Source of the DNA: Streptomyces tsukubensis
GTDB taxonomy: Bacteria > Actinomycetota > Actinomycetes > Streptomycetales > Streptomycetaceae
DNA: 64,000 nt
Reading direction: 5' to 3'
Assembly (NCBI RefSeq): GCF_009296025.1
Contig: NZ_CP045178.1
Coordinates: 3,162,001-3,226,000, forward strand
Below, piece after piece: positions 1 to 64,000 of this stretch. The notes beneath the pieces were generated by a model that saw nothing but the letters and a program-made list of their open reading frames with translations, was not told the DNA's origin and made no database searches. Both the position numbers and the translations under genes were made by a program. Position 1 is the stretch's first letter. Each line of letters starts with the position of its first letter.

Positions 1-473
1 CGCGGGGTCGTACGGCCGTCTGGCTCACCGATCGGCATCGCGACCCTGCGGGTGACGAAATCGCTCTTGCGGTAGCGGACCACGTCGCCGTCCATCGTGC
101 CGCCCGTCGTGGGGAAGCCGAGCAGCACCCGCTCGTGGCCGATCGCCGTACCCAGCGCCTCCGGGCCGGCTGCCCAGTTGAGCAGGAACAGCACGTCACC
201 TTGGACACCGACGAGTGACTCCAGCACCGCGTCCACCTGGTGGGCGCGGACGAAGACGGTGATCAGGTCGTACTCGCCGTCCGGGCGCTCGACCACCGGT
301 ACCGGCACCCGCTCGACTGCCGGGCCGCCTTCCTCGGCGAGTCGCACGCCGTGCCGGCGCAGGGCGGTCAGGCGCTCGCCCCGGGCGAGCAGCGAGACGT
401 CGTGGCCGGCCTCGTACATGCGGGCGGCGAACAGGCTGCCGCACACCCCGGCGCCGTACACGAGCAGCTTCAT
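1..473 (-). CDS. ketopantoate reductase-like NAD(P) oxidoreductase (3' end outside window)
   Basis: The minus strand is open from ATG at 473 to the window edge, giving about 157 codons. The protein starts MKLLVYGAGVCGSLFAARM, a Rossmann GxGxxG nucleotide-binding loop. It continues with the pattern of the PanE/ApbA 2-dehydropantoate reductase family, including an NWAAGPEAL segment around residue 104 and FPTTGGTMDGD around residue 125. The family reduces 2-oxo acids with NADPH in the cytoplasm, but many actinobacterial members are of unknown substrate. It is divergent from the TetR gene at 544, with a tandem palindrome between them, so it is probably that regulator's target. The C-terminal substrate domain is not in the window. 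Confidence 0.8.
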   Translation of the reverse strand, partial: MKLLVYGAGVCGSLFAARMYEAGHDVSLLARGERLTALRRHGVRLAEEGGPAVERVPVPVVERPDGEYDLITVFVRAHQVDAVLESLVGVQGDVLFLLNWAAGPEALGTAIGHERVLLGFPTTGGTMDGDVVRYRKSDFVTRRVAMPIGEPDGRTTP

Positions 474-485
474 GCCAGTCCTCAT

Positions 486-518
486 TCAATCGTCCGTTTG
501 ATTCATACGTTCGTTTGA
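486..518. promoter_or_regulatory. tandem imperfect palindromes, probable TetR operator
   Basis: Two 16-bp near-palindromes lie 17 bp apart: TCAATCG-TC-CGTTTGA at 486-501 and TCATACG-TT-CGTTTGA at 503-518. Each has one mismatch between its arms. They fill the 70-bp gap between the divergent oxidoreductase gene and the TetR gene, where a TetR dimer normally binds to control both. Binding by the adjacent regulator is inferred. Confidence 0.65.
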
Positions 519-543
519 TTCAACCATAGGTAGAGTCCCTCAT

Positions 544-1173
544 GTGGCAGCCCCCGACACCCGCACCCAGCTCCTCGACGCGGCCGAGCGCCTCTTCGCC
601 GAGCACGGATATCGCGGCACCTCGGTCCGCGCGATCACCCAACTCGCCGGAGCGAACCTGGCCGCCGTCGGCTACCACTTCGGTTCGAAGGCGGAACTGA
701 TGGCCGCGGTGGTCCGCCGCGTGGTCGAGCCCATCAACGCCGCCCAGTGCGCCGGGCTCGACAGACTGCTCGCCCGGACCCCCGCCCCACCGGTCGGCGA
801 ACTGGTGGAGGCATTCGCGGGGCCGCTGTTCGACGGGATGCCGGGCGGCGACGAGGACGGCGCCCGGACGTCCCGGCTGATCATGACGATCCTCAGCGAC
901 CCGGCCGAGGAGGCACGCAGCTGGACCGGCCCGGCCGAGGACTCGGTCCGCGAGCGCTACTTCGCGGCTTTCGCGCGCGTACTGCCCGGCCTCTCCCCTG
1001 AGGAGCTGTGGTTCCGGATCCGGGGGATCCTCGCCGTGACAGCCGTCGACCGCCTGGGGGTCCACCAGCAGCCCTCCCCCGGCTGCGTGTCCCCGGTAGC
1101 GGGCGAGGCGGCCCGGCGATGGGCGATCACGTTCCTGACGGCAGCGATGAGTGCGCCACCGCCCCGGACCTGA
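544..1173 (+). CDS. TetR family transcriptional regulator
   Basis: This 209-residue protein has an N-terminal TetR/AcrR helix-turn-helix (residues 8-55, with RGTSVRAITQLAGANLAAVGYHFGSKAEL) and a longer C-terminal ligand domain. The GTG at 544 begins the frame right before the conserved HTH. An ATG at 542 is in another frame. It is divergent from the oxidoreductase gene and converges with the uroporphyrinogen-III-synthase-like gene. Regulation of itself and the oxidoreductase through the tandem palindrome is inferred. The ligand is unknown. Confidence 0.9.
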   Translation: MAAPDTRTQLLDAAERLFAEHGYRGTSVRAITQLAGANLAAVGYHFGSKAELMAAVVRRVVEPINAAQCAGLDRLLARTPAPPVGELVEAFAGPLFDGMPGGDEDGARTSRLIMTILSDPAEEARSWTGPAEDSVRERYFAAFARVLPGLSPEELWFRIRGILAVTAVDRLGVHQQPSPGCVSPVAGEAARRWAITFLTAAMSAPPPRT

Positions 1174-1264
1174 CACCCGTCGTCGTCATTGATCTCACGC
1201 ACCGTGCCCGCCCCCGTCCAGCCACGAGGGCAGCGTGAGGGATGGCCCACGGCCGTGGACCGCC

Positions 1265-2143
1265 TCAACCGTCCGCCCGGCCCACGCGGGGCCCGCGCCC
1301 CGCGAGTTCCGTGCACAGCGCCTGAACGAGAGGCCCCAGCCTGAACCGCTCCGGCTGGACCGTGGCGATCCCGCGTTCCTCCAGTGGTGCCGCCGTCACC
1401 GGCCCGACGCAGGCCGCGACGACATCTCCCCGGAAAGCGGCGAGGAGCCCGTCGAGCCGCCCCAGGGAGTCGGCGCGCGCCAGCAGCGATACGACGGCGG
1501 GGGCGCTGGTGAAGACGAGCGCGTCGACACCACCCGCGAGGGTCGCGTCGATCAGCCGGTCGACGGGGCCGAGGTCCTCGGGCGGCAGCCAGCGGTAGAC
1601 GGGTACCCCGACGACCTCGGCGCCCGCCGCCCGCAGGGCCTCGATGAAGCCCGTCAGCGGATCGCCGTGCAACTGGACGGCGATCCTGCGCCCTTCGACA
1701 CCCTCGGCGAGCAGCTTGTCGAGTACACCCGCCGTCGATTCCGAGGCGGGCGACCACTTCTCCCTGAGCCCTGCGGCGCGGATGGCGCCCTTGACCTTGG
1801 GGCCACGCGCGAGGATCTCGCCGGAACGCAGTACGCCGAGCAGTTCCCCGCCCAGGCCCCAGCCCTCGGCGGCGGTGAGCCATCCACGGAAGCCGACCGC
1901 GGTCGTGGCGACCACCATGTCGGGGGCGCGCGCGGTCAGCCTCTTCGTGGCGTCGAGCAGCTCACTGTCGTCGGCGAGCGGGACGGTCCGCATGGCGGGC
2001 GCGTGCAGTACTCGCGCGCCGCGCCGCTGAAGCAGGGCGTTCAGCTCGTCGGCGCGCCGGGCCGCGGTCACACCGACCGTGAACCCCGCGAGAGGCCCGT
2101 CCTCGCCCTCGCCCATGCCACCCATGCCGCTCATGCCGTCCAT
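1265..2143 (-). CDS. uroporphyrinogen-III synthase family protein
   Basis: The family cyclises hydroxymethylbilane to uroporphyrinogen III in tetrapyrrole synthesis. The 292-residue product begins a HemD-type fold at GPLAGFTVGVTAARRADEL. It has the typical TSAPAV motif in the second lobe, followed by VAACVGPVTAAPLEERG. The open frame extends upstream to 2392, but ATG 2143 is preceded by AGAAGG at good spacing, and the upstream extension is Arg-rich and unconvincing. Streptomycetes usually also have a HemD domain fused to a uroporphyrin methyltransferase elsewhere, so this stand-alone copy may be a paralogue with another role. The glycine/methionine-rich start (MDGMSGMGGMGEG) is unusual. Confidence 0.8.
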   Translation of the reverse strand: MDGMSGMGGMGEGEDGPLAGFTVGVTAARRADELNALLQRRGARVLHAPAMRTVPLADDSELLDATKRLTARAPDMVVATTAVGFRGWLTAAEGWGLGGELLGVLRSGEILARGPKVKGAIRAAGLREKWSPASESTAGVLDKLLAEGVEGRRIAVQLHGDPLTGFIEALRAAGAEVVGVPVYRWLPPEDLGPVDRLIDATLAGGVDALVFTSAPAVVSLLARADSLGRLDGLLAAFRGDVVAACVGPVTAAPLEERGIATVQPERFRLGPLVQALCTELAGRGPRVGRADG

Positions 2144-2294
2144 CGCCTTCTCGCTCCGTCGCACCCCGCTGGTCCGCTCGCCCGCCGGTACGCCGTCCCG
2201 CTCGGTCGCTCGTTTTCGCCGTACCGCCGCCCCCACGGTATGCCGACGGCACCGGTGGACGGCGTCCGCGTCCGCACCCGGGTCTCCCCGAAGG

Positions 2295-3839
2295 TCACGT
2301 ACGGCGGCCCCGCCGCTTACGTACGACGCGCTCCGCACCGGCCGGCTTCGCCCCACCGGCCGACTCCACCCCACCGGCCCGTTCCGCCCCACCGTTCTGT
2401 TGCAGGCGCTCCTTCCTGCCGTCCGGCCAGAGCCGGGGCCGGCGCCTGGCGGCCACGTCCTCGACCCAGCCCACGGCCAGGATCACGAGGGAGAGCAGCG
2501 GCCACACCAGCACGAACATCCACGTCGTGTACGTCGTGTCCAGCAGTGAGCTGAGCCGGTCGTTCATGAACGGCAGGTCCCAGGCGCGGTCGATGATGAG
2601 GCCCGTGGCGAGGAGCAGCCCGTTGTGCCAGAGGTAGATCGTCACCGCCCGGTTGTTGAAGAGCGTGATGATCCGGTCGAACCTCCGCAGTCTGCGGGGC
2701 AGTTGCTTCCAGGAGGGCGCGTACTGAAGGAGGATCGCCACGAACCCCAGGGACCAGACGCACTGGGCCAGCGGGATGTCGTTGAAGTCCCAGCCGTCCT
2801 CGCCCTGGTGGCCCGAGGCCCACCACAGGGCGAAGGCCATCACGATCGCCGAGAGCGAGACGGCCAGGTAGCGCGGGATCTTCTGGAGGACGCCGTCGTG
2901 GTAGGCGAAGCCCAGTACCCAGCAGCCGCCGTACGTGGCGAAGTCGGCGAGCGCGAGGCCCGTCTCGCCGGGGATGTCGACCAGCCCCGTGGTGATGACG
3001 GCGGCCAGCGCGACCGGCGCGAGCAGCGTCGGCAGGGGGAACTTGCGGAACGCCTTCAGCAGCAGCGGCGAAGCGAGGACGAACCACAGATACGCCCGCA
3101 GGTACCAGAGCGGCCCCGCGGCCTCGTCGGGCCAGCTCGTCTCCAGCCACCCGCCCTCGTGTCCGAGCGTGAACGGGTAGGGCGGCGCCCCGACCGGCAC
3201 GATGTAGGTGGCGAGCCGTACGAACCAGCCGGCCCCCTCCTTTCCCGGCCCCCATCCGCCGGCGATCAGCATCGTCACGACCACGGCGGAGAACGCCCAC
3301 ATCGGCGGCAGCAGCCTGCGCAGTCGGCCCCTGAGCACTCCGAGGGCGGGACGGGCCAGCGAACGGGCCATCAGCGACCCCGCGAGCGCGAACATCACCC
3401 CCATGGAGGGGAAGACGATGCTCAGCCAGGCCCAGCCGAAGACGTGGTAGAAGACGACACGGACGAGGGCGGTGGCCCGCAGCAGGTCGAGGTAGCGGTC
3501 ACGGCCAGGCCCGGCCGGTTTCGCGGGGCCTCCGGGCGCCGGGACAGGCGAAGGCGCTGCGGTGTCCGTCCCTGACGGGGTGGCCGGTGCGGTGTCCGTC
3601 CCTGACGGGGTGGCCGGTGCGGTGTCCGACGCGGTGGCCGGCTCCCGCACACCGAGGGGTACGTGCGAGGCGACGCCGAACGGATCGGGGACGCCGTCGC
3701 TCCCGGCACCCCCGGAACGCGGCCAACGCACGGTACGCACGGCCGACGACGCCGACGCCGTGCCGGGCTCGGGCCAGGTCGGCCCTTCCTGCCGCGCGGG
3801 CTCCCCCGGAGAGGCCGGAGGCGTGGTGGGCTGGGTCAT
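2295..3839 (-). CDS. matA: acyltransferase 3 (AT3/OafA-like) membrane protein
   Basis: The 514-residue protein has a disordered Pro/Thr-rich N-terminus of about 115 residues with a directly repeated TAPATPSGTD segment. An acyltransferase-3 fold follows: RYLDLLRATALVRVVFYH carries the conserved first-helix Arg and His, and about ten membrane helices run to residue 470. AT3 proteins acylate, or help export, extracytoplasmic sugars. Its start overlaps the end of the synthase gene at 3836 by 4 bp, so the two are cotranslated. The pair resembles matAB, which make a poly-N-acetylglucosamine-like surface glycan in Streptomyces, and MatA may play an IcaC-like role. The symbol is assigned from memory of that locus. 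Confidence 0.75.
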   Translation of the reverse strand: MTQPTTPPASPGEPARQEGPTWPEPGTASASSAVRTVRWPRSGGAGSDGVPDPFGVASHVPLGVREPATASDTAPATPSGTDTAPATPSGTDTAAPSPVPAPGGPAKPAGPGRDRYLDLLRATALVRVVFYHVFGWAWLSIVFPSMGVMFALAGSLMARSLARPALGVLRGRLRRLLPPMWAFSAVVVTMLIAGGWGPGKEGAGWFVRLATYIVPVGAPPYPFTLGHEGGWLETSWPDEAAGPLWYLRAYLWFVLASPLLLKAFRKFPLPTLLAPVALAAVITTGLVDIPGETGLALADFATYGGCWVLGFAYHDGVLQKIPRYLAVSLSAIVMAFALWWASGHQGEDGWDFNDIPLAQCVWSLGFVAILLQYAPSWKQLPRRLRRFDRIITLFNNRAVTIYLWHNGLLLATGLIIDRAWDLPFMNDRLSSLLDTTYTTWMFVLVWPLLSLVILAVGWVEDVAARRRPRLWPDGRKERLQQNGGAERAGGVESAGGAKPAGAERVVRKRRGRRT

Positions 3840-6139
3840 GCGACGGGCCTCCGCTCATCGGTACGCGGCCGCCTCGCGCCGGGTACATGCCGCTCCCCCG
3901 GCCTGCCCGCCGCCCCCAGCACCCCGGTGCGGCGCAGCTTCTGCCAGCGCAGCCGTCCGCCGGTGAGGGCGGTGATCCAGGACTGGAGCAGGACGACGTA
4001 CATGAGTTGCCGGTAGAGGATCTGCTGGAGCGGCAGAGAGATCAAATGGATCATACTTTCGCGGTCGAGCCGGAAGGCGTACGCGGCGCAGCCGGCCTGC
4101 ACCGCGAGGACCGCGAGCCACGCCACGACGGTCTTCGAGGTCGGTCCGAAGACCAGTCCGTAGACAAGGAAGATGTCGATCAGCGGGGCGAGCAGCGGGG
4201 CGAGGACCGTGAAGAGCGAGACGAGCGGCAGCCCGACCCGTCCGAACCGGCCCGACGCGCCCCGCTCGACGACCGCGCCCCGGTGCTTCCAGATGGCCTG
4301 CATCGTGCCGTAGCTCCAGCGGTAGCGCTGGGACCAGAGCTGGGCGACGCTCTCCGGCGCCTCGGTCCAGGCGCGGGCCTTCTCGGCGTAGACCACTCGC
4401 CAGCCGTCGCGGTGGAGCGCCATCGTGACGTCGGTGTCCTCGGCGAGAGTGTCGTCGCTGAGGCCGCCGACCCGGCGCAGCGCACCTCGCCTGAAGGCCC
4501 CCACGGCGCCGGGGATGGTCGGCATGCAGCGCAGGATGTCGTACATCCTGCGGTCGAGGTTGAACCCCATGACGTACTCGATGTGCTGCCAGGCCCCGAT
4601 GAGGGAGTCCCTGTTGCCGACCTTGGCGTTGCCCGCGACGGCGCCGACGCGCGGGTCACCGAAGGGCCGTACGAGTTCCCTGACGGTGGACGGCTCGAAG
4701 ACGGTGTCGCCGTCCATCATGACGACGATCTCGTGACTGGCGTGCGCGAGACCGTTGTTGAGCGCGGCCGGTTTGCCCGCGTTCGCCTGCCTGACCACGT
4801 GGACGTCCGGCAGACCGAGCTGTTCGACGAGGTCGGCCGTACCGTCGGTCGACCCGTCGTCGACGACGATCACTTCGAGCGGATGGTCACTGGCGGCGAG
4901 CGAGGTGACGGTGGAGACGACGCACTTGGCCTCGTTGTACGCGGGCACGAGCACCGTCACGGGCTCCGTCACCTCGCGGCCCCAGGTGAACCCCGGGCGC
5001 CGGACGCGCCGGGCGTGCACGGCCGAGAGCAGCAGCATCAGGCCGAACCGTACGAAGACCAGTACGCCGATCACCGCGAGGGCGCCGATGAGCACCGCGG
5101 CCACGTTGTCGGAGGCGGTGACCAGCCAGAGCCAGGCCCTGCCCTTCCACAGCTCAAGACCGGTGACCGGAGTGTGGGCGCTGGGCGCGTCGAGCGCTTC
5201 GGTGAGGTTGGCGAACCGGTAGCCGTCCTTCTGGAGCCCGGGGAGGAAGCGGTCGAGGGCCGCCACGGTCTGTGCCCTGTTCCCGCCCGAGTCGTGCATG
5301 AGGACGACGGCTCCCCTGCCGTCCTTGGGTGTGGCGTCGCGGATGATGGCGGCGACGCCGGGGCGCTGCCAGTCCTCGCTGTCGGTGTTGTTGACGACGG
5401 TCAGATAACCGCGGTCGCCGATGTACTTGGTGACCGGCCACGACTTGTTGTCCATGGCGTCGGCGAACGACGAGTAGGGCGGGCGGAACAGCGAGGTCCG
5501 AATTCCGGCGGCGCCCGCCAACGCGAGTTGGCTCTGCGCCAGTTCGCGGTCGATGCGCCCCTTCGACTGGTAGGAGAGGTCGGGGTGGTTGAAGGTGTGC
5601 ACCCCCACCTCGTGGCCCTCCCTGACCATGCGCCGTACGAGGGCGGGGTGGCGGGAGGTCATCGTGCCCGTGACGAAGAAGGTGGCGTGCGCGTGGTGCT
5701 TGGCCAGTACGTCGAGGACCTTGGGCGTCCACTTGGGGTCGGGCCCGTCGTCGAAGGTGAGGACGATCCGGTGGCGGGGTATGCGCAGCGACTTCTCCCG
5801 TCCGTCGCGGGTGTCGATGACGGGCCCGCCGTCGAGGATCTTCTCGGGTACGTGGCTGACGCTCGCCTCGGGCCTGACACGGTGGTCGGCGAGTATCTCG
5901 CTGTGCACGTAGCCGCGGAGCATGAGCATCGCGAGTATCGCGGCGAGGAAGAAGGCCGGCAGCAGGAAACGGAGCGGCAGACGGCGCCTGCGTGGCGCCC
6001 CCCTGGGGCGGGGCGTACCCCGGGTGTGGGGAGTGCCCCGGGTGCGGGGCGTACCACGGGTGCGGGGCGCGCCCCTCGGGCCGGGGGCGTGTGCGCCTGA
6101 ACCTGTACGGCCACGTGCTGACCGCGAACGGGATGTCAT
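3836..6139 (-). CDS. matB: bifunctional polysaccharide deacetylase / GT2 glycan synthase
   Basis: The 767-residue membrane protein has three parts. An Arg/Gly/Pro repeat-rich N-terminus is followed by a membrane helix (about 54-75). An extracytoplasmic NodB deacetylase domain follows, with TFDDGP (D130, D131) and HTFNH (H181, H185) metal/catalytic motifs. After a second helix (about 347-372) comes a processive GT2 domain from 393, with VVDDGS, DGD at 476-478 and QRYRW, then C-terminal helices. The architecture fits a synthase that extrudes and partly deacetylates an N-acetylhexosamine polymer, as proposed for MatB. Start 6139 has GGAGGGCAGCAG upstream. The open frame to 6229 lacks such support. 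Confidence 0.85.
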   Translation of the reverse strand: MTSRSRSARGRTGSGAHAPGPRGAPRTRGTPRTRGTPHTRGTPRPRGAPRRRRLPLRFLLPAFFLAAILAMLMLRGYVHSEILADHRVRPEASVSHVPEKILDGGPVIDTRDGREKSLRIPRHRIVLTFDDGPDPKWTPKVLDVLAKHHAHATFFVTGTMTSRHPALVRRMVREGHEVGVHTFNHPDLSYQSKGRIDRELAQSQLALAGAAGIRTSLFRPPYSSFADAMDNKSWPVTKYIGDRGYLTVVNNTDSEDWQRPGVAAIIRDATPKDGRGAVVLMHDSGGNRAQTVAALDRFLPGLQKDGYRFANLTEALDAPSAHTPVTGLELWKGRAWLWLVTASDNVAAVLIGALAVIGVLVFVRFGLMLLLSAVHARRVRRPGFTWGREVTEPVTVLVPAYNEAKCVVSTVTSLAASDHPLEVIVVDDGSTDGTADLVEQLGLPDVHVVRQANAGKPAALNNGLAHASHEIVVMMDGDTVFEPSTVRELVRPFGDPRVGAVAGNAKVGNRDSLIGAWQHIEYVMGFNLDRRMYDILRCMPTIPGAVGAFRRGALRRVGGLSDDTLAEDTDVTMALHRDGWRVVYAEKARAWTEAPESVAQLWSQRYRWSYGTMQAIWKHRGAVVERGASGRFGRVGLPLVSLFTVLAPLLAPLIDIFLVYGLVFGPTSKTVVAWLAVLAVQAGCAAYAFRLDRESMIHLISLPLQQILYRQLMYVVLLQSWITALTGGRLRWQKLRRTGVLGAAGRPGERHVPGARRPRTDERRPVA

Positions 6140-6439
6140 TGCCTGCTGCCCTCCAGGGCTGCGATCTCCGGCCCTTGGACCGGTTGACGAGGGAAAAAAC
6201 ACATGGCGGGCCGCACAGGCCGGCCGCACATGGCGGAACCCACTCGGCGGGAGTCACCCGACGTGAGTCACCCGACGGGACACGGGCGGGGGCCGCCACG
6301 GGTGACCGCGCCGCGAACACGGCGGGCCGCGCCGGTCACGCCAGGTGGGCGCGCGGGTCCGACGAAGCAGCTCTGGCCGGGTCGGGGCAAGCCGCACGGC
6401 GGGTCACACCGGGCGGGCCGGAGACGACCGGGCGCCGAA

Positions 6440-6560
6440 GCCGAAGCCGAAGCCAGGGCCGGGGCCGGGGACGAAGCCGGGGCCGGGGCCGGGGACGAAG
6501 CCGGGGCCGGGGCCGAAGCCGGGGACGAAGCCGGGGCCGGGGCCGAAGCCGGGGTCGGGG
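6440..6560. repeat. GC-rich degenerate tandem repeat
   Basis: GCCGGGGCCGGGGACGAA-type units recur with small variations in period. They give Pro/Ala/Ser or Gly/Ala/Glu low-complexity translations in every frame. I see no gene in it. Confidence 0.7.
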
Positions 6561-6686
6561 CCGAGTGCCACCCCAGCCACTCTCCGGCGACGGCCACGGC
6601 GCGGCGCGAGGCCGTGCGGAGCGAGACGGCACGCTCCGGCGGTGCCACGACGCGGGCCGGGGCGGTGCGGCGCCTCCCCACGCAGG

Positions 6687-6798
6687 ACCCATAGGCCGAG
6701 GGACCCATAGCCCGAGGAACCCGGAGGCCGTGGAACCCATAGGCCGTGGGACCCGAAGACCGAGGAACCCATAGGCCGAGGGACCCGAAGACCGAGGT
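6687..6798. repeat. 16-bp tandem repeat, seven copies
   Basis: Seven consecutive 16-bp units, consensus ACCCATAGGCCGAGGG, start at 6687, 6703, 6719, 6735, 6751, 6767 and 6783. Units differ at two to four positions; the ACCCGAAGACCGAGGA variant alternates with the consensus near the end. A period of 16 is not a multiple of three, so the array is not a coding repeat. Confidence 0.85.
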
Positions 6799-6900
6799 CA
6801 GACGGACCTGCCCGTCCCGACGCTCGCCCGCACGGCCGTCCGGGCCCGAGCCCCGCCCGAGCGCCGATCCCCGCCCGAGCGCCGAGCCCGCGCCCTGGCT

Positions 6901-7761
6901 CTACGTCCCCATGGCCTGCGGTGGCCCCTGCTGGCCTTCTGCCGGTGACGAGGGACCGGTGCCGGGCCCATCGGGTGGCGGGGACCCTGAACCGGACGGG
7001 CCCGGGTCGCCGGGGCCGTCACCGGGGCCTGTGCCGGGCGAAGTGGTCGGCCCTGATCCGCTCTGGGACGGCGCCGGGCCGGGCGCGGTGGAGCTGCCGC
7101 CACCCGGCTGGCCGGGCGGCTTCGGCCTGGTCGGGGCGCCGGGCCCCGGCCTGCCGCCCGCGGGGGTCGTGCCCCGCGCCTTCTTCCCCGACGACTTGCC
7201 CGGCCCCGCCGCGGCGATGTCCTCGGACGAGGGGCGCCCGCCCGCACCGTCCGTGGTGCGGGCCCCGGCCTCCGGGGCCGCGTCGTCCGCGTCGGAGCGC
7301 TTCGTTGAGCTGTGCGAAGGCAGCGGCGATGTCTCCACCTTGCCGGCCGGCCGGTCCTTCGCCGTGCTCGGCAACGGCAGCCATGGCGCGGATGAGTTGC
7401 CGGAAACCAACGTGGCCGCGATGACCACGGCGTAGATACCGCAGGCTATGCCGAGCAGCAGGCCTATCTTGCGGTAACGCCGACCGCGACGCCCCGAGGC
7501 GTCGACGAAGACCGGCTCGTCGGATCTGCTGCCGACAGCGGCCAACTCGCGGCCCCCCGCGGATACTGCGGATGCTGCGGATGCTGCGGATGCCGAGGAT
7601 CCCGAAGGATCCGCGGGGACGCCGGAAGCCGAAACCGAAGCCGAAGGTGACTCGCCCTTGGGCAGCTCCGCGGCCCGGCGGCCCAGGCCGTCGAGTTGAA
7701 TGGTGACTTCGGGTGGCTCGTGACTATGCCCTGACGCGACGTCTTCTCGCCAATTCTTCAC
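6901..7761 (-). CDS. single-pass membrane protein with Pro/Gly/Ser-rich exported tail
   Basis: I do not recognise a named family. The 286-residue protein has a cytoplasmic N-terminus of about 95 residues containing PEVTIQLDGLGRR. A basic stretch (RRGRRYRKIG) comes next, then one membrane helix (LLLGIACGIYAVVIAATLV). An outside tail of about 160 residues is very rich in Pro, Gly and Ser. The start is GTG 7761, which has GGGGGAG nine bases upstream. Frame-open starts at 7779 and 7839 lack such a site. A structural or cell-wall-associated role is plausible but not shown. Confidence 0.65.
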   Translation of the reverse strand: MKNWREDVASGHSHEPPEVTIQLDGLGRRAAELPKGESPSASVSASGVPADPSGSSASAASAASAVSAGGRELAAVGSRSDEPVFVDASGRRGRRYRKIGLLLGIACGIYAVVIAATLVSGNSSAPWLPLPSTAKDRPAGKVETSPLPSHSSTKRSDADDAAPEAGARTTDGAGGRPSSEDIAAAGPGKSSGKKARGTTPAGGRPGPGAPTRPKPPGQPGGGSSTAPGPAPSQSGSGPTTSPGTGPGDGPGDPGPSGSGSPPPDGPGTGPSSPAEGQQGPPQAMGT

Positions 7762-7903
7762 GCGTGCGCACTCCCCCATATTGCGAATTACGGGTGCGCT
7801 GACGACCCCGGCGCCTCGTCGGCCGGACCGGGCCCCCACCCGGTCCGAGCGCCCCCCTTGTCACACCGCGCCCGGGGCAAGAAAGTAGCGCAGCAGCGAA
7901 TGG

Positions 7904-8307
7904 TCAAACCACCGTTTCCGCCCGCATCATCATGATGAGTGCATCTTTAGCGGGAATCCATGCGTCCTTGGGCTTTTGCAGCCATACTCCGGCCGCCGAC
8001 AACTCGGCCGCCGTGGCGCGGAGCGCGTCTATGCCGGGATGGGTTCGGCCCCGGCGTAGATCCGCTCCCCGCGAGGGCGGCGACCGGCACCCTTTCGGGC
8101 CCCGCCAGCAGATGGTCGTCGGGCAGCAACGGGGCCATCGGCTCGTACCGCACGGGCTGTTGGGAAAGCCGCTCCCGTATCCCGGCCGCGAGCCCCGCGT
8201 ACCGGCCGAAGGCGGCATCTCTCGGCGCTGAGTTCGACGTGCCGTGTGGAGCGTACGAAGAGTTCGGCGCCCACCGCGCCGGGGCCACACCCGGACAGTG
8301 AGCACAT
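7904..8307 (-). pseudogene. frameshifted small gene, unknown family
   Basis: Three minus-strand frames each carry part of one plausible protein. From about 8307 the frame reads ELFVRSTRHVELSAER. From about 8215 a second frame reads FGRYAGLAAGIRERLSQQP and then PLLPDDHLLAGPERVPVAALAG. Around 8072 it returns to the first frame (ERIYAGAEPIP), and from about 8040 the third frame reads GIDALRATAAELSAAGVWLQ and ends DALIMMMRAETVV. Joining them gives about 130 coherent residues. The two downstream switches lie in short G or C runs (CGCGGGGAGC and ATCCCGGCAT) and fit one-base losses. The function is unknown, and the upstream start is uncertain. Confidence 0.55.
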
Positions 8308-8606
8308 GCCGAACCGACCGCACTACCGCGCGGATCCCATGCCCGCTACGCCGCACTACGCACTGTCGGGAGACCGCCTGGCGATCCTGCCGTACGAATC
8401 GGGCGGCGCACGGCACCTACCGTCCTCGCCCTCCCCACTGCCCCTCTCCGGGGGAGGCCGGGTCCGTGGGGAGCCGTACGAGAACCGCGGCCCCGCGCCG
8501 CTTCCGCCTCCGTAATCCGTACGCCGGGCTCTTCACCGTGCCAGGCGCCCGCGCGGCTCGTCGACCGGTACGCCCAGGCACGGAGCCGACCCGTTCACGA
8601 CATGAC
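8308..8606. other. spacer between broken gene and tmRNA terminator
   Basis: No convincing gene is visible. A short plus-strand frame starting at 8306 (MPNRPHYRADPMPATPHYAL) runs to 8515 but degenerates into Pro/Ser low complexity, so I do not call it. Confidence 0.4.
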
Positions 8607-8653
8607 GAAGGCGACGTGGTCCGCGCGATTTCTGCGCGGTCCACGTCGCCTTC
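8607..8653 (-). terminator. strong hairpin after tmRNA
   Basis: GAAGGCGACGTGGTCCGCGC (8607-8626) pairs with 8634-8653 across a 7-base loop, 19 of 20 positions matching. It lies 9 bp beyond the tmRNA 3' end, where it would end transcription. Confidence 0.8.
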
Positions 8654-8661
8654 ATTAACAG

Positions 8662-9047
8662 TGGAGATGGCGGGAATCGAACCCGCGTCCAACGGTGCGG
8701 AATCAGGGCTTCTCCGAGTGCAGTCCGCTGCGATTTTCTCGGCCCCGGAGATCACACGGACAAGTCTCCGACGGGCTCAGTCACTGTTTGATTTCCCACC
8801 ACTCCCCGTGACCGGGCGAGGTGGTTTAGTTCCCTAGCTGATGCCAGGATCCGGGTCGGGAACACCCCCGGGCTGACACTCCACGGAGTTACGCTAGCTG
8901 CTGATTAAGCAGCGAGAGCGAAGTTGGTGGAGGAATCGCGCTTAGAATTGGCGATTATTGTTTGCGACATATGGTTAACGAGATCATTGCCGCTTCCTCG
9001 ACTCGCTTCCCCTGCTTCGACATCCGCTGTCGAAACCGATCATCCCC
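8662..9047 (-). ncRNA. ssrA: transfer-messenger RNA (tmRNA, ssrA)
   Basis: The minus strand contains a full one-piece tmRNA. The 5' acceptor strand GGGGATG (9047-9041) pairs with CATCTCC near the 3' end (8669-8663). The T-arm reads GGGTTCGATTCCC, and the 5' region contains the conserved GATCGGTTTCGACAG. The tag reading frame runs from GCC at 8952 to TAA at 8907-8905 and encodes ANSKRDSSTNFALAA, ending in the usual FALAA degron. CCA is not encoded and would be added. tmRNA rescues stalled ribosomes with SmpB, whose gene lies 130 bp upstream on the same strand. Confidence 0.95.
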
Positions 9048-9177
9048 ATGTTGATTTTTCAAAGGTGGTGCCACACCCCGTGGGGTGCGTTGTCCATCCT
9101 ACGTGACCAACGCCCGACCGTGCCAGCGCATTCCCGCGGGCGGCGCGGGGTGGTCGAGCGCGACGGCGCCCCGGAGG

Positions 9178-9657
9178 TCAGGCGCGCTGCCTGCGCTTGA
9201 CCGCCGAGATCGCGCGCTGGGCCTCGCGCTCGTCCTGCTTCTCCCGCAGGGTCTGCCGCTTGTCGTACTCCTTCTTGCCCTTGGCCAGGGCGATCTCCAC
9301 CTTGGCGCGACCGTCCTTGAAATAGATGGCGAGCGGCACGATGGTGTGCCCGGTCTCCTGGGACTTCGCCTCCAGCTTGTCGATCTCGGCGCGGTGCATC
9401 AGCAGCTTGCGCTTGCGCCTCGCGCTGTGGTTGGTCCAGGTGCCCTGGGTGTACTCGGGGATGTGCACGTTGTGCAGCCACGCCTCGTGGCCGTCGATCT
9501 GCACGAAGCCGTCGACAAGGGCCGTTCTGCCCTCCCGCAGCGACTTCACCTCGGTGCCCATCAGGGCAAGACCGCACTCGTACGTGTCCAGAATGTGGTA
9601 ATCGTGCCGCGCCTTCTTGTTCTGCGCGACCAGCTTGCGTCCTTTTTCCTTAGCCAT
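9178..9657 (-). CDS. smpB: SsrA-binding protein SmpB
   Basis: SmpB binds tmRNA and delivers it to stalled ribosomes. The 159-residue product has the full family: N-terminal [18 protein letters not shown], the [10 protein letters not shown] core motif, and the basic C-terminal tail ([14 protein letters not shown]...VKRRQRA) that inserts into the mRNA channel. It precedes ssrA on the same strand, an order common in actinobacteria. The upstream S41 protease frame overlaps its first 97 bases, probably because that frame has slipped (see that entry). The Shine-Dalgarno is weak, which fits translational coupling. Confidence 0.97.
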
Positions 9658-10997
9658 AGTCGTGCCATTTTCGCACTAGGAGGGGTGTCCGAGGGTTCTG
9701 GCCATACTGTTCTGGCCCGCGCCTGGGCCGCCACCGGCGCCTCAAGGTCGGGGGTGATGCCCTTCCCGTCCAGGCGTCGCCCGGCGGGGGTGCTGTAGTG
9801 GCCGACGGTCAGTTCCGCGACGGAACCGTCCGGCAGTCGGCTCGGGAGCTGCACCGAGCCCTTACCGAAGGTCCTCGTTCCCACGACGACCGCGCGGCCG
9901 CGGTCCTGGAGAGCTCCGGTGAGCAGTTCGGCCGCGCTCATGGTGCCGGAGTCCACGAGCGCGACCACGGGTCTGTGGTCGTCGCCCCCCCGCTCCGCGT
10001 GCAGTGAGCGTTCGCTGCCCCGTACGTCGTACGTCGCCACCAGCCCGCCGTCGAGGAAGGCGGCGGCCGCCGTGGTGGCCTCCGTGACCAGGCCGCCCGC
10101 GTTGCCCCGCAGGTCGAGAAGGACACCGGCGCCCGGCGGGGCGTGGCTGACGGCGGCGCGGACCTGAGCGCCCGAGCCCTTGGTGAAGGCGGTGACCTTG
10201 ATCCGCACGTCGTCCTCGCCCAGCGGATGGACCGTGACCGGGTCCTCGGCGATGGTGGTCCTGCGCAGGGTGGCGTGTCTGACCTGGTGGCCGCGGACCA
10301 GGACGAGCCCGACCCGCGAGCCCGCTGTGGCGGGACCCGCGCCGCGCAGCAGGGCCACGGTCTCCGTGACGGGGCGGCCCTTGGCGCGGTGTCCGGCGAC
10401 GCTCCGCAGCCGGTCGCCCGCGCGGATCCCGGCCTTGTCCGCCGGGCCGCCGTCCCGCACCCGCGACACTGTGATCCCGCCGTCCGAGGCCCGCTCGATC
10501 CAGAGGCCCACCCCGGTGTACTCGCCCGCGAGTGAGCGTTCGTACACCGCGAACGCCTCCGGGCCGTACACCGCGCCCCACCGGTCGCCGCTGCGGCTGA
10601 CGGTCTCCGTCGCCGCCTCGGTGCCCGACGCGCCGTCGGCCTGGGCGAGGGCCGCGGCGCCCGCCACCTCGTCGCGCAGGGTCGCGGCGTCCTCGGAGGT
10701 GTGGACCGTCGGGCCGCCCGCGCGCCGGGCGGAATCCACGACGGAAGGAACACTCCCGGCGGACCCCCCGGCCGCCATCGCCCGACGCTCTCCCCACTGA
10801 CCGGGTCGATGACCGGGCTGTGCGGCTGACTGGTGTCCCGGCTGATGACCTGGCCGCAGCTCCACCCGCTGCCCCGGAGGCTGGACCGTCCAGGAACCAC
10901 CGGCAGCCCCTGCGGTCAGCACGCCCGCGAACACCAAGGTGAGAGCGGCCCCGCGGCGGCTGCGGCGGGGCCGGCAGAACAGGACGGGGCCCGGCAT
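9561..10997 (-). CDS. S41 family C-terminal processing protease with PDZ domain
   Basis: This is an exported tail-specific protease of 478 residues as read. An N-terminal signal/anchor helix ([20 protein letters not shown]) comes first, then a PDZ domain ([34 protein letters not shown]). The S41 domain follows, with catalytic Ser in SGTMSAAEL and Lys in [10 protein letters not shown]. As read, the last 34 codons run into smpB. A one-base shift near 9700 would instead end the protein [12 protein letters not shown] at 9676, 18 bp before smpB, which looks more natural. The upstream neighbours are ftsX and ftsE. It is likely an envelope quality-control or division-linked protease; the substrate is unknown. 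Confidence 0.85.
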
Positions 10998-11021
10998 AGC
11001 GCGGAGTCTAGGACAACAAAA

Positions 11022-11053
11022 GGCGCCGCACGGCCGGTTGGCCGCGCGGCGCC
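11022..11053 (-). terminator. intrinsic terminator after ftsX
   Basis: GGCGCCGCACGGCC (11022-11035) pairs with GGCCGCGCGGCGCC (11040-11053) with one mismatch. Read on the minus strand it is followed by TTTTGTTG, a U-rich tail. It separates ftsEX from the S41 protease gene. Confidence 0.8.
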
Positions 11054-11064
11054 AGGGGGATGCG

Positions 11065-11982
11065 TCACACCTTCAGGTACTTGCGCAGAGCGAAGAAGGC
11101 CGCGAGCGCGGGCATGAGGAGGCTGGTCGCGAGAACCAGCGGGAGCTTCGTGAGGACGGCGTCCCAGCCGATGAAGTTGATCAGGTCGAGCTTGTGGGAC
11201 AGGTCAAGACCGTGGTCGATGATGAAGTACCGGCCGAGCAGCAGCATTCCGCAGGCCACCACGCCACCGATGAGTCCGGCGACGGCCGCCTCCATGATGA
11301 AGGGCGCCTGGATGTAGAACCCGGAGGAGCCGACCAGCCGCATGATGCCCGTCTCCCTGCGTCTGCTGAACGCGGAGACACGCACCGTATTGACGATCAG
11401 CATCAGGGCCACCACGAGCATCAGCACCATCAGGGCCCTGGCCGCCCAGTTCATGCCGTCGAGCAGACCGAAGAGGTTGTCGACGATGCCCTTCTGGTCC
11501 TCGACGGACTGCACACCCGCCCTGCCGGTGAAGGCGGTCGCGATGACCTTGTACTTCTCCGGGTCCTTGAGCTTGACGCGGAAGGACTCCTGCATCTGGT
11601 CCGGCGTGAGCTGCGCGGCCAGCGGCGAGGAGCTGAACTCCTTCTTGTACAGCTTGTACGCCTGGTCGGCCGACTCGTGGTAGACCTTCTCCACCACAGG
11701 CATCTTCTTGAGGTCGGCGCTGATCTGCGCCTTCTGCTCCGGAGTGACGGCGCCCTTGGCGCACTTGGGGTCGTCCTGGGCGTCCACCTTGCTGCACAGG
11801 TAGACGGAGACGTTGACCTTGTCGTACCAGAAGACCTTCATCGACTTCACCTGGTCGCTCATCAGGAGCGAGGCGCCGAACAGGGCGAGGGAGAGGGCGA
11901 CGGAGACGACCACCGCGAAGGTCATCGTGAGATTTCGGCGGAGACCGACCCCGATCTCCGACAGGACGAACTGGGCGCGCAT
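11065..11982 (-). CDS. ftsX: cell division ABC transporter permease FtsX
   Basis: FtsX forms the FtsEX complex, which regulates peptidoglycan hydrolases at the septum. The 305-residue protein has an N-terminal membrane helix (about 20-42), an extracellular domain of about 125 residues, and three C-terminal helices with the family motif SAFSRRRETGIMRLVG. The extracellular domain has two cysteines (C63, C74) that could form a disulfide. AAAGGA precedes the ATG at 11982. It lies 162 bp after ftsE, longer than the usual overlap; the gap holds short CAGTATCT and CTCAGTGC repeats but no obvious terminator. Confidence 0.97.
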   Translation of the reverse strand: MRAQFVLSEIGVGLRRNLTMTFAVVVSVALSLALFGASLLMSDQVKSMKVFWYDKVNVSVYLCSKVDAQDDPKCAKGAVTPEQKAQISADLKKMPVVEKVYHESADQAYKLYKKEFSSSPLAAQLTPDQMQESFRVKLKDPEKYKVIATAFTGRAGVQSVEDQKGIVDNLFGLLDGMNWAARALMVLMLVVALMLIVNTVRVSAFSRRRETGIMRLVGSSGFYIQAPFIMEAAVAGLIGGVVACGMLLLGRYFIIDHGLDLSHKLDLINFIGWDAVLTKLPLVLATSLLMPALAAFFALRKYLKV

Positions 11983-12144
11983 GGCGTCCTTTCAGTATCT
12001 AGGCACTGATCAGTATCTCTGGGCGCTGAGCGGGCGTTCCGCACGGCGCGCACACGGCGCACCCGGGGGCGCTCACCGCACCCCTGAGGGCGTGGACCGG
12101 GTCCCCGCGCTCAGTGCGGTGCCCATCTGTTCAGTGCCGTCTGC

Positions 12145-12834
12145 TCAGTGCTGATAGCCGTAGACGCCGCGCGACTGGTCGCGGACCAGCCGGCCGCTCT
12201 CCAGCTCGATGACGCGCTTGCGCATCTGGTCGACGATCTGCTGGTCATGGGTGGCCATCACGACGGTGGTTCCGGTCCTGTTGATCCGGTCCAGCAGTTT
12301 CATGATGCCCACGGAGGTCTGGGGGTCCAGGTTGCCGGTCGGCTCATCCGCGATCAGCAACTTGGGGCGGTTGACGAAGGCGCGCGCGATGGCGACGCGC
12401 TGCTGCTCACCGCCGGACAGTTCGCCCGGCATCCGCTCGTCCTTCCCGCCGAGTCCGACGAGGTCGAGGACCTGCGGCACCGACTTGCGGATCTCACCTC
12501 GGGACTTGCCGATGACCTCCTGAGCGAAGGCCACGTTCTGGGCGACGGTCTTGCTCGGCAGGAGCCTGAAGTCCTGGAAGACCGTGCCGAGCTGGCGGCG
12601 CATCTGCGGGACCTTCCAGTTGGAGAGCCGCGCGAGGTCCTTGCCGAGGACGTGCACCTGGCCATGGCTGGCCCGCTCCTCGCGCAGCAGCAGCCGGAGG
12701 AAGGTGGACTTTCCGGAACCGGAGGAGCCCACCAGGAAGACGAACTCGCCGCGCTCGACCTCAAGGGAGACGTCCCTGAGTGCGGGGCGGCTCTGCTTGG
12801 GGTAGGCCTTGGAGACGTTGTCGAATCGGATCAC
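12145..12834 (-). CDS. ftsE: cell division ATP-binding protein FtsE
   Basis: This is the ATPase partner of FtsX (229 residues). It has Walker A (GSSGSGKST, about 36-44), Q-loop ([17 protein letters not shown]), ABC signature ([14 protein letters not shown]), Walker B ([12 protein letters not shown]) and H-loop (VVMATHD). The ATG at 12834 follows standard [12 protein letters not shown]. It is the first gene of the ftsEX unit; the promoter should be in 12835-13154, shared divergently with the small membrane protein gene. Confidence 0.97.
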
Positions 12835-13154
12835 GAATGCACCACGGGTAGCCGGGGGTAGGTGAGCGTGACCATACGCGAAGCGGGGCGCGGCGCGCAG
12901 CCGACGATCGGTGTCCGGGGTCGGGTGAGCCGCAATTCACGGCATCTTCAGGTACAAAGCAGGCGCGTACGTCTCCCTGGGGGTGGGCGTGGCGCCTCGG
13001 ACCCGTCCCCAAGGGGCGTTCCGGCCTCTTGTACGGGGCCCCGCGCCGAATCGCGGGGAAGCTGGCACAGTGGGAGGGGGAACGAACGCGGTTCTCGAAG
13101 CGTTGGGTCGGGCAGTAGCCCCAGCGGCTCGGCCGCGCGGGAGGAGGAGAGCGC
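12835..13154. other. divergent promoter region ftsE / small membrane protein
   Basis: No gene is visible in this 320-bp region. It must carry promoters for ftsE (leftward) and the 65-residue protein gene (rightward). I could not assign -35/-10 elements with confidence. Confidence 0.4.
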
Positions 13155-13352
13155 ATGACCTTTGACCGATTGGTGTGCGCGAACTGCGCGGGACCCGTGA
13201 GCGAGGGGCGGTGCTCGGTATGCCGGGCGAGCCGCGCGCGCATGGAGGAGCGGGAAGGCCCACTGGCCAACATAAGCCCCCGCGCGCTGATCGCGGCGAT
13301 CGCCGTCCTGATCGCCCTGCTGGCCGTTCTGGCGGCGCACCAGACCTCCTGA
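13155..13352 (+). CDS. small zinc-ribbon membrane protein
   Basis: The 65-residue protein starts with a CxxC...CxxC knuckle (CANCAGP at 8-11, CSVC at 20-23) that could bind zinc. A short charged linker follows, then one C-terminal membrane helix (ALIAAIAVLIALLAVLAA). GGGAGGAGGAGAGCGC precedes the ATG, a strong ribosome site, so it is surely translated. The function is unknown. It is divergent from ftsE and ends at a strong bidirectional terminator. Confidence 0.8.
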   Translation: MTFDRLVCANCAGPVSEGRCSVCRASRARMEEREGPLANISPRALIAAIAVLIALLAVLAAHQTS

Positions 13353-13374
13353 CAGCCCCTCCTGGGGCCCGTCC

Positions 13375-13440
13375 GACGAAGAAGGGCCCGGAACACCGCC
13401 GTACTGCTCGCGCAGCGGGTGTTCCGGGCCCTTCTTCGTC
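13375..13440. terminator. bidirectional terminator
   Basis: A perfect 23-bp stem (13375-13397 with 13418-13440, arms GACGAAGAAGGGCCCGGAACACC and its complement) encloses a 20-base loop. It lies between the convergent zinc-ribbon gene and the LAETG protein gene, so it serves both. Confidence 0.9.
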
Positions 13441-13501
13441 AGTCGTTATCCGCTGAGCCGCCCGATGACTGTTTCCAGCCTCGTCAGGCGGCGCGACCTC
13501 G

Positions 13502-14191
13502 TCAGGCGGCGGTACGGCCGCCGGTGAGACGCGGAAGCAGACGGAAGCCGATGCCTCCCGCGATCATCGTGGCGGCGCCGATGATCAGGAACGTGGTCTC
13601 GCCGGAACCGGTCTCGGCCAGCTCCTCCTTGGCCTGTCCCTGCTCGACGGGCTGCGACCCGCCGTTGTCGGTACCGGCACCGACGTCCTTGCCGCTGTCG
13701 CCGAGGCCACCCGGCTTGTTGTTGTCGCCCTTGCCGCCACCGGCCGCGGGCTGGCTGGTCGACGTGGACGGCTCGGACGGGTCATCGGTCGGCTGGGTCG
13801 TCGGCTTACCGGTGGGCTCGGTCGGCTCGTCGGTCGGGTCCGTCGGGTGGGTGGGGTCCGTCGGATCAGTCGGGTCCGTCGGGTCCGTCGGGTCCGTGGG
13901 GTCCGTCGGATCAGTCGGGTCCGTGGGGTCCGTCGGATCGGTCGGGTCCGTCGGATCGGTCGGATCCGTGGGGTCCGTGGGGTCGGTCGTCGGCACCCCG
14001 GTGTTGTCCGGCGGCGCCGGGGTCGTCGGGTCGTCGTCGATGACGTCGATCCCCACACCGGTGCTGTTGGCTCCCGTGGAGACATCGAGGCCGACAGCCT
14101 GTGCGGCGCCCGCGGCGGTCAGCGAGGCGCCCGCGGCGATCACGGCGCCGGCTGCGATCCGCGCGACGCGGACCCGCATCTTCTTGGTCAT
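13502..14191 (-). CDS. sortase-anchored surface protein with (TDP)n stalk
   Basis: The 229-residue exported protein has a signal peptide ending in GAAQA-VGL (about residue 32). A stalk of about 20 (T-D-P) units fills the middle, followed by a Pro/Ser/Thr linker. The C-terminal sorting signal is LAETG, then a hydrophobic helix and RLLPRLTGG. LAxTG is the motif of class E sortases in high-GC Gram-positives, so it should be linked to the wall. No binding domain is visible beyond a short N-terminal segment. The repeats are GGGTCCGTC-type 9-bp units at 13847-13980 and could change length by slippage. Confidence 0.85.
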   Translation of the reverse strand: MTKKMRVRVARIAAGAVIAAGASLTAAGAAQAVGLDVSTGANSTGVGIDVIDDDPTTPAPPDNTGVPTTDPTDPTDPTDPTDPTDPTDPTDPTDPTDPTDPTDPTDPTDPTDPTHPTDPTDEPTEPTGKPTTQPTDDPSEPSTSTSQPAAGGGKGDNNKPGGLGDSGKDVGAGTDNGGSQPVEQGQAKEELAETGSGETTFLIIGAATMIAGGIGFRLLPRLTGGRTAA

Positions 14192-14558
14192 CTGGCTGCT
14201 ACCCCCAGTAGCTGAAATTGTCAGTGGAGCAGCGCTCGGGGCCGCGGACGCCGGAGGTAACTGGCCGCCCCCGTTTCACACGCGTCCCAGAAATGCGCAT
14301 GCCGCGCGCCAGCCTTCCCACTTTCCTGAGCAGCGTCAAGGACGTTGCGGGCGGGATGACCGGTAAAGGAGCGTTTGCCCTCCATAGGGAGACACAAGTG
14401 TGACGCAAAAAGACAACTGCCGCTCGCATGGCGGCAGTTGCCTGGTTGCCTTGTCGACATAGCGTTCGACAGAGGCCTGTCCGGAGGAGGGACCATCCGG
14501 GCTTGAGTCGGTCCGGAACTGAGTCGGTCCGGTCCTGAGTCGGTCCGGACTGGACCCC
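14192..14558. other. spacer downstream of prfB with terminator and 16-bp repeat
   Basis: It holds the promoter of the LAETG gene, the prfB terminator (14414-14440) and three tandem 16-bp units starting TGAGTCGGTCCGG at 14504, 14520 and 14536. No gene is visible. Confidence 0.6.
14414..14440 (-). terminator. intrinsic terminator after prfB
   Basis: CAACTGCCGC (14414-14423) pairs perfectly with GCGGCAGTTG (14431-14440) across a 7-base loop. On the minus strand TCTTTTTGCG follows, a classic U-tract. Confidence 0.85.
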
Positions 14559-15668
14559 TTACGCCTCCCGCTGCTTGCGCCAGCGGATACCGGCCTCAAG
14601 GAAGCCGTCGATCTCACCGTTGAAGACGGACTCCGGGTTGCCCACCTCGCAGTCGGTGCGCAGGTCCTTCACCATCTGGTACGGGTGCAGGACGTAGGAG
14701 CGCATCTGGTTGCCCCAGGAGTTGCCGCCGTCGCCCTTGAGTGCGTCCATCTTGGCCTGCTCCTCCTGGCGCCTGCGTTCGAGCAGCTTGGCCTGGAGGA
14801 CGTTCATGGCGCTCGCCTTGTTCTGGATCTGTGAGCGCTCGTTCTGACAGGAGACGACGATGCCGGTCGGCAGGTGGGTCAGGCGCACCGCGGAGTCCGT
14901 CGTGTTGACTCCCTGGCCGCCGGGGCCCGAGGAGCGGTAGACGTCGACGCGCAGTTCGGACTCGTCGATCTCGATGTGGTCGGTCTGCTCGACGACGGGC
15001 AGCACCTCCACACCGGCGAACGACGTCTGGCGGCGGCCCTGGTTGTCGAAGGGGGAGATGCGTACGAGGCGGTGGGTGCCCTGCTCGACGGAGAGCGTGC
15101 CGTAGGCGTAGGGCGCCTTGACGGCGAAGGTGGTCGACTTGATGCCGGCCTCTTCCGCGTAAGACGTCTCGTAGATCTCCGTCTTGTAACCGCGCTGCTC
15201 GGCCCAGCGCAGGTACATGCGCTGCAACTTCTCCGCGAAGTCGGCGGCGTCGACGCCACCGGCCTCGGCGCGGATGTTGACGAGGGCCTCGCGGGAGTCG
15301 TACTCGCCGGAGAGGAGGGTGCGGACCTCCATCTCGTCAAGCGCCTTGCGGACCGCGTTCAGCTCGTTCTCCGCCTCGGTCCGCGCGTCGGCGTCGTCCT
15401 CGGACTCGGCCAGCTCGAAGAGGACGTCCAGGTCGTCGATCCGACCCCGGAGTGCTTCCGTCTTACGGACCTCGGCCTGGAGGTGGGAGAGCTTACTGGT
15501 GATCTTCTGCGCCGCGTCGGGGTCGTCCCAGAGCGACGGAGCCGCCGCCTGCTCCTCCAGCGAGGCGATCTCGGACCTCAGCTTGTCGAGGTCCAGGACG
15601 GCCTCGATCGACTCCATGGTCGAGGAGAGGGACTTGAGCTCTTCGGATACATCGACGACTGCCACCAC
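14559..15668 (-). CDS. prfB: peptide chain release factor 2
   Basis: RF2 ends translation at UGA and UAA. The 369-residue protein has the codon-recognition motif SPF (in [11 protein letters not shown]) and the catalytic GGQ loop ([14 protein letters not shown]). The frame is continuous: there is no in-frame UGA with a slippery CUU, so the programmed +1 frameshift that autoregulates prfB in many bacteria is absent. The start [14 protein letters not shown] is at 15668. It is terminated by the hairpin at 14414. Confidence 0.97.
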
Positions 15669-15932
15669 TCCAGCGTAACGGCTGTGGGAAGCGGGCCATC
15701 CCCGGCAGGGGCGGAGGTTCCCGCGAGGCCGCCGGGTCCGCCGCTCCGTACCGCCGGTCCGGAACCGCCGCTGGGCGCTCCCCGCGGGGCCACGGGGCCG
15801 CGCATTCGGTGCGCGAGCCCCCGGACCTGCGGGCCTGCGGTCTTGCCTGCGGGCCCGGGGGCCAGGGGCCTGCGGGGCTTATCGGGTCGACAGGCCCCGT
15901 ACCTACAGACCCCGTACCTACAAGCCCCGGCC

Positions 15933-17264
15933 CTACGGCTCGGCCGGGGCCGAGTTCTCCGTGTCCCGGGGTGGGGCGTCGTCGCCGCCCGACGTGGCGA
16001 GCCAGCCGCCCACGCCCACCACCGCGGCCAGCACCACCGCGCCCACGCCCAGCCGCAGCCGACGCTTGCGCAGGGCCTCGGCGCGGGCCCTGGCGGAGCC
16101 GGGGCGCGGGCTCCCCGACGCCCTGGGGGCGCGGGCGGTGCCTCGGGCGCCCCCGGCCAGTTCGTCGGGGCCCGGCACCCGCATGCTCGTGTGGGTGTCC
16201 CTGTTGGAGTCGGAGGCGCCGCCGGGCGGCACCAGAGGGACGGCGCCCTTGGGGCGCTCCCTCGGGGGCTCCGGCTTGTTTCCCGGCTCCTCCTGGCTCT
16301 CCTCCGCGGACCCGTTGCCCGGCTGCTCGTCGACCTCCAGCGGCGGGATCCCCGCGAGCAGCGGCAACTGGTCGCGCAGCCGCTGGGCCAGCTCGGAGGC
16401 GCGCAGCCGCGACGCGGGCGCCTTGGCCAGGCACTGCACCATGAGCTGCCACAACTCGTCGGGGATGCCGGGGAGCGGGACGACGGTCTCGGTGACGTGG
16501 CGGCGCAGGATCGCGCCGGGGTGTCCGCCGCCGAAGGGGGTGAACCCGGCGAGCAGCTCGTACAGGACCGTGGCGAGGGCGTAGATGTCGACGGCGGCGC
16601 GCGGGGGCAGCCCCTCGATGATCTCGGGGGCGAGATAGTCGGGGGTGCCGATGATCTTCGTGGCGCGGGTACGGCGTGGTGAGTCGATCAGCTTGGCCAC
16701 ACCGAAGTCGGTGAGGAGCGCGGGGTGGGAGCCGCCGGGGCCCAGTTCCCCCTCCATGTCGAGCAGGATGTTCTCCGGCTTGACGTCCCTGTGCACGATC
16801 CCCGCGGCGTGCGCGGCGGCCAGTCCGTCGGCGACGTCCGCGACGACGGCGACGGCTGCCTCCGGGGCGAGACGGCGCTCGCGGTCGAGCCGGGTGCGCA
16901 GGTCGGTGCCGCGTACGAGATCCATGACGAGCGCCAGATCGTTGCCGTCCACGACCAGGTCACGCACGCCGACGACGCGTGGGTGGTCGAGGCTGAGCAG
17001 GGCGCTCCGCTCCTGGACGAAGCGGCCGACGAGTTCCTGGTCGGAGGCCAGGTCCTCGCGCAGCAGCTTGATGGCGACAGGGCCCTCGGGTCCCTCGCCC
17101 AGCCACACCGTGCCGGCGCTGCCCCGCCCGAGGATCTGATGGGCGGTGTACCGGCTGCCGATCTTCCGTGCCAAGACTGCTCCGACGGGTCGGGCCCCCG
17201 GCATGTTCCCAAGGGCTTGAGTTGGCGACAAAACTACGCGGGTACGCGGTGGTTGCGTGCCCAT
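15933..17264 (-). CDS. pkaB: membrane-linked serine/threonine protein kinase
   Basis: This is a Hanks-type kinase of 443 residues. The glycine loop is LGRGSAGTV, the ATP lysine is in VAIKLL, the catalytic loop is HRDVKPENILL, then come DFGVAK and the APE motif (YLAPEIIEG). A disordered linker leads to a helix (GVGAVVLAAVVGVGGWLA) near the C-terminus, with a short outside tail. The start chosen (17264) has GGTGGGGTGA upstream. MPGARP at 17204 is an alternative, closer in length to PkaB as I recall it. Side by side with pkaA and opposite an FHA gene, it forms a phosphosignalling cluster. Confidence 0.88.
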   Translation of the reverse strand: MGTQPPRTRVVLSPTQALGNMPGARPVGAVLARKIGSRYTAHQILGRGSAGTVWLGEGPEGPVAIKLLREDLASDQELVGRFVQERSALLSLDHPRVVGVRDLVVDGNDLALVMDLVRGTDLRTRLDRERRLAPEAAVAVVADVADGLAAAHAAGIVHRDVKPENILLDMEGELGPGGSHPALLTDFGVAKLIDSPRRTRATKIIGTPDYLAPEIIEGLPPRAAVDIYALATVLYELLAGFTPFGGGHPGAILRRHVTETVVPLPGIPDELWQLMVQCLAKAPASRLRASELAQRLRDQLPLLAGIPPLEVDEQPGNGSAEESQEEPGNKPEPPRERPKGAVPLVPPGGASDSNRDTHTSMRVPGPDELAGGARGTARAPRASGSPRPGSARARAEALRKRRLRLGVGAVVLAAVVGVGGWLATSGGDDAPPRDTENSAPAEP

Positions 17265-17652
17265 GATGACGTCACCCCACCGCGCGCCGGGTGTTATGTC
17301 ATGAATTGCCCTAGGCGAAGGGCGGGACGAAGCGCCCCGGCGGGCGCTGGATGTCGACAAGTCACTTCGGTCGCCGCGGTAGTCACCGAGCGACAACCGA
17401 GGCGATTACTACGGCTACCGCGCCACTGCGGCGGTGGCGGGGCGGCCTTCGACGCGGCCACCGAGGTGGTCGCCGAGCGGCTGCCCCCGCCGCCACCGAT
17501 GCGATCAACATCACCTCGGTCACCGACGGGGTCACCGCCGTTCTGGATCAATGGGACGAGCCGGCCGACGGGCCGTCACCCTGTCCGCACCTGGAACCGC
17601 GCCGAGGCCGGCCACCGCGAGAAGGTGACCGGCCGGAGGGGGGCAGGACCTA
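17265..17652. other. spacer between pkaA end and pkaB start
   Basis: No gene is visible in 388 bp. It contains a terminator-like hairpin just after pkaA and must contain a pkaB promoter if that hairpin works. Confidence 0.45.
17606..17634 (-). terminator. hairpin after pkaA
   Basis: GGCCGGCCACC (17606-17616) pairs with GGTGACCGGCC (17624-17634), 10 of 11 matching, 19 bp beyond the pkaA stop. There is no U-tract, so strength is uncertain. Confidence 0.5.
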
Positions 17653-19386
17653 TCAGCCCAGTCGCCCGATCCAGTCGGTGACGCCGGAGACCCAGTCGGT
17701 GAGCTGGCTCCAGTAGCCCTGGGTCGTGCCGATCCAGCCCTGGAGGGGGCTGACCTCCCAGATGATCCAGCCGGCCACGAAGAGGATGACCACCGTGAAC
17801 AGGCAGCCCTTCAGGCAGCCGAGGCCGGGGATGTGCATGGGGTTGGCGCTGCGGCGGCGCGGCTCACGTGGTTCGCGCGGCTCGCGGGGCGGGCGCGGCG
17901 CGGGACGCTGGGGCGCGGGGCGCTGCTGTTGCGGAGCGGGCCGCTGTTGCTGCTGGGGCGGCGGCGCGTACCGCTGTTGGGGCTGCTGCTGGGGGTACTG
18001 CTGCTGCGGCGGGTACTGCTGCCGCGGCTGCCCGTACCCCTGACTGCCTTGCTGCTGCCCATACCCTTGGCTGCCTTGCTGCTGCCCGTATCCCGGCCCG
18101 CCCTGCGGGGACGGCGGCGGGGGTCCCGGCCTGCGCTGCGGGCGGCGGCGCAGGGGGTCCTGGTCCGGGTCGATGTAACCGACCTGCGTCTGCTCGTTGC
18201 GGTCGCGGGCGGCGCGCATCTGGTTCTGCCACGGGTGCGGGCCGTCCGGCTGGCCCGGAGGCCCGTCGGGGCGGGGCGGCACGGACGGCATGACCGAGGT
18301 GGGGCCGGCCGCGCCGTTCTGCGGCAGGACCGAGGTGGGGTCGGCGTCTCCGCCGGGGCCCGAGGTGTGCGGGAGGTAGTTGGTGGCCGCGTTGGGGTCG
18401 TACGAGGACGCGCCCGAGGGCAGGACCTGCGTCGGGTCGGCCGCGCCCGGCGTCTCGGGAACGGCGGCGGGCGCCGGGTCGGGGGCGAGGAGCGCGCCGA
18501 CCCCCTCGGCCGCCATGATCTGGGCGGAGGAGGCGTGCACGCCGACCCCCTCGGCGACGGTACGCAGCGCGCGGGCCAGGTTCTCGGCGCTCGGCCGCTC
18601 GTCCGGGTTCTTGCGCAGACACCGCTCTATGACGGTCCACAGCGGCTCCGGCACGCTGTTCGGGCGCTGCGGCTCCTCGCTGAGGTGCTTGTGGAGCACT
18701 TCGAGCGCCGAGCCGCCGGAGAACGGCGGACGGCCGGTGAGCAGCTCGTACAGCAGGATGCCCGCGCCGTAGATGTCGACGGCGGAGGTCTGCGGGCGTC
18801 CTTCCGCCGACTCGGGCGCGATGTACGCGGGGGTGCCGACGAACTCGTGGGTCCTGGTCAGTCCCGGCGAGTCGGCGAGGCGTGCGATGCCGAAGTCGGT
18901 GAGCAGCGGGTGCATGCCGTCGCCGCCGTCGTCCTTGAGCAGCACGTTGGCGGGCTTCAGGTCGCGGTGGACCACGCCGTCCGCGTGGCTCGCCGCGAGG
19001 GCGTCCGCGATCTGGGCGGTGAGCAGGGAGGCGCCGACGGGACTGAAGGGGCCGTTCTCCCGCAGGTAGTGGTGCAGGTCGGGGCCTTCGACGAGGTCCA
19101 TGACCAGGGCGAGCAGATCGCCCTCGACGACCAGGTCACGGACCCGGACGATGTTGGGGTGGGTGAGCCGCAGCAGGACGGAGCGCTCCCTGAGGAAGCG
19201 CATCACGATGTCCGCGTCGTTGGCCAGCTCCTCCTTGAGGACCTTGATCGCGACGGTCTCGCCCGGCTGCCCCGCGACGGCCGCCTCGGCGCCCGCGGTC
19301 TCCCTCTGCCTGGCCCGCCAGACGACGCCCGTGGCGCCCCGCCCGAGCGGCTCCTCCAGGAGGTACTTGCTGCCTACCGGCCGCAC
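17653..19386 (-). CDS. pkaA: serine/threonine protein kinase with Pro/Gln-rich linker
   Basis: This is a Hanks-type kinase of 577 residues. It has the glycine loop LGRGATGVV, VAIKVLKEEL, HRDLKPANVLL, DFGIAR and YIAPESAEG. After the kinase domain (about 1-270) comes a disordered region with TQVLPSG and TSVLPQ motifs that could be phosphorylated for FHA binding. A very Gln/Pro/Tyr-rich stretch (YGQQQGSQGYGQ type) and one membrane helix near the C-terminus follow. The frame is open to 19668, but GTG 19386, preceded by CAGGGAG, directly precedes the conserved RPVGSKYLLEEPLGRG. The neighbouring FHA/FtsK gene is divergent and may be a partner. Confidence 0.9.
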   Translation of the reverse strand: MRPVGSKYLLEEPLGRGATGVVWRARQRETAGAEAAVAGQPGETVAIKVLKEELANDADIVMRFLRERSVLLRLTHPNIVRVRDLVVEGDLLALVMDLVEGPDLHHYLRENGPFSPVGASLLTAQIADALAASHADGVVHRDLKPANVLLKDDGGDGMHPLLTDFGIARLADSPGLTRTHEFVGTPAYIAPESAEGRPQTSAVDIYGAGILLYELLTGRPPFSGGSALEVLHKHLSEEPQRPNSVPEPLWTVIERCLRKNPDERPSAENLARALRTVAEGVGVHASSAQIMAAEGVGALLAPDPAPAAVPETPGAADPTQVLPSGASSYDPNAATNYLPHTSGPGGDADPTSVLPQNGAAGPTSVMPSVPPRPDGPPGQPDGPHPWQNQMRAARDRNEQTQVGYIDPDQDPLRRRPQRRPGPPPPSPQGGPGYGQQQGSQGYGQQQGSQGYGQPRQQYPPQQQYPQQQPQQRYAPPPQQQQRPAPQQQRPAPQRPAPRPPREPREPREPRRRSANPMHIPGLGCLKGCLFTVVILFVAGWIIWEVSPLQGWIGTTQGYWSQLTDWVSGVTDWIGRLG

Positions 19387-20001
19387 GTCATGCGCTCCCT
19401 GTTGTGTGGCTGCTGCTTCGGCTGTCCGCCCGGCGGCCGCCGCGCCCGCAGCCGGGCCGCTCTCGCGTCCCGCTCTCGGGTGCCGCCGCCGCCTCGGCCG
19501 TCGCCTCGGCTTCTGACTGGCGTGGTGAAGCTGTCGGCCCGGGTCCGGGAACCGGCACCGGCCGCCGGGGCGGCCCGGCCGCTCCCGCTGGCCCTGCCGT
19601 CCGGCTGAACCCACAGTTCCGACCCACTGTAGTGGTGCCCGCCGCGGGAACCGCCCCACGTCGACCACCCGGCCGGATCCGTGTTCGAAGCGACATCACG
19701 CGTTACGGAAACGTGTGTGCCCGATGGGAAGACGCAGGCGAAGCACGGTTGGTTGCCGAGGGGCGATCTTCGGCCATTCCCCGACCCCTTGGACGTCCTC
19801 AGGAGCAGACCAATCGGGTCCAAGCAGGCACTTTTGCGACCAGAGCCGACCAATCAAGATCACTTACTGTTGGAGGGCGGGCGTGTTGTCCGTGGCAAGT
19901 GCGAGGATGCCCACCTGTACAGGCCGACGTGCCCATGCGCGGCGGGGGGAGCCAGGCCGGTCCTCCTGCCGGGCGCCGCACAGAAGGGACCGCTGACGGC
20001 G
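19387..20001. other. divergent promoter region pkaA / FHA-ATPase gene
   Basis: The 615 bp have no convincing gene. Open frames on both strands are Arg/Pro/Ala-rich shadows. The stretch from 19680 to 19990 is less GC-rich than its surroundings and probably holds the rightward promoter. Confidence 0.45.
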
Positions 20002-23000
20002 ATGCAGATCCGGCTGACCGTCCTCGGGCCGCGCAGCGGCCCGACCGTGCGCGCCTGCGACGTGCTGGTGACCGCCCCCGCGGGGACCGCGCTGGCCTCG
20101 GTCGCCTCCGGGCTGGCCGCGGCCGCCCAGGGCGGTGAGGGATCCGTCGCGCTGTACGCGGGCGCCGACCGGCTCGACCCCCACCGCACGCTGCTCGGCG
20201 AGCCGCCCCTGGTCGACGGCGCGGTCCTGACCCTCCAGCTCCCCGGCGGCCCCGGGCCCACGCTCGACGGCTCGGCCGCCCAGCTCCATGTCGTCGCCGG
20301 GCCCGACGCGGGCGGGGTCCATCTCCTGCACGGCGGGGAGATCAGGATCGGCCGCTCCGCCGAGGCGGATGTCACGCTCGACGACCCCGACGTCTCACGG
20401 GCGCACTGCGCGGTGACGCTCGACGACGACGGCCTGATCACCGTCGCCGACCTGGGCTCCACCAACGGCACGGCCGTGGACGGCGAGGAGATCGGCACCC
20501 ACCCGGTCCGCCTCGCCCAGGGCACGCTGCTGCGGATAGGAGAGTCGGCGCTGCGGCTGGCATCCGGCCGGATCGCCTCCGACCCGGCCTCGACGGTGCC
20601 CGACGGTGAGGGCCATCTCCGGGTCCGGCTGCCCTCGGTGAGCGGGGCGGCGGGAACCACAGCCGGGACGACGGCCGCGCCGGGCGGAGTCACGGAGTCC
20701 GGTGTGGGCGATTTCGCCGGGGCAGGACCCGGCACCGCCGGAGGCCCCGGCACGGGATACGCCCCGGTCGGCCAGGGTGGCCCTGGTGGCCGGAGCGGCC
20801 AGACGTACCCGGGTGACCGGCTCGCCCCGGGCGCGGCGGGGAGCCAGGACGTCTCCGGGCGGCCGGGCCCCGTGGACGGCGGCCCGGCGGGGCGGGGCGA
20901 CGACCGGCTTCCCGAGGGCCCGCACGCGTACGGCGCTGCGGCCTGGGGCGCGGGCGGCGAGGACGGAGCCAGGTCCTCTGCCGGGATGCCGTACGACGAG
21001 GACGGCGGCGGACGCGGTGACCGCAAGGGCCCCCGTAAACGCGGTCTCTCCGCGTGGGCGCGGCGACTCGCGGGCGGCCGGGGCGAGGAGCAGGACTTCC
21101 CACCCCAGGGCCCCGGCGCCCACGCCGGAGGCCCCGGCACCCACGTAGCCGGTTCCCCGGGCGCGTACGCCGGTCCGCACTCCGGCCCGTACACCGATCC
21201 GTACACCGGGGAGATCATGGCCCCCGACGACGACACGTACGCGCAGGACGTGGCGTACGACGGGGGCGATCCCGGCGCGTTCGGCGCCCACAGGATCGCG
21301 GTGGCGGGCGCCCCGGAAGCATGGCCTGATCTCGCCTCCTTGCTCTTGACCGCGCTCGGTCCCGGGCCTCGGCTGTGGGAGCGCGGCCACGGTCACCCCG
21401 AGTCGTTCGTGGTGCGGCTGGGCTCGGCCGACAGGACCGCGCCCGACGGCTCGGGGCTGCTGCCCTCGGTGCCGGTGACGGTGGGGCTGCGGGAGGCCGG
21501 GGCCCTCGGGCTCGCCGGCCCGCGCGTCCGGCTCGCCGGGCTCGCCAGATCCGTACTCGCGCAGCTCGCCGCTTTGCACTCGCCCGATCTGCTGGAGATC
21601 GTGCTGATCAGCAGCGACCGCGCCCGGCCGCTGCCCGAGCGCACCGCGGAGTGGGCCTGGCTCGGCTGGCTCCCGCACCTGCGGCCGACCCACGGCCAGG
21701 ACTGCCGGCTACTGCTCGCCTACGACAGGGAGCAGGCGACCGCGCGCACCGAGGAGCTGACGCGCCGGTTGCGGAGCGGGGAGGCGGGGCCAAGGACCGT
21801 GCTCGTCGTGGACGGCGACCCCGGCTCCGCGTCGCTGCGGGAGAGCACCGTGCACCTGGCGACGGAGGGCCCCTCGGCCGGTATCCACGTGGTGGCGCTC
21901 GCCGAGACACCTTCCGCCTCCCCCTCCTCACCGGTCGCGGAGGTCTACGAGACGGCGTGCGCCCAGACGCCCGTCTTCCGCGCGTGCGGCGCGGTCGCGC
22001 TGCTCAGCGGCGACGTGGCCACGGCGCTGCGGCTGATGCGTACGGTCGAGGGGCGCCCGGCGGGACACGGCACGGTGGCCACCGCCGACGGCGTCTCCGC
22101 CGCGTGGGCCGAGCGTTTCGCGCGGTCGCTCGCGCCGCTGCGGACGGACAGCGCGCCCGGCGCGCCCAGGGGCCGGATAGCGGCGCCGCTGCCGCAGGCG
22201 GCGAGACTCCTCGACGAGCTGGGCCTCGCGCGGGCCACCCCCGCCTCCCTGATGGCCCGCTGGGCCGCGGGGAGCGACGACCCCGACTCACCTGGCGGGC
22301 GCGTGCAGGCGGTGCTCGGCGCGGGACCGCACGGCCCCGCCTCCGTGGACCTGGCCGGTCACAGCGGCCCCCATCTGCTGATCGACGGGCCGCCCGGCAG
22401 CGGCCGCACCGAGCTGCTGCGCTCCATCGCCGCCTCGCTCGCCGCGGCGGAGCGCCCTGACAGGCTCGCCATGGTCCTGATCGACGGCAGGGACGACATG
22501 GGCGCCGAGCGCGGCGAGGGGCTGCGGGTCTGTACGGACCTGCCCCAGGTCACCACGCATCTCGGCGCCAACGACCCGGTGCGCATGCGGGAGTTCGCCC
22601 AGTCCCTGGCCGCGGAGGTGAAACGGCGCTCGGAGCTGCTCGGCAGACTCGGCTTCGCCGAATGGCACCTCGCCCAACCGGTCAAGGAACGGCAGACCGC
22701 CCAGCGCTCGACGCGGGCCGCACGGGCGCAGGACGCGGCGGCGGCCGCACAGGAAGGGGAGCGCGCCTCGACGCGCGGTGCTCAGGCTGCCGTGCACCCG
22801 CAGACAGGCCGGGTCTCCGGCCGGCTGTCCGGCCAGAGCGGCGAGGCGGCGACCCACGGCCGCGGCGGACAGCTTCCCGCGCGGGGCGCCGAGCAGAGCC
22901 AGGGGACCGAGCAGGAACGGGGCGGTGGCGCGGGGCGGGCAGGGCCAGAACAGAGGCTCAGCAGTACGACCCCCGCCACTCCGATCCGCGTCAGTCCGAC

Positions 23001-23918
23001 CCGCGTCAGTCCGAACCCCGTCAGTCCGAACCCCGTCAGTCCGACCCGCGTCAGTCAGATCCGCGTCAGTCAGACAGCCAGCGGTACGACCTCCGCACGC
23101 AGGGCACGAGACCCTACGGGGACGTTCCCGCACAGGGGCGGCCTTCGCGGGCCGCGCCCGCGCAGAGGACGCAGCAGGCCGAGGGCCGGGCAGGGGCGCC
23201 GTATCAGCAGGGCCGCGAGGAGGGGCACGGCGGCTCGCCCGCACGGGAGGGCGAACAGAGGGAGAGCCGCGGGGGCTACGGCCACTCGGTCCCCCGCGCC
23301 GATGTCCCCGCACAGGCGGGCCCGCACAGCGGCGACCTGGACTCACCGCCCAGCCGTACGATGCGGCTGCGCCCGGCGGCCTCGTCCCGCCCCGACCCGG
23401 GCCCCGCCCTTCCCCGTCTGGTCGTCCTGGTGGACGACCTCGACGCGCTGCTCGCGCCCGCGCTGGGGTCGCCGGGCCGGCCGGCCGCGGGTTCCGTCGT
23501 ACGCGCCCTGGAGGCGGTGGCCAGGGAGGGCGGCAGGCTGGGCGTGCATCTGATCGCGGCGGCCGGGCACGGTGAGCGCGTCGCGGCGACGGAGCTGTCG
23601 GGCCGCACGGCGCTGCGGATCACGCTGGACGCACCGTCCACGGCACCGGAGGACCCGGCGCCGGGTCGCGGAAGGCTGTGCCCGCGCGAGGAGAGGCCGA
23701 CGCCCTTCCAGGCGGGCAGGGTCACGGGCCGCATCCCGCGTACGGCGACGCTGCGCCCCACCGTCGTCCCGCTGGAGTGGGAACGCATGGGCGACCCCCC
23801 GGCCCGCCGCCCCGTCCGCGAACTGGGCAACGGCCCGACGGACTTGGCCCTCCTGGCCAGCGCCCTCGAACGCGCGGCCCGCTCGGTGGAGGCGACACCG
23901 GTACCGCCGCTGCTTTGA
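20002..23918 (+). pseudogene. FHA-domain FtsK/SpoIIIE-type ATPase, split by a -1 frameshift
   Basis: Read across the shift, this is about 1,305 residues. An N-terminal ubiquitin-like segment is followed by an FHA phosphothreonine-binding domain (IRIGRSAEADVTLDD, VSRAHCAV, DLGSTNGT). A Gly/Pro linker and FtsK/SpoIIIE-like P-loop segments come next. Walker A GPPGSGRTELL lies near 22390, and Walker B LVVLVDDLDALL near 23425. The first frame (from 20002) carries everything through the Walker A region and nominally ends at 23553. Walker B and the natural C-terminus are in the next frame (to 23918). The switch lies between about 22915 and 22957 in a G-rich stretch. ATG 20002 starts the conserved MQIRLTVLGPRSG. 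Type VII secretion-related or division-linked roles are possible. Confidence 0.75.
22978..23086. repeat. 15-bp coding repeat (D/E-P-R-Q-S)n
   Basis: About seven 15-bp units such as CCGCGTCAGTCCGAC encode (DPRQS/EPRQS)n in the restored frame of the FHA-ATPase gene. They sit just after the frameshift, in the linker that splits the ATPase core. Confidence 0.8.
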
Positions 23919-23964
23919 GGGGCGGTACGGCCGGTGTTTGGAGGGCGGGACCGGCGGTCCTTGA

Positions 23965-24125
23965 GGTGCGGGACCACCGGTCCTTGAGGTGCGGGACCAC
24001 CGGTCCTGGAGGTGCGGGACCACCGGTCCTGGAGGTGCGGGACCACCGGTCCTGGAGGTGCGGGACCACCGGTCCTGGAGGTGCGGGACCACCGGTCCTG
24101 GAGGTGCGGGACCACCGGTCCTGGA
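23965..24125. repeat. 23-bp tandem repeat with inner palindrome, seven copies
   Basis: Units start at 23965, 23988, 24011, 24034, 24057, 24080 and 24103, consensus GGTGCGGGACCACCGGTCCTGGA. Four to five copies are exact, and degenerate copies flank both sides. Each unit contains GGACC-ACC-GGTCC, a 5-bp hairpin, so the array is a row of small stem-loops 47 bp after the FHA-ATPase stop. It has no spacers and so is not CRISPR. Confidence 0.9.
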
Positions 24126-24175
24126 GGTGCGGCATCGGCGGTTCCGTGAACGGCGAGTATCGCCGGCCCCGTGGA

Positions 24176-24256
24176 GGGCGGACGCTGCCCCGGCCCCGAG
24201 AAGGGCGGACGCTGCCCCGGCCCCGTGGAGGGCGGACGCTGCCCCGGCCCCGTGAA
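24176..24256. repeat. 27-bp tandem repeat, three copies
   Basis: Units GGGCGGACGCTGCCCCGGCC plus seven variable-edge bases start at 24176, 24203 and 24230; a fourth decayed unit starts at 24257. Confidence 0.8.
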
Positions 24257-24544
24257 GGGCGGCACCGCCGACGCGCTGGACCGACCGACCCACCGAGGGT
24301 CGGCTCCGACGCCTCGGTGCAGTACCGCCGCGGCCCTGCGGGCGGTAGCCGCCAACTCCCACTGCCAGAAACCCTGTTCGCGCCCGCATGACGCTACGTC
24401 ACGAGCCCATTACGATCACACGTTTGGCGGCGTCTGCGCTATTGCGGCGTCCGACCGGCGGGGCGTAGACACAAGCGCACGGGGCAGGGGCCCCTGCCCC
24501 GGCCCGCGAGGGCCCGGGGGAGCTGGGAGAGAACGGGGCAGCGA

Positions 24545-25921
24545 ATGCGCACAACTCTTCGTACGCGTACGGGCAGGGCCGCCGTGGTGGCTGTCGCGGC
24601 GGGGGCCCTCGTGCTCACCGCGTGCAGCGGGGACGACGACAACAGCGACGGCGACGGCGGCAAGAAGGGTTCGGACAAGGGGAGTTCGGCGTCCTCGGGT
24701 GTCACGTTGCCCAAGCTGAACGGGCAGACCATCGAGGTGGCCGCCGTCTGGAGCGGCGCGGAGCGCAAGGCGTTCATCAGTGTGCTCGACGACTTCGAGA
24801 AGCGCACGGGCGCCAAGACCACCTATGTACCGGCCCAGGACCCGATCATCGGGTTCCTCGAATCGAAGGTGGCGGGTGGCGCCCCGCCCGACGTGGCGAT
24901 GCTCCCCCAGGTCGGCGCCATCGACCAGGCCGTGGCCAACAAGTGGGCCAAGCCCATGGGCAAGGCCGCGCGGGCCGAGCTGGCGAAGAACTACGGCAAG
25001 GGCTGGCAGGACCTCGGCGCGGTGGACGGCAAGCAGTACGGCGTGTACTTCAAGGCCGCCAACAAGTCCCTGGTCTGGTACAACAACCAGGTCTTCCGGA
25101 ACGCGGGCGCCAAGGTGCCGAAGACCTGGAAGGAGTTCCTGGCCACGGCCCAGACCATCTTCGACTCCGGTGTCACCCCGGTCTCCGTGGCGGGCGCCGA
25201 CGGATGGACCCTGACCGACTGGTTCGAGAACATCTACCTCTCCCAGGCGGGGCCGGACAAGTACGACCAGCTCGCCCAGCACAAGATCAAGTGGACCGAT
25301 CCCTCCGTGAAGGAGGCGCTGACCACGCTCGGCCAGCTCTTCGGCAACCAGGACTACATCGCGGGCGGCGCGAAGGGGGCGCTCCAGACGGAGTTCCCCG
25401 CCTCCGTCACCCAGACGTTCACCGGCGGTGACCAGCCCAAGGGGGGCATGGTCTTCGAGGCCGACTTCGTGGGCATCAACATCGGACAGACCAAGGCCAA
25501 GATCGGCACGGACGCGAAGGTCTTCCCGTTCCCCGCTGTGGGCACGGCGTCCCCCGCGGTGGTCGGCGGTGACGCGGCGGTAGCGCTCCAGAACAACAAG
25601 GGCGCGCAGGCACTGCTGACCTATCTGGCTTCCCCCGAGTCGGCCCGCATCTGGGCGAAGGCGGGCGGCTTCATCTCGCCCAACAAGTCGCTCGCGATGA
25701 GCGACTACCCCAACGCCGTGCAGCGCGGCATCGCCAAGGCGCTGATCGCCGCGGGGGACAACATCCGCTACGACATGTCGGACCAGGCCCCGCAGGCGTT
25801 CGGCGGCTCCCCCGGCAAGGGCGAGTGGAAGGCGCTCCAGGACTTCCTGAAGAACCCGAAGGATGTCGCGGGGACGCAGCGGACGCTGGAGAAGGACGCG
25901 GCCAAGGCGTTCAAGAGCTGA
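24545..25921 (+). CDS. sugar ABC importer substrate-binding lipoprotein
   Basis: The 458-residue protein is an extracytoplasmic family-1 solute-binding protein. The signal peptide ends in a lipobox (VLTAC, Cys27), so it should be lipid-anchored outside the membrane. An acidic linker follows, then the binding fold: GQTIEVAAVWSG, PDVAMLPQVGAIDQAV, NKSLVWYNNQVFRNAG, GGDAAVALQ. This pattern is typical of oligosaccharide binders such as alpha- and beta-glucoside systems; the exact sugar cannot be read. The two permease genes follow at once. No ATPase gene is present, as usual in Streptomyces, where MsiK often energises several sugar importers. Confidence 0.9.
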   Translation: MRTTLRTRTGRAAVVAVAAGALVLTACSGDDDNSDGDGGKKGSDKGSSASSGVTLPKLNGQTIEVAAVWSGAERKAFISVLDDFEKRTGAKTTYVPAQDPIIGFLESKVAGGAPPDVAMLPQVGAIDQAVANKWAKPMGKAARAELAKNYGKGWQDLGAVDGKQYGVYFKAANKSLVWYNNQVFRNAGAKVPKTWKEFLATAQTIFDSGVTPVSVAGADGWTLTDWFENIYLSQAGPDKYDQLAQHKIKWTDPSVKEALTTLGQLFGNQDYIAGGAKGALQTEFPASVTQTFTGGDQPKGGMVFEADFVGINIGQTKAKIGTDAKVFPFPAVGTASPAVVGGDAAVALQNNKGAQALLTYLASPESARIWAKAGGFISPNKSLAMSDYPNAVQRGIAKALIAAGDNIRYDMSDQAPQAFGGSPGKGEWKALQDFLKNPKDVAGTQRTLEKDAAKAFKS

Positions 25922-25925
25922 TGGG

Positions 25926-27275
25926 ATGACCGACACGACCACCGGGGGCGCCGCCGCGGTGCCCCCGGGACCCCCGACGTCCCACCCGCTCAAGAGCGTG
26001 ACGCGGACCCGCAAGTCGCTGGCGGTGGCTTTCCTGCTGCCCGCGCTGGTACTGCTCGGCGCGCTCGTCGTCTACCCCATCGGGTACTCGCTGGTCCGCA
26101 GCTTCTACGACAAGGCGGGCGACAGCTTCATCGGATTCGCCAACTACGGCGAGCTGTTCACCGATTCCAACATCCTCACGGCCATCAAGAACAACGCGAT
26201 CTGGCTGGTGGCCGCGCCCGCCGTCGCCACCGCGCTCGGGCTGATCTTCGCGGTGCTGACGGAGCGGATCCGCTGGGGCACCGCGTTCAAGCTGCTGATC
26301 TTCATGCCGATGGCGATCTCGATGCTCGCCTCCGGCATCATCTTCCGGCTCGTCTACGAACAGGACCCCGACCGGGGCATCGCCAACGCGATCACGGTGG
26401 GCGTGCACGACACGTTCAGCAAGTCGTCGGCTTTCCCGAAGGCCCATCCGGGGCCCAGGTCACCGCTGAAACCCGAGGAGGGCGGGTTCATCACCAAGGG
26501 AACCGTCTCGGTCGGCGAGCCGGTGACGCTGCCCTTGGTGGGGGTGGCCCCCGACACGATGCCCGACGACGCGAAGCGGGCGGCCTCGGCGAAGACCGAC
26601 CCCGGCAAGGTCACGGGAACGGCGTGGCAGGACTTCACCATCGGTGGCGGCGGCAGGCCGGACACCGTCGACCCCAAGGAACTCGGATATCCGGGGATCA
26701 GGATCGAGGCGGTCAAGGACGGCAAGGTGGTGGCGTCCACCAAGGCGGCGGCCGACGGCACCTTCGCCCTCCCCAAGTCCGCCGACGGGGCTCAACTGCG
26801 CTACCCGGCGGCCAACTTCCGCGCCCCGTACAACGGCGTGGACTGGCTGGGCCCGAACCTCGTGACGCCCGCCATCATCGGCTCGTACATCTGGATGTGG
26901 GCCGGCTTCGCGATGGTGCTGATCGCGGCGGGGCTCGCCGGGGTCCCACGTGAACTGCTTGAGGCGGCCCGCGTCGACGGCGCCAACGAGTGGCAGGTCT
27001 TCCGCAGGGTCACCGTGCCGTTGCTCGCCCCGGTGCTCGGGGTGGTGCTGGTCACGCTGATGATCAACGTACTGAAGATCTTCGACCTGGTCTTCGTCAT
27101 CGCCCCGGGGTCGGTCAAGGACGACGCGAACGTACTCGCCCTTGAGCTGTACACCTCGGCGTTCACCGACAAGGACTCCGGAGTGGCCAGCGCCATCGCC
27201 ATCTTCCTGCTCCTGCTGGTGATCCCTGTGATGCTGCTGAACGTCCGAAGGCTCCGCAGGGAGGCACGACGATGA
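25926..27275 (+). CDS. sugar ABC permease with large extracytoplasmic insert
   Basis: The 449-residue MalF-type permease starts at ATG 25926, 5 bp after the lipoprotein stop. The usual permease is about 300 residues. Here helices at about 35-55, 90-112 and 122-143 are followed by an insert of about 150 residues (160-315), then helices 4-6 with the EAA loop EAARVDGANEWQVFRRVTVP. The insert includes a beta-rich stretch (IRIEAVKDGKVVASTKAAAD, then GTFALPKS), like a carboxypeptidase-regulatory or Ig-like fold. E. coli MalF has a comparable loop (P2) that contacts the binding protein, so a docking role is inferred. Confidence 0.88.
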   Translation: MTDTTTGGAAAVPPGPPTSHPLKSVTRTRKSLAVAFLLPALVLLGALVVYPIGYSLVRSFYDKAGDSFIGFANYGELFTDSNILTAIKNNAIWLVAAPAVATALGLIFAVLTERIRWGTAFKLLIFMPMAISMLASGIIFRLVYEQDPDRGIANAITVGVHDTFSKSSAFPKAHPGPRSPLKPEEGGFITKGTVSVGEPVTLPLVGVAPDTMPDDAKRAASAKTDPGKVTGTAWQDFTIGGGGRPDTVDPKELGYPGIRIEAVKDGKVVASTKAAADGTFALPKSADGAQLRYPAANFRAPYNGVDWLGPNLVTPAIIGSYIWMWAGFAMVLIAAGLAGVPRELLEAARVDGANEWQVFRRVTVPLLAPVLGVVLVTLMINVLKIFDLVFVIAPGSVKDDANVLALELYTSAFTDKDSGVASAIAIFLLLLVIPVMLLNVRRLRREARR

Positions 27276-28231
27276 CAGTCCCGAGCGATGTCCCGGCGGG
27301 TACGCCCCTGCCCGGCGGAGCGAAAACCCCGGACCGAGGCCCTGCCCCTGGTACCGCCCCGCCGCCGGTGGTCAAGGCCAAGCGGTCGGTCGCGTCCCGT
27401 ATCGCGTCCGGCACGGCGGGCGGCCTCATGCGGGCCTTCCTCATCGTGGTCGCCGTGTTCTGGCTGGTGCCGACGGTGGGGCTGTTGCTCTCCTCCCTGC
27501 GAGGTCCTTCCGACATCGGCGCGAGCGGCTGGTGGAAGATCTTCACGAAGCCGTCGCAGCTGACGCTGGAGAACTATTCGCACCTCCTCGACGACAACAC
27601 CATCACCAACTCCCTTCTCTCCACCGTGGCGATCACGGTCCCCGCCACGGTGCTGGTGGTCGTCATCGGTTCACTGGCCGGATACGCCTTCGCGTGGATG
27701 GATTTCCCCGGCCGCGACTGGTGGTTCCTGGTCGTGGTGGGGCTGTTGGTGGTGCCGGTGCAGGTGGCACTGCTCCCGGTCTCCGAACTCTTCGGCGCGG
27801 TGGGGATCTTCGAGACCACGATCGGCGTGATCCTCTTCCATGTCGCCTTCGGACTGCCTTTCGCGATCTTCCTGCTGCGGAACTTCTTCGCCGAGATCCC
27901 GAGGGAACTGCTGGAGGCGGCCAGGCTGGACGGCGCGGGTGAGCTGCGGCTCTTCACCCGGGTCGTGATGCCGCTCGGCGGCCCTGCCATCGCCTCGCTG
28001 GGCATTTTCCAGTTCCTGTGGGTGTGGAACGACATGCTGGTCGCGCTGATCTTCGCGGACTCGAAGTCCCCGCCGATCACGGTGGCGCTCCAGCAGCAGG
28101 TACGCCAGTTCGGCAACAACGTCGACGTACTGGCGCCGGGCGCGTTCATCTCGATGATCATTCCGCTCGCGGTGTTCTTCGCCTTCCAGAAGCAGTTCGT
28201 CTCCGGAGTGATGGCGGGGGCGGTCAAGTAG
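27272..28231 (+). CDS. sugar ABC permease, MalG-type
   Basis: The 319-residue permease overlaps the previous stop by 4 bp (ATGA). After a disordered Pro-rich start (about 45 residues) come six helices. The EAA loop that contacts the ATPase is EAARLDGAGELRLFTRVVMP. It pairs with the upstream permease to form the channel. It is the last gene of the importer operon; the next 400 bp are repeat and remnant DNA. Confidence 0.92.
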   Translation: MTVPSDVPAGTPLPGGAKTPDRGPAPGTAPPPVVKAKRSVASRIASGTAGGLMRAFLIVVAVFWLVPTVGLLLSSLRGPSDIGASGWWKIFTKPSQLTLENYSHLLDDNTITNSLLSTVAITVPATVLVVVIGSLAGYAFAWMDFPGRDWWFLVVVGLLVVPVQVALLPVSELFGAVGIFETTIGVILFHVAFGLPFAIFLLRNFFAEIPRELLEAARLDGAGELRLFTRVVMPLGGPAIASLGIFQFLWVWNDMLVALIFADSKSPPITVALQQQVRQFGNNVDVLAPGAFISMIIPLAVFFAFQKQFVSGVMAGAVK

Positions 28232-28628
<397 letters not shown>

Positions 28629-29296
28629 TCACGCACTCAGCCGCACCACACGGTTCTCGTCCGGGGCCAGGGCGTCGACCTCGCGCGGGCGGCAGACCAC
28701 CGGCTCCGACAAGACGGTCCACAGGCGCGGGAACGAAGTTGGGCCAACGATCAACACATCCGTGTCTGGTCGCCGATCTGGAATTCGTTCACCCATTCCT
28801 TGGCCGCCGCGAGGCCGGGAGTGGTGCCGACCACCTCGTACACGAACCCGGTCCACTCCTCCAGGACGCGCGGCTCGTCGGGCCGGAGGTGGCCGGCTCC
28901 GATACGTGCGGACGCGTATCCGGCGAGCCCGCCTGCTCCGGTTCCCAGGTCGAGTACGGGAAGCCCCTCCCCGAGCCGGGCGAGGCGCAGCATCCGGATC
29001 ACTAGACTCGGCAACGTAGCAGACGACGTGGGCAGCCCCTCGGGCCGGTCGTCGGGCTTGGCGTGGTCGGCGTGGAGCGCCCCGACCTTGGTGACCAACG
29101 ACTGGTTGGCGTAGGCGGCTTCCGCCCACGCGTCCGGGGCGCTCGGCCCGTCCCTGAGTGTCCACACTCCCCGGTTCTCCTCCCACCAGCGGGGCACCAG
29201 CTCATGCCGGGGAAGTCCGGCCACCGGAGCCAGCCACCGCGACACCGGGTCGGTGATTTCGGTGGCGAGCCGTTCGGCGTGGGATTGCCATTCCAT
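28629..29296 (-). pseudogene. remnant of PIMT-like RiPP methyltransferase
   Basis: From ATG 29296 the frame encodes a protein resembling the N-terminal half of the tgmC methyltransferase at 30950. Both share the TSS-TLPSLV-RM motif, and it has a SAM-binding VLDLGTGAGGLAGYA. Straight after motif I the similarity stops, and unrelated sequence follows (RVLEEWTGFVYEVVGTTPGL). A frame switch near 28760 leads to VLIVGPTSFPRLWTVL and a stop at 28629. It looks like a methyltransferase with an internal deletion joined to another gene's tail. A working truncated protein (stop 28751, 181 residues) is unlikely, because most of the Rossmann core is missing. Confidence 0.6.
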
Positions 29297-29311
29297 GCTC
29301 CCGAACCTTCC

Positions 29312-29650
29312 TCACTCGTACGCGGGGTCACACGCTTCGCTCTCGGCGGGGGCGCAGTCCTCGCCGTCCTTGGACGGGTCGCAGTTGTCGGGTGTGCACG
29401 CCGTACGCCCGCCACGTGGCGGGATTCTCACAGCCAGCTCGGACCACGCGCTGCTCCGTACCAGATCACCGAGCCTGCTTTCCAGGACGTTGCCCGCCGG
29501 GAAGTCGCGGGAGAGCACGCAGCCGGCGAGGTCACCGTTGGGGAGGATGGCCGCCCGTCCTCCCCAACCACACATACGGAGCGTGTCACAGTCGCCACGC
29601 TCCGCGACTTCACGGCACTGGTCAGCACCATGAGTGGGTATACATTCCGC
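29312..29650 (-). pseudogene. C-terminal fragment of a radical SAM/SPASM protein
   Basis: The minus-strand frame (closed upstream by a stop at 29653) encodes about 112 residues with a SPASM-type cysteine pattern. It reads ADQCREVAERGDCDTLRMCG, then WGGRAAILPNGDLAGCVLSR. Next come GNVLESRLGDLVRSSAW and a Cys-rich end (CTPDNCDPSKDGEDC, EACDPAYE). SPASM domains bind extra Fe-S clusters in peptide-modifying radical SAM enzymes. The radical SAM core with CxxxCxxC is absent; the graspetide operon begins where it should be. The methyltransferase remnant follows 15 bp downstream, so the two were probably one operon. Confidence 0.65.
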
Positions 29651-29702
29651 TCAAGCGGGGCAGATCGGCTTCCGCTTGATCCAGTGGGGAAAGGGTGAGC
29701 AC

Positions 29703-29969
29703 ATGGCTACACCGACCACTCAGGCACCGTGGGCGATGGGGCTGGTCACCGACCGGCTGTACGTCGGCCCACCGACGTACGCCGCGGTGGTGCTGGACGG
29801 GGCCACGCAGACCGCCCGCTACACCGACGCTGCCGGGCAGACCGTGGAGATGGGCAAGCACGGCACGTCGAAGACGACCGGCACGGCGTCGATGTCCGGG
29901 GGCGGGGACGGGCAGGGCCCGCAGCCGCAGACTCAGGACGACCACACCACCGACTACGAGTCGGACTGA
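29703..29969 (+). CDS. tgmA: ATP-grasp-modified RiPP precursor peptide
   Basis: The 88-residue precursor has the leader pattern of the TgmA family: PWAMGLVTDRLYV, a Tyr-Asp-Ala segment and GQTVEMGKHG. The C-terminal core from about residue 55 runs TSKTTGTASMSGGGDGQG, then PQPQTQDDHTTDYESD. Hydroxyl donors (T55, S56, T58, T59, T61, S63, S65) lie before a Gly/Pro/Gln stretch holding D69-G70, and acidic acceptors (D79, D80, D84, E86, D88) come after. ATP-grasp ligases join such side chains as esters. The start 29703 has AAAGGGTGAG upstream; the open frame to 29634 is a run-on. The ligase gene begins 3 bp after the stop. Confidence 0.9.
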   Translation: MATPTTQAPWAMGLVTDRLYVGPPTYAAVVLDGATQTARYTDAAGQTVEMGKHGTSKTTGTASMSGGGDGQGPQPQTQDDHTTDYESD

Positions 29970-29972
29970 CCG

Positions 29973-30953
29973 GTGGCCTCCACCGTCCTGGTCGTCACCG
30001 CGCTGGAAGACGTCACCGCGGACTGGGTCATCGCCGCACTGAACGAGCGTGAGGTGCCCGTCGTCCGCGTCGACCCCGCCGACATTGGCACCGGGCTGAC
30101 CTTCGAGGCCCGCATCGAGGCGGAGGCGCCTTCGTGGGGCGGGCGACTGCGTACGGCGAGCCGGGAGGTGGATCTGGGGGAGGTGGCGGCGGTCTACTAC
30201 CGGCGCCCCACCTCCTACGCCACCCGGTATCAGCATCTTCCTCCACAGCAGCGGAAGTTCGCCGCCGCTGAGGCGAGGCATGGGCTCGGCGGCATCCTGA
30301 ACACCCTGCACGGCTCCGTCTACGTCAATCACCCGGCAGCAGTGACCCGCGCAGACTTCAAGCCCGCCCAGTTGCAGAGGTTCACCGAGCTCGGGCTGTC
30401 GATCCCGCCGACCCTGGTCACCAACGATGTCGAGGCGGCCCGCAAGTTCGCCGCCCAACACGGCCCCGTCATCTACAAGACGTTCCGTGGCCTGCCTCGG
30501 GACGAAGACGGGCACACCGGCGCGATCTGGGCCCAGCGTATTGATCCGGGGACCTTCGACGACTCCCTCGCGGTGACCGCCCACCTGTTCCAGGCCGAGA
30601 TCCCCAAAACCGGGGACGTGCGGGTCACCGTGGTCGGCCACCGTGTCTTCGCCCAGCAGATCGCCGCCCCGGATGGCGCCTTGGACTGGCGCCGCGGCAA
30701 CTGGGACGACCTGATCCACGCTCCCATCACCGTGCCTGCCTCCATCGAGGCCGCGCTGCATATTTACCTGGCCTCGTTCGGCCTGGTCTTCGGCTGCTTC
30801 GACTTCGCTCTGACCGGCGACGGCGATGCCCCGGAACACTGGACAGCGATCGAGTGCAACAGCAACGGGCAGTGGGGCTGGCTGCCCGACGCGCGGACCA
30901 TCACCGAGGCGTTCGCCGACATCCTGAGCAGAAAGGAGGCGGGGCCGAGATGA
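29973..30953 (+). CDS. tgmB: ATP-grasp ribosomal peptide maturase (graspetide ligase)
   Basis: The 326-residue protein is an MvdD/TgmB-type ATP-grasp ligase. It phosphorylates core Asp/Glu carboxylates and couples them to Ser/Thr (ester) or Lys (amide). Visible parts are the N-terminal pre-ATP-grasp domain (VLVVTALEDVTADWVIAAL, VYYRRPTSY), the ATP lysine region (GPVIYKTFRGLPRDEDG), VRVTVVGHRVFAQQI, and the Mg-binding end IECNSNGQWGWLPDA. GTG 29973 follows the precursor stop by 3 bp, implying coupling. It overlaps the methyltransferase start by 4 bp. Confidence 0.93.
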   Translation: MASTVLVVTALEDVTADWVIAALNEREVPVVRVDPADIGTGLTFEARIEAEAPSWGGRLRTASREVDLGEVAAVYYRRPTSYATRYQHLPPQQRKFAAAEARHGLGGILNTLHGSVYVNHPAAVTRADFKPAQLQRFTELGLSIPPTLVTNDVEAARKFAAQHGPVIYKTFRGLPRDEDGHTGAIWAQRIDPGTFDDSLAVTAHLFQAEIPKTGDVRVTVVGHRVFAQQIAAPDGALDWRRGNWDDLIHAPITVPASIEAALHIYLASFGLVFGCFDFALTGDGDAPEHWTAIECNSNGQWGWLPDARTITEAFADILSRKEAGPR

Positions 30954-32152
30954 GCATGCCCGCCGACCTTGAGACCGACTCCGTCCGCCTGCGCGAGGCG
31001 ATGACCAAGGGCCTCGCCGCCGACGGCGTCCTCGCCGATCCGGCCTGGCGTCAAGCCGTCGAGGTGGTGCCCAGGCACCGGTTCGTGCCCGGCTTCTACC
31101 TGCCCGCCGACGATCGTGACGAGCAGGGCCTGACGGTGTGGGAGCCGGTCACCGCCGCACTCGATCATGACCGCTGGCTGGCCACCGCATACTCCGACAC
31201 CACGCTGATCACGCAGTTCGACGGTGAGGATCCCGACTGGAAGGCCCCCGTCGTACGCCACGGCGGGGCCCCGACGTCGTCCTCCACGCTGCCCTCACTC
31301 GTCGTGCGCATGTGGGCGGACGCCGAGATCGCCGAGGGACACACGGTGCTGGAGATCGGCACCGGGACCGGCTACTCGACCGCGCTCGTGTGCGAACGTC
31401 TCGGCGGCTCCGCCGATGTCACGTCGATCGAGGTCGACGGTGGCCGGCTGGAGCAGGCGGCGAGCACGCTGTACGGCCTGGGCTACACCCCGACCCTGGC
31501 GGTGGCGGACGGCCTGTACGGGTACTGGCCCGAGACGAAGTTCGACCGGATCGTGGCCGCCTGCTCCTTCCGCGCGGTGCCGCCCGCTCTGCTCGGGCAA
31601 GTACGGCCGGGCGGGAAGGTCCTGCTCCCCCTGTCGGGCTGGCTCTACGGATACGCCCGCGTCCTGCTGACGGTGGCCGAGGACGGCACCGCCGAGGGCC
31701 AGTTGCTCGGCGGCACCGTGTCGTTCATGTCAGCGCGTACGCACGCGGCTCCAGTGTTCGGCAACCCCGCCCACTGGGCCGCGGGCCTGGCCGACAAGCC
31801 CCGGGCCACCCCGCACAGCCCGGAGCGCATCACGGCCGCCACCGAAGAAGCGTTCCACCTGCGGTTCCTCGCCCAGAGCGCGGTGCCCGACGCGCAGATG
31901 ACGACCGTGGGAGAGGTGGTGCACCTGGTCGACGTCGTCACCGGCTCCGCCGCCACCCTCACCCCCGCAAGCGACGGATGGGCCGTGCGCGAGGGTGGCC
32001 CGGTGAGGCTGTGGGAACGGATCGAGCGCGTCCTGGACGCCTACGACACGGCCGGCCGGCCGGGACCGGAGACGTTCACGCTGCACGTCTCCGGCGGCGG
32101 GCAGCACCTGCGGCATCCGCGGATGCCCGGTCTGACGCTGCCGAGGCTGTGA
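30950..32152 (+). CDS. tgmC: PIMT-like methyltransferase of the ATP-grasp peptide system
   Basis: The 400-residue protein has a protein-L-isoaspartate O-methyltransferase fold: GAPTSSSTLPSLVVRM before SAM motif I (HTVLEIGTGTGYSTALVC), then VTSIEVDGGRLEQA. A C-terminal extension of about 170 residues is typical of the TgmC family. In fuscimiditide-type pathways such an enzyme methylates a core Asp after cyclisation, and attack by the backbone amide gives an aspartimide. AAAGGAGG lies upstream of ATG 30950. The ATGA overlap with tgmB makes this a tight three-gene operon. No transporter or peptidase gene follows. Confidence 0.93.
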   Translation: MSMPADLETDSVRLREAMTKGLAADGVLADPAWRQAVEVVPRHRFVPGFYLPADDRDEQGLTVWEPVTAALDHDRWLATAYSDTTLITQFDGEDPDWKAPVVRHGGAPTSSSTLPSLVVRMWADAEIAEGHTVLEIGTGTGYSTALVCERLGGSADVTSIEVDGGRLEQAASTLYGLGYTPTLAVADGLYGYWPETKFDRIVAACSFRAVPPALLGQVRPGGKVLLPLSGWLYGYARVLLTVAEDGTAEGQLLGGTVSFMSARTHAAPVFGNPAHWAAGLADKPRATPHSPERITAATEEAFHLRFLAQSAVPDAQMTTVGEVVHLVDVVTGSAATLTPASDGWAVREGGPVRLWERIERVLDAYDTAGRPGPETFTLHVSGGGQHLRHPRMPGLTLPRL

Positions 32153-32194
32153 CACGGGCCGTACGTTTCAGGCGTGCCCCCAACGGGGCGATAC

Positions 32195-32280
32195 GGCGGG
32201 TCTGGAACCTCGGGTTCTTTTTGTCCCGGACCATGAACTCACCGGTGGCCGCCGTCGCGTACGGGGCACTGCCACCGTAA
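32195..32280 (-). pseudogene. DUF397 gene scrap (partial duplicate)
   Basis: Minus-strand translation gives ATAATGEFMVRDKKNPR, clearly related to AAATGEFVVRDSKNPG in the intact DUF397 gene next door. The nucleotides match closely over about 45 bp. It has no start or Trp-Xaa-Lys N-terminus. It looks like a tail left by duplication or recombination. Confidence 0.65.
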
Positions 32281-32328
32281 TGGCCGCCCCGTGGGCGTGA
32301 GACGAGGTGCGCATCAGCGATGCTGAAC

Positions 32329-32541
32329 TCAGCTGTGCGACTTGGCGAACGCCACGAAACCGGCCCACCCTTCGCGGCTCAGTGAGAGCACGGGCCCGCC
32401 CGGGTTCTTGCTGTCCCGGACCACGAACTCACCGGTGGCCGCCGCGTACTCCGGCGCCCACTCGATGCACTGGCCGCCTTCGCCACCGCTGTACGTGCTC
32501 TTGACCCATCGCAGGGGTCGGATGCCGTGCGTGTCGCTCAT
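32329..32541 (-). CDS. DUF397 protein
   Basis: The 70-residue protein has the DUF397 layout: LRWVKSTYSGGEGGQCIEWA, then VVRDSKNPGGPVLSLSREGW and a short helix. These proteins pair with XRE regulators in many copies per Streptomyces genome, as in the WhiJ/AbaA-type clusters. They may act with the regulator as a toxin/antitoxin-like or signalling pair. It overlaps the XRE gene by 4 bp, so they are coexpressed. Confidence 0.92.
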   Translation of the reverse strand: MSDTHGIRPLRWVKSTYSGGEGGQCIEWAPEYAAATGEFVVRDSKNPGGPVLSLSREGWAGFVAFAKSHS

Positions 32542-33368
32542 CTGGCGTACTCCTCCGCAATCTCACGAATCAGGGCCAGGGACTCTTCTGGATCACGCGC
32601 CGCAGCCCGCAGACGCTCATACGTCATACGCGCGTCGTCCACAGCCTTCACGGAGTCGGTCACGTGCCCCTGCCCCCTGGTCTCCGAATACAGGACTGTT
32701 GCCCCGTCGTCTGGTGTTAGCAGGGTAAACGGTAGAGACGCGGCAGGGGCACCCTCTTTAAAGCGGAGAACTTGTAGCGTGATGTGGGGGTTTCCCGCCG
32801 CTGAAGCAAGGTGGCGGAGCTGGTCAGCCATGACGGCCCGACCGCCTACTTCTGTGCGCAACGTCGCCTCATGCAAGATCACCCACAACAAGGGCGGGGC
32901 TTCCCGCTCCATGACCTCACGCCTGGCCAACCGTGCTTCCACCCTGGCCTTGATCTGTTCGTCGGTCTCGCGCGGATGCGTGGCCCGAAAGGTGGCTTCC
33001 GCGTACTCCCGCGTCTGCAACATGCCCATGATCAGGGCGTTGGAGTAGTCCTCAATCCGGGTGGCTTGCCTCTCCAGATTGATGTACGGGACAAACCAAC
33101 CGGGGTGTCCGCGCTCGCTGATCCTCACCAGCAGCCGGGCGAACCAGCCGGACGTGTTGAAGAACCGGTCGCAACCGTCGGCAAAGGCGGGGGACGGCAT
33201 CGCCTTGCCGTTCTTGACCTTGCTGACGTACGGCTCCTTGTAGCCAGTGAAGTCCGCCAGTTCCCGCTGACTGGCCCCCTTGTGGATCAGCGCCGCCTCC
33301 AGTTCCCGGCCGAACCACTCAAGACCGTTCACGGGCTCCGTTTCCGCCCCACGTGATCGCTCGTTCAT
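32538..33368 (-). CDS. XRE-family regulator with DUF5753 domain (WhiJ-like)
   Basis: The 276-residue protein has an N-terminal XRE helix-turn-helix (GASQRELADFTGYKEPYVSKV, about 29-49). A DUF5753 ligand/partner domain follows (HPGWFVPYINLERQATRIED, MGMLQTREYAEA, LLWVILHEATLRTEVG). This is the standard partner of DUF397 proteins. The start taken is ATG 33368, with GGGGA about 13 bases upstream; the frame is open from a TTG at 33431. It is divergent from the small gene at 33497. Confidence 0.9.
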   Translation of the reverse strand: MNERSRGAETEPVNGLEWFGRELEAALIHKGASQRELADFTGYKEPYVSKVKNGKAMPSPAFADGCDRFFNTSGWFARLLVRISERGHPGWFVPYINLERQATRIEDYSNALIMGMLQTREYAEATFRATHPRETDEQIKARVEARLARREVMEREAPPLLWVILHEATLRTEVGGRAVMADQLRHLASAAGNPHITLQVLRFKEGAPAASLPFTLLTPDDGATVLYSETRGQGHVTDSVKAVDDARMTYERLRAAARDPEESLALIREIAEEYAR

Positions 33369-33496
33369 GCGTTCAAGTCCCCGTTTTTCCAAGTCGGTTG
33401 GAAAGCCTCCAGACCTATTGAGCATAGGCAAGAAGGACGACGCTTATGTGAGCAAGCGGCAACACAGAGCGACGAAGAGCGAGGGCGCGGCGGACC

Positions 33497-33717
33497 ATGA
33501 CGGACCCCAGGACACCCGAACGTGTGACCAAGAGACCGGCACGCCACCCGGCCCCACCGGAGCCCGCACCGGTGACCGGGTGTCACATCTGCCGGGCGGC
33601 GGCGAAAGGACGCGAGTCGGCGCGCGCACTTGCCGACATGGAAGGCGTACGGACCTTCAGCGAGATCGTCGGAGAGCACCCGCATCGACGTGCGACGGAC
33701 CGGAGGGGGACAGCGCT

Positions 33718-33721
<4 letters not shown>
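33497..33721 (+). CDS. small hypothetical protein with CxxC
   Basis: The 74-residue protein has a basic, Pro-rich start and a single CHIC pair followed by a helix-forming stretch (ARALADMEGVRTFSEIVGEH). I do not recognise it. Its stop overlaps the next start (GTGA), which supports both being real. It is divergent from the XRE gene and may belong to that regulatory module. Confidence 0.5.
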
Positions 33722-34002
<281 letters not shown>

Positions 34003-34188
34003 GGCGGTCGACCGGCCCGCCAGCGCCCGCCACCGCCTCCCAGCGCCGCCCGTCCGGGGCGGGCACACATCCCACACCCCATTACGAGGCACCGTGCATC
34101 GTTTTTGTGCTACGGTTTCGATACATCGTGACTCGGAACTGTTCCGGGCCGCTTGGATCGTCGCCCTCGGGCGGAATGGATGGTCATC

Positions 34189-35082
34189 ATGCGCGTTTTC
34201 GTCACTGGTGCGACCGGCTGGATCGGCTCGGCGACCGTCGACGAACTACTCGGAGCCGGTCACGACGTCATCGGTCTGGCCCGGTCGGACGCCTCGGCCG
34301 CCGCTCTTGAGTCGAAGGGGGCGACGCCGCTGCGTGGCGGCCTCGACGACCTGGACGTGCTCCGCCGAGGGGCGTCCGATGCGGACGCGGTCGTGCACCT
34401 CGCCAACAAGCACGACTGGGGCAACCCCGCCGAGTCCGACCGCGCCGAACGTGCCGCCGTCGAGGTGATGGCCGACGCCCTGGTCGGCACCGACGCGCCC
34501 TTCGTCGTCGCGAACGGGCTCTCCGGCATCGTCGAAGGGCGCGCCGCCCTTGAGTCGGACGCCTCCCCCGAGGTCGGCCCCGACGCGTCACGTGGCGGCA
34601 GCGAGAACCTCGCCCTCGACTACATCGCCCGCGGGGTACGTACCGTCATCGTGCGCTTCGCGCCCTCCGTGCACGGCGCCGGAGACTGGGGCTTCGTCGC
34701 GTTCCTGAGGGACGCCGCCAAGAAGCGCGGTGTCTCCGGCTACATAGGCGACGGCTCGGTGGAGTGGTCGGCGGTGCACCGCGCGGACGCCGCGCGGCTG
34801 ATCCGAGCCGGTGTCGAGCAGGCCCCCGCGGGGACGAGGATGCACGCGGTCGCCGAGGAATCAGTCACCACACGCGCCATCGCGGAGGCGCTCGGCAAGG
34901 CGCTCGACCTTCCCGTGGTCTCGGTGACGGCGGAGGACGCGGGCGAGCACTTCGGCTTCGTCAGCGGGTTCTTCGCGACACCGATGGCGGCCTCCAGCGC
35001 CCGCACCCGCGAACTGCTCGACTGGAAGCCGACCGGGCCGACCCTGGTCGAGGACATCCTCGCCGGTGCCTACAGCGGCTGA
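34189..35082 (+). CDS. NAD(P)-dependent epimerase/SDR family protein
   Basis: The 297-residue extended SDR begins with the nucleotide-binding motif MRVFVTGATGWIGSATVDEL. It resembles atypical SDRs annotated as NAD-dependent epimerases or reductases (SRG... FAPSVHGAGDWGF, then C-terminal FFATPMAASSARTRELLDW). Substrate is unknown. ATG 34189 matches the family start; the in-frame ATG at 34180 is possible. Its 3' end overlaps the convergent TetR gene by 13 bp. Confidence 0.85.
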   Translation: MRVFVTGATGWIGSATVDELLGAGHDVIGLARSDASAAALESKGATPLRGGLDDLDVLRRGASDADAVVHLANKHDWGNPAESDRAERAAVEVMADALVGTDAPFVVANGLSGIVEGRAALESDASPEVGPDASRGGSENLALDYIARGVRTVIVRFAPSVHGAGDWGFVAFLRDAAKKRGVSGYIGDGSVEWSAVHRADAARLIRAGVEQAPAGTRMHAVAEESVTTRAIAEALGKALDLPVVSVTAEDAGEHFGFVSGFFATPMAASSARTRELLDWKPTGPTLVEDILAGAYSG

Positions 35083-35693
35083 GACGCCGCCGGACGCGCC
35101 TGGGCCCCGTCGCCCTCGCCCGCCCGTACGAGCTGAAGGTGACAGGTCTCGGCCATCGCGCGGGTGTCCAGGAGCGCCGGGTCGTGGTCCGTGAACAGCC
35201 AGTAGAACAGCGGGCCGATGAGGAGCGCCGTCGCCTGGTCGAGCGTTCCCCGGTCGGCGTCCTCGCCGAGAATGCGGCCGAGGACGGCGCGTGCGCTGTC
35301 GCCGATGACGTCGTCGCCGTCCAGGAGAGCGGCGACGGCCGGGTCGTGCTGCGCCTCGCCGGTCAGCGCGCGATACGCGGCCCCGGCGTGCGAACGGGTG
35401 AGGAACACGGCGAGCGCGTCAAGGTACTGGGTGAGTCCGTCCACGGGATCACTCGCCGGCTCCACCGCCAGCTCCTGGCGGGCGTCGTCGGCGCTGGCTT
35501 CGAGGAGGATCTCCGCCTTCGTCGACCACCAGCGGTACACGGTCTGCCGCCCCACGCCCGCGCGATCGGCGATGCCCTTCACCGTCATCGCCGCGTATCC
35601 GAGCTCCACCAGGAGGTCGTCAGCGGCGTGCAGGACGGCCGCACGCGCCCGCTCGCTCCGCGGACGGCCGAGGCGGGCACTCTGCTGCTCCAT
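35070..35693 (-). CDS. TetR family transcriptional regulator
   Basis: The 207-residue protein has an AcrR-type HTH (LGYAAMTVKGIADRAGVGRQ, then TVYRWWSTKAEIL) and a TetR C-terminal domain. It is divergent from a broken MFS exporter gene. The spacer holds a 17-bp inverted repeat (35723-35739), so the ancestral role was probably to repress the exporter. It could now act on the SDR gene or elsewhere. Confidence 0.9.
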   Translation of the reverse strand: MEQQSARLGRPRSERARAAVLHAADDLLVELGYAAMTVKGIADRAGVGRQTVYRWWSTKAEILLEASADDARQELAVEPASDPVDGLTQYLDALAVFLTRSHAGAAYRALTGEAQHDPAVAALLDGDDVIGDSARAVLGRILGEDADRGTLDQATALLIGPLFYWLFTDHDPALLDTRAMAETCHLQLVRAGEGDGAQARPAASQPL

Positions 35694-35722
35694 GATCCGC
35701 AGCGTACCCGTCGCAACACTTA

Positions 35723-35739
35723 CGAGACAACATGTCCCG
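35723..35739. promoter_or_regulatory. inverted repeat, candidate TetR operator
   Basis: CGAGACA-ACA-TGTCCCG is a 17-bp near-palindrome (one arm mismatch), 30 bp upstream of the TetR start and within the divergent promoter. Binding is inferred. Confidence 0.55.
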
Positions 35740-35919
35740 AATGGCTGACGCGGCGCCTATCCGTCACACCCCGCGCCCCGCGACCCCCGTCTCCCGCCCC
35801 GCGCCCGCGACCCCCGTCTCCCGCCCCGCGCTGCTCGCTCGCCCGCAAGCGCGATCACATCGCCGCGTGATCACATCCCGCGACCCCGTCCCGCAACCAC
35901 GCGCCATCACAAGGAAGCC

Positions 35920-36714
35920 ATGGTCCGCAACGACACCTCCCCCGAGGGCCGAGCCGCCGCGCGCCGTGCCGCCTTCGTCCTCGCGTGCGTGAGTGCGTGC
36001 ACCACGCTCGTGATCGGCTTCGTGGCCGCGATCAAATCTCGCGGTCCCGCTGCTCGCCGCGAGTGACCTCCACCCCACCTCATCCGAACTGCTCTGGATC
36101 GTGGACGGCTACGTCGTCGTCTTCGCCTGCCTCGTCATCCCCGGTGGCGCGGCAGGTGACCGCTTCGGACGCAAGGGCGTCCTGCTCGCCGGACTGCTCA
36201 CCGTCGCCGCCGGGGCCGCGCTGTCCTTCCTCGCACCGACGGTCGCCGTCCTGCTCGTCGGCCGTGCGCTCACAGGGGCAGGCGCCGCCCTCGTACTGCC
36301 GAACTGTGTCAGCGTCCTTATCCACGCGACACCGGCCGCGAGCCGAGGCCGCGCGCTCGCGATCTGGGCGAGCATGACCGGCATCGGAGGTGTGATCGGC
36401 AACGTCGGGGGCGGGGCGCTCCTGAACAGCGGATCGTGGCGGGCGCTGTTCCTCGCCGTCGTACTCGTCGCGCTCGCCTGTGCGCTCTCGGCGGCCGTTG
36501 TCGTACCGCGCGGCGGCCGTCACGACCGAGGGCTGGACCCGGCGGGAACGGCCCTCTTCGTCGCCCTCCTCGTCGGCATCATCGAGGGCCCGGAACGCGG
36601 ATGGACGAGCCCGGCCGCGCTCGGCGCCTTCGCCCTCTCCGTCGTACTGGCCGCCGCGTGGCTCGTCGTCGAACTGCGGGTGCGCCACCCCATGCTCGAC
36701 TGCTCCGCCCCGGC
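35920..36714 (+). pseudogene. MFS drug exporter, frameshifted and truncated
   Basis: AAGGAAGCC precedes ATG 35920, which starts a DHA2-type MFS transporter (helix ACTTLVIGFVAAI). An extra A in ATCAAATCTC (36034-36036) throws it out of frame. The next frame continues correctly as LAVPLLAASDLHPTSSELLW, VDGYVVVFA and GDRFGRKGVLLAG through about six helices. It then breaks off after RHPMLD near 36700, about half of the expected 14-helix protein. The remainder is replaced by a DUF3500 scrap. Confidence 0.8.
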
Positions 36715-37053
36715 CGTGACTGGGCCTTCCCCACTCGCCGCGAGGGCGCTCCCGTCGCCGGATTCTCCGCCGAACAGCGCACGCTGACGCTCGACGCGAT
36801 CCGCGCCTGTACGGAGGACGTGGACGACGTGAACGCGGCCCGTTTCCTTGCCCGTTACGAGGCGGAGCTCGACGGGACGACGGTCGCCTACGTCGGTTCC
36901 CTCCGGCTCGCCGCGGTAGGTGACACGGTCAGGATCGATGGCCCGTCCGTCTGGATCGAGCTGCGCATGGACGAGCCGTACTCGACCGCGGAGGCCCACC
37001 CGCACTCCGTCTGGCGTGACCGGCACACGGACTACGGCGGCTTGCGGCCCTGA
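36715..37053 (+). pseudogene. DUF3500 C-terminal fragment
   Basis: The last 110 or so residues resemble the end of DUF3500 proteins: FSAEQRTLTLDAIRACTEDV, VRIDGPSVWIELRMDEPYST and HSVWRDRHTDYGG. No start or N-terminal part exists. The sequence is fused directly behind the truncated MFS gene, in another frame, marking a deletion junction. Confidence 0.65.
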
Positions 37054-37101
37054 TTCGGGCTCGGGTTCGGGCCCTGATTCGGGCTCTGGCCCTCTCCTCG
37101 C

Positions 37102-38853
37102 CTACGAAAGCTCCTGCCCCACCGTCAGCCGCCCGCCGCAGCCGCCGAGCCTGCCTCCGTGCTGTTTCTGCTCGATCATCCGGTCGAGCCGGGGGCGTGC
37201 CCAGGCCCTGACGCCGGGGATACGGCCGGGGTCGCCGACGGCGGCCGTGCGGACGTAGTCGCCGCCGTCCTCCTGGCGGTAGAGCGGCTCGTATCCCGCC
37301 GCCTTCAGCCGGTCGGCGGTCAGCCCGGTCTTCCACACCCAGGCCCGGTGGACGTGCATGAGGTCGGGCCGCACCTCCCGCAGGACGTACGAGCGCAGCG
37401 CCCGAGGGTCACCGGCCGCGTAGGCGGCGGCGATACGGCGGTCCGTGAGTCCCGCGAGGTCGATGACGCGCAGCCGTGAGGTGAGCAGGGTGCCGCCGAG
37501 GTCCGACATGGCGAGGGTGGCCCCCGCGGGCAGGCCGAGCCGGTCGGCGTAGCTGTTGAAAGTGCGGCCGAACCGGTCGGCGACGAAGCACATGGAGAGC
37601 GTCGGCTCACGGGTGAAGCCGCGGTTGCGCTCGTCCTGTCCCGTGAGCGCGAGGACGCACGCCCCTACCAGTACGCAGGCCAGTACGGCCCGCCCGCGCG
37701 GCCGTTCCCCCTGCCACACGGCGACGGCGGAGAGCACCACCACCGTGGTGCCGAGCACCCAGACCGGGGTGGCGAAGCGGTGCAACGGCATCCAGTCCTG
37801 GCCGAGGACTCCGTAGGAGAGGAGGGTCAGCGCGAGGGGTACGAGGAGCGTGGCGAGTGCACGGCGGGCCGGTCCCGATCCCGGTCGCGCGAGTACGACG
37901 CCGGTGGTGGCCGCCCCGACCAGACAGAGCGCCCAGCCTCCGTACACCAACAGGTCGCCCGATCGCGCGAGTTGGGAGAGTTCGGGTGCGCTCTGCGCCT
38001 TCGCGACGGCGGTGTTGGGCACCCAGAGGCCGAAGACCGCGTGGCGGGCCAGCAGGAAGGCCGAGTAGGGGACGGCGAAGACGGCGGCGCCTACTCCCAC
38101 CGCGCGCACCGACGCGACGACGCCGTCCCGGCGCAGGAGAAGGAGTACGGCGAGGGGGTGGGCGAGGGCGAGTACCGCCCCGTCCGGCCTGGTGAGCGCT
38201 GCGGCGAGGGCGATGGCCGCCGCCGTCGCCGCGGTGCGCGGCCGGGTGAGAGTGTCCCGCACCGCGCCCCGTACGAGTACCGCCCCGACACCGGCCGCGG
38301 CGAGCCCGTACAGCGGATTCTCCAGGCCGGAGAACGACCAGGCGACGAACGACAGGTTCGCCGCGAGCGCTCCCCCCGTCAGCAGGGTCACCACCCAGGC
38401 GCGGGCCGGCACGACTGTCCTGGCCGTGGTGGCCACGCAGGCGAGGATCCCTGCCACGCAGAGCAGCGCGAGCACCTTGGGGAAGAACGCGAGATCGCTG
38501 ACGCCGAAGAGCGTCCCGTGGTCGAAGAGACCGATCCTCCGCCCTACGACGAGCAGGGCGAGCCAGGCCGGGTTGGAGTAGCCCTCCACCGGGGCCGCGC
38601 CCGCCTGCTGGACGAGGCCAAGCCCTTCGTCGGCGCTGCGGGCGTAGGCGTAGGTGACGGCGGCGTCATCGACGATCCACTGACCGAGCCCGGAGGCGCG
38701 CGCCCCGACCAGCAGGGTCCCCGCGAGTACGGCTCCCGCCTCGGCGAGAGTACGGCGGCGGCTCGCGGTGAGGCGGCCGGTGTCGGGTGCCGAGGTGGAG
38801 GGCGGCTGGGTACGTCCGCCCCGTTCGTAGAAGGCGAGTGAGGTGTCGTTCAC
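37102..38853 (-). CDS. GT-C family membrane glycosyltransferase (AftB-like)
   Basis: The 583-residue multi-spanning protein has the GT-C pattern: an acidic first-loop motif (WIVDDAAVTYAYARSADEG) followed by EGYSNPAWLALL, then many helices (about ten) and a soluble C-terminal domain (about 430-583). Such enzymes take polyprenyl-phosphate sugars and act outside the membrane, like arabinosyltransferase AftB. The donor cannot be read. It overlaps the GT2 gene at 38850 by 4 bp, so they form an operon. The C-terminal tail (HGGRLGGCGGRL) is odd and may be spurious extension. Confidence 0.8.
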   Translation of the reverse strand: MNDTSLAFYERGGRTQPPSTSAPDTGRLTASRRRTLAEAGAVLAGTLLVGARASGLGQWIVDDAAVTYAYARSADEGLGLVQQAGAAPVEGYSNPAWLALLVVGRRIGLFDHGTLFGVSDLAFFPKVLALLCVAGILACVATTARTVVPARAWVVTLLTGGALAANLSFVAWSFSGLENPLYGLAAAGVGAVLVRGAVRDTLTRPRTAATAAAIALAAALTRPDGAVLALAHPLAVLLLLRRDGVVASVRAVGVGAAVFAVPYSAFLLARHAVFGLWVPNTAVAKAQSAPELSQLARSGDLLVYGGWALCLVGAATTGVVLARPGSGPARRALATLLVPLALTLLSYGVLGQDWMPLHRFATPVWVLGTTVVVLSAVAVWQGERPRGRAVLACVLVGACVLALTGQDERNRGFTREPTLSMCFVADRFGRTFNSYADRLGLPAGATLAMSDLGGTLLTSRLRVIDLAGLTDRRIAAAYAAGDPRALRSYVLREVRPDLMHVHRAWVWKTGLTADRLKAAGYEPLYRQEDGGDYVRTAAVGDPGRIPGVRAWARPRLDRMIEQKQHGGRLGGCGGRLTVGQELS

Positions 38854-40865
38854 GGCGCGGGTCGGCCCTTCGGCGCTGTCTCGGGTGCGGGTGCGGGTGC
38901 GGCTGCGTGTGGGGGTGGGGGTACGGGTGCGGGGGCTGGGTCCGGGCTGAGGCGGAGACTTCCCTTGCCCTTGGGGTGCGGCCTCGCGGGCCCGGCCGGC
39001 GTGTGGCGGGCGGGGCGTGCGGCGGCGGGATCTCGTGGCCGGTGCTCGTCGGAGGGCGAGCCTTCGGGAAGTGCGTCACCGGTAAGGCGCGTCGTCCGGG
39101 AGTGCCGGGAGACTGTCGCGCCAGGCGTACGGGGGCCTGCGGGGAAGCCCGTTGCCGAGGGACCGCCGCCCGGGGAGCCACTCCCCGAGGGGCCGTCGTC
39201 CGAGGGGCCGCGCCCCGAGGAGCCACCGTCCGAGAAGCCACTCCCCGAGGGACCGTCGTCCGAGGGGCCGCGCCCCGAGGAGCCACCGTCCGAGAAGCCA
39301 CTCCCCGAGGGACCGTCGTCCGAGGGGCCGCGCCCCGAGGAGCCACCGTCCGAGAAGCCACTCCCCGAGGAGCCACCGTCCGAGAAGCCACGCCCAGTGG
39401 AGCCGCCGTCGGGGGAGCCGTTTTCCGTGGCGCCGGGGGTGCTCCGCCGCCCCCGGCGGGCGAACCGCATGAGCCTGCCGCGCAGCGCCCGTTCCGGGCG
39501 GCGCAGACCGGAGACAATCCGGCCGTGCCCTGGATGGCGGGCGCCGACGGGCATGCGGTAGTCGGCGTACGAGCCCGAGGCGAGCGCCCGGTGCCCGGCC
39601 CCCGGCCCACCCGGCGGCGGCTCGAACCCCTCGGGCAGATGCGCCCAGTACAGCGCGGCGGCGCCCCGGAAGAAGTCCCGCCGATCCGCCACCCGGATCC
39701 GGTGCGGATCACCGAGCACGGCGAGGAGGTGGGCGGCCATGTGAGGGAAGAGCCGGTCGGAGTCGGAGCAGGAGGGAACGGCTTCCTCGCGGGAGGCGAC
39801 GGCTTCCCCGGCGAGGGGGGCTCGGGATGTCGGGTTCCGGTTCGCGCTCGGGTTCGGATTCGGGTTCCGGGTCGAGGTCGATTTCGAGGCCGAGATCGGG
39901 GTCGAGGTCGGGGTCGGGGGCGAGGTCGGGGGCGAGGTCGGGGTCGAGGTCGGGGGCGAGGTCGGGCGCGAACGGTCACCGGCCCCTACGGCGGAAGCGG
40001 CGACCTGGCCGGCGGAGAGCACTCCACCAGACACCGGGCCGGAGCCGCCGGAGTCGGCGTCGCACACCCCACCAGCCACCGCACCAGGACCCGCGTCGCA
40101 CACCCCACCAACCACCGGAACCGGGTCTGTGCCAGTTCCCCCAGCGATCACCACCGCCGATGTCCCCGGGGCACCCCCCGCCCGTGCCGCCTCCATCAAC
40201 TCCGCGTACCGCCGCAACACCACGAAGTGCGCGCTGCCCCTGGCCATGGACAGGAGGCCGCCCCGCCGCTCGCGCCAACGCACGCAGACCCGGTCCAGGG
40301 TGGCGGTCCTGTCTCCGGCGCGCAGGGTGGCGAGGTGGACGGGGACCACGTCCTCGTAAGGGCCCTCGGGTGCGAAGCGCAGTGCGTGCGCGGACCAGAA
40401 CTCGCGGCGGAAGACGCGGTTCCAGGCCGCGGGGGTCAGGGCCAGCGGGTCGCCCGTGAAGTCGTCCGTGACGGTTCGCACCGTCTCCCACCAGTCGATC
40501 CTGTCGTGTCCGAAGGCCAGCACGTCGGGGTCGTCCTCGGCTCGCAGGGCCTCGTCGATCGCGGTGAGGGCGCCGGGCAGCAGAGTGTCGTCCCCGTCGA
40601 GGAAGAGCAGGTAGTCGCCGCGGGCCTCGGCCGCACCGGTGTTCCTGGCCGCCCCCGTACCGCGCCGCGCCGCGTGGCGCAGCAGCCGTACCCGGTCGTC
40701 GCGCTCGGCGTACTCCGCGGCGATGGCGGCCCCCGCGTCGGGGGACGCGTCGTCAACGACGGTCAGCTCGAAGTCGGCGTACGACTGGGCGAGGACGGAT
40801 TCCAGGCATTCCCGCAGGTAACCCTGGACCCGGTGGGCGGGGACGACAATCGTGAAGCGCGACAT
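38850..40865 (-). CDS. GT2 glycosyltransferase with long repeat-rich tail
   Basis: The N-terminal 250 residues are a GT2 domain: FTIVVPAHRVQGYLRECLES, VVDDASPD, and DxD in LFLDGDDTLLPGA. It is closely related to the N-terminus of the TagF fusion at 51707 but lacks the polymerase domain. Residues 270-330 are Ser/Pro/Thr low complexity. Near the end there is a (DGGSSGRGPSDDGPSGSGFS)n repeat from a 60-bp tandem repeat. It probably primes or decorates a wall polymer with the GT-C partner. Confidence 0.82.
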   Translation of the reverse strand: MSRFTIVVPAHRVQGYLRECLESVLAQSYADFELTVVDDASPDAGAAIAAEYAERDDRVRLLRHAARRGTGAARNTGAAEARGDYLLFLDGDDTLLPGALTAIDEALRAEDDPDVLAFGHDRIDWWETVRTVTDDFTGDPLALTPAAWNRVFRREFWSAHALRFAPEGPYEDVVPVHLATLRAGDRTATLDRVCVRWRERRGGLLSMARGSAHFVVLRRYAELMEAARAGGAPGTSAVVIAGGTGTDPVPVVGGVCDAGPGAVAGGVCDADSGGSGPVSGGVLSAGQVAASAVGAGDRSRPTSPPTSTPTSPPTSPPTPTSTPISASKSTSTRNPNPNPSANRNPTSRAPLAGEAVASREEAVPSCSDSDRLFPHMAAHLLAVLGDPHRIRVADRRDFFRGAAALYWAHLPEGFEPPPGGPGAGHRALASGSYADYRMPVGARHPGHGRIVSGLRRPERALRGRLMRFARRGRRSTPGATENGSPDGGSTGRGFSDGGSSGSGFSDGGSSGRGPSDDGPSGSGFSDGGSSGRGPSDDGPSGSGFSDGGSSGRGPSDDGPSGSGSPGGGPSATGFPAGPRTPGATVSRHSRTTRLTGDALPEGSPSDEHRPRDPAAARPARHTPAGPARPHPKGKGSLRLSPDPAPAPVPPPPHAAAPAPAPETAPKGRPAP
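39181..39360. repeat. 60-bp tandem repeat inside GT2 gene, three copies
   Basis: Three 60-bp units starting at 39181, 39241 and 39301 differ at one base in total; a 30-bp partial unit follows. Each codes for 20 residues on the minus strand. Confidence 0.95.
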
Positions 40866-41391
40866 ATATACGGACAGTAGTCATTCACTCACCATGTGTC
40901 GAAGACCTCAGGCCACTCTTTCGAGTTACCCGAGCGGGCGAAATTGACGACAAAACGACCGGCACGCGACGCAAGGGGGAAGAGGGACTCTTGTGCCGTT
41001 CCCGGCAAGGGGCGCCGTCCGGTCAGCGGGCTGGGCCTCGCCCCACCCCGGGGCTCCGGCGCAGCCACGCCCGGCGGCGCGGCGGGGTCCGGGCCCCGCG
41101 CGCTCCGGCGCGCGCCCCGCCGTACCCCCACGAAAGGCCGGTCCCGCCCGTGCTTCCGCCTCCCCGTGCCACCGTCCTTCCCGGTGCCGCCGCCCTTCCC
41201 CGTGCCGCCGCCCCTCTTCGCCCGGCCACCGTCACCCTCCGTCCCGCCACCTCCACCCTCCATCCTGCCGAAGCCGTCCCCGTCCCCGTCGCGGTCGCGC
41301 CCGCCGGAGCCGGAGCCGGAGCCGCTGAAGGCGAGCCCTCTGATCTGGGCTCCGCCGACCCCGCACCCCGCCCGTCCCCACTCTCCCGCCG
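40866..41391. other. divergent promoter region with unresolved open frame
   Basis: The first 100 bp are less GC-rich and probably hold the divergent promoters. From 40991 a plus frame (to 41395) ends in natural-looking low-complexity sequence (AEGEPSDLGSADPAPRPSPL) and overlaps the next gene's GTG. It may be a slipped N-terminus of that gene. I do not call it. Confidence 0.35.
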
Positions 41392-43272
41392 GTGAGCGCC
41401 GCAGCTCCGGCCGGCGAGCCGGGCGGCGCCCCCGTCGCCTCGGGCCCCACCAGCGCGGGGACGGGCCGGTCCGGTTTCGGGACGCCGGGCGCGGTCGGCC
41501 CACTCACCGCGCCGGGAGCAGCGCCCACCCGCGCTCCCACACCCGCGTACGCCCCGTCCCCCACCCGTACCGAGCGGGGCCGCGTTCCTGCCGGTGCCAC
41601 CGGCGTGCGCCACCCGTTCGGTCGGTGGCGGCCCAGCCCGTATCTGGTCTTCGGCGGGCTCTTCTGGCTGGTGATGTCCCTCGCGCACTGGCGGATTCCA
41701 GGCGCGTACGACTACGGGCAGCACGCCGCCGTCATCGAACGGCTCAAGGCGGACCTGCCGCACCCCCGCCACCCGATGGCCGATCTGCCGGGGACGGGCA
41801 GCCCGTACTTCTCGCCGTACGCCGTCGTGGAGAGTCTCTTCGCGCGGTTCACGGGGCTCTCGGGCTGGGAGACCGTACGGGTCGCGGGGCCGGTCAATCT
41901 GCTGGTGCTGCTCATCGGGATCGGCCGTTTCGTGCGGGCGCTGACACCGAGACGGTGGGCCCCCGTCCTCGCGCTGGTCTTCATGACGGTCCTGTGGGGC
42001 ACCCGGTTGATGACGTGGAGCGGATTCCTCGGGCTGATGTCGATGGCGCTGAGCCTCGGCTACCCGAGTACGTTCGCCATCGGCCTCGCCCTCCTCGCCT
42101 GGGCCCTGACCGGCCGACTGGCCCGCGCGGAACCGTCCGCGGGGCTCGCCGCCCACGCGGGGCTGGGGGCGCTCTGCGGGCTCATCCTCCTCATTCACCC
42201 GATCACCTCGGTCGCCGCCGTGCTCGGCGTCGTGGCGTTCGCGGCGGGGAACGGGTGGCGCGGGAACGCCCGTGCGGCAGGCCGCGAGAACGTCTGCACG
42301 GCGGGCCGCCCGGATGTCCGCGTGGCAGGCCGCTGGGACCTTCGCGTGGCAGGCCGCTGGGGGCTGACGGGGGTGACGGCCCTCGCGGTGGCGGCGGTCT
42401 GGCCGTACTTCAGCGTCTTCTCCCTCATCGGGGACAGGATGGTCGACGGAATCCACGTACTGCTGTACCGGTCGCTGCCGGAGCGTTACTGGCTCGCGCT
42501 GATCGGCCTGCCCGTACTCCTGCTGCGGCTGCGGAGGAACAGACGCGATCCGCTGGTGCTGATGTTCGCGCTCGAATGCCTGGTCGTGGCGTACGGCTGG
42601 ACGAGCGGCCACTACACCTACGGCCGCATCATCGGACTGACCCTGATCCCGCTCCAGTTCGCCCTCGCGGTGGCGCTGGCCGCGCCGGGGCCCTGGGGGT
42701 GGCCCCGCAAACTGCTCGGCGTGACGGCGGCGGCCGGGGCCTGCGCGGGGTTCCTCTCGGCGCAGGCGGGCGCCGTGGTCCCGCGCGCGCTCGACCCGGT
42801 GGGGTTCGTCCAGCCCGCGCGGTGGCCGGACTACAGGTGGGCGGCGCGGCACATCCGTCCGGGCGAACCCGTACTGACCGACGGCTACATGCCCCTCCGC
42901 TCCCTGCCGGGTCACGGCGCCGATCTGGTGGCCCCGGTCTGGCCCGATCCCGCGCTGGCCGAGACGGACCGCAAGGCCCGCAGGGGCGCGGTCGCCACGT
43001 ACCTCTCACCTCGGTCGACGCGCGCCGAACGCACCGCGATCGTCCGCCGCTACCACGCTCGCTGGCTGCTGCTCGGCCCCTCCCAGCGGCTGCCGGAGGA
43101 GGCGGTCGCTGTGGACTGGAGCCGCAGGACGGGCGAGGTACTGGCCCGCATCCCGGCGGGCGAGCCGTACGGGACGGGACGGCCTCCGGCGGCGGGAGGA
43201 ACGGCGAAAGCCGCCGAATCGCCCCCACCCGGCCCCCCTCACCCCACCCGGCCCGCCCGGCCCGCCAAGTGA
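41392..43272 (+). CDS. multi-spanning membrane protein, GT-C-like
   Basis: The 626-residue protein has a disordered Pro/Ala N-terminus of about 85 residues. About ten helices follow, beginning YLVFGGLFWLVMSLAHW, with a short first-loop motif YDYGQHAAVIERL. A soluble end (RHIRPGEPVLTDGYMPLRSL) matches the exported C-terminal domains of GT-C mannosyl/arabinosyl transferases. The start is uncertain: GTG 41392 has no clear ribosome site. It overlaps the GT87 gene by 4 bp (GTGA). A 24-bp partial repeat (GTGGCAGGCCGC, 42260-42360) makes one loop Arg/Gly-rich. Confidence 0.7.
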   Translation: MSAAAPAGEPGGAPVASGPTSAGTGRSGFGTPGAVGPLTAPGAAPTRAPTPAYAPSPTRTERGRVPAGATGVRHPFGRWRPSPYLVFGGLFWLVMSLAHWRIPGAYDYGQHAAVIERLKADLPHPRHPMADLPGTGSPYFSPYAVVESLFARFTGLSGWETVRVAGPVNLLVLLIGIGRFVRALTPRRWAPVLALVFMTVLWGTRLMTWSGFLGLMSMALSLGYPSTFAIGLALLAWALTGRLARAEPSAGLAAHAGLGALCGLILLIHPITSVAAVLGVVAFAAGNGWRGNARAAGRENVCTAGRPDVRVAGRWDLRVAGRWGLTGVTALAVAAVWPYFSVFSLIGDRMVDGIHVLLYRSLPERYWLALIGLPVLLLRLRRNRRDPLVLMFALECLVVAYGWTSGHYTYGRIIGLTLIPLQFALAVALAAPGPWGWPRKLLGVTAAAGACAGFLSAQAGAVVPRALDPVGFVQPARWPDYRWAARHIRPGEPVLTDGYMPLRSLPGHGADLVAPVWPDPALAETDRKARRGAVATYLSPRSTRAERTAIVRRYHARWLLLGPSQRLPEEAVAVDWSRRTGEVLARIPAGEPYGTGRPPAAGGTAKAAESPPPGPPHPTRPARPAK

Positions 43273-44702
43273 CGACGCCGCCGCCCGCCCCGCCGACGCG
43301 GACCCCCTCCGGCCGAGGGCGTCCCTCCGCCCCTGGTCGAAGGCGCCCCTTCGCCACCGCCCGCCGCTTCCCCGGCACCCGCCGCGCCCTCCCCCCATCG
43401 CCCCGCGCCCGGCCCCCCGCGCCGCTCCTCGCCCTGCCGCCGTACCGGTACGCGCACCCGCACACGTACGCGCTGCCGTTCGCCTGGGTCGCCACCCGGG
43501 CCGTGATGCTGTGGCTGCTGCTGCGGGACGAGAGCCACCCGCTGGGAGCGGGCGGGGTGGCCAGGGAGGTGTACGAGCTGTACGCCCGCTGGTACGACGT
43601 CCTCCTGCACGGCGGGTTCCCGGCGGACGACCCTCGGTGGCAGTACCCGCCCGGTGTGGGCGCGGTACTGCTCTCACCCGCGCTGCTGCCCGGCACGACG
43701 TACTTCCACGGGTTCGTGGCGCTGACGCTGGCCGCCGACGCCGTGATCCTGCTGGCGCTGTCGCGGGCGGGACGCGCGCCCGGCCGGAGCGCTGCGGGGG
43801 CGGGGCTGTGGACGCTGGGGCTGCCGCTGCTGCTGCACATCCCCCTCGCCCGCTACGACGTGCAGGTCACCGCGGTCGCGGTACTCGCCCTCCTGGCGCT
43901 CGGGCGGCACCGGCGGGTGGCCGGGGCGCTGGCCGCGTTCGGCGCGCTGGTGAAGGTCTGGCCCGTGCTGGTCCTGATCGGCACGGCGCCGGGCAGAGCC
44001 ACCCGCACGGCGTGGACGTACGCGGCGGCCACCGGCACCGGGCTCCTGGCCCTGGCTTTCGTACTGCCCGGCCATCCGTTGGCCTTCCTGCGGCAGCAGA
44101 GCGGGCGTGGCGTGCAGATCGAGTCCCTGGGAGGGAGCGTGCTCGGCCTCGCCAGGCACGTCGGCTGGCGCGGCGAGGTGCGGTACAGGTTCGGCGCGAT
44201 GGAGTACACCGGACCGGGAGTGGACGCCGTGGCCGCCGTGTCGCTGCTGCTGACGGCGGGGGTGTTCACGCTGCTCGCGCTGGTGCGGTGGCGGTGGCGA
44301 CGGCGGGCGGCGCACGGCGCGGAGACCACCGCGTACCAGGCCCACGCCTACGACGCCACCGGGCACGACGCCGTCGCCCACGACATGGCCCTGAGCGCCG
44401 TACTGCTCTTCACGGTGACGAGCAGGGTGATCAGCCCCCAGTACCTCATCTGGCTGCTGGGGCTCGCGGCGGTCTGTCTGACCTCGCGCCGCACCACACA
44501 GCGGCCGGTCGCGGTGCTGATCGCGCTGGCGGCAGGGGCGAGCACCGTCGTCTATCCGTTGCTGTACGCGGATGTCGTGGCGGGCACATGGACGGGATGC
44601 CTGGTGCTGCTGGGACGCAACGGACTTCTGGTGGCCGCGGCGGCGCTCTCCCTCCACCGACTTCGGCGACTCCCGAGAGAACGGACATTAAGTACTAAAT
44701 AG
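43269..44702 (+). CDS. GT87 (DUF2029) polyprenyl-phosphate mannosyltransferase-like protein
   Basis: The 477-residue membrane protein has the GT87 pattern: YARWYDVLLHGGFPADDPRW, then QYPPGVGAVLLSPALL. Later come FGALVKVWPVLVLIG and SRVISPQYLIWLLG, all conserved in mycobacterial-type PPM-dependent mannosyltransferases. It acts at the outer membrane face on lipid-linked sugar. Start GTG 43269 overlaps the previous stop. The same frame is open back to 40896, but that part is only a shadow. The next GT2 gene follows by 12 bp. Confidence 0.85.
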   Translation: MTTPPPAPPTRTPSGRGRPSAPGRRRPFATARRFPGTRRALPPSPRARPPAPLLALPPYRYAHPHTYALPFAWVATRAVMLWLLLRDESHPLGAGGVAREVYELYARWYDVLLHGGFPADDPRWQYPPGVGAVLLSPALLPGTTYFHGFVALTLAADAVILLALSRAGRAPGRSAAGAGLWTLGLPLLLHIPLARYDVQVTAVAVLALLALGRHRRVAGALAAFGALVKVWPVLVLIGTAPGRATRTAWTYAAATGTGLLALAFVLPGHPLAFLRQQSGRGVQIESLGGSVLGLARHVGWRGEVRYRFGAMEYTGPGVDAVAAVSLLLTAGVFTLLALVRWRWRRRAAHGAETTAYQAHAYDATGHDAVAHDMALSAVLLFTVTSRVISPQYLIWLLGLAAVCLTSRRTTQRPVAVLIALAAGASTVVYPLLYADVVAGTWTGCLVLLGRNGLLVAAAALSLHRLRRLPRERTLSTK

Positions 44703-44714
44703 TAGAATTTATAC

Positions 44715-46499
44715 GTGGACAGCACACCGTCGAACCAGCCCGAATCAGCCGCCGTGCCCGCGGCGGAAACCCCTCGCCGCCCGGCACCGGCACAGGCCGC
44801 ACCGGAAGGGGGTGCCACCCGAATGAGACCGGCCCCGCACACGGCCACCGACCCCTCCCCCACGACGACAGAGACAGCCACAGCCCCCTCCGACGCCGAT
44901 CGCTCCGACGCCGTCGCCCGGGTGGACGTGGTCGTCATCGGCTTCAACGACGCACCCCACATCGGCGAGGCCGTGGCATCGGCTCTGGCGCAGGGCCCCT
45001 CGGTCCGCCAGGTGATCGCCGTGGACGACCGTTCGACGGACGGCAGCGACCGGGTGCTCGACGACCTCGCCTCGGGCGAACCCCGCCTCCGGGTGATCAG
45101 GAGGCCGGGCAACAGCGGCGGCTGCGGCACACCGCGCAACAACGGCCTCGACGCGGCGCGAGCCCCGTACGTCATGTTCCTGGACAGCGACGACCTGCTG
45201 CCCGAGGGAGCGGTGGACGCCCTCCTCACCGCCGCCGACACACACGGCGCCGAGGTGACGGCGGGGCTGTGCGTGCGCCGCGAGCTGCCTTCCGGCGAGG
45301 AGACCGCCTGGCACCCGGAGCTGTACGCGCGAGCGGCGGTGGTCGACCGCCCCGTCGACAGGCCCGCGCTCGCCCAGGACACCCTGTGCGTCAACAAGCT
45401 CTACCGCACCGACTTCCTGCGCGAGCACGCCGTCCGCTTCCCCGAGGGCCGCTTCCCCTACGAGGACTTCGTCTTCACCGCGCGTGTCCTGTCCGCGGGG
45501 CCCCGCGTGGCGCTCGTCCCCGACACCGTCTACATCTGGCACGTCCGCCGCGCGGCGACGCGGCTCTCCATCTCCCTGGACCGCGCGGACATCGCGAACT
45601 GGCGGGCCCGCGTCGAGGCGCACAGGCAAGTGGTGCGGACCTTCGTCGACGCGGGACAGGACAGCCTGGTGCGCGAGGCCCGTATCGCCTTCCTCGACCG
45701 CGGGCTGCGGATGTACCTGCGAGAGCTGGAGCACCGCGGCGCCGACTACCAGCGCACCTGGTGGGAGCTGACCCGGCAGCACCTGGCCACCTTCGACCCC
45801 GCCGACATCGCAGCGGCGCCCGCCCCCTCCAGGGTCACCGCCCGGGTGGTGCTCGCCTCGCCGGTCCCGCGCGACCTGGCCCGTCTCAAGGAACTCGCCT
45901 CGCGCCCCTCGCGCCTGCTCCCGCCGTACGCGCGAGCCCCCGACTCGACCCCCGTCTGGGCACAGGACCTGCCCGAGGTGACCCTGAAGCACCTGCTGAA
46001 ACGGCCCCTGCGGCTACTGCCGATCGCGGTCGGCGCGGAGCTGCGGCCACGCGCACGCGTCTCCACCCTCGTACTGCATGTACACGACATGTACGGCAGA
46101 CTCGCGATGGCCTCCCCGCTCGCCATCGACGCCGAGTTCACCCACCGCGCCAGCGGCAGGAAGGGCCCGAGGCGTACGGCGGCGCTGACGCTGGGCCCCG
46201 GCCCCGACGAGTGGAGCGCCGACATACGGCTACGGCTGACGGAGCTCGCGGGCGGCGCCTGGGACCTGCGCGTCAGGATCCGGTTCGCGGACGGCTCCGA
46301 CCGCGACACCACGGCCCACGCGGTCGCGGGCCCCGGCCTGCTGCGCCGCAGCGCGGTGCCGAGCAGCCGCCACGGTGTCGTACTCGTCCAGCCGTACGCC
46401 ACCCATTCGGGCGCCCTGTCACTGCGGATCGCCCCGGGCCCGCGCGGGGCGGGCGTGGTGCTGCGCCGCAGACTGGCGCGACTGGTGGGCACGGGCTGA
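44715..46499 (+). CDS. GT2 glycosyltransferase (TagF-fusion N-terminal type)
   Basis: The 594-residue protein has a disordered start of about 70 residues. A GT2 domain follows (VVVIGFNDAPHIGEAVASAL, VDDRSTDGSD, GGCGTPRNNGLDAA, DxD in MFLDSDDLLPEG), then a helical and beta-rich second half. It closely follows the N-terminal two-thirds of the TagF fusion at 55434 but lacks the glycerophosphotransferase domain. It probably adds a sugar or primer in the same pathway. GTG 44715 begins the frame 12 bp after the GT87 stop. Confidence 0.82.
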   Translation: MDSTPSNQPESAAVPAAETPRRPAPAQAAPEGGATRMRPAPHTATDPSPTTTETATAPSDADRSDAVARVDVVVIGFNDAPHIGEAVASALAQGPSVRQVIAVDDRSTDGSDRVLDDLASGEPRLRVIRRPGNSGGCGTPRNNGLDAARAPYVMFLDSDDLLPEGAVDALLTAADTHGAEVTAGLCVRRELPSGEETAWHPELYARAAVVDRPVDRPALAQDTLCVNKLYRTDFLREHAVRFPEGRFPYEDFVFTARVLSAGPRVALVPDTVYIWHVRRAATRLSISLDRADIANWRARVEAHRQVVRTFVDAGQDSLVREARIAFLDRGLRMYLRELEHRGADYQRTWWELTRQHLATFDPADIAAAPAPSRVTARVVLASPVPRDLARLKELASRPSRLLPPYARAPDSTPVWAQDLPEVTLKHLLKRPLRLLPIAVGAELRPRARVSTLVLHVHDMYGRLAMASPLAIDAEFTHRASGRKGPRRTAALTLGPGPDEWSADIRLRLTELAGGAWDLRVRIRFADGSDRDTTAHAVAGPGLLRRSAVPSSRHGVVLVQPYATHSGALSLRIAPGPRGAGVVLRRRLARLVGTG

Positions 46500-46665
46500 C
46501 GGGGCCGTGATCCGGAGCCGCGCCGGGAAACCGCGCCGCACCGGTCACCACCAGTCCCACGGAGACGGGGACACACGCGGCACCCAGCAGGGAAAATACG
46601 CGGAAGCACCAGCGCGGGACAGCGAGACAACAGCGCGATATTCACGAGGGAAAAGGCGGACCAGC

Positions 46666-47625
46666 ATGACCTGGTTGATCACGGGTGGCGCCGGCTACAT
46701 CGGCGCGCATGTCGTACGTGCCATGACGGAGGCGGGGGAACACGCCGTGGTCTACGACGACCTGTCGACGGGGGTGGCCGGACGCGTGCCCGGCGATGTG
46801 CCCCTGGTCGTCGGCTCGGTGCTGGACGGGGAGCTGCTGTCCCGCACCTTGGCCGATCACGCCATCTCGGGCGTCATCCACCTGGCGGGCAAGAAGCAGG
46901 TCGGGGAGTCGGTGGAGCGCCCGCTGTACTACTACAGGCAGAACATCGAGGGGCTGCGTGTCCTTCTGGACGCGGTGGTCGAAGCGGGGGTGCGGGCCTT
47001 CGTCTTCTCGTCGTCCGCCTCCGTGTACGGCATGCCTGACGTGGAGTTGGTGACGGAGGAGACGCCGTGCCTGCCGATGAGCCCGTACGGCGAGACCAAG
47101 CTCGCCGGTGAGTGGCTGGTGCGCGCGACGGGCAGGACGCACGGCCTGTCGACGGCTTCCCTGCGCTATTTCAACGTGGCGGGCGCGGCCTCTCCGGAAC
47201 TGGCGGACACCGGCGTCTTCAACCTCGTCCCCATGGTCTTCGAGAAGCTGACGCAGAACGCGGCACCGCGCGTCTTCGGTGCGGACTACCCGACGCCCGA
47301 CGGCACTTGCGTACGCGACTACATTCACGTGGCGGATCTGGCCGAGGCCCACGTGGCCGCGGCCCGCGTACTGGCCGCGGAGCACGGCAAGGACCTGACC
47401 CTGAACATCGGCAGGGGCGAGGGCGTGTCGGTGCGCGAGATGATCGACGAGATCGCCTCGGTCACGGGATACGACCGCGCCCCCGAGGTGACGGAGCGCC
47501 GTGCCGGCGACCCGCCCCGGGTGGTCGCGGCGGCCGACCGAGCCGCGACGGAACTGGGCTGGAAGGCCCGCCACGACGTCCGCGACATGATCACGTCGGC
47601 GTGGGAGGGCTGGCCGCTCCGGTGA
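46666..47625 (+). CDS. galE: UDP-glucose 4-epimerase
   Basis: The 319-residue extended SDR interconverts UDP-glucose and UDP-galactose, or the N-acetyl forms. NAD-binding is seen in MTWLITGGAGYIGAHVVRAM. The catalytic Ser is in FSSSASVYGM, and Tyr/Lys are in SPYGETKLAGE. The family end includes GWKARHDVRDMI. AAGGCGGA lies before ATG 46666. In a wall-polymer cluster it would supply galactose-type precursors to the neighbouring transferases. Confidence 0.92.
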   Translation: MTWLITGGAGYIGAHVVRAMTEAGEHAVVYDDLSTGVAGRVPGDVPLVVGSVLDGELLSRTLADHAISGVIHLAGKKQVGESVERPLYYYRQNIEGLRVLLDAVVEAGVRAFVFSSSASVYGMPDVELVTEETPCLPMSPYGETKLAGEWLVRATGRTHGLSTASLRYFNVAGAASPELADTGVFNLVPMVFEKLTQNAAPRVFGADYPTPDGTCVRDYIHVADLAEAHVAAARVLAAEHGKDLTLNIGRGEGVSVREMIDEIASVTGYDRAPEVTERRAGDPPRVVAAADRAATELGWKARHDVRDMITSAWEGWPLR

Positions 47626-47635
47626 TCTTCGCGGT

Positions 47636-47669
47636 GGCGGCGACCGGGGTACGGGGCCCGGTCACCGCC
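47636..47669. terminator. hairpin between convergent galE and DUF2071 gene
   Basis: GGCGGCGACCGGG (47636-47648) pairs with CCCGGTCACCGCC (47657-47669), 12 of 13 matching. It reaches over the DUF2071 stop codon and would serve both directions. Confidence 0.6.
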
Positions 47670-48513
47670 CCCGCCGTACGGGCGCGCCGAAGCGCACGGG
47701 CACCCCTGGCGAGTACAGGACACTGACCGGCTCACCCAGGGGCCCCGGCAGCCCCGCCGCCGCGACCAGGTTCTCGTCGCACTCGACGAGGTCGGCCCGG
47801 TGCAGGGGCCAGCGCGGATGGGCGTTGGGCAGGTAGAGGGGCCGGGGGCGGCCGAAGAGGGTGTTGTGCAGGCCCCAGCGGGCGGTGAGGAAGTGTTCGA
47901 GCTGTGTGGGGTGCTCGACGGGCGGCCCCCTGCGCACGATGAGACGGCTGTACGCGCCGCGCGGCCCCGGCCAGCGCCGTGAACCGGTGTAGGTGAAGGT
48001 GTCGCCGGTGTCGCCGGTGCCTCCTTCCGCGCGTACGGCCATCCGGGACCAGACGTACGGCAGCCCGAAGACGGCCCGTGCGACCAGGACCGGCAGGAGC
48101 CGGGAGGCGTCAAGGGAGCGGAAGACGACACCGCGCCGGCCTCGCGCGTCCACCGAGTAGAGGCGGACGTTGGTCTCGGGGAACGTACCGAAGTAGGGGA
48201 TGCCGGGGGAGCCGAGCAGCCCCACGCGGTGCATGCGGAAGGCGATCAGCCCGACGTAGGTGCGTCCGTCGAGGGTGTCGGGTGCGGTACCCGCGGGCAG
48301 CAGCGGCGCCACCCGGGCCGGGTCCACGGCCCAGTGCACGAAGGCGAGGTCGAGCCAGGACTGGGTGAGCAGTGTGCGCCCGGCGAGCGGGGGCGCGTCG
48401 GGGGTTACGGGTTCCGGGGTTACGGGTTCCGGGGTTACGGGTTCCGGGGTTACGGGTTCGGCGGCGACGGGTTCGGGTTCGGGGCTCTCCGGGAACGGCG
48501 GCGTCGAGGGCAT
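47662..48513 (-). CDS. DUF2071 (YqjF-like) protein
   Basis: The 283-residue protein matches the YqjF family of acetoacetate decarboxylase-like fold: LTQSWLDLAFVHWAVDP, LLPAGTAPDTLDGRTYVGLI, FPETNVRLYSVD and GVVFRSLDASRL. The function of the family is unclear. ATG 48513, with GGTGAC upstream, replaces a longer open frame whose extra N-terminus is just (SV)n repeat. An EPVTP 5-residue repeat near residue 20 comes from a 15-bp DNA repeat at 48403-48462. It is not obviously part of the wall-polymer pathway. Confidence 0.8.
   Translation of the reverse strand: MPSTPPFPESPEPEPVAAEPVTPEPVTPEPVTPEPVTPDAPPLAGRTLLTQSWLDLAFVHWAVDPARVAPLLPAGTAPDTLDGRTYVGLIAFRMHRVGLLGSPGIPYFGTFPETNVRLYSVDARGRRGVVFRSLDASRLLPVLVARAVFGLPYVWSRMAVRAEGGTGDTGDTFTYTGSRRWPGPRGAYSRLIVRRGPPVEHPTQLEHFLTARWGLHNTLFGRPRPLYLPNAHPRWPLHRADLVECDENLVAAAGLPGPLGEPVSVLYSPGVPVRFGAPVRRGR
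48403..48462. repeat. 15-bp coding repeat (EPVTP)4
   Basis: Four units of GGTTACGGGTTCCGG (48403, 48418, 48433, 48448) encode EPVTP repeats near the start of the DUF2071 protein. Confidence 0.85.
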
Positions 48514-48781
48514 GTCACCAGCATCCACGAAGGCGCGAAGCCACGGACACGCGGACGGCCCGAACGCCCGAAGGCCACGAGCACGCGGATACCCCGAGCG
48601 CCCGAAGGCCACGGACACGGACACGGACACGGACACGGACACGCGAAGGTACGGATATCACGGGCGCACGCATGCCGGATGTACGTATGCCGGATGTACG
48701 TATGCCGGATGCCGGATGCCGGATGCGCGGAGGCGAACCGTGCTGCGCCGAGGAAGTCCACCAGAACTCAGCGGGATCACC
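48514..48781. other. spacer with hexamer and 14-bp repeats
   Basis: It contains GGACAC hexamers (48608-48642), ATGCCGGATGTACGT repeats (48670-48715) and no gene. It separates the TetR stop from the DUF2071 promoter. Confidence 0.6.
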
Positions 48782-49444
48782 TCAAAGCGCCCGTAGCGCC
48801 CCCGCGGTGGCACCGGCGAGTCGCCCCGCGTACCCCTTGGGAAGCTTGCTGCGGACGACCACGACCCGCCAGTAGAGGGGGCCGGAGATGAGATCGAGGG
48901 CCATGTCCTCGTCGAGTCCGGCCCGCACCTCGCCCCGCTCGACGGCGGCCCGCAGTACTCCGCTCGCCACGCCGTACTGCCCCTCGCGCAGCGCCCGCTG
49001 GAGGGCTTCCTGTATCTCCGGGTTGCGGGCGGCCTCCGCGAGCAGGTCGGGGACGATCTGAGAGGCGACGGGGTGGCGCAGGGCGCGGGACGTCACCTCG
49101 TAGAGGAGGCGGAGGTCACCGTCGAGGCTGCCGGTGTCGGGGGCGGGCAGCCCCTGCACGGCCAGCGCGGAGACCAGGTCGAGGACGAGGTGCAGCTTGG
49201 AGCGCCAGCGACGGTAGACGGCGGTCTTGCCGACCCCGGCGCGCCTGGCGATGGCCTCGATGGAGAGCCGCCCGTAGCCCACGGCGGCGAGTTCCTCGAA
49301 GACGGCCTCCCTGATGGCCTCGGTGACGTCCTCGCGCAGGACGGCGGCGCCCGCGGGGGCCCGGCGTTTCGGCTTCGCCTGCCCCTTCGCGGCGGCGGCC
49401 TCGCCGCGGTCGCCGTCGTCCGGGGTGTCCTCGCTGGTGGCCAT
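48782..49444 (-). CDS. TetR family transcriptional regulator
   Basis: The 220-residue protein has a basic Ala/Lys-rich start, then an AcrR HTH (GYGRLSIEAIARRAGVGKTA, then VYRRWRSKLHLVL). The C-terminal domain is of the TetR_C_16 type (LRHPVASQIVPDLLAEAARN). A 26-bp palindrome lies 20 bp upstream. It is divergent from the ABC exporter genes at 49760 and may control them as well as itself. Confidence 0.9.
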   Translation of the reverse strand: MATSEDTPDDGDRGEAAAAKGQAKPKRRAPAGAAVLREDVTEAIREAVFEELAAVGYGRLSIEAIARRAGVGKTAVYRRWRSKLHLVLDLVSALAVQGLPAPDTGSLDGDLRLLYEVTSRALRHPVASQIVPDLLAEAARNPEIQEALQRALREGQYGVASGVLRAAVERGEVRAGLDEDMALDLISGPLYWRVVVVRSKLPKGYAGRLAGATAGALRAL

Positions 49445-49759
49445 GACATCAGCATAGGGCGTTACGACGAAACGGTTGCGTTCCGACGTCAGAACGTCTT
49501 ACTCTCAGCGTGACGACGATACGGGTTCGTCCCGACGTAAACACGGGGAGACGGACACGTGAACGCGAGGTGCCGCACGGGCACCCGCACCCGCTGCGCC
49601 CCACAGGGCGGCCCCCCTCAGAGGAGCCGCACCGCCTCACCCAACCCCAGGACTCCACCCCAGACCTCCAACCCCAGACCTCCAACCTCAGGCCCCCGAC
49701 CTCAGGCCCCCGACCTCAGGCCCCCGACCTTCGGCCTTCGACGAGGAAGCAGCACGCTT
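49445..49759. other. divergent promoter region with CT-rich repeats
   Basis: It holds the TetR palindrome at 49464-49489. Repeats of CCTCAGGCCCCCGA and CCAGACCTCCAACC at 49660-49735 may be the transcribed leader of the exporter genes. The exporter frame is open to 49559, but this part is repeat-coded and has no ribosome site. Confidence 0.55.
49464..49489. promoter_or_regulatory. 26-bp palindrome, candidate TetR operator
   Basis: ACGACGAAACG (49464-49474) and CGTTCCGACGT (49479-49489) match at 9 of 11 positions across GTTG. It sits just upstream of the TetR start. Confidence 0.6.
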
Positions 49760-50686
49760 GTGAGCCAGGTTCTCGACACCCCACCCCGCAGGGACCCGGT
49801 GCCCGAGCCCGAGAGAGAGGTGACCCCGGCCGAACTGGCCGCGCGGTTCAACCTCTCCGTGAGTGGCGCGAGGCCCTCACTACCCGCCTACGTACGGCAG
49901 CTGTGGAGCCGGCGCCACTTCATCCTGGCGTTCTCCACGGCCAAGCTGACCGCCCAGTACAGCCAGGCCAAGCTCGGCCAGTTGTGGCAGGTCGCCACGC
50001 CGCTGCTGAACGCGATGGTCTACTACCTCATCTTCGGCATCCTGCTGGAGACCAACCGGGGCATAGACGACTTCGTACCGTTCCTGGTGACCGGGGTCTT
50101 CATCTTCACGTTCACGCAGAGCACGGTGCTTGCGGGCACGCGGGCCATCTCCGGCAACCTCGGCCTGGTGCGGGCCCTGCACTTCCCGCGCGCCTCGCTG
50201 CCGGTCTCCTTCGCCATCCAGCAGTTGCAGCAGTTGCTGTTCTCGATGGTGGCGCTGGTGGCCATCCTGATCGGCTTCGGGGTGTACCCGGCGCTGTCGT
50301 GGGTCCTCGTACTGCCCGCGTTGGCGCTACAGTTCGTCTTCAACGCGGGCCTGGCGCTGATCATGGCGAGGATCGGCAGCAAGACCCCGGACGTCGCACA
50401 GCTGATGCCCTTCGTACTGCGTACGTGGATGTACGCGTCGGGCGTGATGTTCAGCATCGACAGGGTCCTCAAGGGCCACGACCTGCCGGCCTTCGTCCAC
50501 GTGGCGCTGGAGTGCAATCCGGCCGCCGTCTACATCGACCTCGTACGGTTCGCGCTGATCGACAGCTTCCACGCGGACCAACTCCCTTCGCACGTGTGGG
50601 CGGTGGCGGTCGGCTGGGCGCTGCTGGCGGGCGTCGGCGGGTTCATCTACTTCTGGAAGGCGGAGGAGAAGTATGGCCGTGGCTGA
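49760..50686 (+). CDS. ABC polysaccharide/teichoic acid exporter permease (TagG/Wzm type)
   Basis: The 308-residue ABC-2 permease moves lipid-linked polymer across the membrane. It shows FILAFSTAKLTAQYSQAKLG, QLWQVATPLLNAMVYYLIFG, then six helices, with SKTPDVAQLMPFVLR before helix 5. The start chosen is GTG 49760 with GAGGAAG upstream. The frame is open further up but only through repeats. The ATPase gene overlaps its end by 14 bp. Together they export the glycopolymer made by the neighbouring transferases. Confidence 0.92.
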   Translation: MSQVLDTPPRRDPVPEPEREVTPAELAARFNLSVSGARPSLPAYVRQLWSRRHFILAFSTAKLTAQYSQAKLGQLWQVATPLLNAMVYYLIFGILLETNRGIDDFVPFLVTGVFIFTFTQSTVLAGTRAISGNLGLVRALHFPRASLPVSFAIQQLQQLLFSMVALVAILIGFGVYPALSWVLVLPALALQFVFNAGLALIMARIGSKTPDVAQLMPFVLRTWMYASGVMFSIDRVLKGHDLPAFVHVALECNPAAVYIDLVRFALIDSFHADQLPSHVWAVAVGWALLAGVGGFIYFWKAEEKYGRG

Positions 50687-51506
50687 GCGGACCGCGACGA
50701 GCACGGCGGCTGGACAGGGAGCCGCGCAGGCCCCGGCCCAGGTGCCCACCGTGATCGCCGACCGGGTCGACATCGTCTACCGGGTGCACGGCACCCGCGG
50801 CGGCAAGGGCGCGGCGACAGCGGCGCTCGGCCGCATCCTGAGCAGGGGAAAGAGCGAGAAGGCGGCGGGCGTACGCACGGTGCACGCGGTCAAGAGCGTC
50901 TCGTTCACGGCCTACCGGGGCGAGGCCATCGGCCTCATCGGCACCAACGGCTCAGGCAAGTCGACCCTGCTGAAGGCGGTCGCGGGCCTGCTTCCGGTGG
51001 AGCACGGCGCCATCTACACGGACGGCCAGCCGTCGCTGCTCGGCGTGAACGCGGCGATGATGAACGACCTGACGGGCGAACGCAACGTCTTCCTCGGCGG
51101 CCTCGCGATGGGCATGTCCCGCGAACAGGTCGGGCAGCGCTACGAGGACATCGTCGACTTCTCCGGCATCAACGAGAAGGGCGACTTCATCACCCTCCCG
51201 ATGCGCACGTACTCCTCAGGCATGGCGGCCCGGCTGCGCTTCTCCATCGCCGCGGCCAAGGACCACGACGTCCTCCTGATCGACGAGGCCCTGGCAACGG
51301 GCGACCGTTCGTTCCAGAAACGCTCGGAGGCCAGAATCAGGGAGCTGCGGTCCAGCGCGGGCACGGTCTTCCTGGTCAGCCACAACAACAAGTCGATCAG
51401 GGACACCTGCGAACGGGTCCTGTGGCTGGAACGCGGCGAACTCCGCATGGACGGCCCGACCAAGGACGTCCTGAAGGAGTACGACGACTTCACGAACCGC
51501 AAGTAA
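50673..51506 (+). CDS. ABC polysaccharide/teichoic acid exporter ATPase (TagH/Wzt type)
   Basis: The 277-residue ATPase has Walker A (IGTNGSGKSTLL), a TagH-like signature (TYSSGMAARLRFSIA), Walker B (VLLIDEALATGD) and H-loop (FLVSHN). An N-terminal Ala/Gln linker precedes VIADRVDIVYRVHG. It has no C-terminal carbohydrate-binding domain, so export is probably not chain-end selected. It ends before a strong bidirectional terminator. Confidence 0.95.
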   Translation: MAVAERTATSTAAGQGAAQAPAQVPTVIADRVDIVYRVHGTRGGKGAATAALGRILSRGKSEKAAGVRTVHAVKSVSFTAYRGEAIGLIGTNGSGKSTLLKAVAGLLPVEHGAIYTDGQPSLLGVNAAMMNDLTGERNVFLGGLAMGMSREQVGQRYEDIVDFSGINEKGDFITLPMRTYSSGMAARLRFSIAAAKDHDVLLIDEALATGDRSFQKRSEARIRELRSSAGTVFLVSHNNKSIRDTCERVLWLERGELRMDGPTKDVLKEYDDFTNRK

Positions 51507-51629
51507 ACAAGGACACCCCAGTCCCACGCGTACGCCCAACCCCGCCCGGCAGGCCGAACGGACGAGCCTGTCCGGCGAGGATGACGGCGCCCTGGTGGAC
51601 CTCGGTACTGTCGAACTCGCAGAAGCCGA

Positions 51630-51673
51630 GAACGCCGTACGGCCGGGGCGTACTCCCCGGCCGTACGGCGTTC
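51630..51673. terminator. bidirectional terminator
   Basis: A perfect 19-bp stem (51630-51648 with 51655-51673, arm GAACGCCGTACGGCCGGGG) has a 6-base loop. It lies between the convergent exporter ATPase and TagF genes. Confidence 0.92.
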
Positions 51674-51706
51674 ACACAGACCATCAGCCAGGTGATCGGC
51701 CTCGGA

Positions 51707-54019
51707 TCAGCCCGACAGCAAATCCGCCGCCTGCCCAGGCCGCGTATCGCGCTCCGTCAGCCCCGCCGGGCTGTCCGGTACGAGGCCTCCTTTGGTGGCT
51801 TTGCCGTTCGGGGCCGGGGCCGGGGTCCGCTGGTCCTGTGGCAGGGGCGCGGGGGACATCGGCTGGTCCAGGTAGACGCGGCGCACCACGCGCTCCGCCG
51901 CGTGGCCGTCGTCCCAGTGGCAGAAGCGCTCGCGGAAGGCCGACCGCAGGGCCGCCGCCTCCGCGCCCTTCCAGCGTCCGCCGCGGAACGCCTCGATCAG
52001 TTCGTCGTCGGTCTTCGCGATGACGCCGGGCGTCTCGCCGGGCCGGCCCGAGAGCAGGTCGAAGGTGACGCCTCGTGACTTCACGTACACGTCCCAGTCG
52101 TCGGCGTACGTCACGATCGGCCGGTCCAGGTTGGCGTAGTCGAACATGATCGACGAGTAGTCGGTGACCAGCGCGTCAGCGGCGAGGCACAGCTCCTCGA
52201 CGACCGGGTAGCGCGACACGTCGATCAGCAGGCCGTCGTCGGCGAGGCGCTGGAGCGCCGGGTCCTCGCCGTAGAAGTAGTGCGTACGCACCAGCAGCAC
52301 CGTGTCGGGGCCGAGCCCCTGGGCGACCTTGGCGAGGTCCAGGCGGGGTACGAAGCCCGCCTGGTAGTCGCGGACGGTCGGCGCGTACAGCACGGCGGTC
52401 GTGCCCGGAGCGATACCGATCTTCTCGCGTACGGCGGCGACGTCCTCCGCGGTGGCGCGGTAGTACACGTCGTTGCGCGGGTAGCCGCTGTCGACCGACT
52501 CGAAGGCGCAGGGGTAGACCCGCTCCCAGTGCTCGGTCGTGTGCTGGTTGGAGGAGACGCTGAAGTCCCAGCGGTCGGCGCGCTGGAGCATCTTGCGGAA
52601 GCTCATCCCCTTCGCGGCGGCCGGGTAGCGCTGCTGGTCGATGCCCATCCGCTTGAGCGGGGTGCCGTGGTGCGTCTGGAGGTGCACCTGCTCGGGGCGC
52701 TTGACCAGGTGGTCGGGGTAGTTGACGTTGTTCACGAAGTACTTGGCGCGGGCGAGCACGTCCCAGTAGCGCGGGGTGTTCGGGATGACGAAGTCGATGC
52801 CCTCGGGCACCTGGTCCGCGAGTTCCTTCTTGACCACCCACACGCCGTGCACGTGGGGCGCGATCTCCTTGGCCCGCTCGTACACGGCGAGCGGGTTGCA
52901 GCTGGGCAGCCGGTACCAGTAGGCGGCGTACACGGCGAGGTTGTTGTCGATGGGCCTGCGCCGCTGGAGCTGGTAGTAGGTGGCGTAGGCGCGCTTGCCG
53001 ACCTTGTTCTTGGTCTTGCGCAGCCTGCCGAGGCTGGTGACGCGGGTGCCGTTGACGAACTTCAGCGCCTGGAAGGCCCGGTACGAACCACGGGACAAGG
53101 CCTGGAACTTGGTTCCGATGGTCCCTTCCGGCAGTTCGAAGCCGGGCGGGAGGTAGGCCCGGTAGTGGGCGGCGGCCAGCGAGAAGAACTCGGCGCGCGA
53201 GGCGGCGGGCACCCGGTCGGGTCGGCTGAGGATGAAGAGGTAGTGGTCGACCATGTGACGGAAGAGGAAGCCGCGCCAGCGGTGCAGCTCGGGCCGCTGC
53301 TCCACGAACCTGAACAGCGACTCGTACTGCGCGAAGGCGGCGAAGTGCGCGCGGCTCGGGGTGCGCAGGGCATTGCCCTGGCGGCGCTGCCGGTAGTGCA
53401 CGCAGACCCGGTCGAGCAGAGCGATCCGCTCCGCCGTCAGCAGCGACTCGTAGACGACGACCACGTCTTCGTAGTAGCCGTCGGGGAAGGAGAAGCCGCC
53501 GTCCAGGTAGAAGTCCCTGCGGTAGGCCTTGTTCCACACGACGGTGAAGAGGTCGAGGAGTTCGGGGCGCTCGGCGATCGAGAAGACGTCGGGGCCCGGC
53601 GCGGCGAACAGTTCCGCGTCCCTGTTGCGCTTCTGGCTGTCCCACCAGAAGGTGCGCGCGTAGTCGTAGAGCACGAGGTCGGGGCTGCCCGTCTCGGCTA
53701 TTCGCTCGTCTATCGCCTCAAGTGCGCCGGGTGTCAGGGTGTCGTCGCTGTCGAGGAAGAGGATGTAGTCACCGCGGGAGCGGGCGACACCGGCGTTGCG
53801 CGCGGTGCCGATACCGCCGTTCTCCGTCTGGTGCACGGGGACCACCCGGGGGTCCTTGGCCGCGTACTCGTCGAGGATCGCGCCGCTCGCGTCCGGTGAT
53901 CTGTCGTCCACCGCGATGAGCTCGAAGTCCTCGTAACCCTGCGCGAGGACCGAATCGAGACATTCCCGCAGGTACCCCTGCACCCGGTACACAGGCACGA
54001 CAATGCTGAAACGAGGCAT
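51707..54019 (-). CDS. GT2-TagF fusion: glycosyltransferase and CDP-glycerol glycerophosphotransferase
   Basis: The 770-residue protein has an N-terminal GT2 domain (FSIVVPVYRVQGYLRECLDS, VDDRSPD, DxD in LFLDSDDTLTPGA). The C-terminal half is a TagF-type polyol-phosphate polymerase (HHGTPLKRMG with catalytic His, and LVTDYSSIMFDYANLDRPIV). TagF enzymes join glycerol phosphate units from CDP-glycerol. In Streptomyces such fusions are tied to teichoic acid and polydiglycosylphosphate wall polymers. Start 54019 has GGGAG upstream; the open frame to 54073 is not needed. Confidence 0.9.
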   Translation of the reverse strand: MPRFSIVVPVYRVQGYLRECLDSVLAQGYEDFELIAVDDRSPDASGAILDEYAAKDPRVVPVHQTENGGIGTARNAGVARSRGDYILFLDSDDTLTPGALEAIDERIAETGSPDLVLYDYARTFWWDSQKRNRDAELFAAPGPDVFSIAERPELLDLFTVVWNKAYRRDFYLDGGFSFPDGYYEDVVVVYESLLTAERIALLDRVCVHYRQRRQGNALRTPSRAHFAAFAQYESLFRFVEQRPELHRWRGFLFRHMVDHYLFILSRPDRVPAASRAEFFSLAAAHYRAYLPPGFELPEGTIGTKFQALSRGSYRAFQALKFVNGTRVTSLGRLRKTKNKVGKRAYATYYQLQRRRPIDNNLAVYAAYWYRLPSCNPLAVYERAKEIAPHVHGVWVVKKELADQVPEGIDFVIPNTPRYWDVLARAKYFVNNVNYPDHLVKRPEQVHLQTHHGTPLKRMGIDQQRYPAAAKGMSFRKMLQRADRWDFSVSSNQHTTEHWERVYPCAFESVDSGYPRNDVYYRATAEDVAAVREKIGIAPGTTAVLYAPTVRDYQAGFVPRLDLAKVAQGLGPDTVLLVRTHYFYGEDPALQRLADDGLLIDVSRYPVVEELCLAADALVTDYSSIMFDYANLDRPIVTYADDWDVYVKSRGVTFDLLSGRPGETPGVIAKTDDELIEAFRGGRWKGAEAAALRSAFRERFCHWDDGHAAERVVRRVYLDQPMSPAPLPQDQRTPAPAPNGKATKGGLVPDSPAGLTERDTRPGQAADLLSG

Positions 54020-54186
54020 TCTGTAGATCTCCCGGCAGAACGGACCAACTGACAGGCGCCACCTATCAGCCACATGGGTGAGTCACAGCGTACGTGGATG
54101 ACCGAAAGCCCCAAACAGGGCACCCTACCGGAGGCTCTCGGGTGGAGAGACGCCGAGAGCCCCCGATCCGTTCCCGAAATGACAGA

Positions 54187-55437
54187 CTAACGTTCCAAAA
54201 ACGCAAACAGCCGTTCCCAACGGTGAACGATTTCGTCCGTTCCGTACCGCTGGATGTTCTTTCTGGCGGCCTCGCCCATACGGTCCCGCAGCGCCTTGTC
54301 CGCCAGCAGCGTGTCCAGATGTCTGGCCAGCTCCGACGTGGAGCCGGGGGCCGCGAGCAGCCCGTCGACGCCGTCGCTGACGATCTCCCGCACCCCGGGA
54401 GCGCAGTCGAAGGCCGCACACGGCACGGCCGCCGCCATCGCCTCCATGAGTGCGAGCGGGAACCCCTCGAAGCGGGACGACTGTACGAAGACGGAGCCGC
54501 CGCGCAACGCCTCCGGCACGTCCGAGGTGGTCCCGCACCACTCCACGGAAGCGTCGAGCCCCAGTTCCGCGCACTGGGCGCGCAGGCGCAGTTCGTCCTC
54601 GGGCTCCTCCGCGCGGCCGTAGATCCGCAGCCGCCAGTCGGGGTGGAGCGGCGCCACCTCGGCCCAGGTGTCCAGGAGCATGTCGATGCCCTTCTGGTCG
54701 TCCAGGCGGCCGATGCTCGTGACGACGTTCTCGGTACGGAGCGAGGGCTCGTCGGGGAGCGCGGGCAGCGGGTTGGGCATGTAGCCGACGTTGTTCATGT
54801 CGGCGTGCCTGATCCACAGGTCCGCGTCCTCGCGGGTCAGCGGCAACATGCGGTCGACATCGCGGTAGTACCGCTTGACCCGGTTGAAGCGCGAGCTGTA
54901 GCGGGTGCCCCTGTACGACTCGTGGCTCATGCCGATGAAGGTGTGCCCCTCGGTACGGGCGAGCGCCACCCACTCCATGGCCCAGATCTGGGTGCAGATG
55001 ACGACCGCGCCCGGCGGGGCCTCCTCGAAGATGTCACGCAGCCGCGCGGCGGGGACCGCCATCGTCGCCGGGGTCCTGCCCTTCTCCGGCTCGGCGTCGT
55101 AGAGCGTGCTCGTACGGTAGGGCGGCCTCGACCCCAGGTACTGGCGCCGGTCGTCGGGGGCGGGACGGATACCGACGACGTGGACCCGGTGGCCGCGCTC
55201 GCAGAAGAGACGGGCCATCTGGTGCGACCACGTGGTCACACCGCCCAGTTCGTCGACGCTGTTGGAGACGAAGAAGATGTCTCTCCTCGTCCGGGCGGTG
55301 CCCGTGGGGGGAGTGGTGTCCCCGGCCGTGAAGGTGTCCCCGGTCGAGCAGATGCCCTCGGCCGTGAAGGTGTCCCCGGTCGAGCAGGTGTCCCCGGTCG
55401 TGAAGCTGTCCCCGGTCGTGAAGCTGTCCCTGGTCAT
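54187..55437 (-). CDS. GT4 glycosyltransferase
   Basis: The 416-residue protein is a retaining GT-B enzyme. It shows IFFVSNSVDELGGVTTWSHQ, then SIGRLDDQKGIDMLLDTWAE and the sugar-nucleotide motif SSRFEGFPLALMEAMAAAVP. The first 45 residues are an unusual (TTGDSFTTGDTCSTGDTFTA) repeat from 18- and 24-bp DNA repeats, so the true start may lie after it. It overlaps the large TagF fusion gene by 4 bp, so they are cotranslated and probably serve one polymer. Confidence 0.88.
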   Translation of the reverse strand: MTRDSFTTGDSFTTGDTCSTGDTFTAEGICSTGDTFTAGDTTPPTGTARTRRDIFFVSNSVDELGGVTTWSHQMARLFCERGHRVHVVGIRPAPDDRRQYLGSRPPYRTSTLYDAEPEKGRTPATMAVPAARLRDIFEEAPPGAVVICTQIWAMEWVALARTEGHTFIGMSHESYRGTRYSSRFNRVKRYYRDVDRMLPLTREDADLWIRHADMNNVGYMPNPLPALPDEPSLRTENVVTSIGRLDDQKGIDMLLDTWAEVAPLHPDWRLRIYGRAEEPEDELRLRAQCAELGLDASVEWCGTTSDVPEALRGGSVFVQSSRFEGFPLALMEAMAAAVPCAAFDCAPGVREIVSDGVDGLLAAPGSTSELARHLDTLLADKALRDRMGEAARKNIQRYGTDEIVHRWERLFAFLER

Positions 55438-58400
55438 GAGGCGTCACTCCCCTTCTTGGTGGTCCCTGCCGGCGGTGTCGGGAACGGCCGCTCCCCGACG
55501 GACCGGGCGTCATACGGCGAAGGGGCCCCCGGCCCGCCGTTCCTCGGCGCGCGGTCCTCCCCCGCAGCCCCGCCTCCCGGCCGCCCCGCCCCGGAACGCG
55601 GCAGAACCCGACGGCCGCCCGCCCCATCACCCACCGGGCCACCCACGGGACCACCCGCCCGTCCCCGGGCCGAGGCCGCCGCGCGCCCCGCAGGCCCGCT
55701 CCCCCGAGGCCGATCCCCACCGCTCCCCGTGGGAAAGAAGGCCGCCACGACCTGCCGTGCCGCGTCCCCCTTGTCGTACTCACCGAACCGGGCGACGAAT
55801 CGTTCCCTCGCCTCCGCGTAGCGCGGGCCGTCCGTCTCGATCGCGGCGACGGCCGCGAACAACTCCCGCTCTGTCGCGGGCACCGGACCCGGCGCTTCCT
55901 CGCGCAGGTCGAAGTAGGTGCCTCGGCCCTGCTGGGCGTACTCCTCGTAGTCGTACGCGTAGAAGATCATCGGGCGGTCCAGGAGCGCGTAGTCGAACAT
56001 CACCGAGGAGTAGTCCGTGATCAGGCAGTCCGCGGCGGCGAGCAGGGGCGTGATGTCGTGTTCGTCGGTGACGTCGATGACGGCGTCGCGCACCGACGGC
56101 GGCAGGACCACCCGGCCCAGGTAGTGGGAGCGCACCAGCAGCGTGCAGCGGTCACCGAAGCGGCGCGCGAACTCCTCCACGTCGAAGGGGAAGGCGAAGG
56201 GCAGCGCCTTGCCGTCCTGGCCGGCCCGGAACGTCGGCGCGTAGAGCAGCACCGTCTTCCCCTCGGGGAGGCCGAGCCGCCGCGCCGCCTCGCCCCGGTC
56301 GCGTACGCCCGTCTCCTTCTCCGCCCGGACGGCGGCGACCAGCGCGTCGTTGCGCGGATAGCCGGTGCGCATCAGCACGTCCTCGTCGAGACGGAAGCCG
56401 TGGGCCAGGGTGCGCACATCGTGTTCGGAACGGACGAGGAAGTGGTCGAAGCGGTCGAGTGCCTGCTGGTAGGAGCGCTGGGCGGGACGGGTCTTCGCCT
56501 TGTACTCCGGCTCGTCGAAGCCCATGCGCTTGAGCGCGGAGCCGTGCCACGTCTGGATGTACGTCGTCTCCGGGCGCTTGCCGAGTTTCAGCGGGAAGCC
56601 CTGGTTGTCGATCCAGTACTCGGCGCGGGCGAGGTGGCGCAGATAGGTCCAGCCCCAGCGGCGTACGAGTTCCGCGTCGCGCGGGAAGCCGTCCGGTCTC
56701 TTTCCCGCGTACGACCACACCGCGTGGAAGTCGACGCCCTGGGCGCGCATCTCCTCGTAGATGGCGCGGGGGCTGTCGCTGTACTGCTTGCCGAGGTGGC
56801 TCTCGAAGACGACGAGGCCGCGCCGGACGGGGAGCTTACTGAGGAGTTTGCGGTAGGCGCGGATCTTGGTGTCGCCCGAGGCGAGGGTGGTGCGCAGGGA
56901 ACGGATCCGGCGTTTGGCGAGATCGGCCGCCGGAGTGGCGAGGGCGCGCCGCACCACCTCCTCCGTGCGTACGGCCGCCGCACCCCTGCTGACCAGGTGG
57001 AACGCGAGGTGGCCGTGTTGGGAGACCTCGGGCTCGATGCCGTCGGCGACGAGCCTGGTCAGCAGGGGCCGTACCGTCAGCACGGAGGCGGAGAGCAGCC
57101 CCGCGTCGTCGGGGGTGAGCCGGGTCCGCAGGATCGCGCCGTCCGCGTCCAGCACCACCCGTACGTCCCACACGGCGTCTATGACCCCGAGCGGGCGCAG
57201 TCGGCGGCCCAGATCGGCCTCGGCGCTCCACTCGATGGTGCGCCCCGCGCGGCGCAGCGAAGTGAGCGGGAAGCGGAAGGAGCGCAGGGAGCGGCGCCGC
57301 GCGTGGAACTCGATGTGGCCGCGCAGGGGGGCGCCGGGCTCGATCCTGCCGAGCGGGTTGACGACGGCGCCCGCGAGGCTGACCCTCCCCTCCTCGTCGT
57401 CCTCGTAGCGGGTGAGGGCGTTGCGCAGGAAGAGCGTCCCGAGGGGGCGGGTGTGATAGCCGGCGTCGGTGACGTCGAGGACCCGTCTGCCCTCCTCGTC
57501 GTCGAGGTGCTCCGCGCACCAGTAGATACGGTCCTGGTACTCGACCAGCGGCGAGGAGAGTTTGGCGCGGTTGGTGAGGGTGTCGGCGGCGGGCATCAGG
57601 TTGGCCCAGTCGCCGCGCTTCAGCAGGTAGGCGCAGATGGCCTGGATGGGCTGGACCTCGCGGTAGGCATCGGGGTCGATGGTCTCCAGGTAACCGCGGG
57701 CCAGCTCGGCGAAGCCCCTGCGGTACTCCTCGTTCATCAGCGGCAGGTCACGCAGGTGCAGCACCAGGTCGTGTTTGAGGAACTTGACGTCCTTGTGGAA
57801 CTTCAGCTCCATCAGCCCGCGCTCGGCCAGCAGTCGGTCGACCCTGCGGTGGATCTCCATACGGTGGGCGAAGTTGGCGATCTCATGGCGGCGGTTGCTG
57901 ATCGACTTCTGTTCTGCCTTGTCGAAGATGTTCCAGTTGTAGACGCGGTTCGGGATCAGCGTGATCCGCTCCGCAGCCACGTACGCCTGGGCGGAGAAGA
58001 GCAGGTCCTCGTAGTGGATCCCCACGGGGAACTCAAGTCCCCGCTCCAGCAGGAAGGCCCTTCGGTAGCACTTGTTGGTGGAGAGGGTGTCGAAGACCAG
58101 CAGGTCAGGAAGGTCCGAGATCGATTCGACGGTGCGGGTGGACTCGTAGAGCCACGGATACCACCGCACTGTCCTGCCGTGCCGCGAGTCGACGTGCACC
58201 CGCAGGCAGAGCCCCGACACCAGGTCGGCCCCGCTCTCCTCGGCCGCCCCCAGCATGTTGCGGCAGGCGTCGCGCTCCATCGTGTCGTCGCTGTCGAGGA
58301 ACATCACGTAGGTGCCGCGCGCCTCGGCGATGCCACGGTTCCTCGGCGCCCCGCAGCCCCCGCTGTTCTCGTCCAGCCGTACCGCGCGGACCCGCTCGGG

Positions 58401-58655
58401 GAACCCGGCGGCCAGCGACCGCGCCACCTCGTACGACCCGTCGGTACTCCGGTCGTCCACGATGACGATCTCGACGCCCCTGAGCGTCTGCTCCAGCGCG
58501 GAGGCCACCGCAGTGGGCAGCCGGTCCTCGTCGTTGTAGACGATGACGACGACGGTGATGTCGGGGGCGCGGGCCGGTCCTGGTGTCGGACCGTCGGGGA
58601 GACCGGGTGCGCCGGACGTGCCGGGTGAGGTGGGCTCTGCGGTCGCGTCTGCCAT
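55434..58655 (-). CDS. large GT2-TagF fusion polymerase
   Basis: The 1,073-residue protein has a GT2 domain (ITVVVIVYNDEDRLPTAVAS, VDDRSTDGSY, GGCGAPRNRGIAEA, MFLDSDDTM). A middle region of about 300 residues follows, shared with the GT2 protein at 44715. Last comes a TagF domain (FESHLGKQYSDSPRAIYEEM, TWHGSALKRMGFDE, LITDYSSVMFDYALLDRPMI). The C-terminal 90 residues are disordered Gly/Arg/Pro. Start 58655 has GGGAGGGATCC upstream. It heads the unit with the GT4 gene and should be a main polymerase of the wall polymer. Confidence 0.9.
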   Translation of the reverse strand: MADATAEPTSPGTSGAPGLPDGPTPGPARAPDITVVVIVYNDEDRLPTAVASALEQTLRGVEIVIVDDRSTDGSYEVARSLAAGFPERVRAVRLDENSGGCGAPRNRGIAEARGTYVMFLDSDDTMERDACRNMLGAAEESGADLVSGLCLRVHVDSRHGRTVRWYPWLYESTRTVESISDLPDLLVFDTLSTNKCYRRAFLLERGLEFPVGIHYEDLLFSAQAYVAAERITLIPNRVYNWNIFDKAEQKSISNRRHEIANFAHRMEIHRRVDRLLAERGLMELKFHKDVKFLKHDLVLHLRDLPLMNEEYRRGFAELARGYLETIDPDAYREVQPIQAICAYLLKRGDWANLMPAADTLTNRAKLSSPLVEYQDRIYWCAEHLDDEEGRRVLDVTDAGYHTRPLGTLFLRNALTRYEDDEEGRVSLAGAVVNPLGRIEPGAPLRGHIEFHARRRSLRSFRFPLTSLRRAGRTIEWSAEADLGRRLRPLGVIDAVWDVRVVLDADGAILRTRLTPDDAGLLSASVLTVRPLLTRLVADGIEPEVSQHGHLAFHLVSRGAAAVRTEEVVRRALATPAADLAKRRIRSLRTTLASGDTKIRAYRKLLSKLPVRRGLVVFESHLGKQYSDSPRAIYEEMRAQGVDFHAVWSYAGKRPDGFPRDAELVRRWGWTYLRHLARAEYWIDNQGFPLKLGKRPETTYIQTWHGSALKRMGFDEPEYKAKTRPAQRSYQQALDRFDHFLVRSEHDVRTLAHGFRLDEDVLMRTGYPRNDALVAAVRAEKETGVRDRGEAARRLGLPEGKTVLLYAPTFRAGQDGKALPFAFPFDVEEFARRFGDRCTLLVRSHYLGRVVLPPSVRDAVIDVTDEHDITPLLAAADCLITDYSSVMFDYALLDRPMIFYAYDYEEYAQQGRGTYFDLREEAPGPVPATERELFAAVAAIETDGPRYAEARERFVARFGEYDKGDAARQVVAAFFPTGSGGDRPRGSGPAGRAAASARGRAGGPVGGPVGDGAGGRRVLPRSGAGRPGGGAAGEDRAPRNGGPGAPSPYDARSVGERPFPTPPAGTTKKGSDAS

Positions 58656-58935
58656 GGATCCCTCCCAAGAACCTATGCGGTATCTGTCCATCGTCACCGT
58701 CCTAAACCTCTACGTCACCTTTTGCACCCTATGTCCCCAGGCGACGACGCTTCTGATTCCCCTTCACCGAGCGGGGAGGCGACCGGATCGCGGGGCGGCC
58801 CGACGGACGCCGATCGGGTGAGGGGCGGCTGCCCGACGGGGCGACCGAACGGACGGCCGACCGGGTGACCCGGGAGCCACGCGGGCGGGGAAAAACCGGG
58901 TGCCCCCTCGGCCGACGGCTGAGATCCTGCGCCGC

Positions 58936-59739
58936 GTGACCACTCCCACCGCGGCGACCGCCTCCTCCGGGGAAGGGCCTTCCTCCCTCCTCGCGTCCGC
59001 CGTGCGCAACAACGCCGAATGGTGCGCGGCCGTCTGCCGCACCCACGGAGTGACCGGGCGCTTCGGGTCATCCGTCTGGAGCAGCGCCGCGCGCACCCCG
59101 CCGTACTACCCGGACGCCGTCACCCTGCTTCCCGGGGCGACCCCCGACGATGTGCTGCCCCACGTCGACCACGTCTCCCCCGGCTGCACGGTGAAGGACT
59201 GCTACGCCACGCTCGACCTGGCGCCGCACGGCTTCACCGAACTGTTCGCCGCCCAGTGGATCCACCGTGCGGCGCCGGTACGGGACGGGGGCGAACGGGC
59301 CGAGCAGGTACTGACCCACACCGAACTGGCCGAGTGGCGGACCGCCTGGGGCGGGGGCGTAGGCGTGGACGTGCCCGACATCTTCCGACCCGCGCTGCTG
59401 GACGACCCCGCCGTCGTCGTCCTCGCCCTGCGGGAGGGCGAGAGGCTGTACGGGGGCTCCGTACTCAGCGGTGGCGCGGGAGTCGTGGGCGTCTCCAACC
59501 TGTTCGCGACCGACGCGGCCCCGCCGGGCGCCGTCTGGGCCGCCACCCTCCGCGCCGCCGCCTGGCACTTCCCGGGACTGGACGCCGTCGGCTACGAGCA
59601 GGGCGACGACCTGGCCCACGCAGGGGCGGCCGGCTTCCGCGCCCTCGGGCGGCTCCGGGTGTGGCTGCACGGGGGGGGTGAGGCGAGCGGCGTGAGCGAC
59701 TCGCCCCACACATCACACCGCTCGCCGCGCACGCCATGA
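58936..59739 (+). CDS. GNAT-like protein of unknown function
   Basis: The 267-residue protein has LASAVRNNAEWCAAVCRTHG near the start and SGGAGVVGVSNLFATDA near the middle. The ending YEQGDDLAHAGAAGFRALGR, then LRVWLH, looks like the last strands of a GNAT acyltransferase fold, but no textbook CoA loop is clear. The start is taken as GTG 58936; the frame is open to 58900. It is divergent from the TagF fusion and convergent with the glutamate dehydrogenase gene. Confidence 0.6.
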   Translation: MTTPTAATASSGEGPSSLLASAVRNNAEWCAAVCRTHGVTGRFGSSVWSSAARTPPYYPDAVTLLPGATPDDVLPHVDHVSPGCTVKDCYATLDLAPHGFTELFAAQWIHRAAPVRDGGERAEQVLTHTELAEWRTAWGGGVGVDVPDIFRPALLDDPAVVVLALREGERLYGGSVLSGGAGVVGVSNLFATDAAPPGAVWAATLRAAAWHFPGLDAVGYEQGDDLAHAGAAGFRALGRLRVWLHGGGEASGVSDSPHTSHRSPRTP

Positions 59740-59791
59740 GAAAGGGCGCTCGCCTCCCCGGACTCCAGGAGGGCGAGCGCCCCTTCGTCTC
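59736..59791. terminator. bidirectional terminator
   Basis: The arms TGAGAAAGGGCGCTCGCC and GGCGAGCGCCCC...TCTCA form a long stem between the convergent GNAT-like and glutamate dehydrogenase genes. Confidence 0.75.
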
Positions 59792-59925
59792 ACATCACGC
59801 CGGCCGTGCGAACAGCCGACCCCGCACTACACGTACCGCCGACGCACTACACGTACCGCCCTTGCACCGCACGTACGTGCACGCACACGGCACACGGCAC
59901 ACGGCACACGGCACCGTACGCACCT
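59792..59925. other. short repeats after glutamate dehydrogenase gene
   Basis: It contains CACTACACGTACCGCC repeated near 59824 and 59841 and ACACGGC in tandem (59885-59912). No gene is visible. Confidence 0.55.
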
Positions 59926-62900
59926 CTACACGTGCGTACGCAGCAGCGTCCTCATCGTGCGCATGGCCACCGACAGGTTGGCCAGGTCGAAACTGTCCGA
60001 GCTCTGGATCTCCTCCAGCGTCGAACGGGCCCTGCCGAGGATGGCGGCGTTCTTCTGCTCCCACGCCTTGTAGCGCTCCTCGGGCGTCGCCCCGTTCTCC
60101 CCTGCCGACAGGATGTCCGCCGTCAGCGCCGCGTGCGCCGCGTACAGGTCCTCGCGGATGGAGGCGCGGGCCATCGACTGCCACCGGTCGTTGCGCGGCA
60201 GTTCGATGATGCGGTCCATGAGCTGGGTGATCCGCAGCCGGTCCGCCACGTCGTAGTAGACCTCGGCGACCGCCATCGGGTCCTTCCCGACCCGGTCGGC
60301 GACGGCCACGATGTCGAGCGCGGGGAAGACCGACGAGAAGCCGGCGACCCTGCGCGCCAGTTCCTCGGGGACGCCCGCCTCGGTCAGCTCGTCACCGATC
60401 GACTCGTACCACTCCAGGTCCGCGCCGCCCAGCCGCTGGGGCAGCGCGTCCCAGACCCGGGTGACGCCTTCGCTGAAGAACTCGACCGTCTCGGCGATCT
60501 GGAGCGGCTGCGGGCGGTTGTTGAGCAGCCAGCGCGCGCCCCGCTCCACCAGTCGCCGCGAGTGGAGCCTGATGCGGGTCAGCACATCGGCCGGCACCTT
60601 GTTGTCGAGCGCCTCGACGGCGTCCCAGACGCTGGCGAGGTCGAAGATCTCGCGGGCCGCGAGCTGGGCCCGCACGATCTCCTCCAGCGAGGCGCCCGTC
60701 TCCTCACGCAGCCGGTGCAGGAAGGTCGAGCCTCCCGTGTTGACCGTGTCGTTGACGAGGACGGTCGTGATGATCTCGCGGTGCAGCGCGTGCGCGTCGA
60801 TCTCCGCGGCGAACCGCTCACGCAGCTCCTTGGGGAAGTACGCGTGCAGCAGTCGCCGCAGATACGGGTCGTCGGGCAGATCCGTGGCGATCAGCTCGTC
60901 CGCCGCTGTGATCTTCATGTAGGCCAGCAGGACGGCCAGTTCGGGCTGGGAGAGCCCGCGCCCGCTGTTCAGCAGCTCCCTGACCTGCCGGTCGCCGGGC
61001 AGGAACTCCAGGCCCCGGTCGAGATGCCCCTCCTTGACCAGCTTCCGCATCAGGCGCTGGTGGGCGTGGAGCAGCGAGGTGGCCTGGGCCTGGGCGTTGG
61101 CGAGGGCGGTGTTCTGCGCGTAGTTGTTGCGCAGCACCAGCTCGCCGACCTCGTCGGTCATGCTCGCCAGCAGGGCGTTGCGCTGCTTGACGGTCATGTC
61201 ACCGTTGCCGACGACGGCGTTGAGCAGGATCTTGATGTTCACCTCGTGGTCGGAGGTGTCCACGCCCGCGCTGTTGTCGATGGCGTCGGTGTTGACCTTG
61301 CCGCCCGAGCCCTCCGCTCCCGTACGGGCGAACTCGATACGGCCGAGCTGCGTGAGGCCGAGGTTTCCGCCCTCACCGATGACCTTGGCCCTGACATCCG
61401 CGCCGCTGACGCGGATGGCGTCGTTGGCCTTGTCGCCGACGTCCGCGTTGGTCTCGGCCGTCGACTTCACGTAGGTGCCGATACCGCCGTTCCACAGCAG
61501 GTCCACGGGGGCCTTGAGGATCGCCTGCATCAGATCGGCCGGGGTCATCTTGGCCGACGGGCCCTCGATACCGAGCGCCTTGCGGATGTGGGCGTTGAGC
61601 GAGACGGACTTGGCGGTACGCGGGAAGATCCCGCCGCCCTGGGAGAGCAGCTTCTTGTCGTAGTCGGCCCACGAGGAGCGCGGCAGCTCGAAGAGGCGGC
61701 GGCGCTCGGCGTAGGAGGTGGCCGCGTCCGGCGTCGGGTCGATGAAGATGTGCCGGTGGTCGAAGGCGGCGACGAGCCTGATGTGCTCGCTCAGCAGCAT
61801 GCCGTTGCCGAAGACGTCACCGGACATGTCACCGACACCGACCGCGGTGAAGTCCTCGGTCTGCGTGTCGTGGCCCAGCTCCCTGAAGTGACGCTTCACC
61901 GACTCCCAGGCACCGCGGGCGGTGATGCCCATGCCCTTGTGGTCGTAGCCGGCGGAGCCGCCGGAGGCGAAGGCGTCCCCGAGCCAGAAGTCGTAGGATT
62001 CCGCGACCTGGTTGGCGATGTCGGAGAAGGTCGCGGTGCCCTTGTCGGCCGCGACGACCAGGTACGTGTCGTCCTCGTCGTGGCGTACGACGTCGTGCGG
62101 CGGCACGACCTCCCCGCCGACCAGGTTGTCCGTGATGTCGAGCAGCGCCGAGATGAACGTCTTGTACGAGGCGACCCCTTCGGCCATCCACGCGTCACGG
62201 TCGACGGCCGGGTCGGGGAGCTGCTTGGCGACGAAGCCGCCCTTGGCGCCGACGGGCACGATCACCGTGTTCTTGACCATCTGTGCCTTGACCAGGCCGA
62301 GGATCTCCGTACGGAAGTCCTCCCGCCGGTCGGACCAGCGCAGACCGCCGCGCGCGACCTTGCCGAACCGCAGGTGGACGCCCTCGACGCGGGGTGAGTA
62401 CACCCAGATCTCGAAGGCGGGGCGCGGGGCGGGCAGGTCGGGGATGGCCTGCGGGTCGAACTTCATGGAGACGTACGAGTGCGGCTCGCCCGCTCCGGCC
62501 TCCGTACCGCCGGCCTTCTGGAAGAAGTTGGTCCTGAGCGTGGCCTTGATGACGGTGAGGAACGACCTCAGGATCCGGTCCTCGTCGAGCGAGGCGACCT
62601 CGTCGAGTGCCCCGTCGATCTCTTCGAGGAGGCCGTCGGTCAGCTCGGTGCCCGCGCGCTGGCGGCCCGGCGACATCCGCGCCTCGAAGAGGGAGACGAG
62701 CAGCCGGGTCGTGTGGACGTTGTTGCGGAGGGTGTCCTCCATGTAGTCCTGGCTGAAGGTGGCACCCGCCTGGCGGAGGTACTTGGCGTAGGCGCGCAGC
62801 ACCATCGACTGCCGCCACGAGAGACCCGCGGAGAGCACCAGGGAGTTGAAGCCGTCGTTCTCGGCGCGCCCGCTCCACACGGCGCCGAACGCCTGCTGGA

Positions 62901-64000
62901 AACGCTCGCGCGCCTCCTCGCCCATGTGGTCGGCGCCGCTGACGGCCGCCTTCGGCATGCGCAGCCCGAAGTCGTAGATCCACGCCTTCGTCCGGTCGGT
63001 GCAGCGCAGCTCGTAGGGCCGCTCGTCGACGACCTCCACACCGAGCTTGCTCAGCACCGGCAGGACGGAGGAGAGGGAGACCTGGCCGCCGGTGCGGTAG
63101 ATCTTGAACCGCCGCTCGTCGGGGGCGGCGCCCACCGGCTCGTAGAGGCTCAGCGCGGAGCTCTCGCTGCCCGCGATCAGCTCCTCCAGGTGGACGAGGT
63201 CGGCGACGGCGGCCCGGGGGGCGTGGTCGGCCTTGTACCCCTCGGGGAAGGCACCCGCGTACCGGCGCAGCAGCCCCGCGGCGCGCTCCTCGCCGAACTC
63301 GGAGTTCAGCGCCTCACTGAAACCGTCGGCCCAGGACCTGGCGGCTTCGGCGAGCCTGTTCTCGATACGGTCGCAGTCGGCGTCGGTCAGCGCGGGCAGT
63401 TCAGTGCCGGGGGTGACACGGACGACGAAGTGCAGCCGCGAGAGGATCGACTCCGTGTTCCAGGCGGTGAAGTCGACGCTCGCGCCGTTCAGTTCCTCCT
63501 TGAGGATGTCGATGATCCGCTCCCGCACCGTGGTGGTGTAGCGGTCGCGGGGCAGGTAGACAAGGGCGGAGTAGTAGCGCCCGTACTCGTCCTTGCGCAG
63601 GTAGAGCCGGAGCCTGCGGCGTTCCTGGAGGTAGAGGACGGAGGTCGAGATGGAGCGCAGCTCGTCGGCGGGGGTCTGGAACAGCTCGTCGCGCGGGTAG
63701 GTCTCCAGGATCTGGAGCAGGTCGCGGCCGTCGTGGCTGTTGTGGGTGAAGCCCGCGCCCCGCAGCACCTCCTCGACCTTGCGGCGGACGACGGGGACGC
63801 GGCGGACGGACTCCGTGTACGCGGCGGAGGAGAACAGCCCGAGGAAACGGCGCTCACCGACCACGTTGCCCTCGGCGTCGAACTTCTTCACGCCGACGTA
63901 GTCGAGGTAGCTGGGCCGGTGCACGGTGGCCCTGCTGTTGGCCTTGGTCAGCACCAGCAGACGGTGCTCACGGGCCTTGGCGCGGGCGTCGGTCGGCAGC
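59926..64000 (-). CDS. large NAD-specific glutamate dehydrogenase (5' end outside window)
   Basis: The visible 1,358 codons are the C-terminal part of the roughly 1,650-residue, 180-kDa class of NAD-dependent glutamate dehydrogenase. This enzyme deaminates glutamate to 2-oxoglutarate for catabolism. The catalytic core shows [40 protein letters not shown] with the substrate lysines, and later [19 protein letters not shown] and [20 protein letters not shown] from the nucleotide-binding part. The frame is open to the right edge, so no start is present. In S. coelicolor this gene lies beside the wall-polymer region, as here. Confidence 0.95.
   Translation of the reverse strand, partial: [1357 protein letters not shown]

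What the first reader, a model, noticed from the sequence alone, without database searches (positions are those of the whole stretch)
29703..32152. Complete imiditide-type graspetide operon (precursor, ATP-grasp ligase, PIMT-like methyltransferase)
Three tightly coupled genes (3-bp gap, then 4-bp overlap) encode a TgmA-type precursor, a TgmB ATP-grasp ligase and a TgmC methyltransferase. Systems of this kind make macrolactone-linked peptides, and those with a PIMT partner, such as fuscimiditide, add an aspartimide. The core here does not match any named product I can recall, so the peptide may be new. No transporter or protease gene lies next to it.
Basis: partly seen in the sequence, partly recalled or inferred. 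Interest (0 to 1): 0.88.

Follow-up and report, generated by a model that had tools for sequence, protein, structure and literature searches.

The report
Streptomyces graspetide operon, conserved but uncharacterised
A three-gene Streptomyces operon carries everything expected for making a small ring-tied peptide of a known family, with a peptide sequence that is much the same in many species but whose product I could not find described in the papers I could read.

Summary
In detail: 29703-32152 holds a TgmA precursor (88 aa), a TgmB ATP-grasp ligase and a TgmC PIMT-like methyltransferase, with a 3-bp gap and a 4-bp overlap; each passes its curated cut-off. The proper class is 'group 13 graspetide' or 'graspimiditide'; 'imiditide' is the PIMT-only class. 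The peptide is not peculiar to this genome: precursors of this subtype occur in 27 of 392 Streptomyces genomes, with a core that changes little. The core differs from the SsfA type; I found no described product of this subtype. New here: (1) co-loss of T55 and D88 and conserved T61, S/T63, S65, D79, D80, D84 suggest nested esters T55-D88, T61-D84, S63-D80, S65-D79 around an aspartimide at D69; only the first pair has co-loss support. (2) Relatives carry a divergent HTH-TPR regulator tied to this subtype (13 of 16 places in 392 genomes), which the window has lost to a broken radical-SAM/methyltransferase fragment. (3) The operon sits in a ~20.6-kb accessory segment. Chemistry is inferred, not shown. 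Ordinary class, some useful specifics.

The parts
29703..29969 (+). tgmA precursor, 88 aa: leader about 1-52 with P9-W10 motif; core about 53-88 (HGTSKTTGTASMSGGGDGQGPQPQTQDDHTTDYESD). Cleavage site not known.
   Evidence: TIGR04186 and PF14408; 284 homologues at E<=1e-3, 120 listed
29859..29966 (+). core peptide codons 53-88; predicted donors T55, T61, S63, S65, predicted aspartimide site D69 (followed by G70), predicted acceptors D79, D80, D84, D88
   Evidence: conservation, co-loss of T55 and D88; the pairs are inference
29973..30953 (+). tgmB ATP-grasp ligase (GTG start, 326 aa), predicted to form the side-chain esters
   Evidence: TIGR04187 395.1 bits, cut-off 350; solved ATP-grasp relatives incl. 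5ig8, AMdnB 7m4s, CdnC 7mgv; no deviation at 63 near-invariant positions over 74 other sequences
30950..32152 (+). tgmC PIMT-like O-methyltransferase (400 aa) with C-terminal domain, predicted to methylate D69 and so give the aspartimide
   Evidence: TIGR04188 419.4 bits, cut-off 380; AlphaFold pLDDT 81, pTM 0.80, best Foldseek match T. maritima PIMT 1dl5 over 384-387 columns, TM 0.47 by query
29574..29702 (+). upstream region shared with relatives; inverted repeat CGTGTC-N6-GCCACG (CGTGGC-N6-GCCACG in 8 of 14 relatives aligned) and, by eye, a ribosome-binding sequence GGGGAAAGGG
   Evidence: role as operator inferred
28769..28901 (-). surviving tail of the DUF6087 gene that accompanies the regulator gene in relatives; fused in frame to the PAMT fragment
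   Evidence: 94.7% DNA identity to L011; PF19565 27.6 bits, cut-off 27.1, residues 133-171 of the fused frame
28910..29575 (-). broken radical-SAM/SPASM C-terminus (29312-29575) plus 5' part of a PAMT gene (28910-29297), in the place where relatives have the HTH-TPR regulator gene
   Evidence: SPASM PF13186 24 bits, cut-off 21.5; TIGR04188 77.9 bits over residues 10-135 only
32329..33431 (-). DUF397 (32329-32541) and HTH/DUF5753 regulator (32538-33431) pair, convergent with the operon; possible present-day regulator, not shown
   Evidence: 30 DUF5753 matches in the genome; co-occurrence of such pairs with group 13 is published (PMC13097080 section 7)

Best explanation
It is an intact group 13 graspetide (graspimiditide) operon of a Streptomyces. 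TgmB recognises the leader (P9-W10 motif) and esterifies C-terminal Asp side chains with upstream Thr/Ser hydroxyls. I predict four nested esters, S65-D79, S63-D80, T61-D84 and T55-D88, giving a stem with a 13-residue loop. TgmC then methylates D69 in that loop, and the ester collapses to an aspartimide that can hydrolyse to isoAsp/Asp. The leader is removed by an enzyme encoded elsewhere. In many relatives a divergent HTH-TPR regulator probably controls the operon; in this genome that gene has been replaced by a broken radical-SAM/methyltransferase fragment, so control must come from elsewhere (the convergent DUF397/DUF5753 pair is one candidate). Shown: genes, family membership, conservation, absence of the regulator. 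Inferred: all chemistry, ring pattern (about 0.4 likely as stated), regulation, and any activity of the peptide.
For: Family cut-offs met by all three proteins. The ligase matches solved ATP-grasp ligases, AMdnB and CdnC among them, and deviates at none of 63 near-invariant positions over 74 other sequences, duplicates not removed. The methyltransferase model matches 1dl5 along nearly its whole length, including the C-terminal domain that PMC10787088 reports for RiPP PIMT homologues (passages). Leader P9 and W10 in 57 of 57 distinct precursors. Among 72 distinct cores chosen for Asp at 69, 79 and 80: S65 72, S/T63 72, S/T61 71, G70 71, D84 70; hydroxyl at 55 and Asp at 88: both 63, only hydroxyl 2, only Asp 0, neither 7. 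Published relatives have Thr-Asp esters in a stem-loop, the methylated Asp in the loop and Gly after it (PMC13001092 section 9). Core dN/dS 0.20 against 0.33 in leader residues 9-50.
Against: No chemistry was tested. The pattern uses two Ser donors, while the four characterised graspimiditides have Thr-Asp links (ThfB did accept Thr-to-Ser changes, PMC12291112 passages); the loop would be 13 residues against 10-12 reported. Only T55-D88 has co-loss support, and from few events: parsimony gives 2 changes for T55 and 4 for D88. The two discordant cores are L050, which has a stop at codon 86, and L167, whose T55 alignment is doubtful. The pair T61-D84 has none: the one core without a hydroxyl at 61 (L199, Met) keeps D84, and the two without D84 (L202, L204, which have D83) keep T61. 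T58 is S/T in 60 of 72 and could be a donor, though 7 cores with another residue there keep D79, D80, D84 and D88.
Confidence: 0.85

Rival explanations
1. The product is the same kind of peptide as an already characterised Streptomyces graspimiditide (SsfA(BM) or albusimiditide), so nothing about it is unstudied.
For: Same three-gene order and same NCBI families; two characterised graspimiditides are from Streptomyces (PMC13001092 section 9); S. albidoflavus, the present name of albusimiditide's source species, also encodes a window-type precursor (P0121).
Against: SsfA residue numbers in PMC10787088 (section 6: fragment 63-97, G77-T78, D81-G82-N83, S89, last 12 residues with four Asp and no Glu) fit the L155/L161 precursors (core GTSTGTSPSTGTSPDGNGTTQDSDTGSDSDQ), a different subfamily whose leaders mostly read PWG...R(M/L)xxYP. 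Albusimiditide ring sizes as I recall them from its abstract (22, 46, 22, 44 atoms; from no call) do not fit the window core by my formula; its sequence was not held.
Confidence: 0.15
2. The operon is a relic in this genome: transferred, cut off from its regulator, and no longer making a peptide.
For: Regulator gene gone, DUF6087 cut, foreign gene fragments next door; the segment is absent at the same site in 2 of 7 relatives examined; some relatives look broken or split (L032, L043, L062, L064; L050 stop in the core). The window leader has rare residues, for example Y20 where 54 of 57 have P and G13 where 50 of 57 have R.
Against: All three reading frames are intact with normal spacing, no deviation at 63 near-invariant ligase positions, and the window precursor keeps every core residue that is invariant among the 57. 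The upstream block is not clearly more decayed than in other loci: 3 of 24 invariant columns changed, tied with three of the 14 others; the two nearest relatives, L011 and L012, have 0.
Confidence: 0.15
3. The mature peptide is a signal sensed by the divergent HTH-TPR regulator of the related loci, in the manner of peptide-sensing RRNPP regulators; in this genome the sender remains without its receptor.
Confidence: 0.15

Closest known systems
Group 13 graspetides / graspimiditides (fuscimiditide, amycolimiditide, albusimiditide, SsfA(BM))
   Same: Precursor + ATP-grasp ligase + PIMT homologue with C-terminal domain; hydroxyl donors before an Asp-Gly, Asp acceptors at the C-terminus
   Different: Core sequence and predicted spacing (donors 55/61/63/65, acceptors 79/80/84/88; 13-residue loop) differ from fuscimiditide (T3-D22, T7-D18, 10-residue loop) and from the SsfA type; leader PWA where the cousins mostly have PWG and fuscimiditide RPFG. 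Amycolimiditide and albusimiditide sequences were not read.
Imiditides / type I pamtides
   Same: PIMT homologue acting on an Asp of a ribosomal peptide
   Different: Those clusters hold precursor and PIMT, and the peptide is presumably linear (PMC13001092 passages); here an ATP-grasp ligase is present
Microviridin ligases (MvdC/MvdD)
   Same: ATP-grasp peptide maturase family
   Different: MvdD and MvdC models match at 133 and 132 bits, far under their cut-offs of 475 and 425; PIMT partner; different core
HTH-DUF5753/DUF397 regulator pairs of Actinomycetota
   Same: The pair beside the operon (32329-33431) is of this kind, and such pairs co-occur with group 13 (PMC13097080 section 7)
   Different: One of 30 DUF5753 matches in the genome; here convergent and downstream, whereas 11 of 50 loci have an HTH/DUF5753 gene within 2.5 kb upstream

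Membership tests
Group 13 graspetide / graspimiditide | Precursor of the GRASP_targ / Actino_peptide family | tested here: met
   TIGR04186 67 bits (cut-off 25), PF14408 75.2 bits (25)
Group 13 graspetide / graspimiditide | ATP-grasp peptide maturase next to it | tested here: met
   TIGR04187 395.1 bits, cut-off 350
Group 13 graspetide / graspimiditide | PIMT homologue with extra C-terminal domain in the operon | tested here: met
   TIGR04188 419.4 bits, cut-off 380; PCMT match ends at residue 229 of 400; nearly whole-length match to 1dl5
Group 13 graspetide / graspimiditide | Conserved leader motif: Pro followed by hydrophobic residues | tested here: met
   P9 and W10 in 57 of 57 distinct precursors; motif described in PMC8939145 section 5
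Group 13 graspetide / graspimiditide | Asp (mostly Asp-Gly) between N-terminal hydroxyl donors and C-terminal Asp acceptors | tested here: met
   sequence
Group 13 graspetide / graspimiditide | Side-chain ester crosslinks actually formed | not testable with these tools
   needs expression and mass spectrometry
Group 13 graspetide / graspimiditide | Aspartimide (or isoAsp) actually formed at the loop Asp | not testable with these tools
   needs expression and mass spectrometry
Imiditide / type I pamtide | PIMT homologue is the only, class-defining modifying enzyme | tested here: not met
   ATP-grasp ligase in the same operon
Microviridin (MvdC/MvdD) | Ligase above the MvdC or MvdD cut-off | tested here: not met
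   133.3 of 475 (MvdD) and 131.5 of 425 bits (MvdC)
SsfA-type graspimiditide | Core and residue numbering as reported for SsfA | tested here: not met
   L155/L161 fit the reported numbering, the window core does not; SsfA's own sequence was not seen
Albusimiditide subtype | Core sequence of albusimiditide | not tested
   paper not held; ring sizes only recalled
RRNPP peptide-sensing regulators (for the regulator of related loci) | N-terminal HTH and TPR domain that binds a peptide | tested here: inconclusive
   HTH and TPR fold supported, peptide binding not tested; no Pfam match up to E 0.1

The most novel reading that the evidence does not exclude
A widespread Streptomyces graspimiditide subtype is a signalling peptide whose dedicated receptor is the divergent HTH-TPR regulator; the island moves between strains, and the window shows a sender that has lost its receptor.
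Probability: 0.12. Interest if true: 0.75.

Novelty: new member of a known kind. Interest (0 to 1): 0.35.

Why it matters
The passages on graspimiditides that I read give no biological role for them. A subtype with a core that hardly changes, no dedicated exporter seen, and a regulator that in the sampled Streptomyces genomes lies mostly beside it (13 of 16 places) is a good place to ask what these peptides do. The co-loss of T55 and D88, with the order of the other conserved residues, gives one concrete ring pattern to test where sequence alone had not given connectivity (PMC8939145 section 5).

Tried and rejected
Albusimiditide identity: I first took the S. albidoflavus window-type precursor for albusimiditide; set aside after comparing ring sizes (recalled) and after finding that SsfA's published numbering fits another subfamily. 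The papers that would settle it are not held (all returned 'not held').

Operator decay: tested whether the window's upstream block has decayed after regulator loss; inconclusive, tied with three of the 14 other loci.

Solved structure of the core: no PDB match up to E 10 for 35 residues of the core. Own-genome ortholog of the regulator: none near the 73-86% seen between loci; best 34-37%. A six-term literature search for a divergent TPR regulator gave 0 papers; 'graspetide, Streptomyces, quorum, signal' gave 1 review, of which I saw the listing only. The search for TIGR04186-8/tgm names listed 20 of 218 papers, all off the subject by title.

Right flank: no matching neighbour region recognised in relatives. 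The first count of the divergent regulator was 21 of 50; it includes a 28% match at L030, so I use 20 of 50 (18 nearly full length, L027 and L028 partial). In one search the L029 row is cut short by my own 140-residue limit, not by the gene (one search shows it whole).
Full report
OBSERVATION. Precursor 29703-29969, ligase 29973-30953, methyltransferase 30950-32152, all on +. NCBIfam places them as TIGR04186 (67 bits, cut-off 25), TIGR04187 (395.1, cut-off 350) and TIGR04188 (419.4, cut-off 380); Pfam gives PF14408, PF21068 and PF01135. The whole genome (8.63 Mb, two contigs) has a single TIGR04187 match and 13 TIGR04188 matches, of which only this one passes the cut-off. More distant matches lie in Actinoallomurus, Streptomonospora, Yinghuangia, Actinomadura, Nonomuraea and others.

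CLASS. An ATP-grasp ligase plus a PIMT homologue is the mark of group 13 graspetides, for which the name graspimiditides is used (PMC13001092 section 9; PMC12291112 passages). Imiditides proper have only precursor and PIMT (PMC13001092 passages). The ligase's solved relatives are ATP-grasp proteins, AMdnB and CdnC among them (9bou, 5ig8, 7m4s, 5ig9, 7mgv, 7drm). The methyltransferase model (pLDDT 81, pTM 0.80) matches T. maritima PIMT 1dl5 along 384-387 alignment columns with TM 0.47 by query, which includes the extra C-terminal domain reported for RiPP PIMT homologues (PMC10787088 passages).

HOW COMMON. A protein search gave 284 homologues at E<=1e-3; the 120 listed, among them the window's own entry P0010, are 76-100% identical over 88-100% of the query. 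Of these 120, 107 matched my core pattern and 13 did not (for instance Ser or another residue in it); the most frequent core appears 25 times. In 392 Streptomyces genomes, 120 have some precursor match at E<=1e-3, and 27 (29 places, 88 bits or more, 62-100% identical) have the window type. Three plasmid records match over residues 1-53 (two opened), and some copies lie near chromosome ends, for example at both ends in G087. The distribution is patchy while the core changes little. Counting codon changes over 57 distinct precursor genes (67 before removing duplicates; gapped matches and those not reaching residue 88 were left out), dN/dS is 0.20 in the core (51-88) and 0.33 in leader 9-50; both are under purifying selection, the core more so. 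The acceptor arm alone (76-88) gives 0.25, the donor arm 0.22, the loop 0.17.

NOT THE SsfA TYPE. Other Streptomyces precursors found (about 35-50% identical) mostly have a PWG leader and a different core (18 read). The numbering reported for SsfA (PMC10787088 section 6) fits the L155/L161 precursors: a 35-residue GluC fragment, G77-T78, D81-G82-N83, S89, and a last 12 residues with four Asp and no Glu. The window core does not fit. I could not read the albusimiditide paper, so whether that peptide is of the window type stays open; the ring sizes I recall from its abstract do not fit. The published surveys (962, 1326 and 1432 clusters; PMC13001092 section 9) very likely include this subtype, but I could not check.

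RING PATTERN (inference). Searches of 394 class-level and 341 family-level genomes gave more distant precursors. From 123 distinct rows I kept the 72 distinct cores with Asp at 69, 79 and 80; the others, mostly SsfA-like or partial, were dropped. In these, S65 is invariant, 63 is S/T in 72 of 72, 61 in 71 of 72, D84 present in 70 of 72. Hydroxyl at 55 and Asp at 88 go together: both 63, hydroxyl only 2 (L050, which has a stop at codon 86, and L167, doubtfully aligned), Asp only 0, neither 7 (Fisher 2.4e-8, not corrected for kinship). On a ligase tree the changes are few: 2 for T55 and 4 for D88 (three rows had no ligase long enough). Seven cores with an aligned residue other than S/T at 58 keep all four acceptors. 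Against the rest of the pattern: L199 has Met at 61 and keeps D84, while L202 and L204 lack D84 (they have D83) and keep T61. The simplest nested pattern is S65-D79, S63-D80, T61-D84, T55-D88, with rings of 47 (loop), 19, 28 and 40 atoms and the aspartimide at D69. PMC8939145 (section 5) describes the core diversity in its largest precursor cluster and says that for most of its new precursors connectivity could not be predicted.

NEIGHBOURHOOD. In annotated plasmid copies a 'Tat pathway signal protein' and a DUF6087 gene run divergently from tgmA. Of 50 loci with tgmA and tgmB, 20 have this protein at 73-100% identity (two partial, and one of the 20 is the query's own locus) and 23 the DUF6087 gene; 11 others have an HTH/DUF5753 gene within 2.5 kb upstream. 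The protein has no Pfam match. Its model is weak overall (pLDDT 65, pTM 0.51) but the N-terminal HTH is confident, and the rest is helical repeat; Foldseek and VIA-align give TPR proteins, RapI, RapH and NprR among them, though unrelated TPR proteins rank higher. At E<=1e-100 it occurs in 15 of 392 Streptomyces genomes, 16 places, and 13 of these are directly beside a window-type tgmA; exceptions are G192, G122 and G375. The intergenic region has a conserved block with an inverted repeat. I infer a dedicated regulator. PMC13097080 (section 7) reports DUF397/DUF5753 pairs with group 13, and PMC8939145 (section 7) TPR proteins of unclear role in ATP-grasp loci; neither section mentions this divergent regulator or DUF6087.

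WHAT HAPPENED IN THE WINDOW. The window shares 29574-32165 with L011 (93.8% DNA) and 28769-28901 with the DUF6087 tail (94.7%), but in between it has 672 bp of other sequence where L011 has about 1.55 kb with the regulator. That piece is the C-terminus of a SPASM protein and the start of a PAMT gene, the latter read into the DUF6087 tail as one frame. The regulator is not elsewhere in the genome at comparable identity (best 34-37%). In S. graminilatus (L012) the same island sits between a radical-SAM gene without its tail and a PAMT gene (frames read by eye), so pieces of the same two systems lie together in both. In 2 of 7 relatives examined (L209, L211) window 28230 is followed after 226 and 145 bp by window 48852 and 48826: the operon lies in a segment of about 20.6 kb that is absent there. 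L205 has 3.4 kb of other DNA between the same points, L208 part of the segment's right side, and L206, L207 and L210 no clear right junction within 16 kb.

FUNCTION. Nothing here shows an activity. Signal, antibiotic and other effector remain possible; the tie to a TPR-type regulator makes a signal worth testing, and I give it about 0.12-0.15. Overall the finding is a sound, ordinary member of a known class, with a testable ring pattern and a regulator association that I did not find described in the sections and searches named.

Noticed in passing
window 28910-29575 (-): Broken radical-SAM/SPASM plus PAMT gene pair beside the operon; the PAMT start is 75% identical in protein (residues 1-137) to an apparently intact PAMT elsewhere in the genome (L005, C2:4548186).
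   Followed up: partly
L012 (S. graminilatus) 2600-8900: The graspetide island lies between a radical-SAM gene that lacks its C-terminal tail and a PAMT gene, with a second short piece of the radical-SAM gene on the PAMT side (by eye).
   Followed up: partly
window 28230-48830: About 20.6 kb absent at the same site in 2 of 7 relatives examined (L209, L211); partly present in L208.
   Followed up: partly
P0010 (database entry equal to the window precursor from M12): The entry starts at M12 and so lacks the P9-W10 leader motif; the length of most relatives and a likely ribosome-binding sequence support the ATG at 29703.
   Followed up: yes
window 32211-32253 and 32401-32443: Two nearly identical stretches of 43 bases; the second codes for part of the DUF397 protein on the minus strand, the first looks like a leftover copy (by eye).
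   Followed up: no
window 28349-28424, 33839-33879: Six-base tandem repeats on both sides of the operon region (12.7 and 6.8 copies).
   Followed up: no
window 23899-24132 and 39155-39419: Longer tandem arrays with 23-base (10.1 copies) and 60-base (4.3 copies) units.
   Followed up: no
own genome C2:2653562-2654497 (L004): Second-best TIGR04188 match (262.7 bits, below cut-off) close to a gene that looks by eye like an FHA-domain protein, as in the FHA-VWA clusters labelled in PMC10787088 (passages).
   Followed up: no
G087 C1:720-983 and C1:9238148-9238411: Window-type precursor at both chromosome ends, each with the divergent regulator beside it, both regulator frames with one TAG.
   Followed up: no
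L050 (Yinghuangia soli) precursor: Stop at codon 86, where 51 of 57 precursors have Glu, followed in frame by the usual Ser-Asp; makes it a discordant row in the co-loss count.
   Followed up: no
L096, L157, L153, L143 and similar: Several further precursor subtypes in Streptomyces with other donor and acceptor spacings.
   Followed up: no
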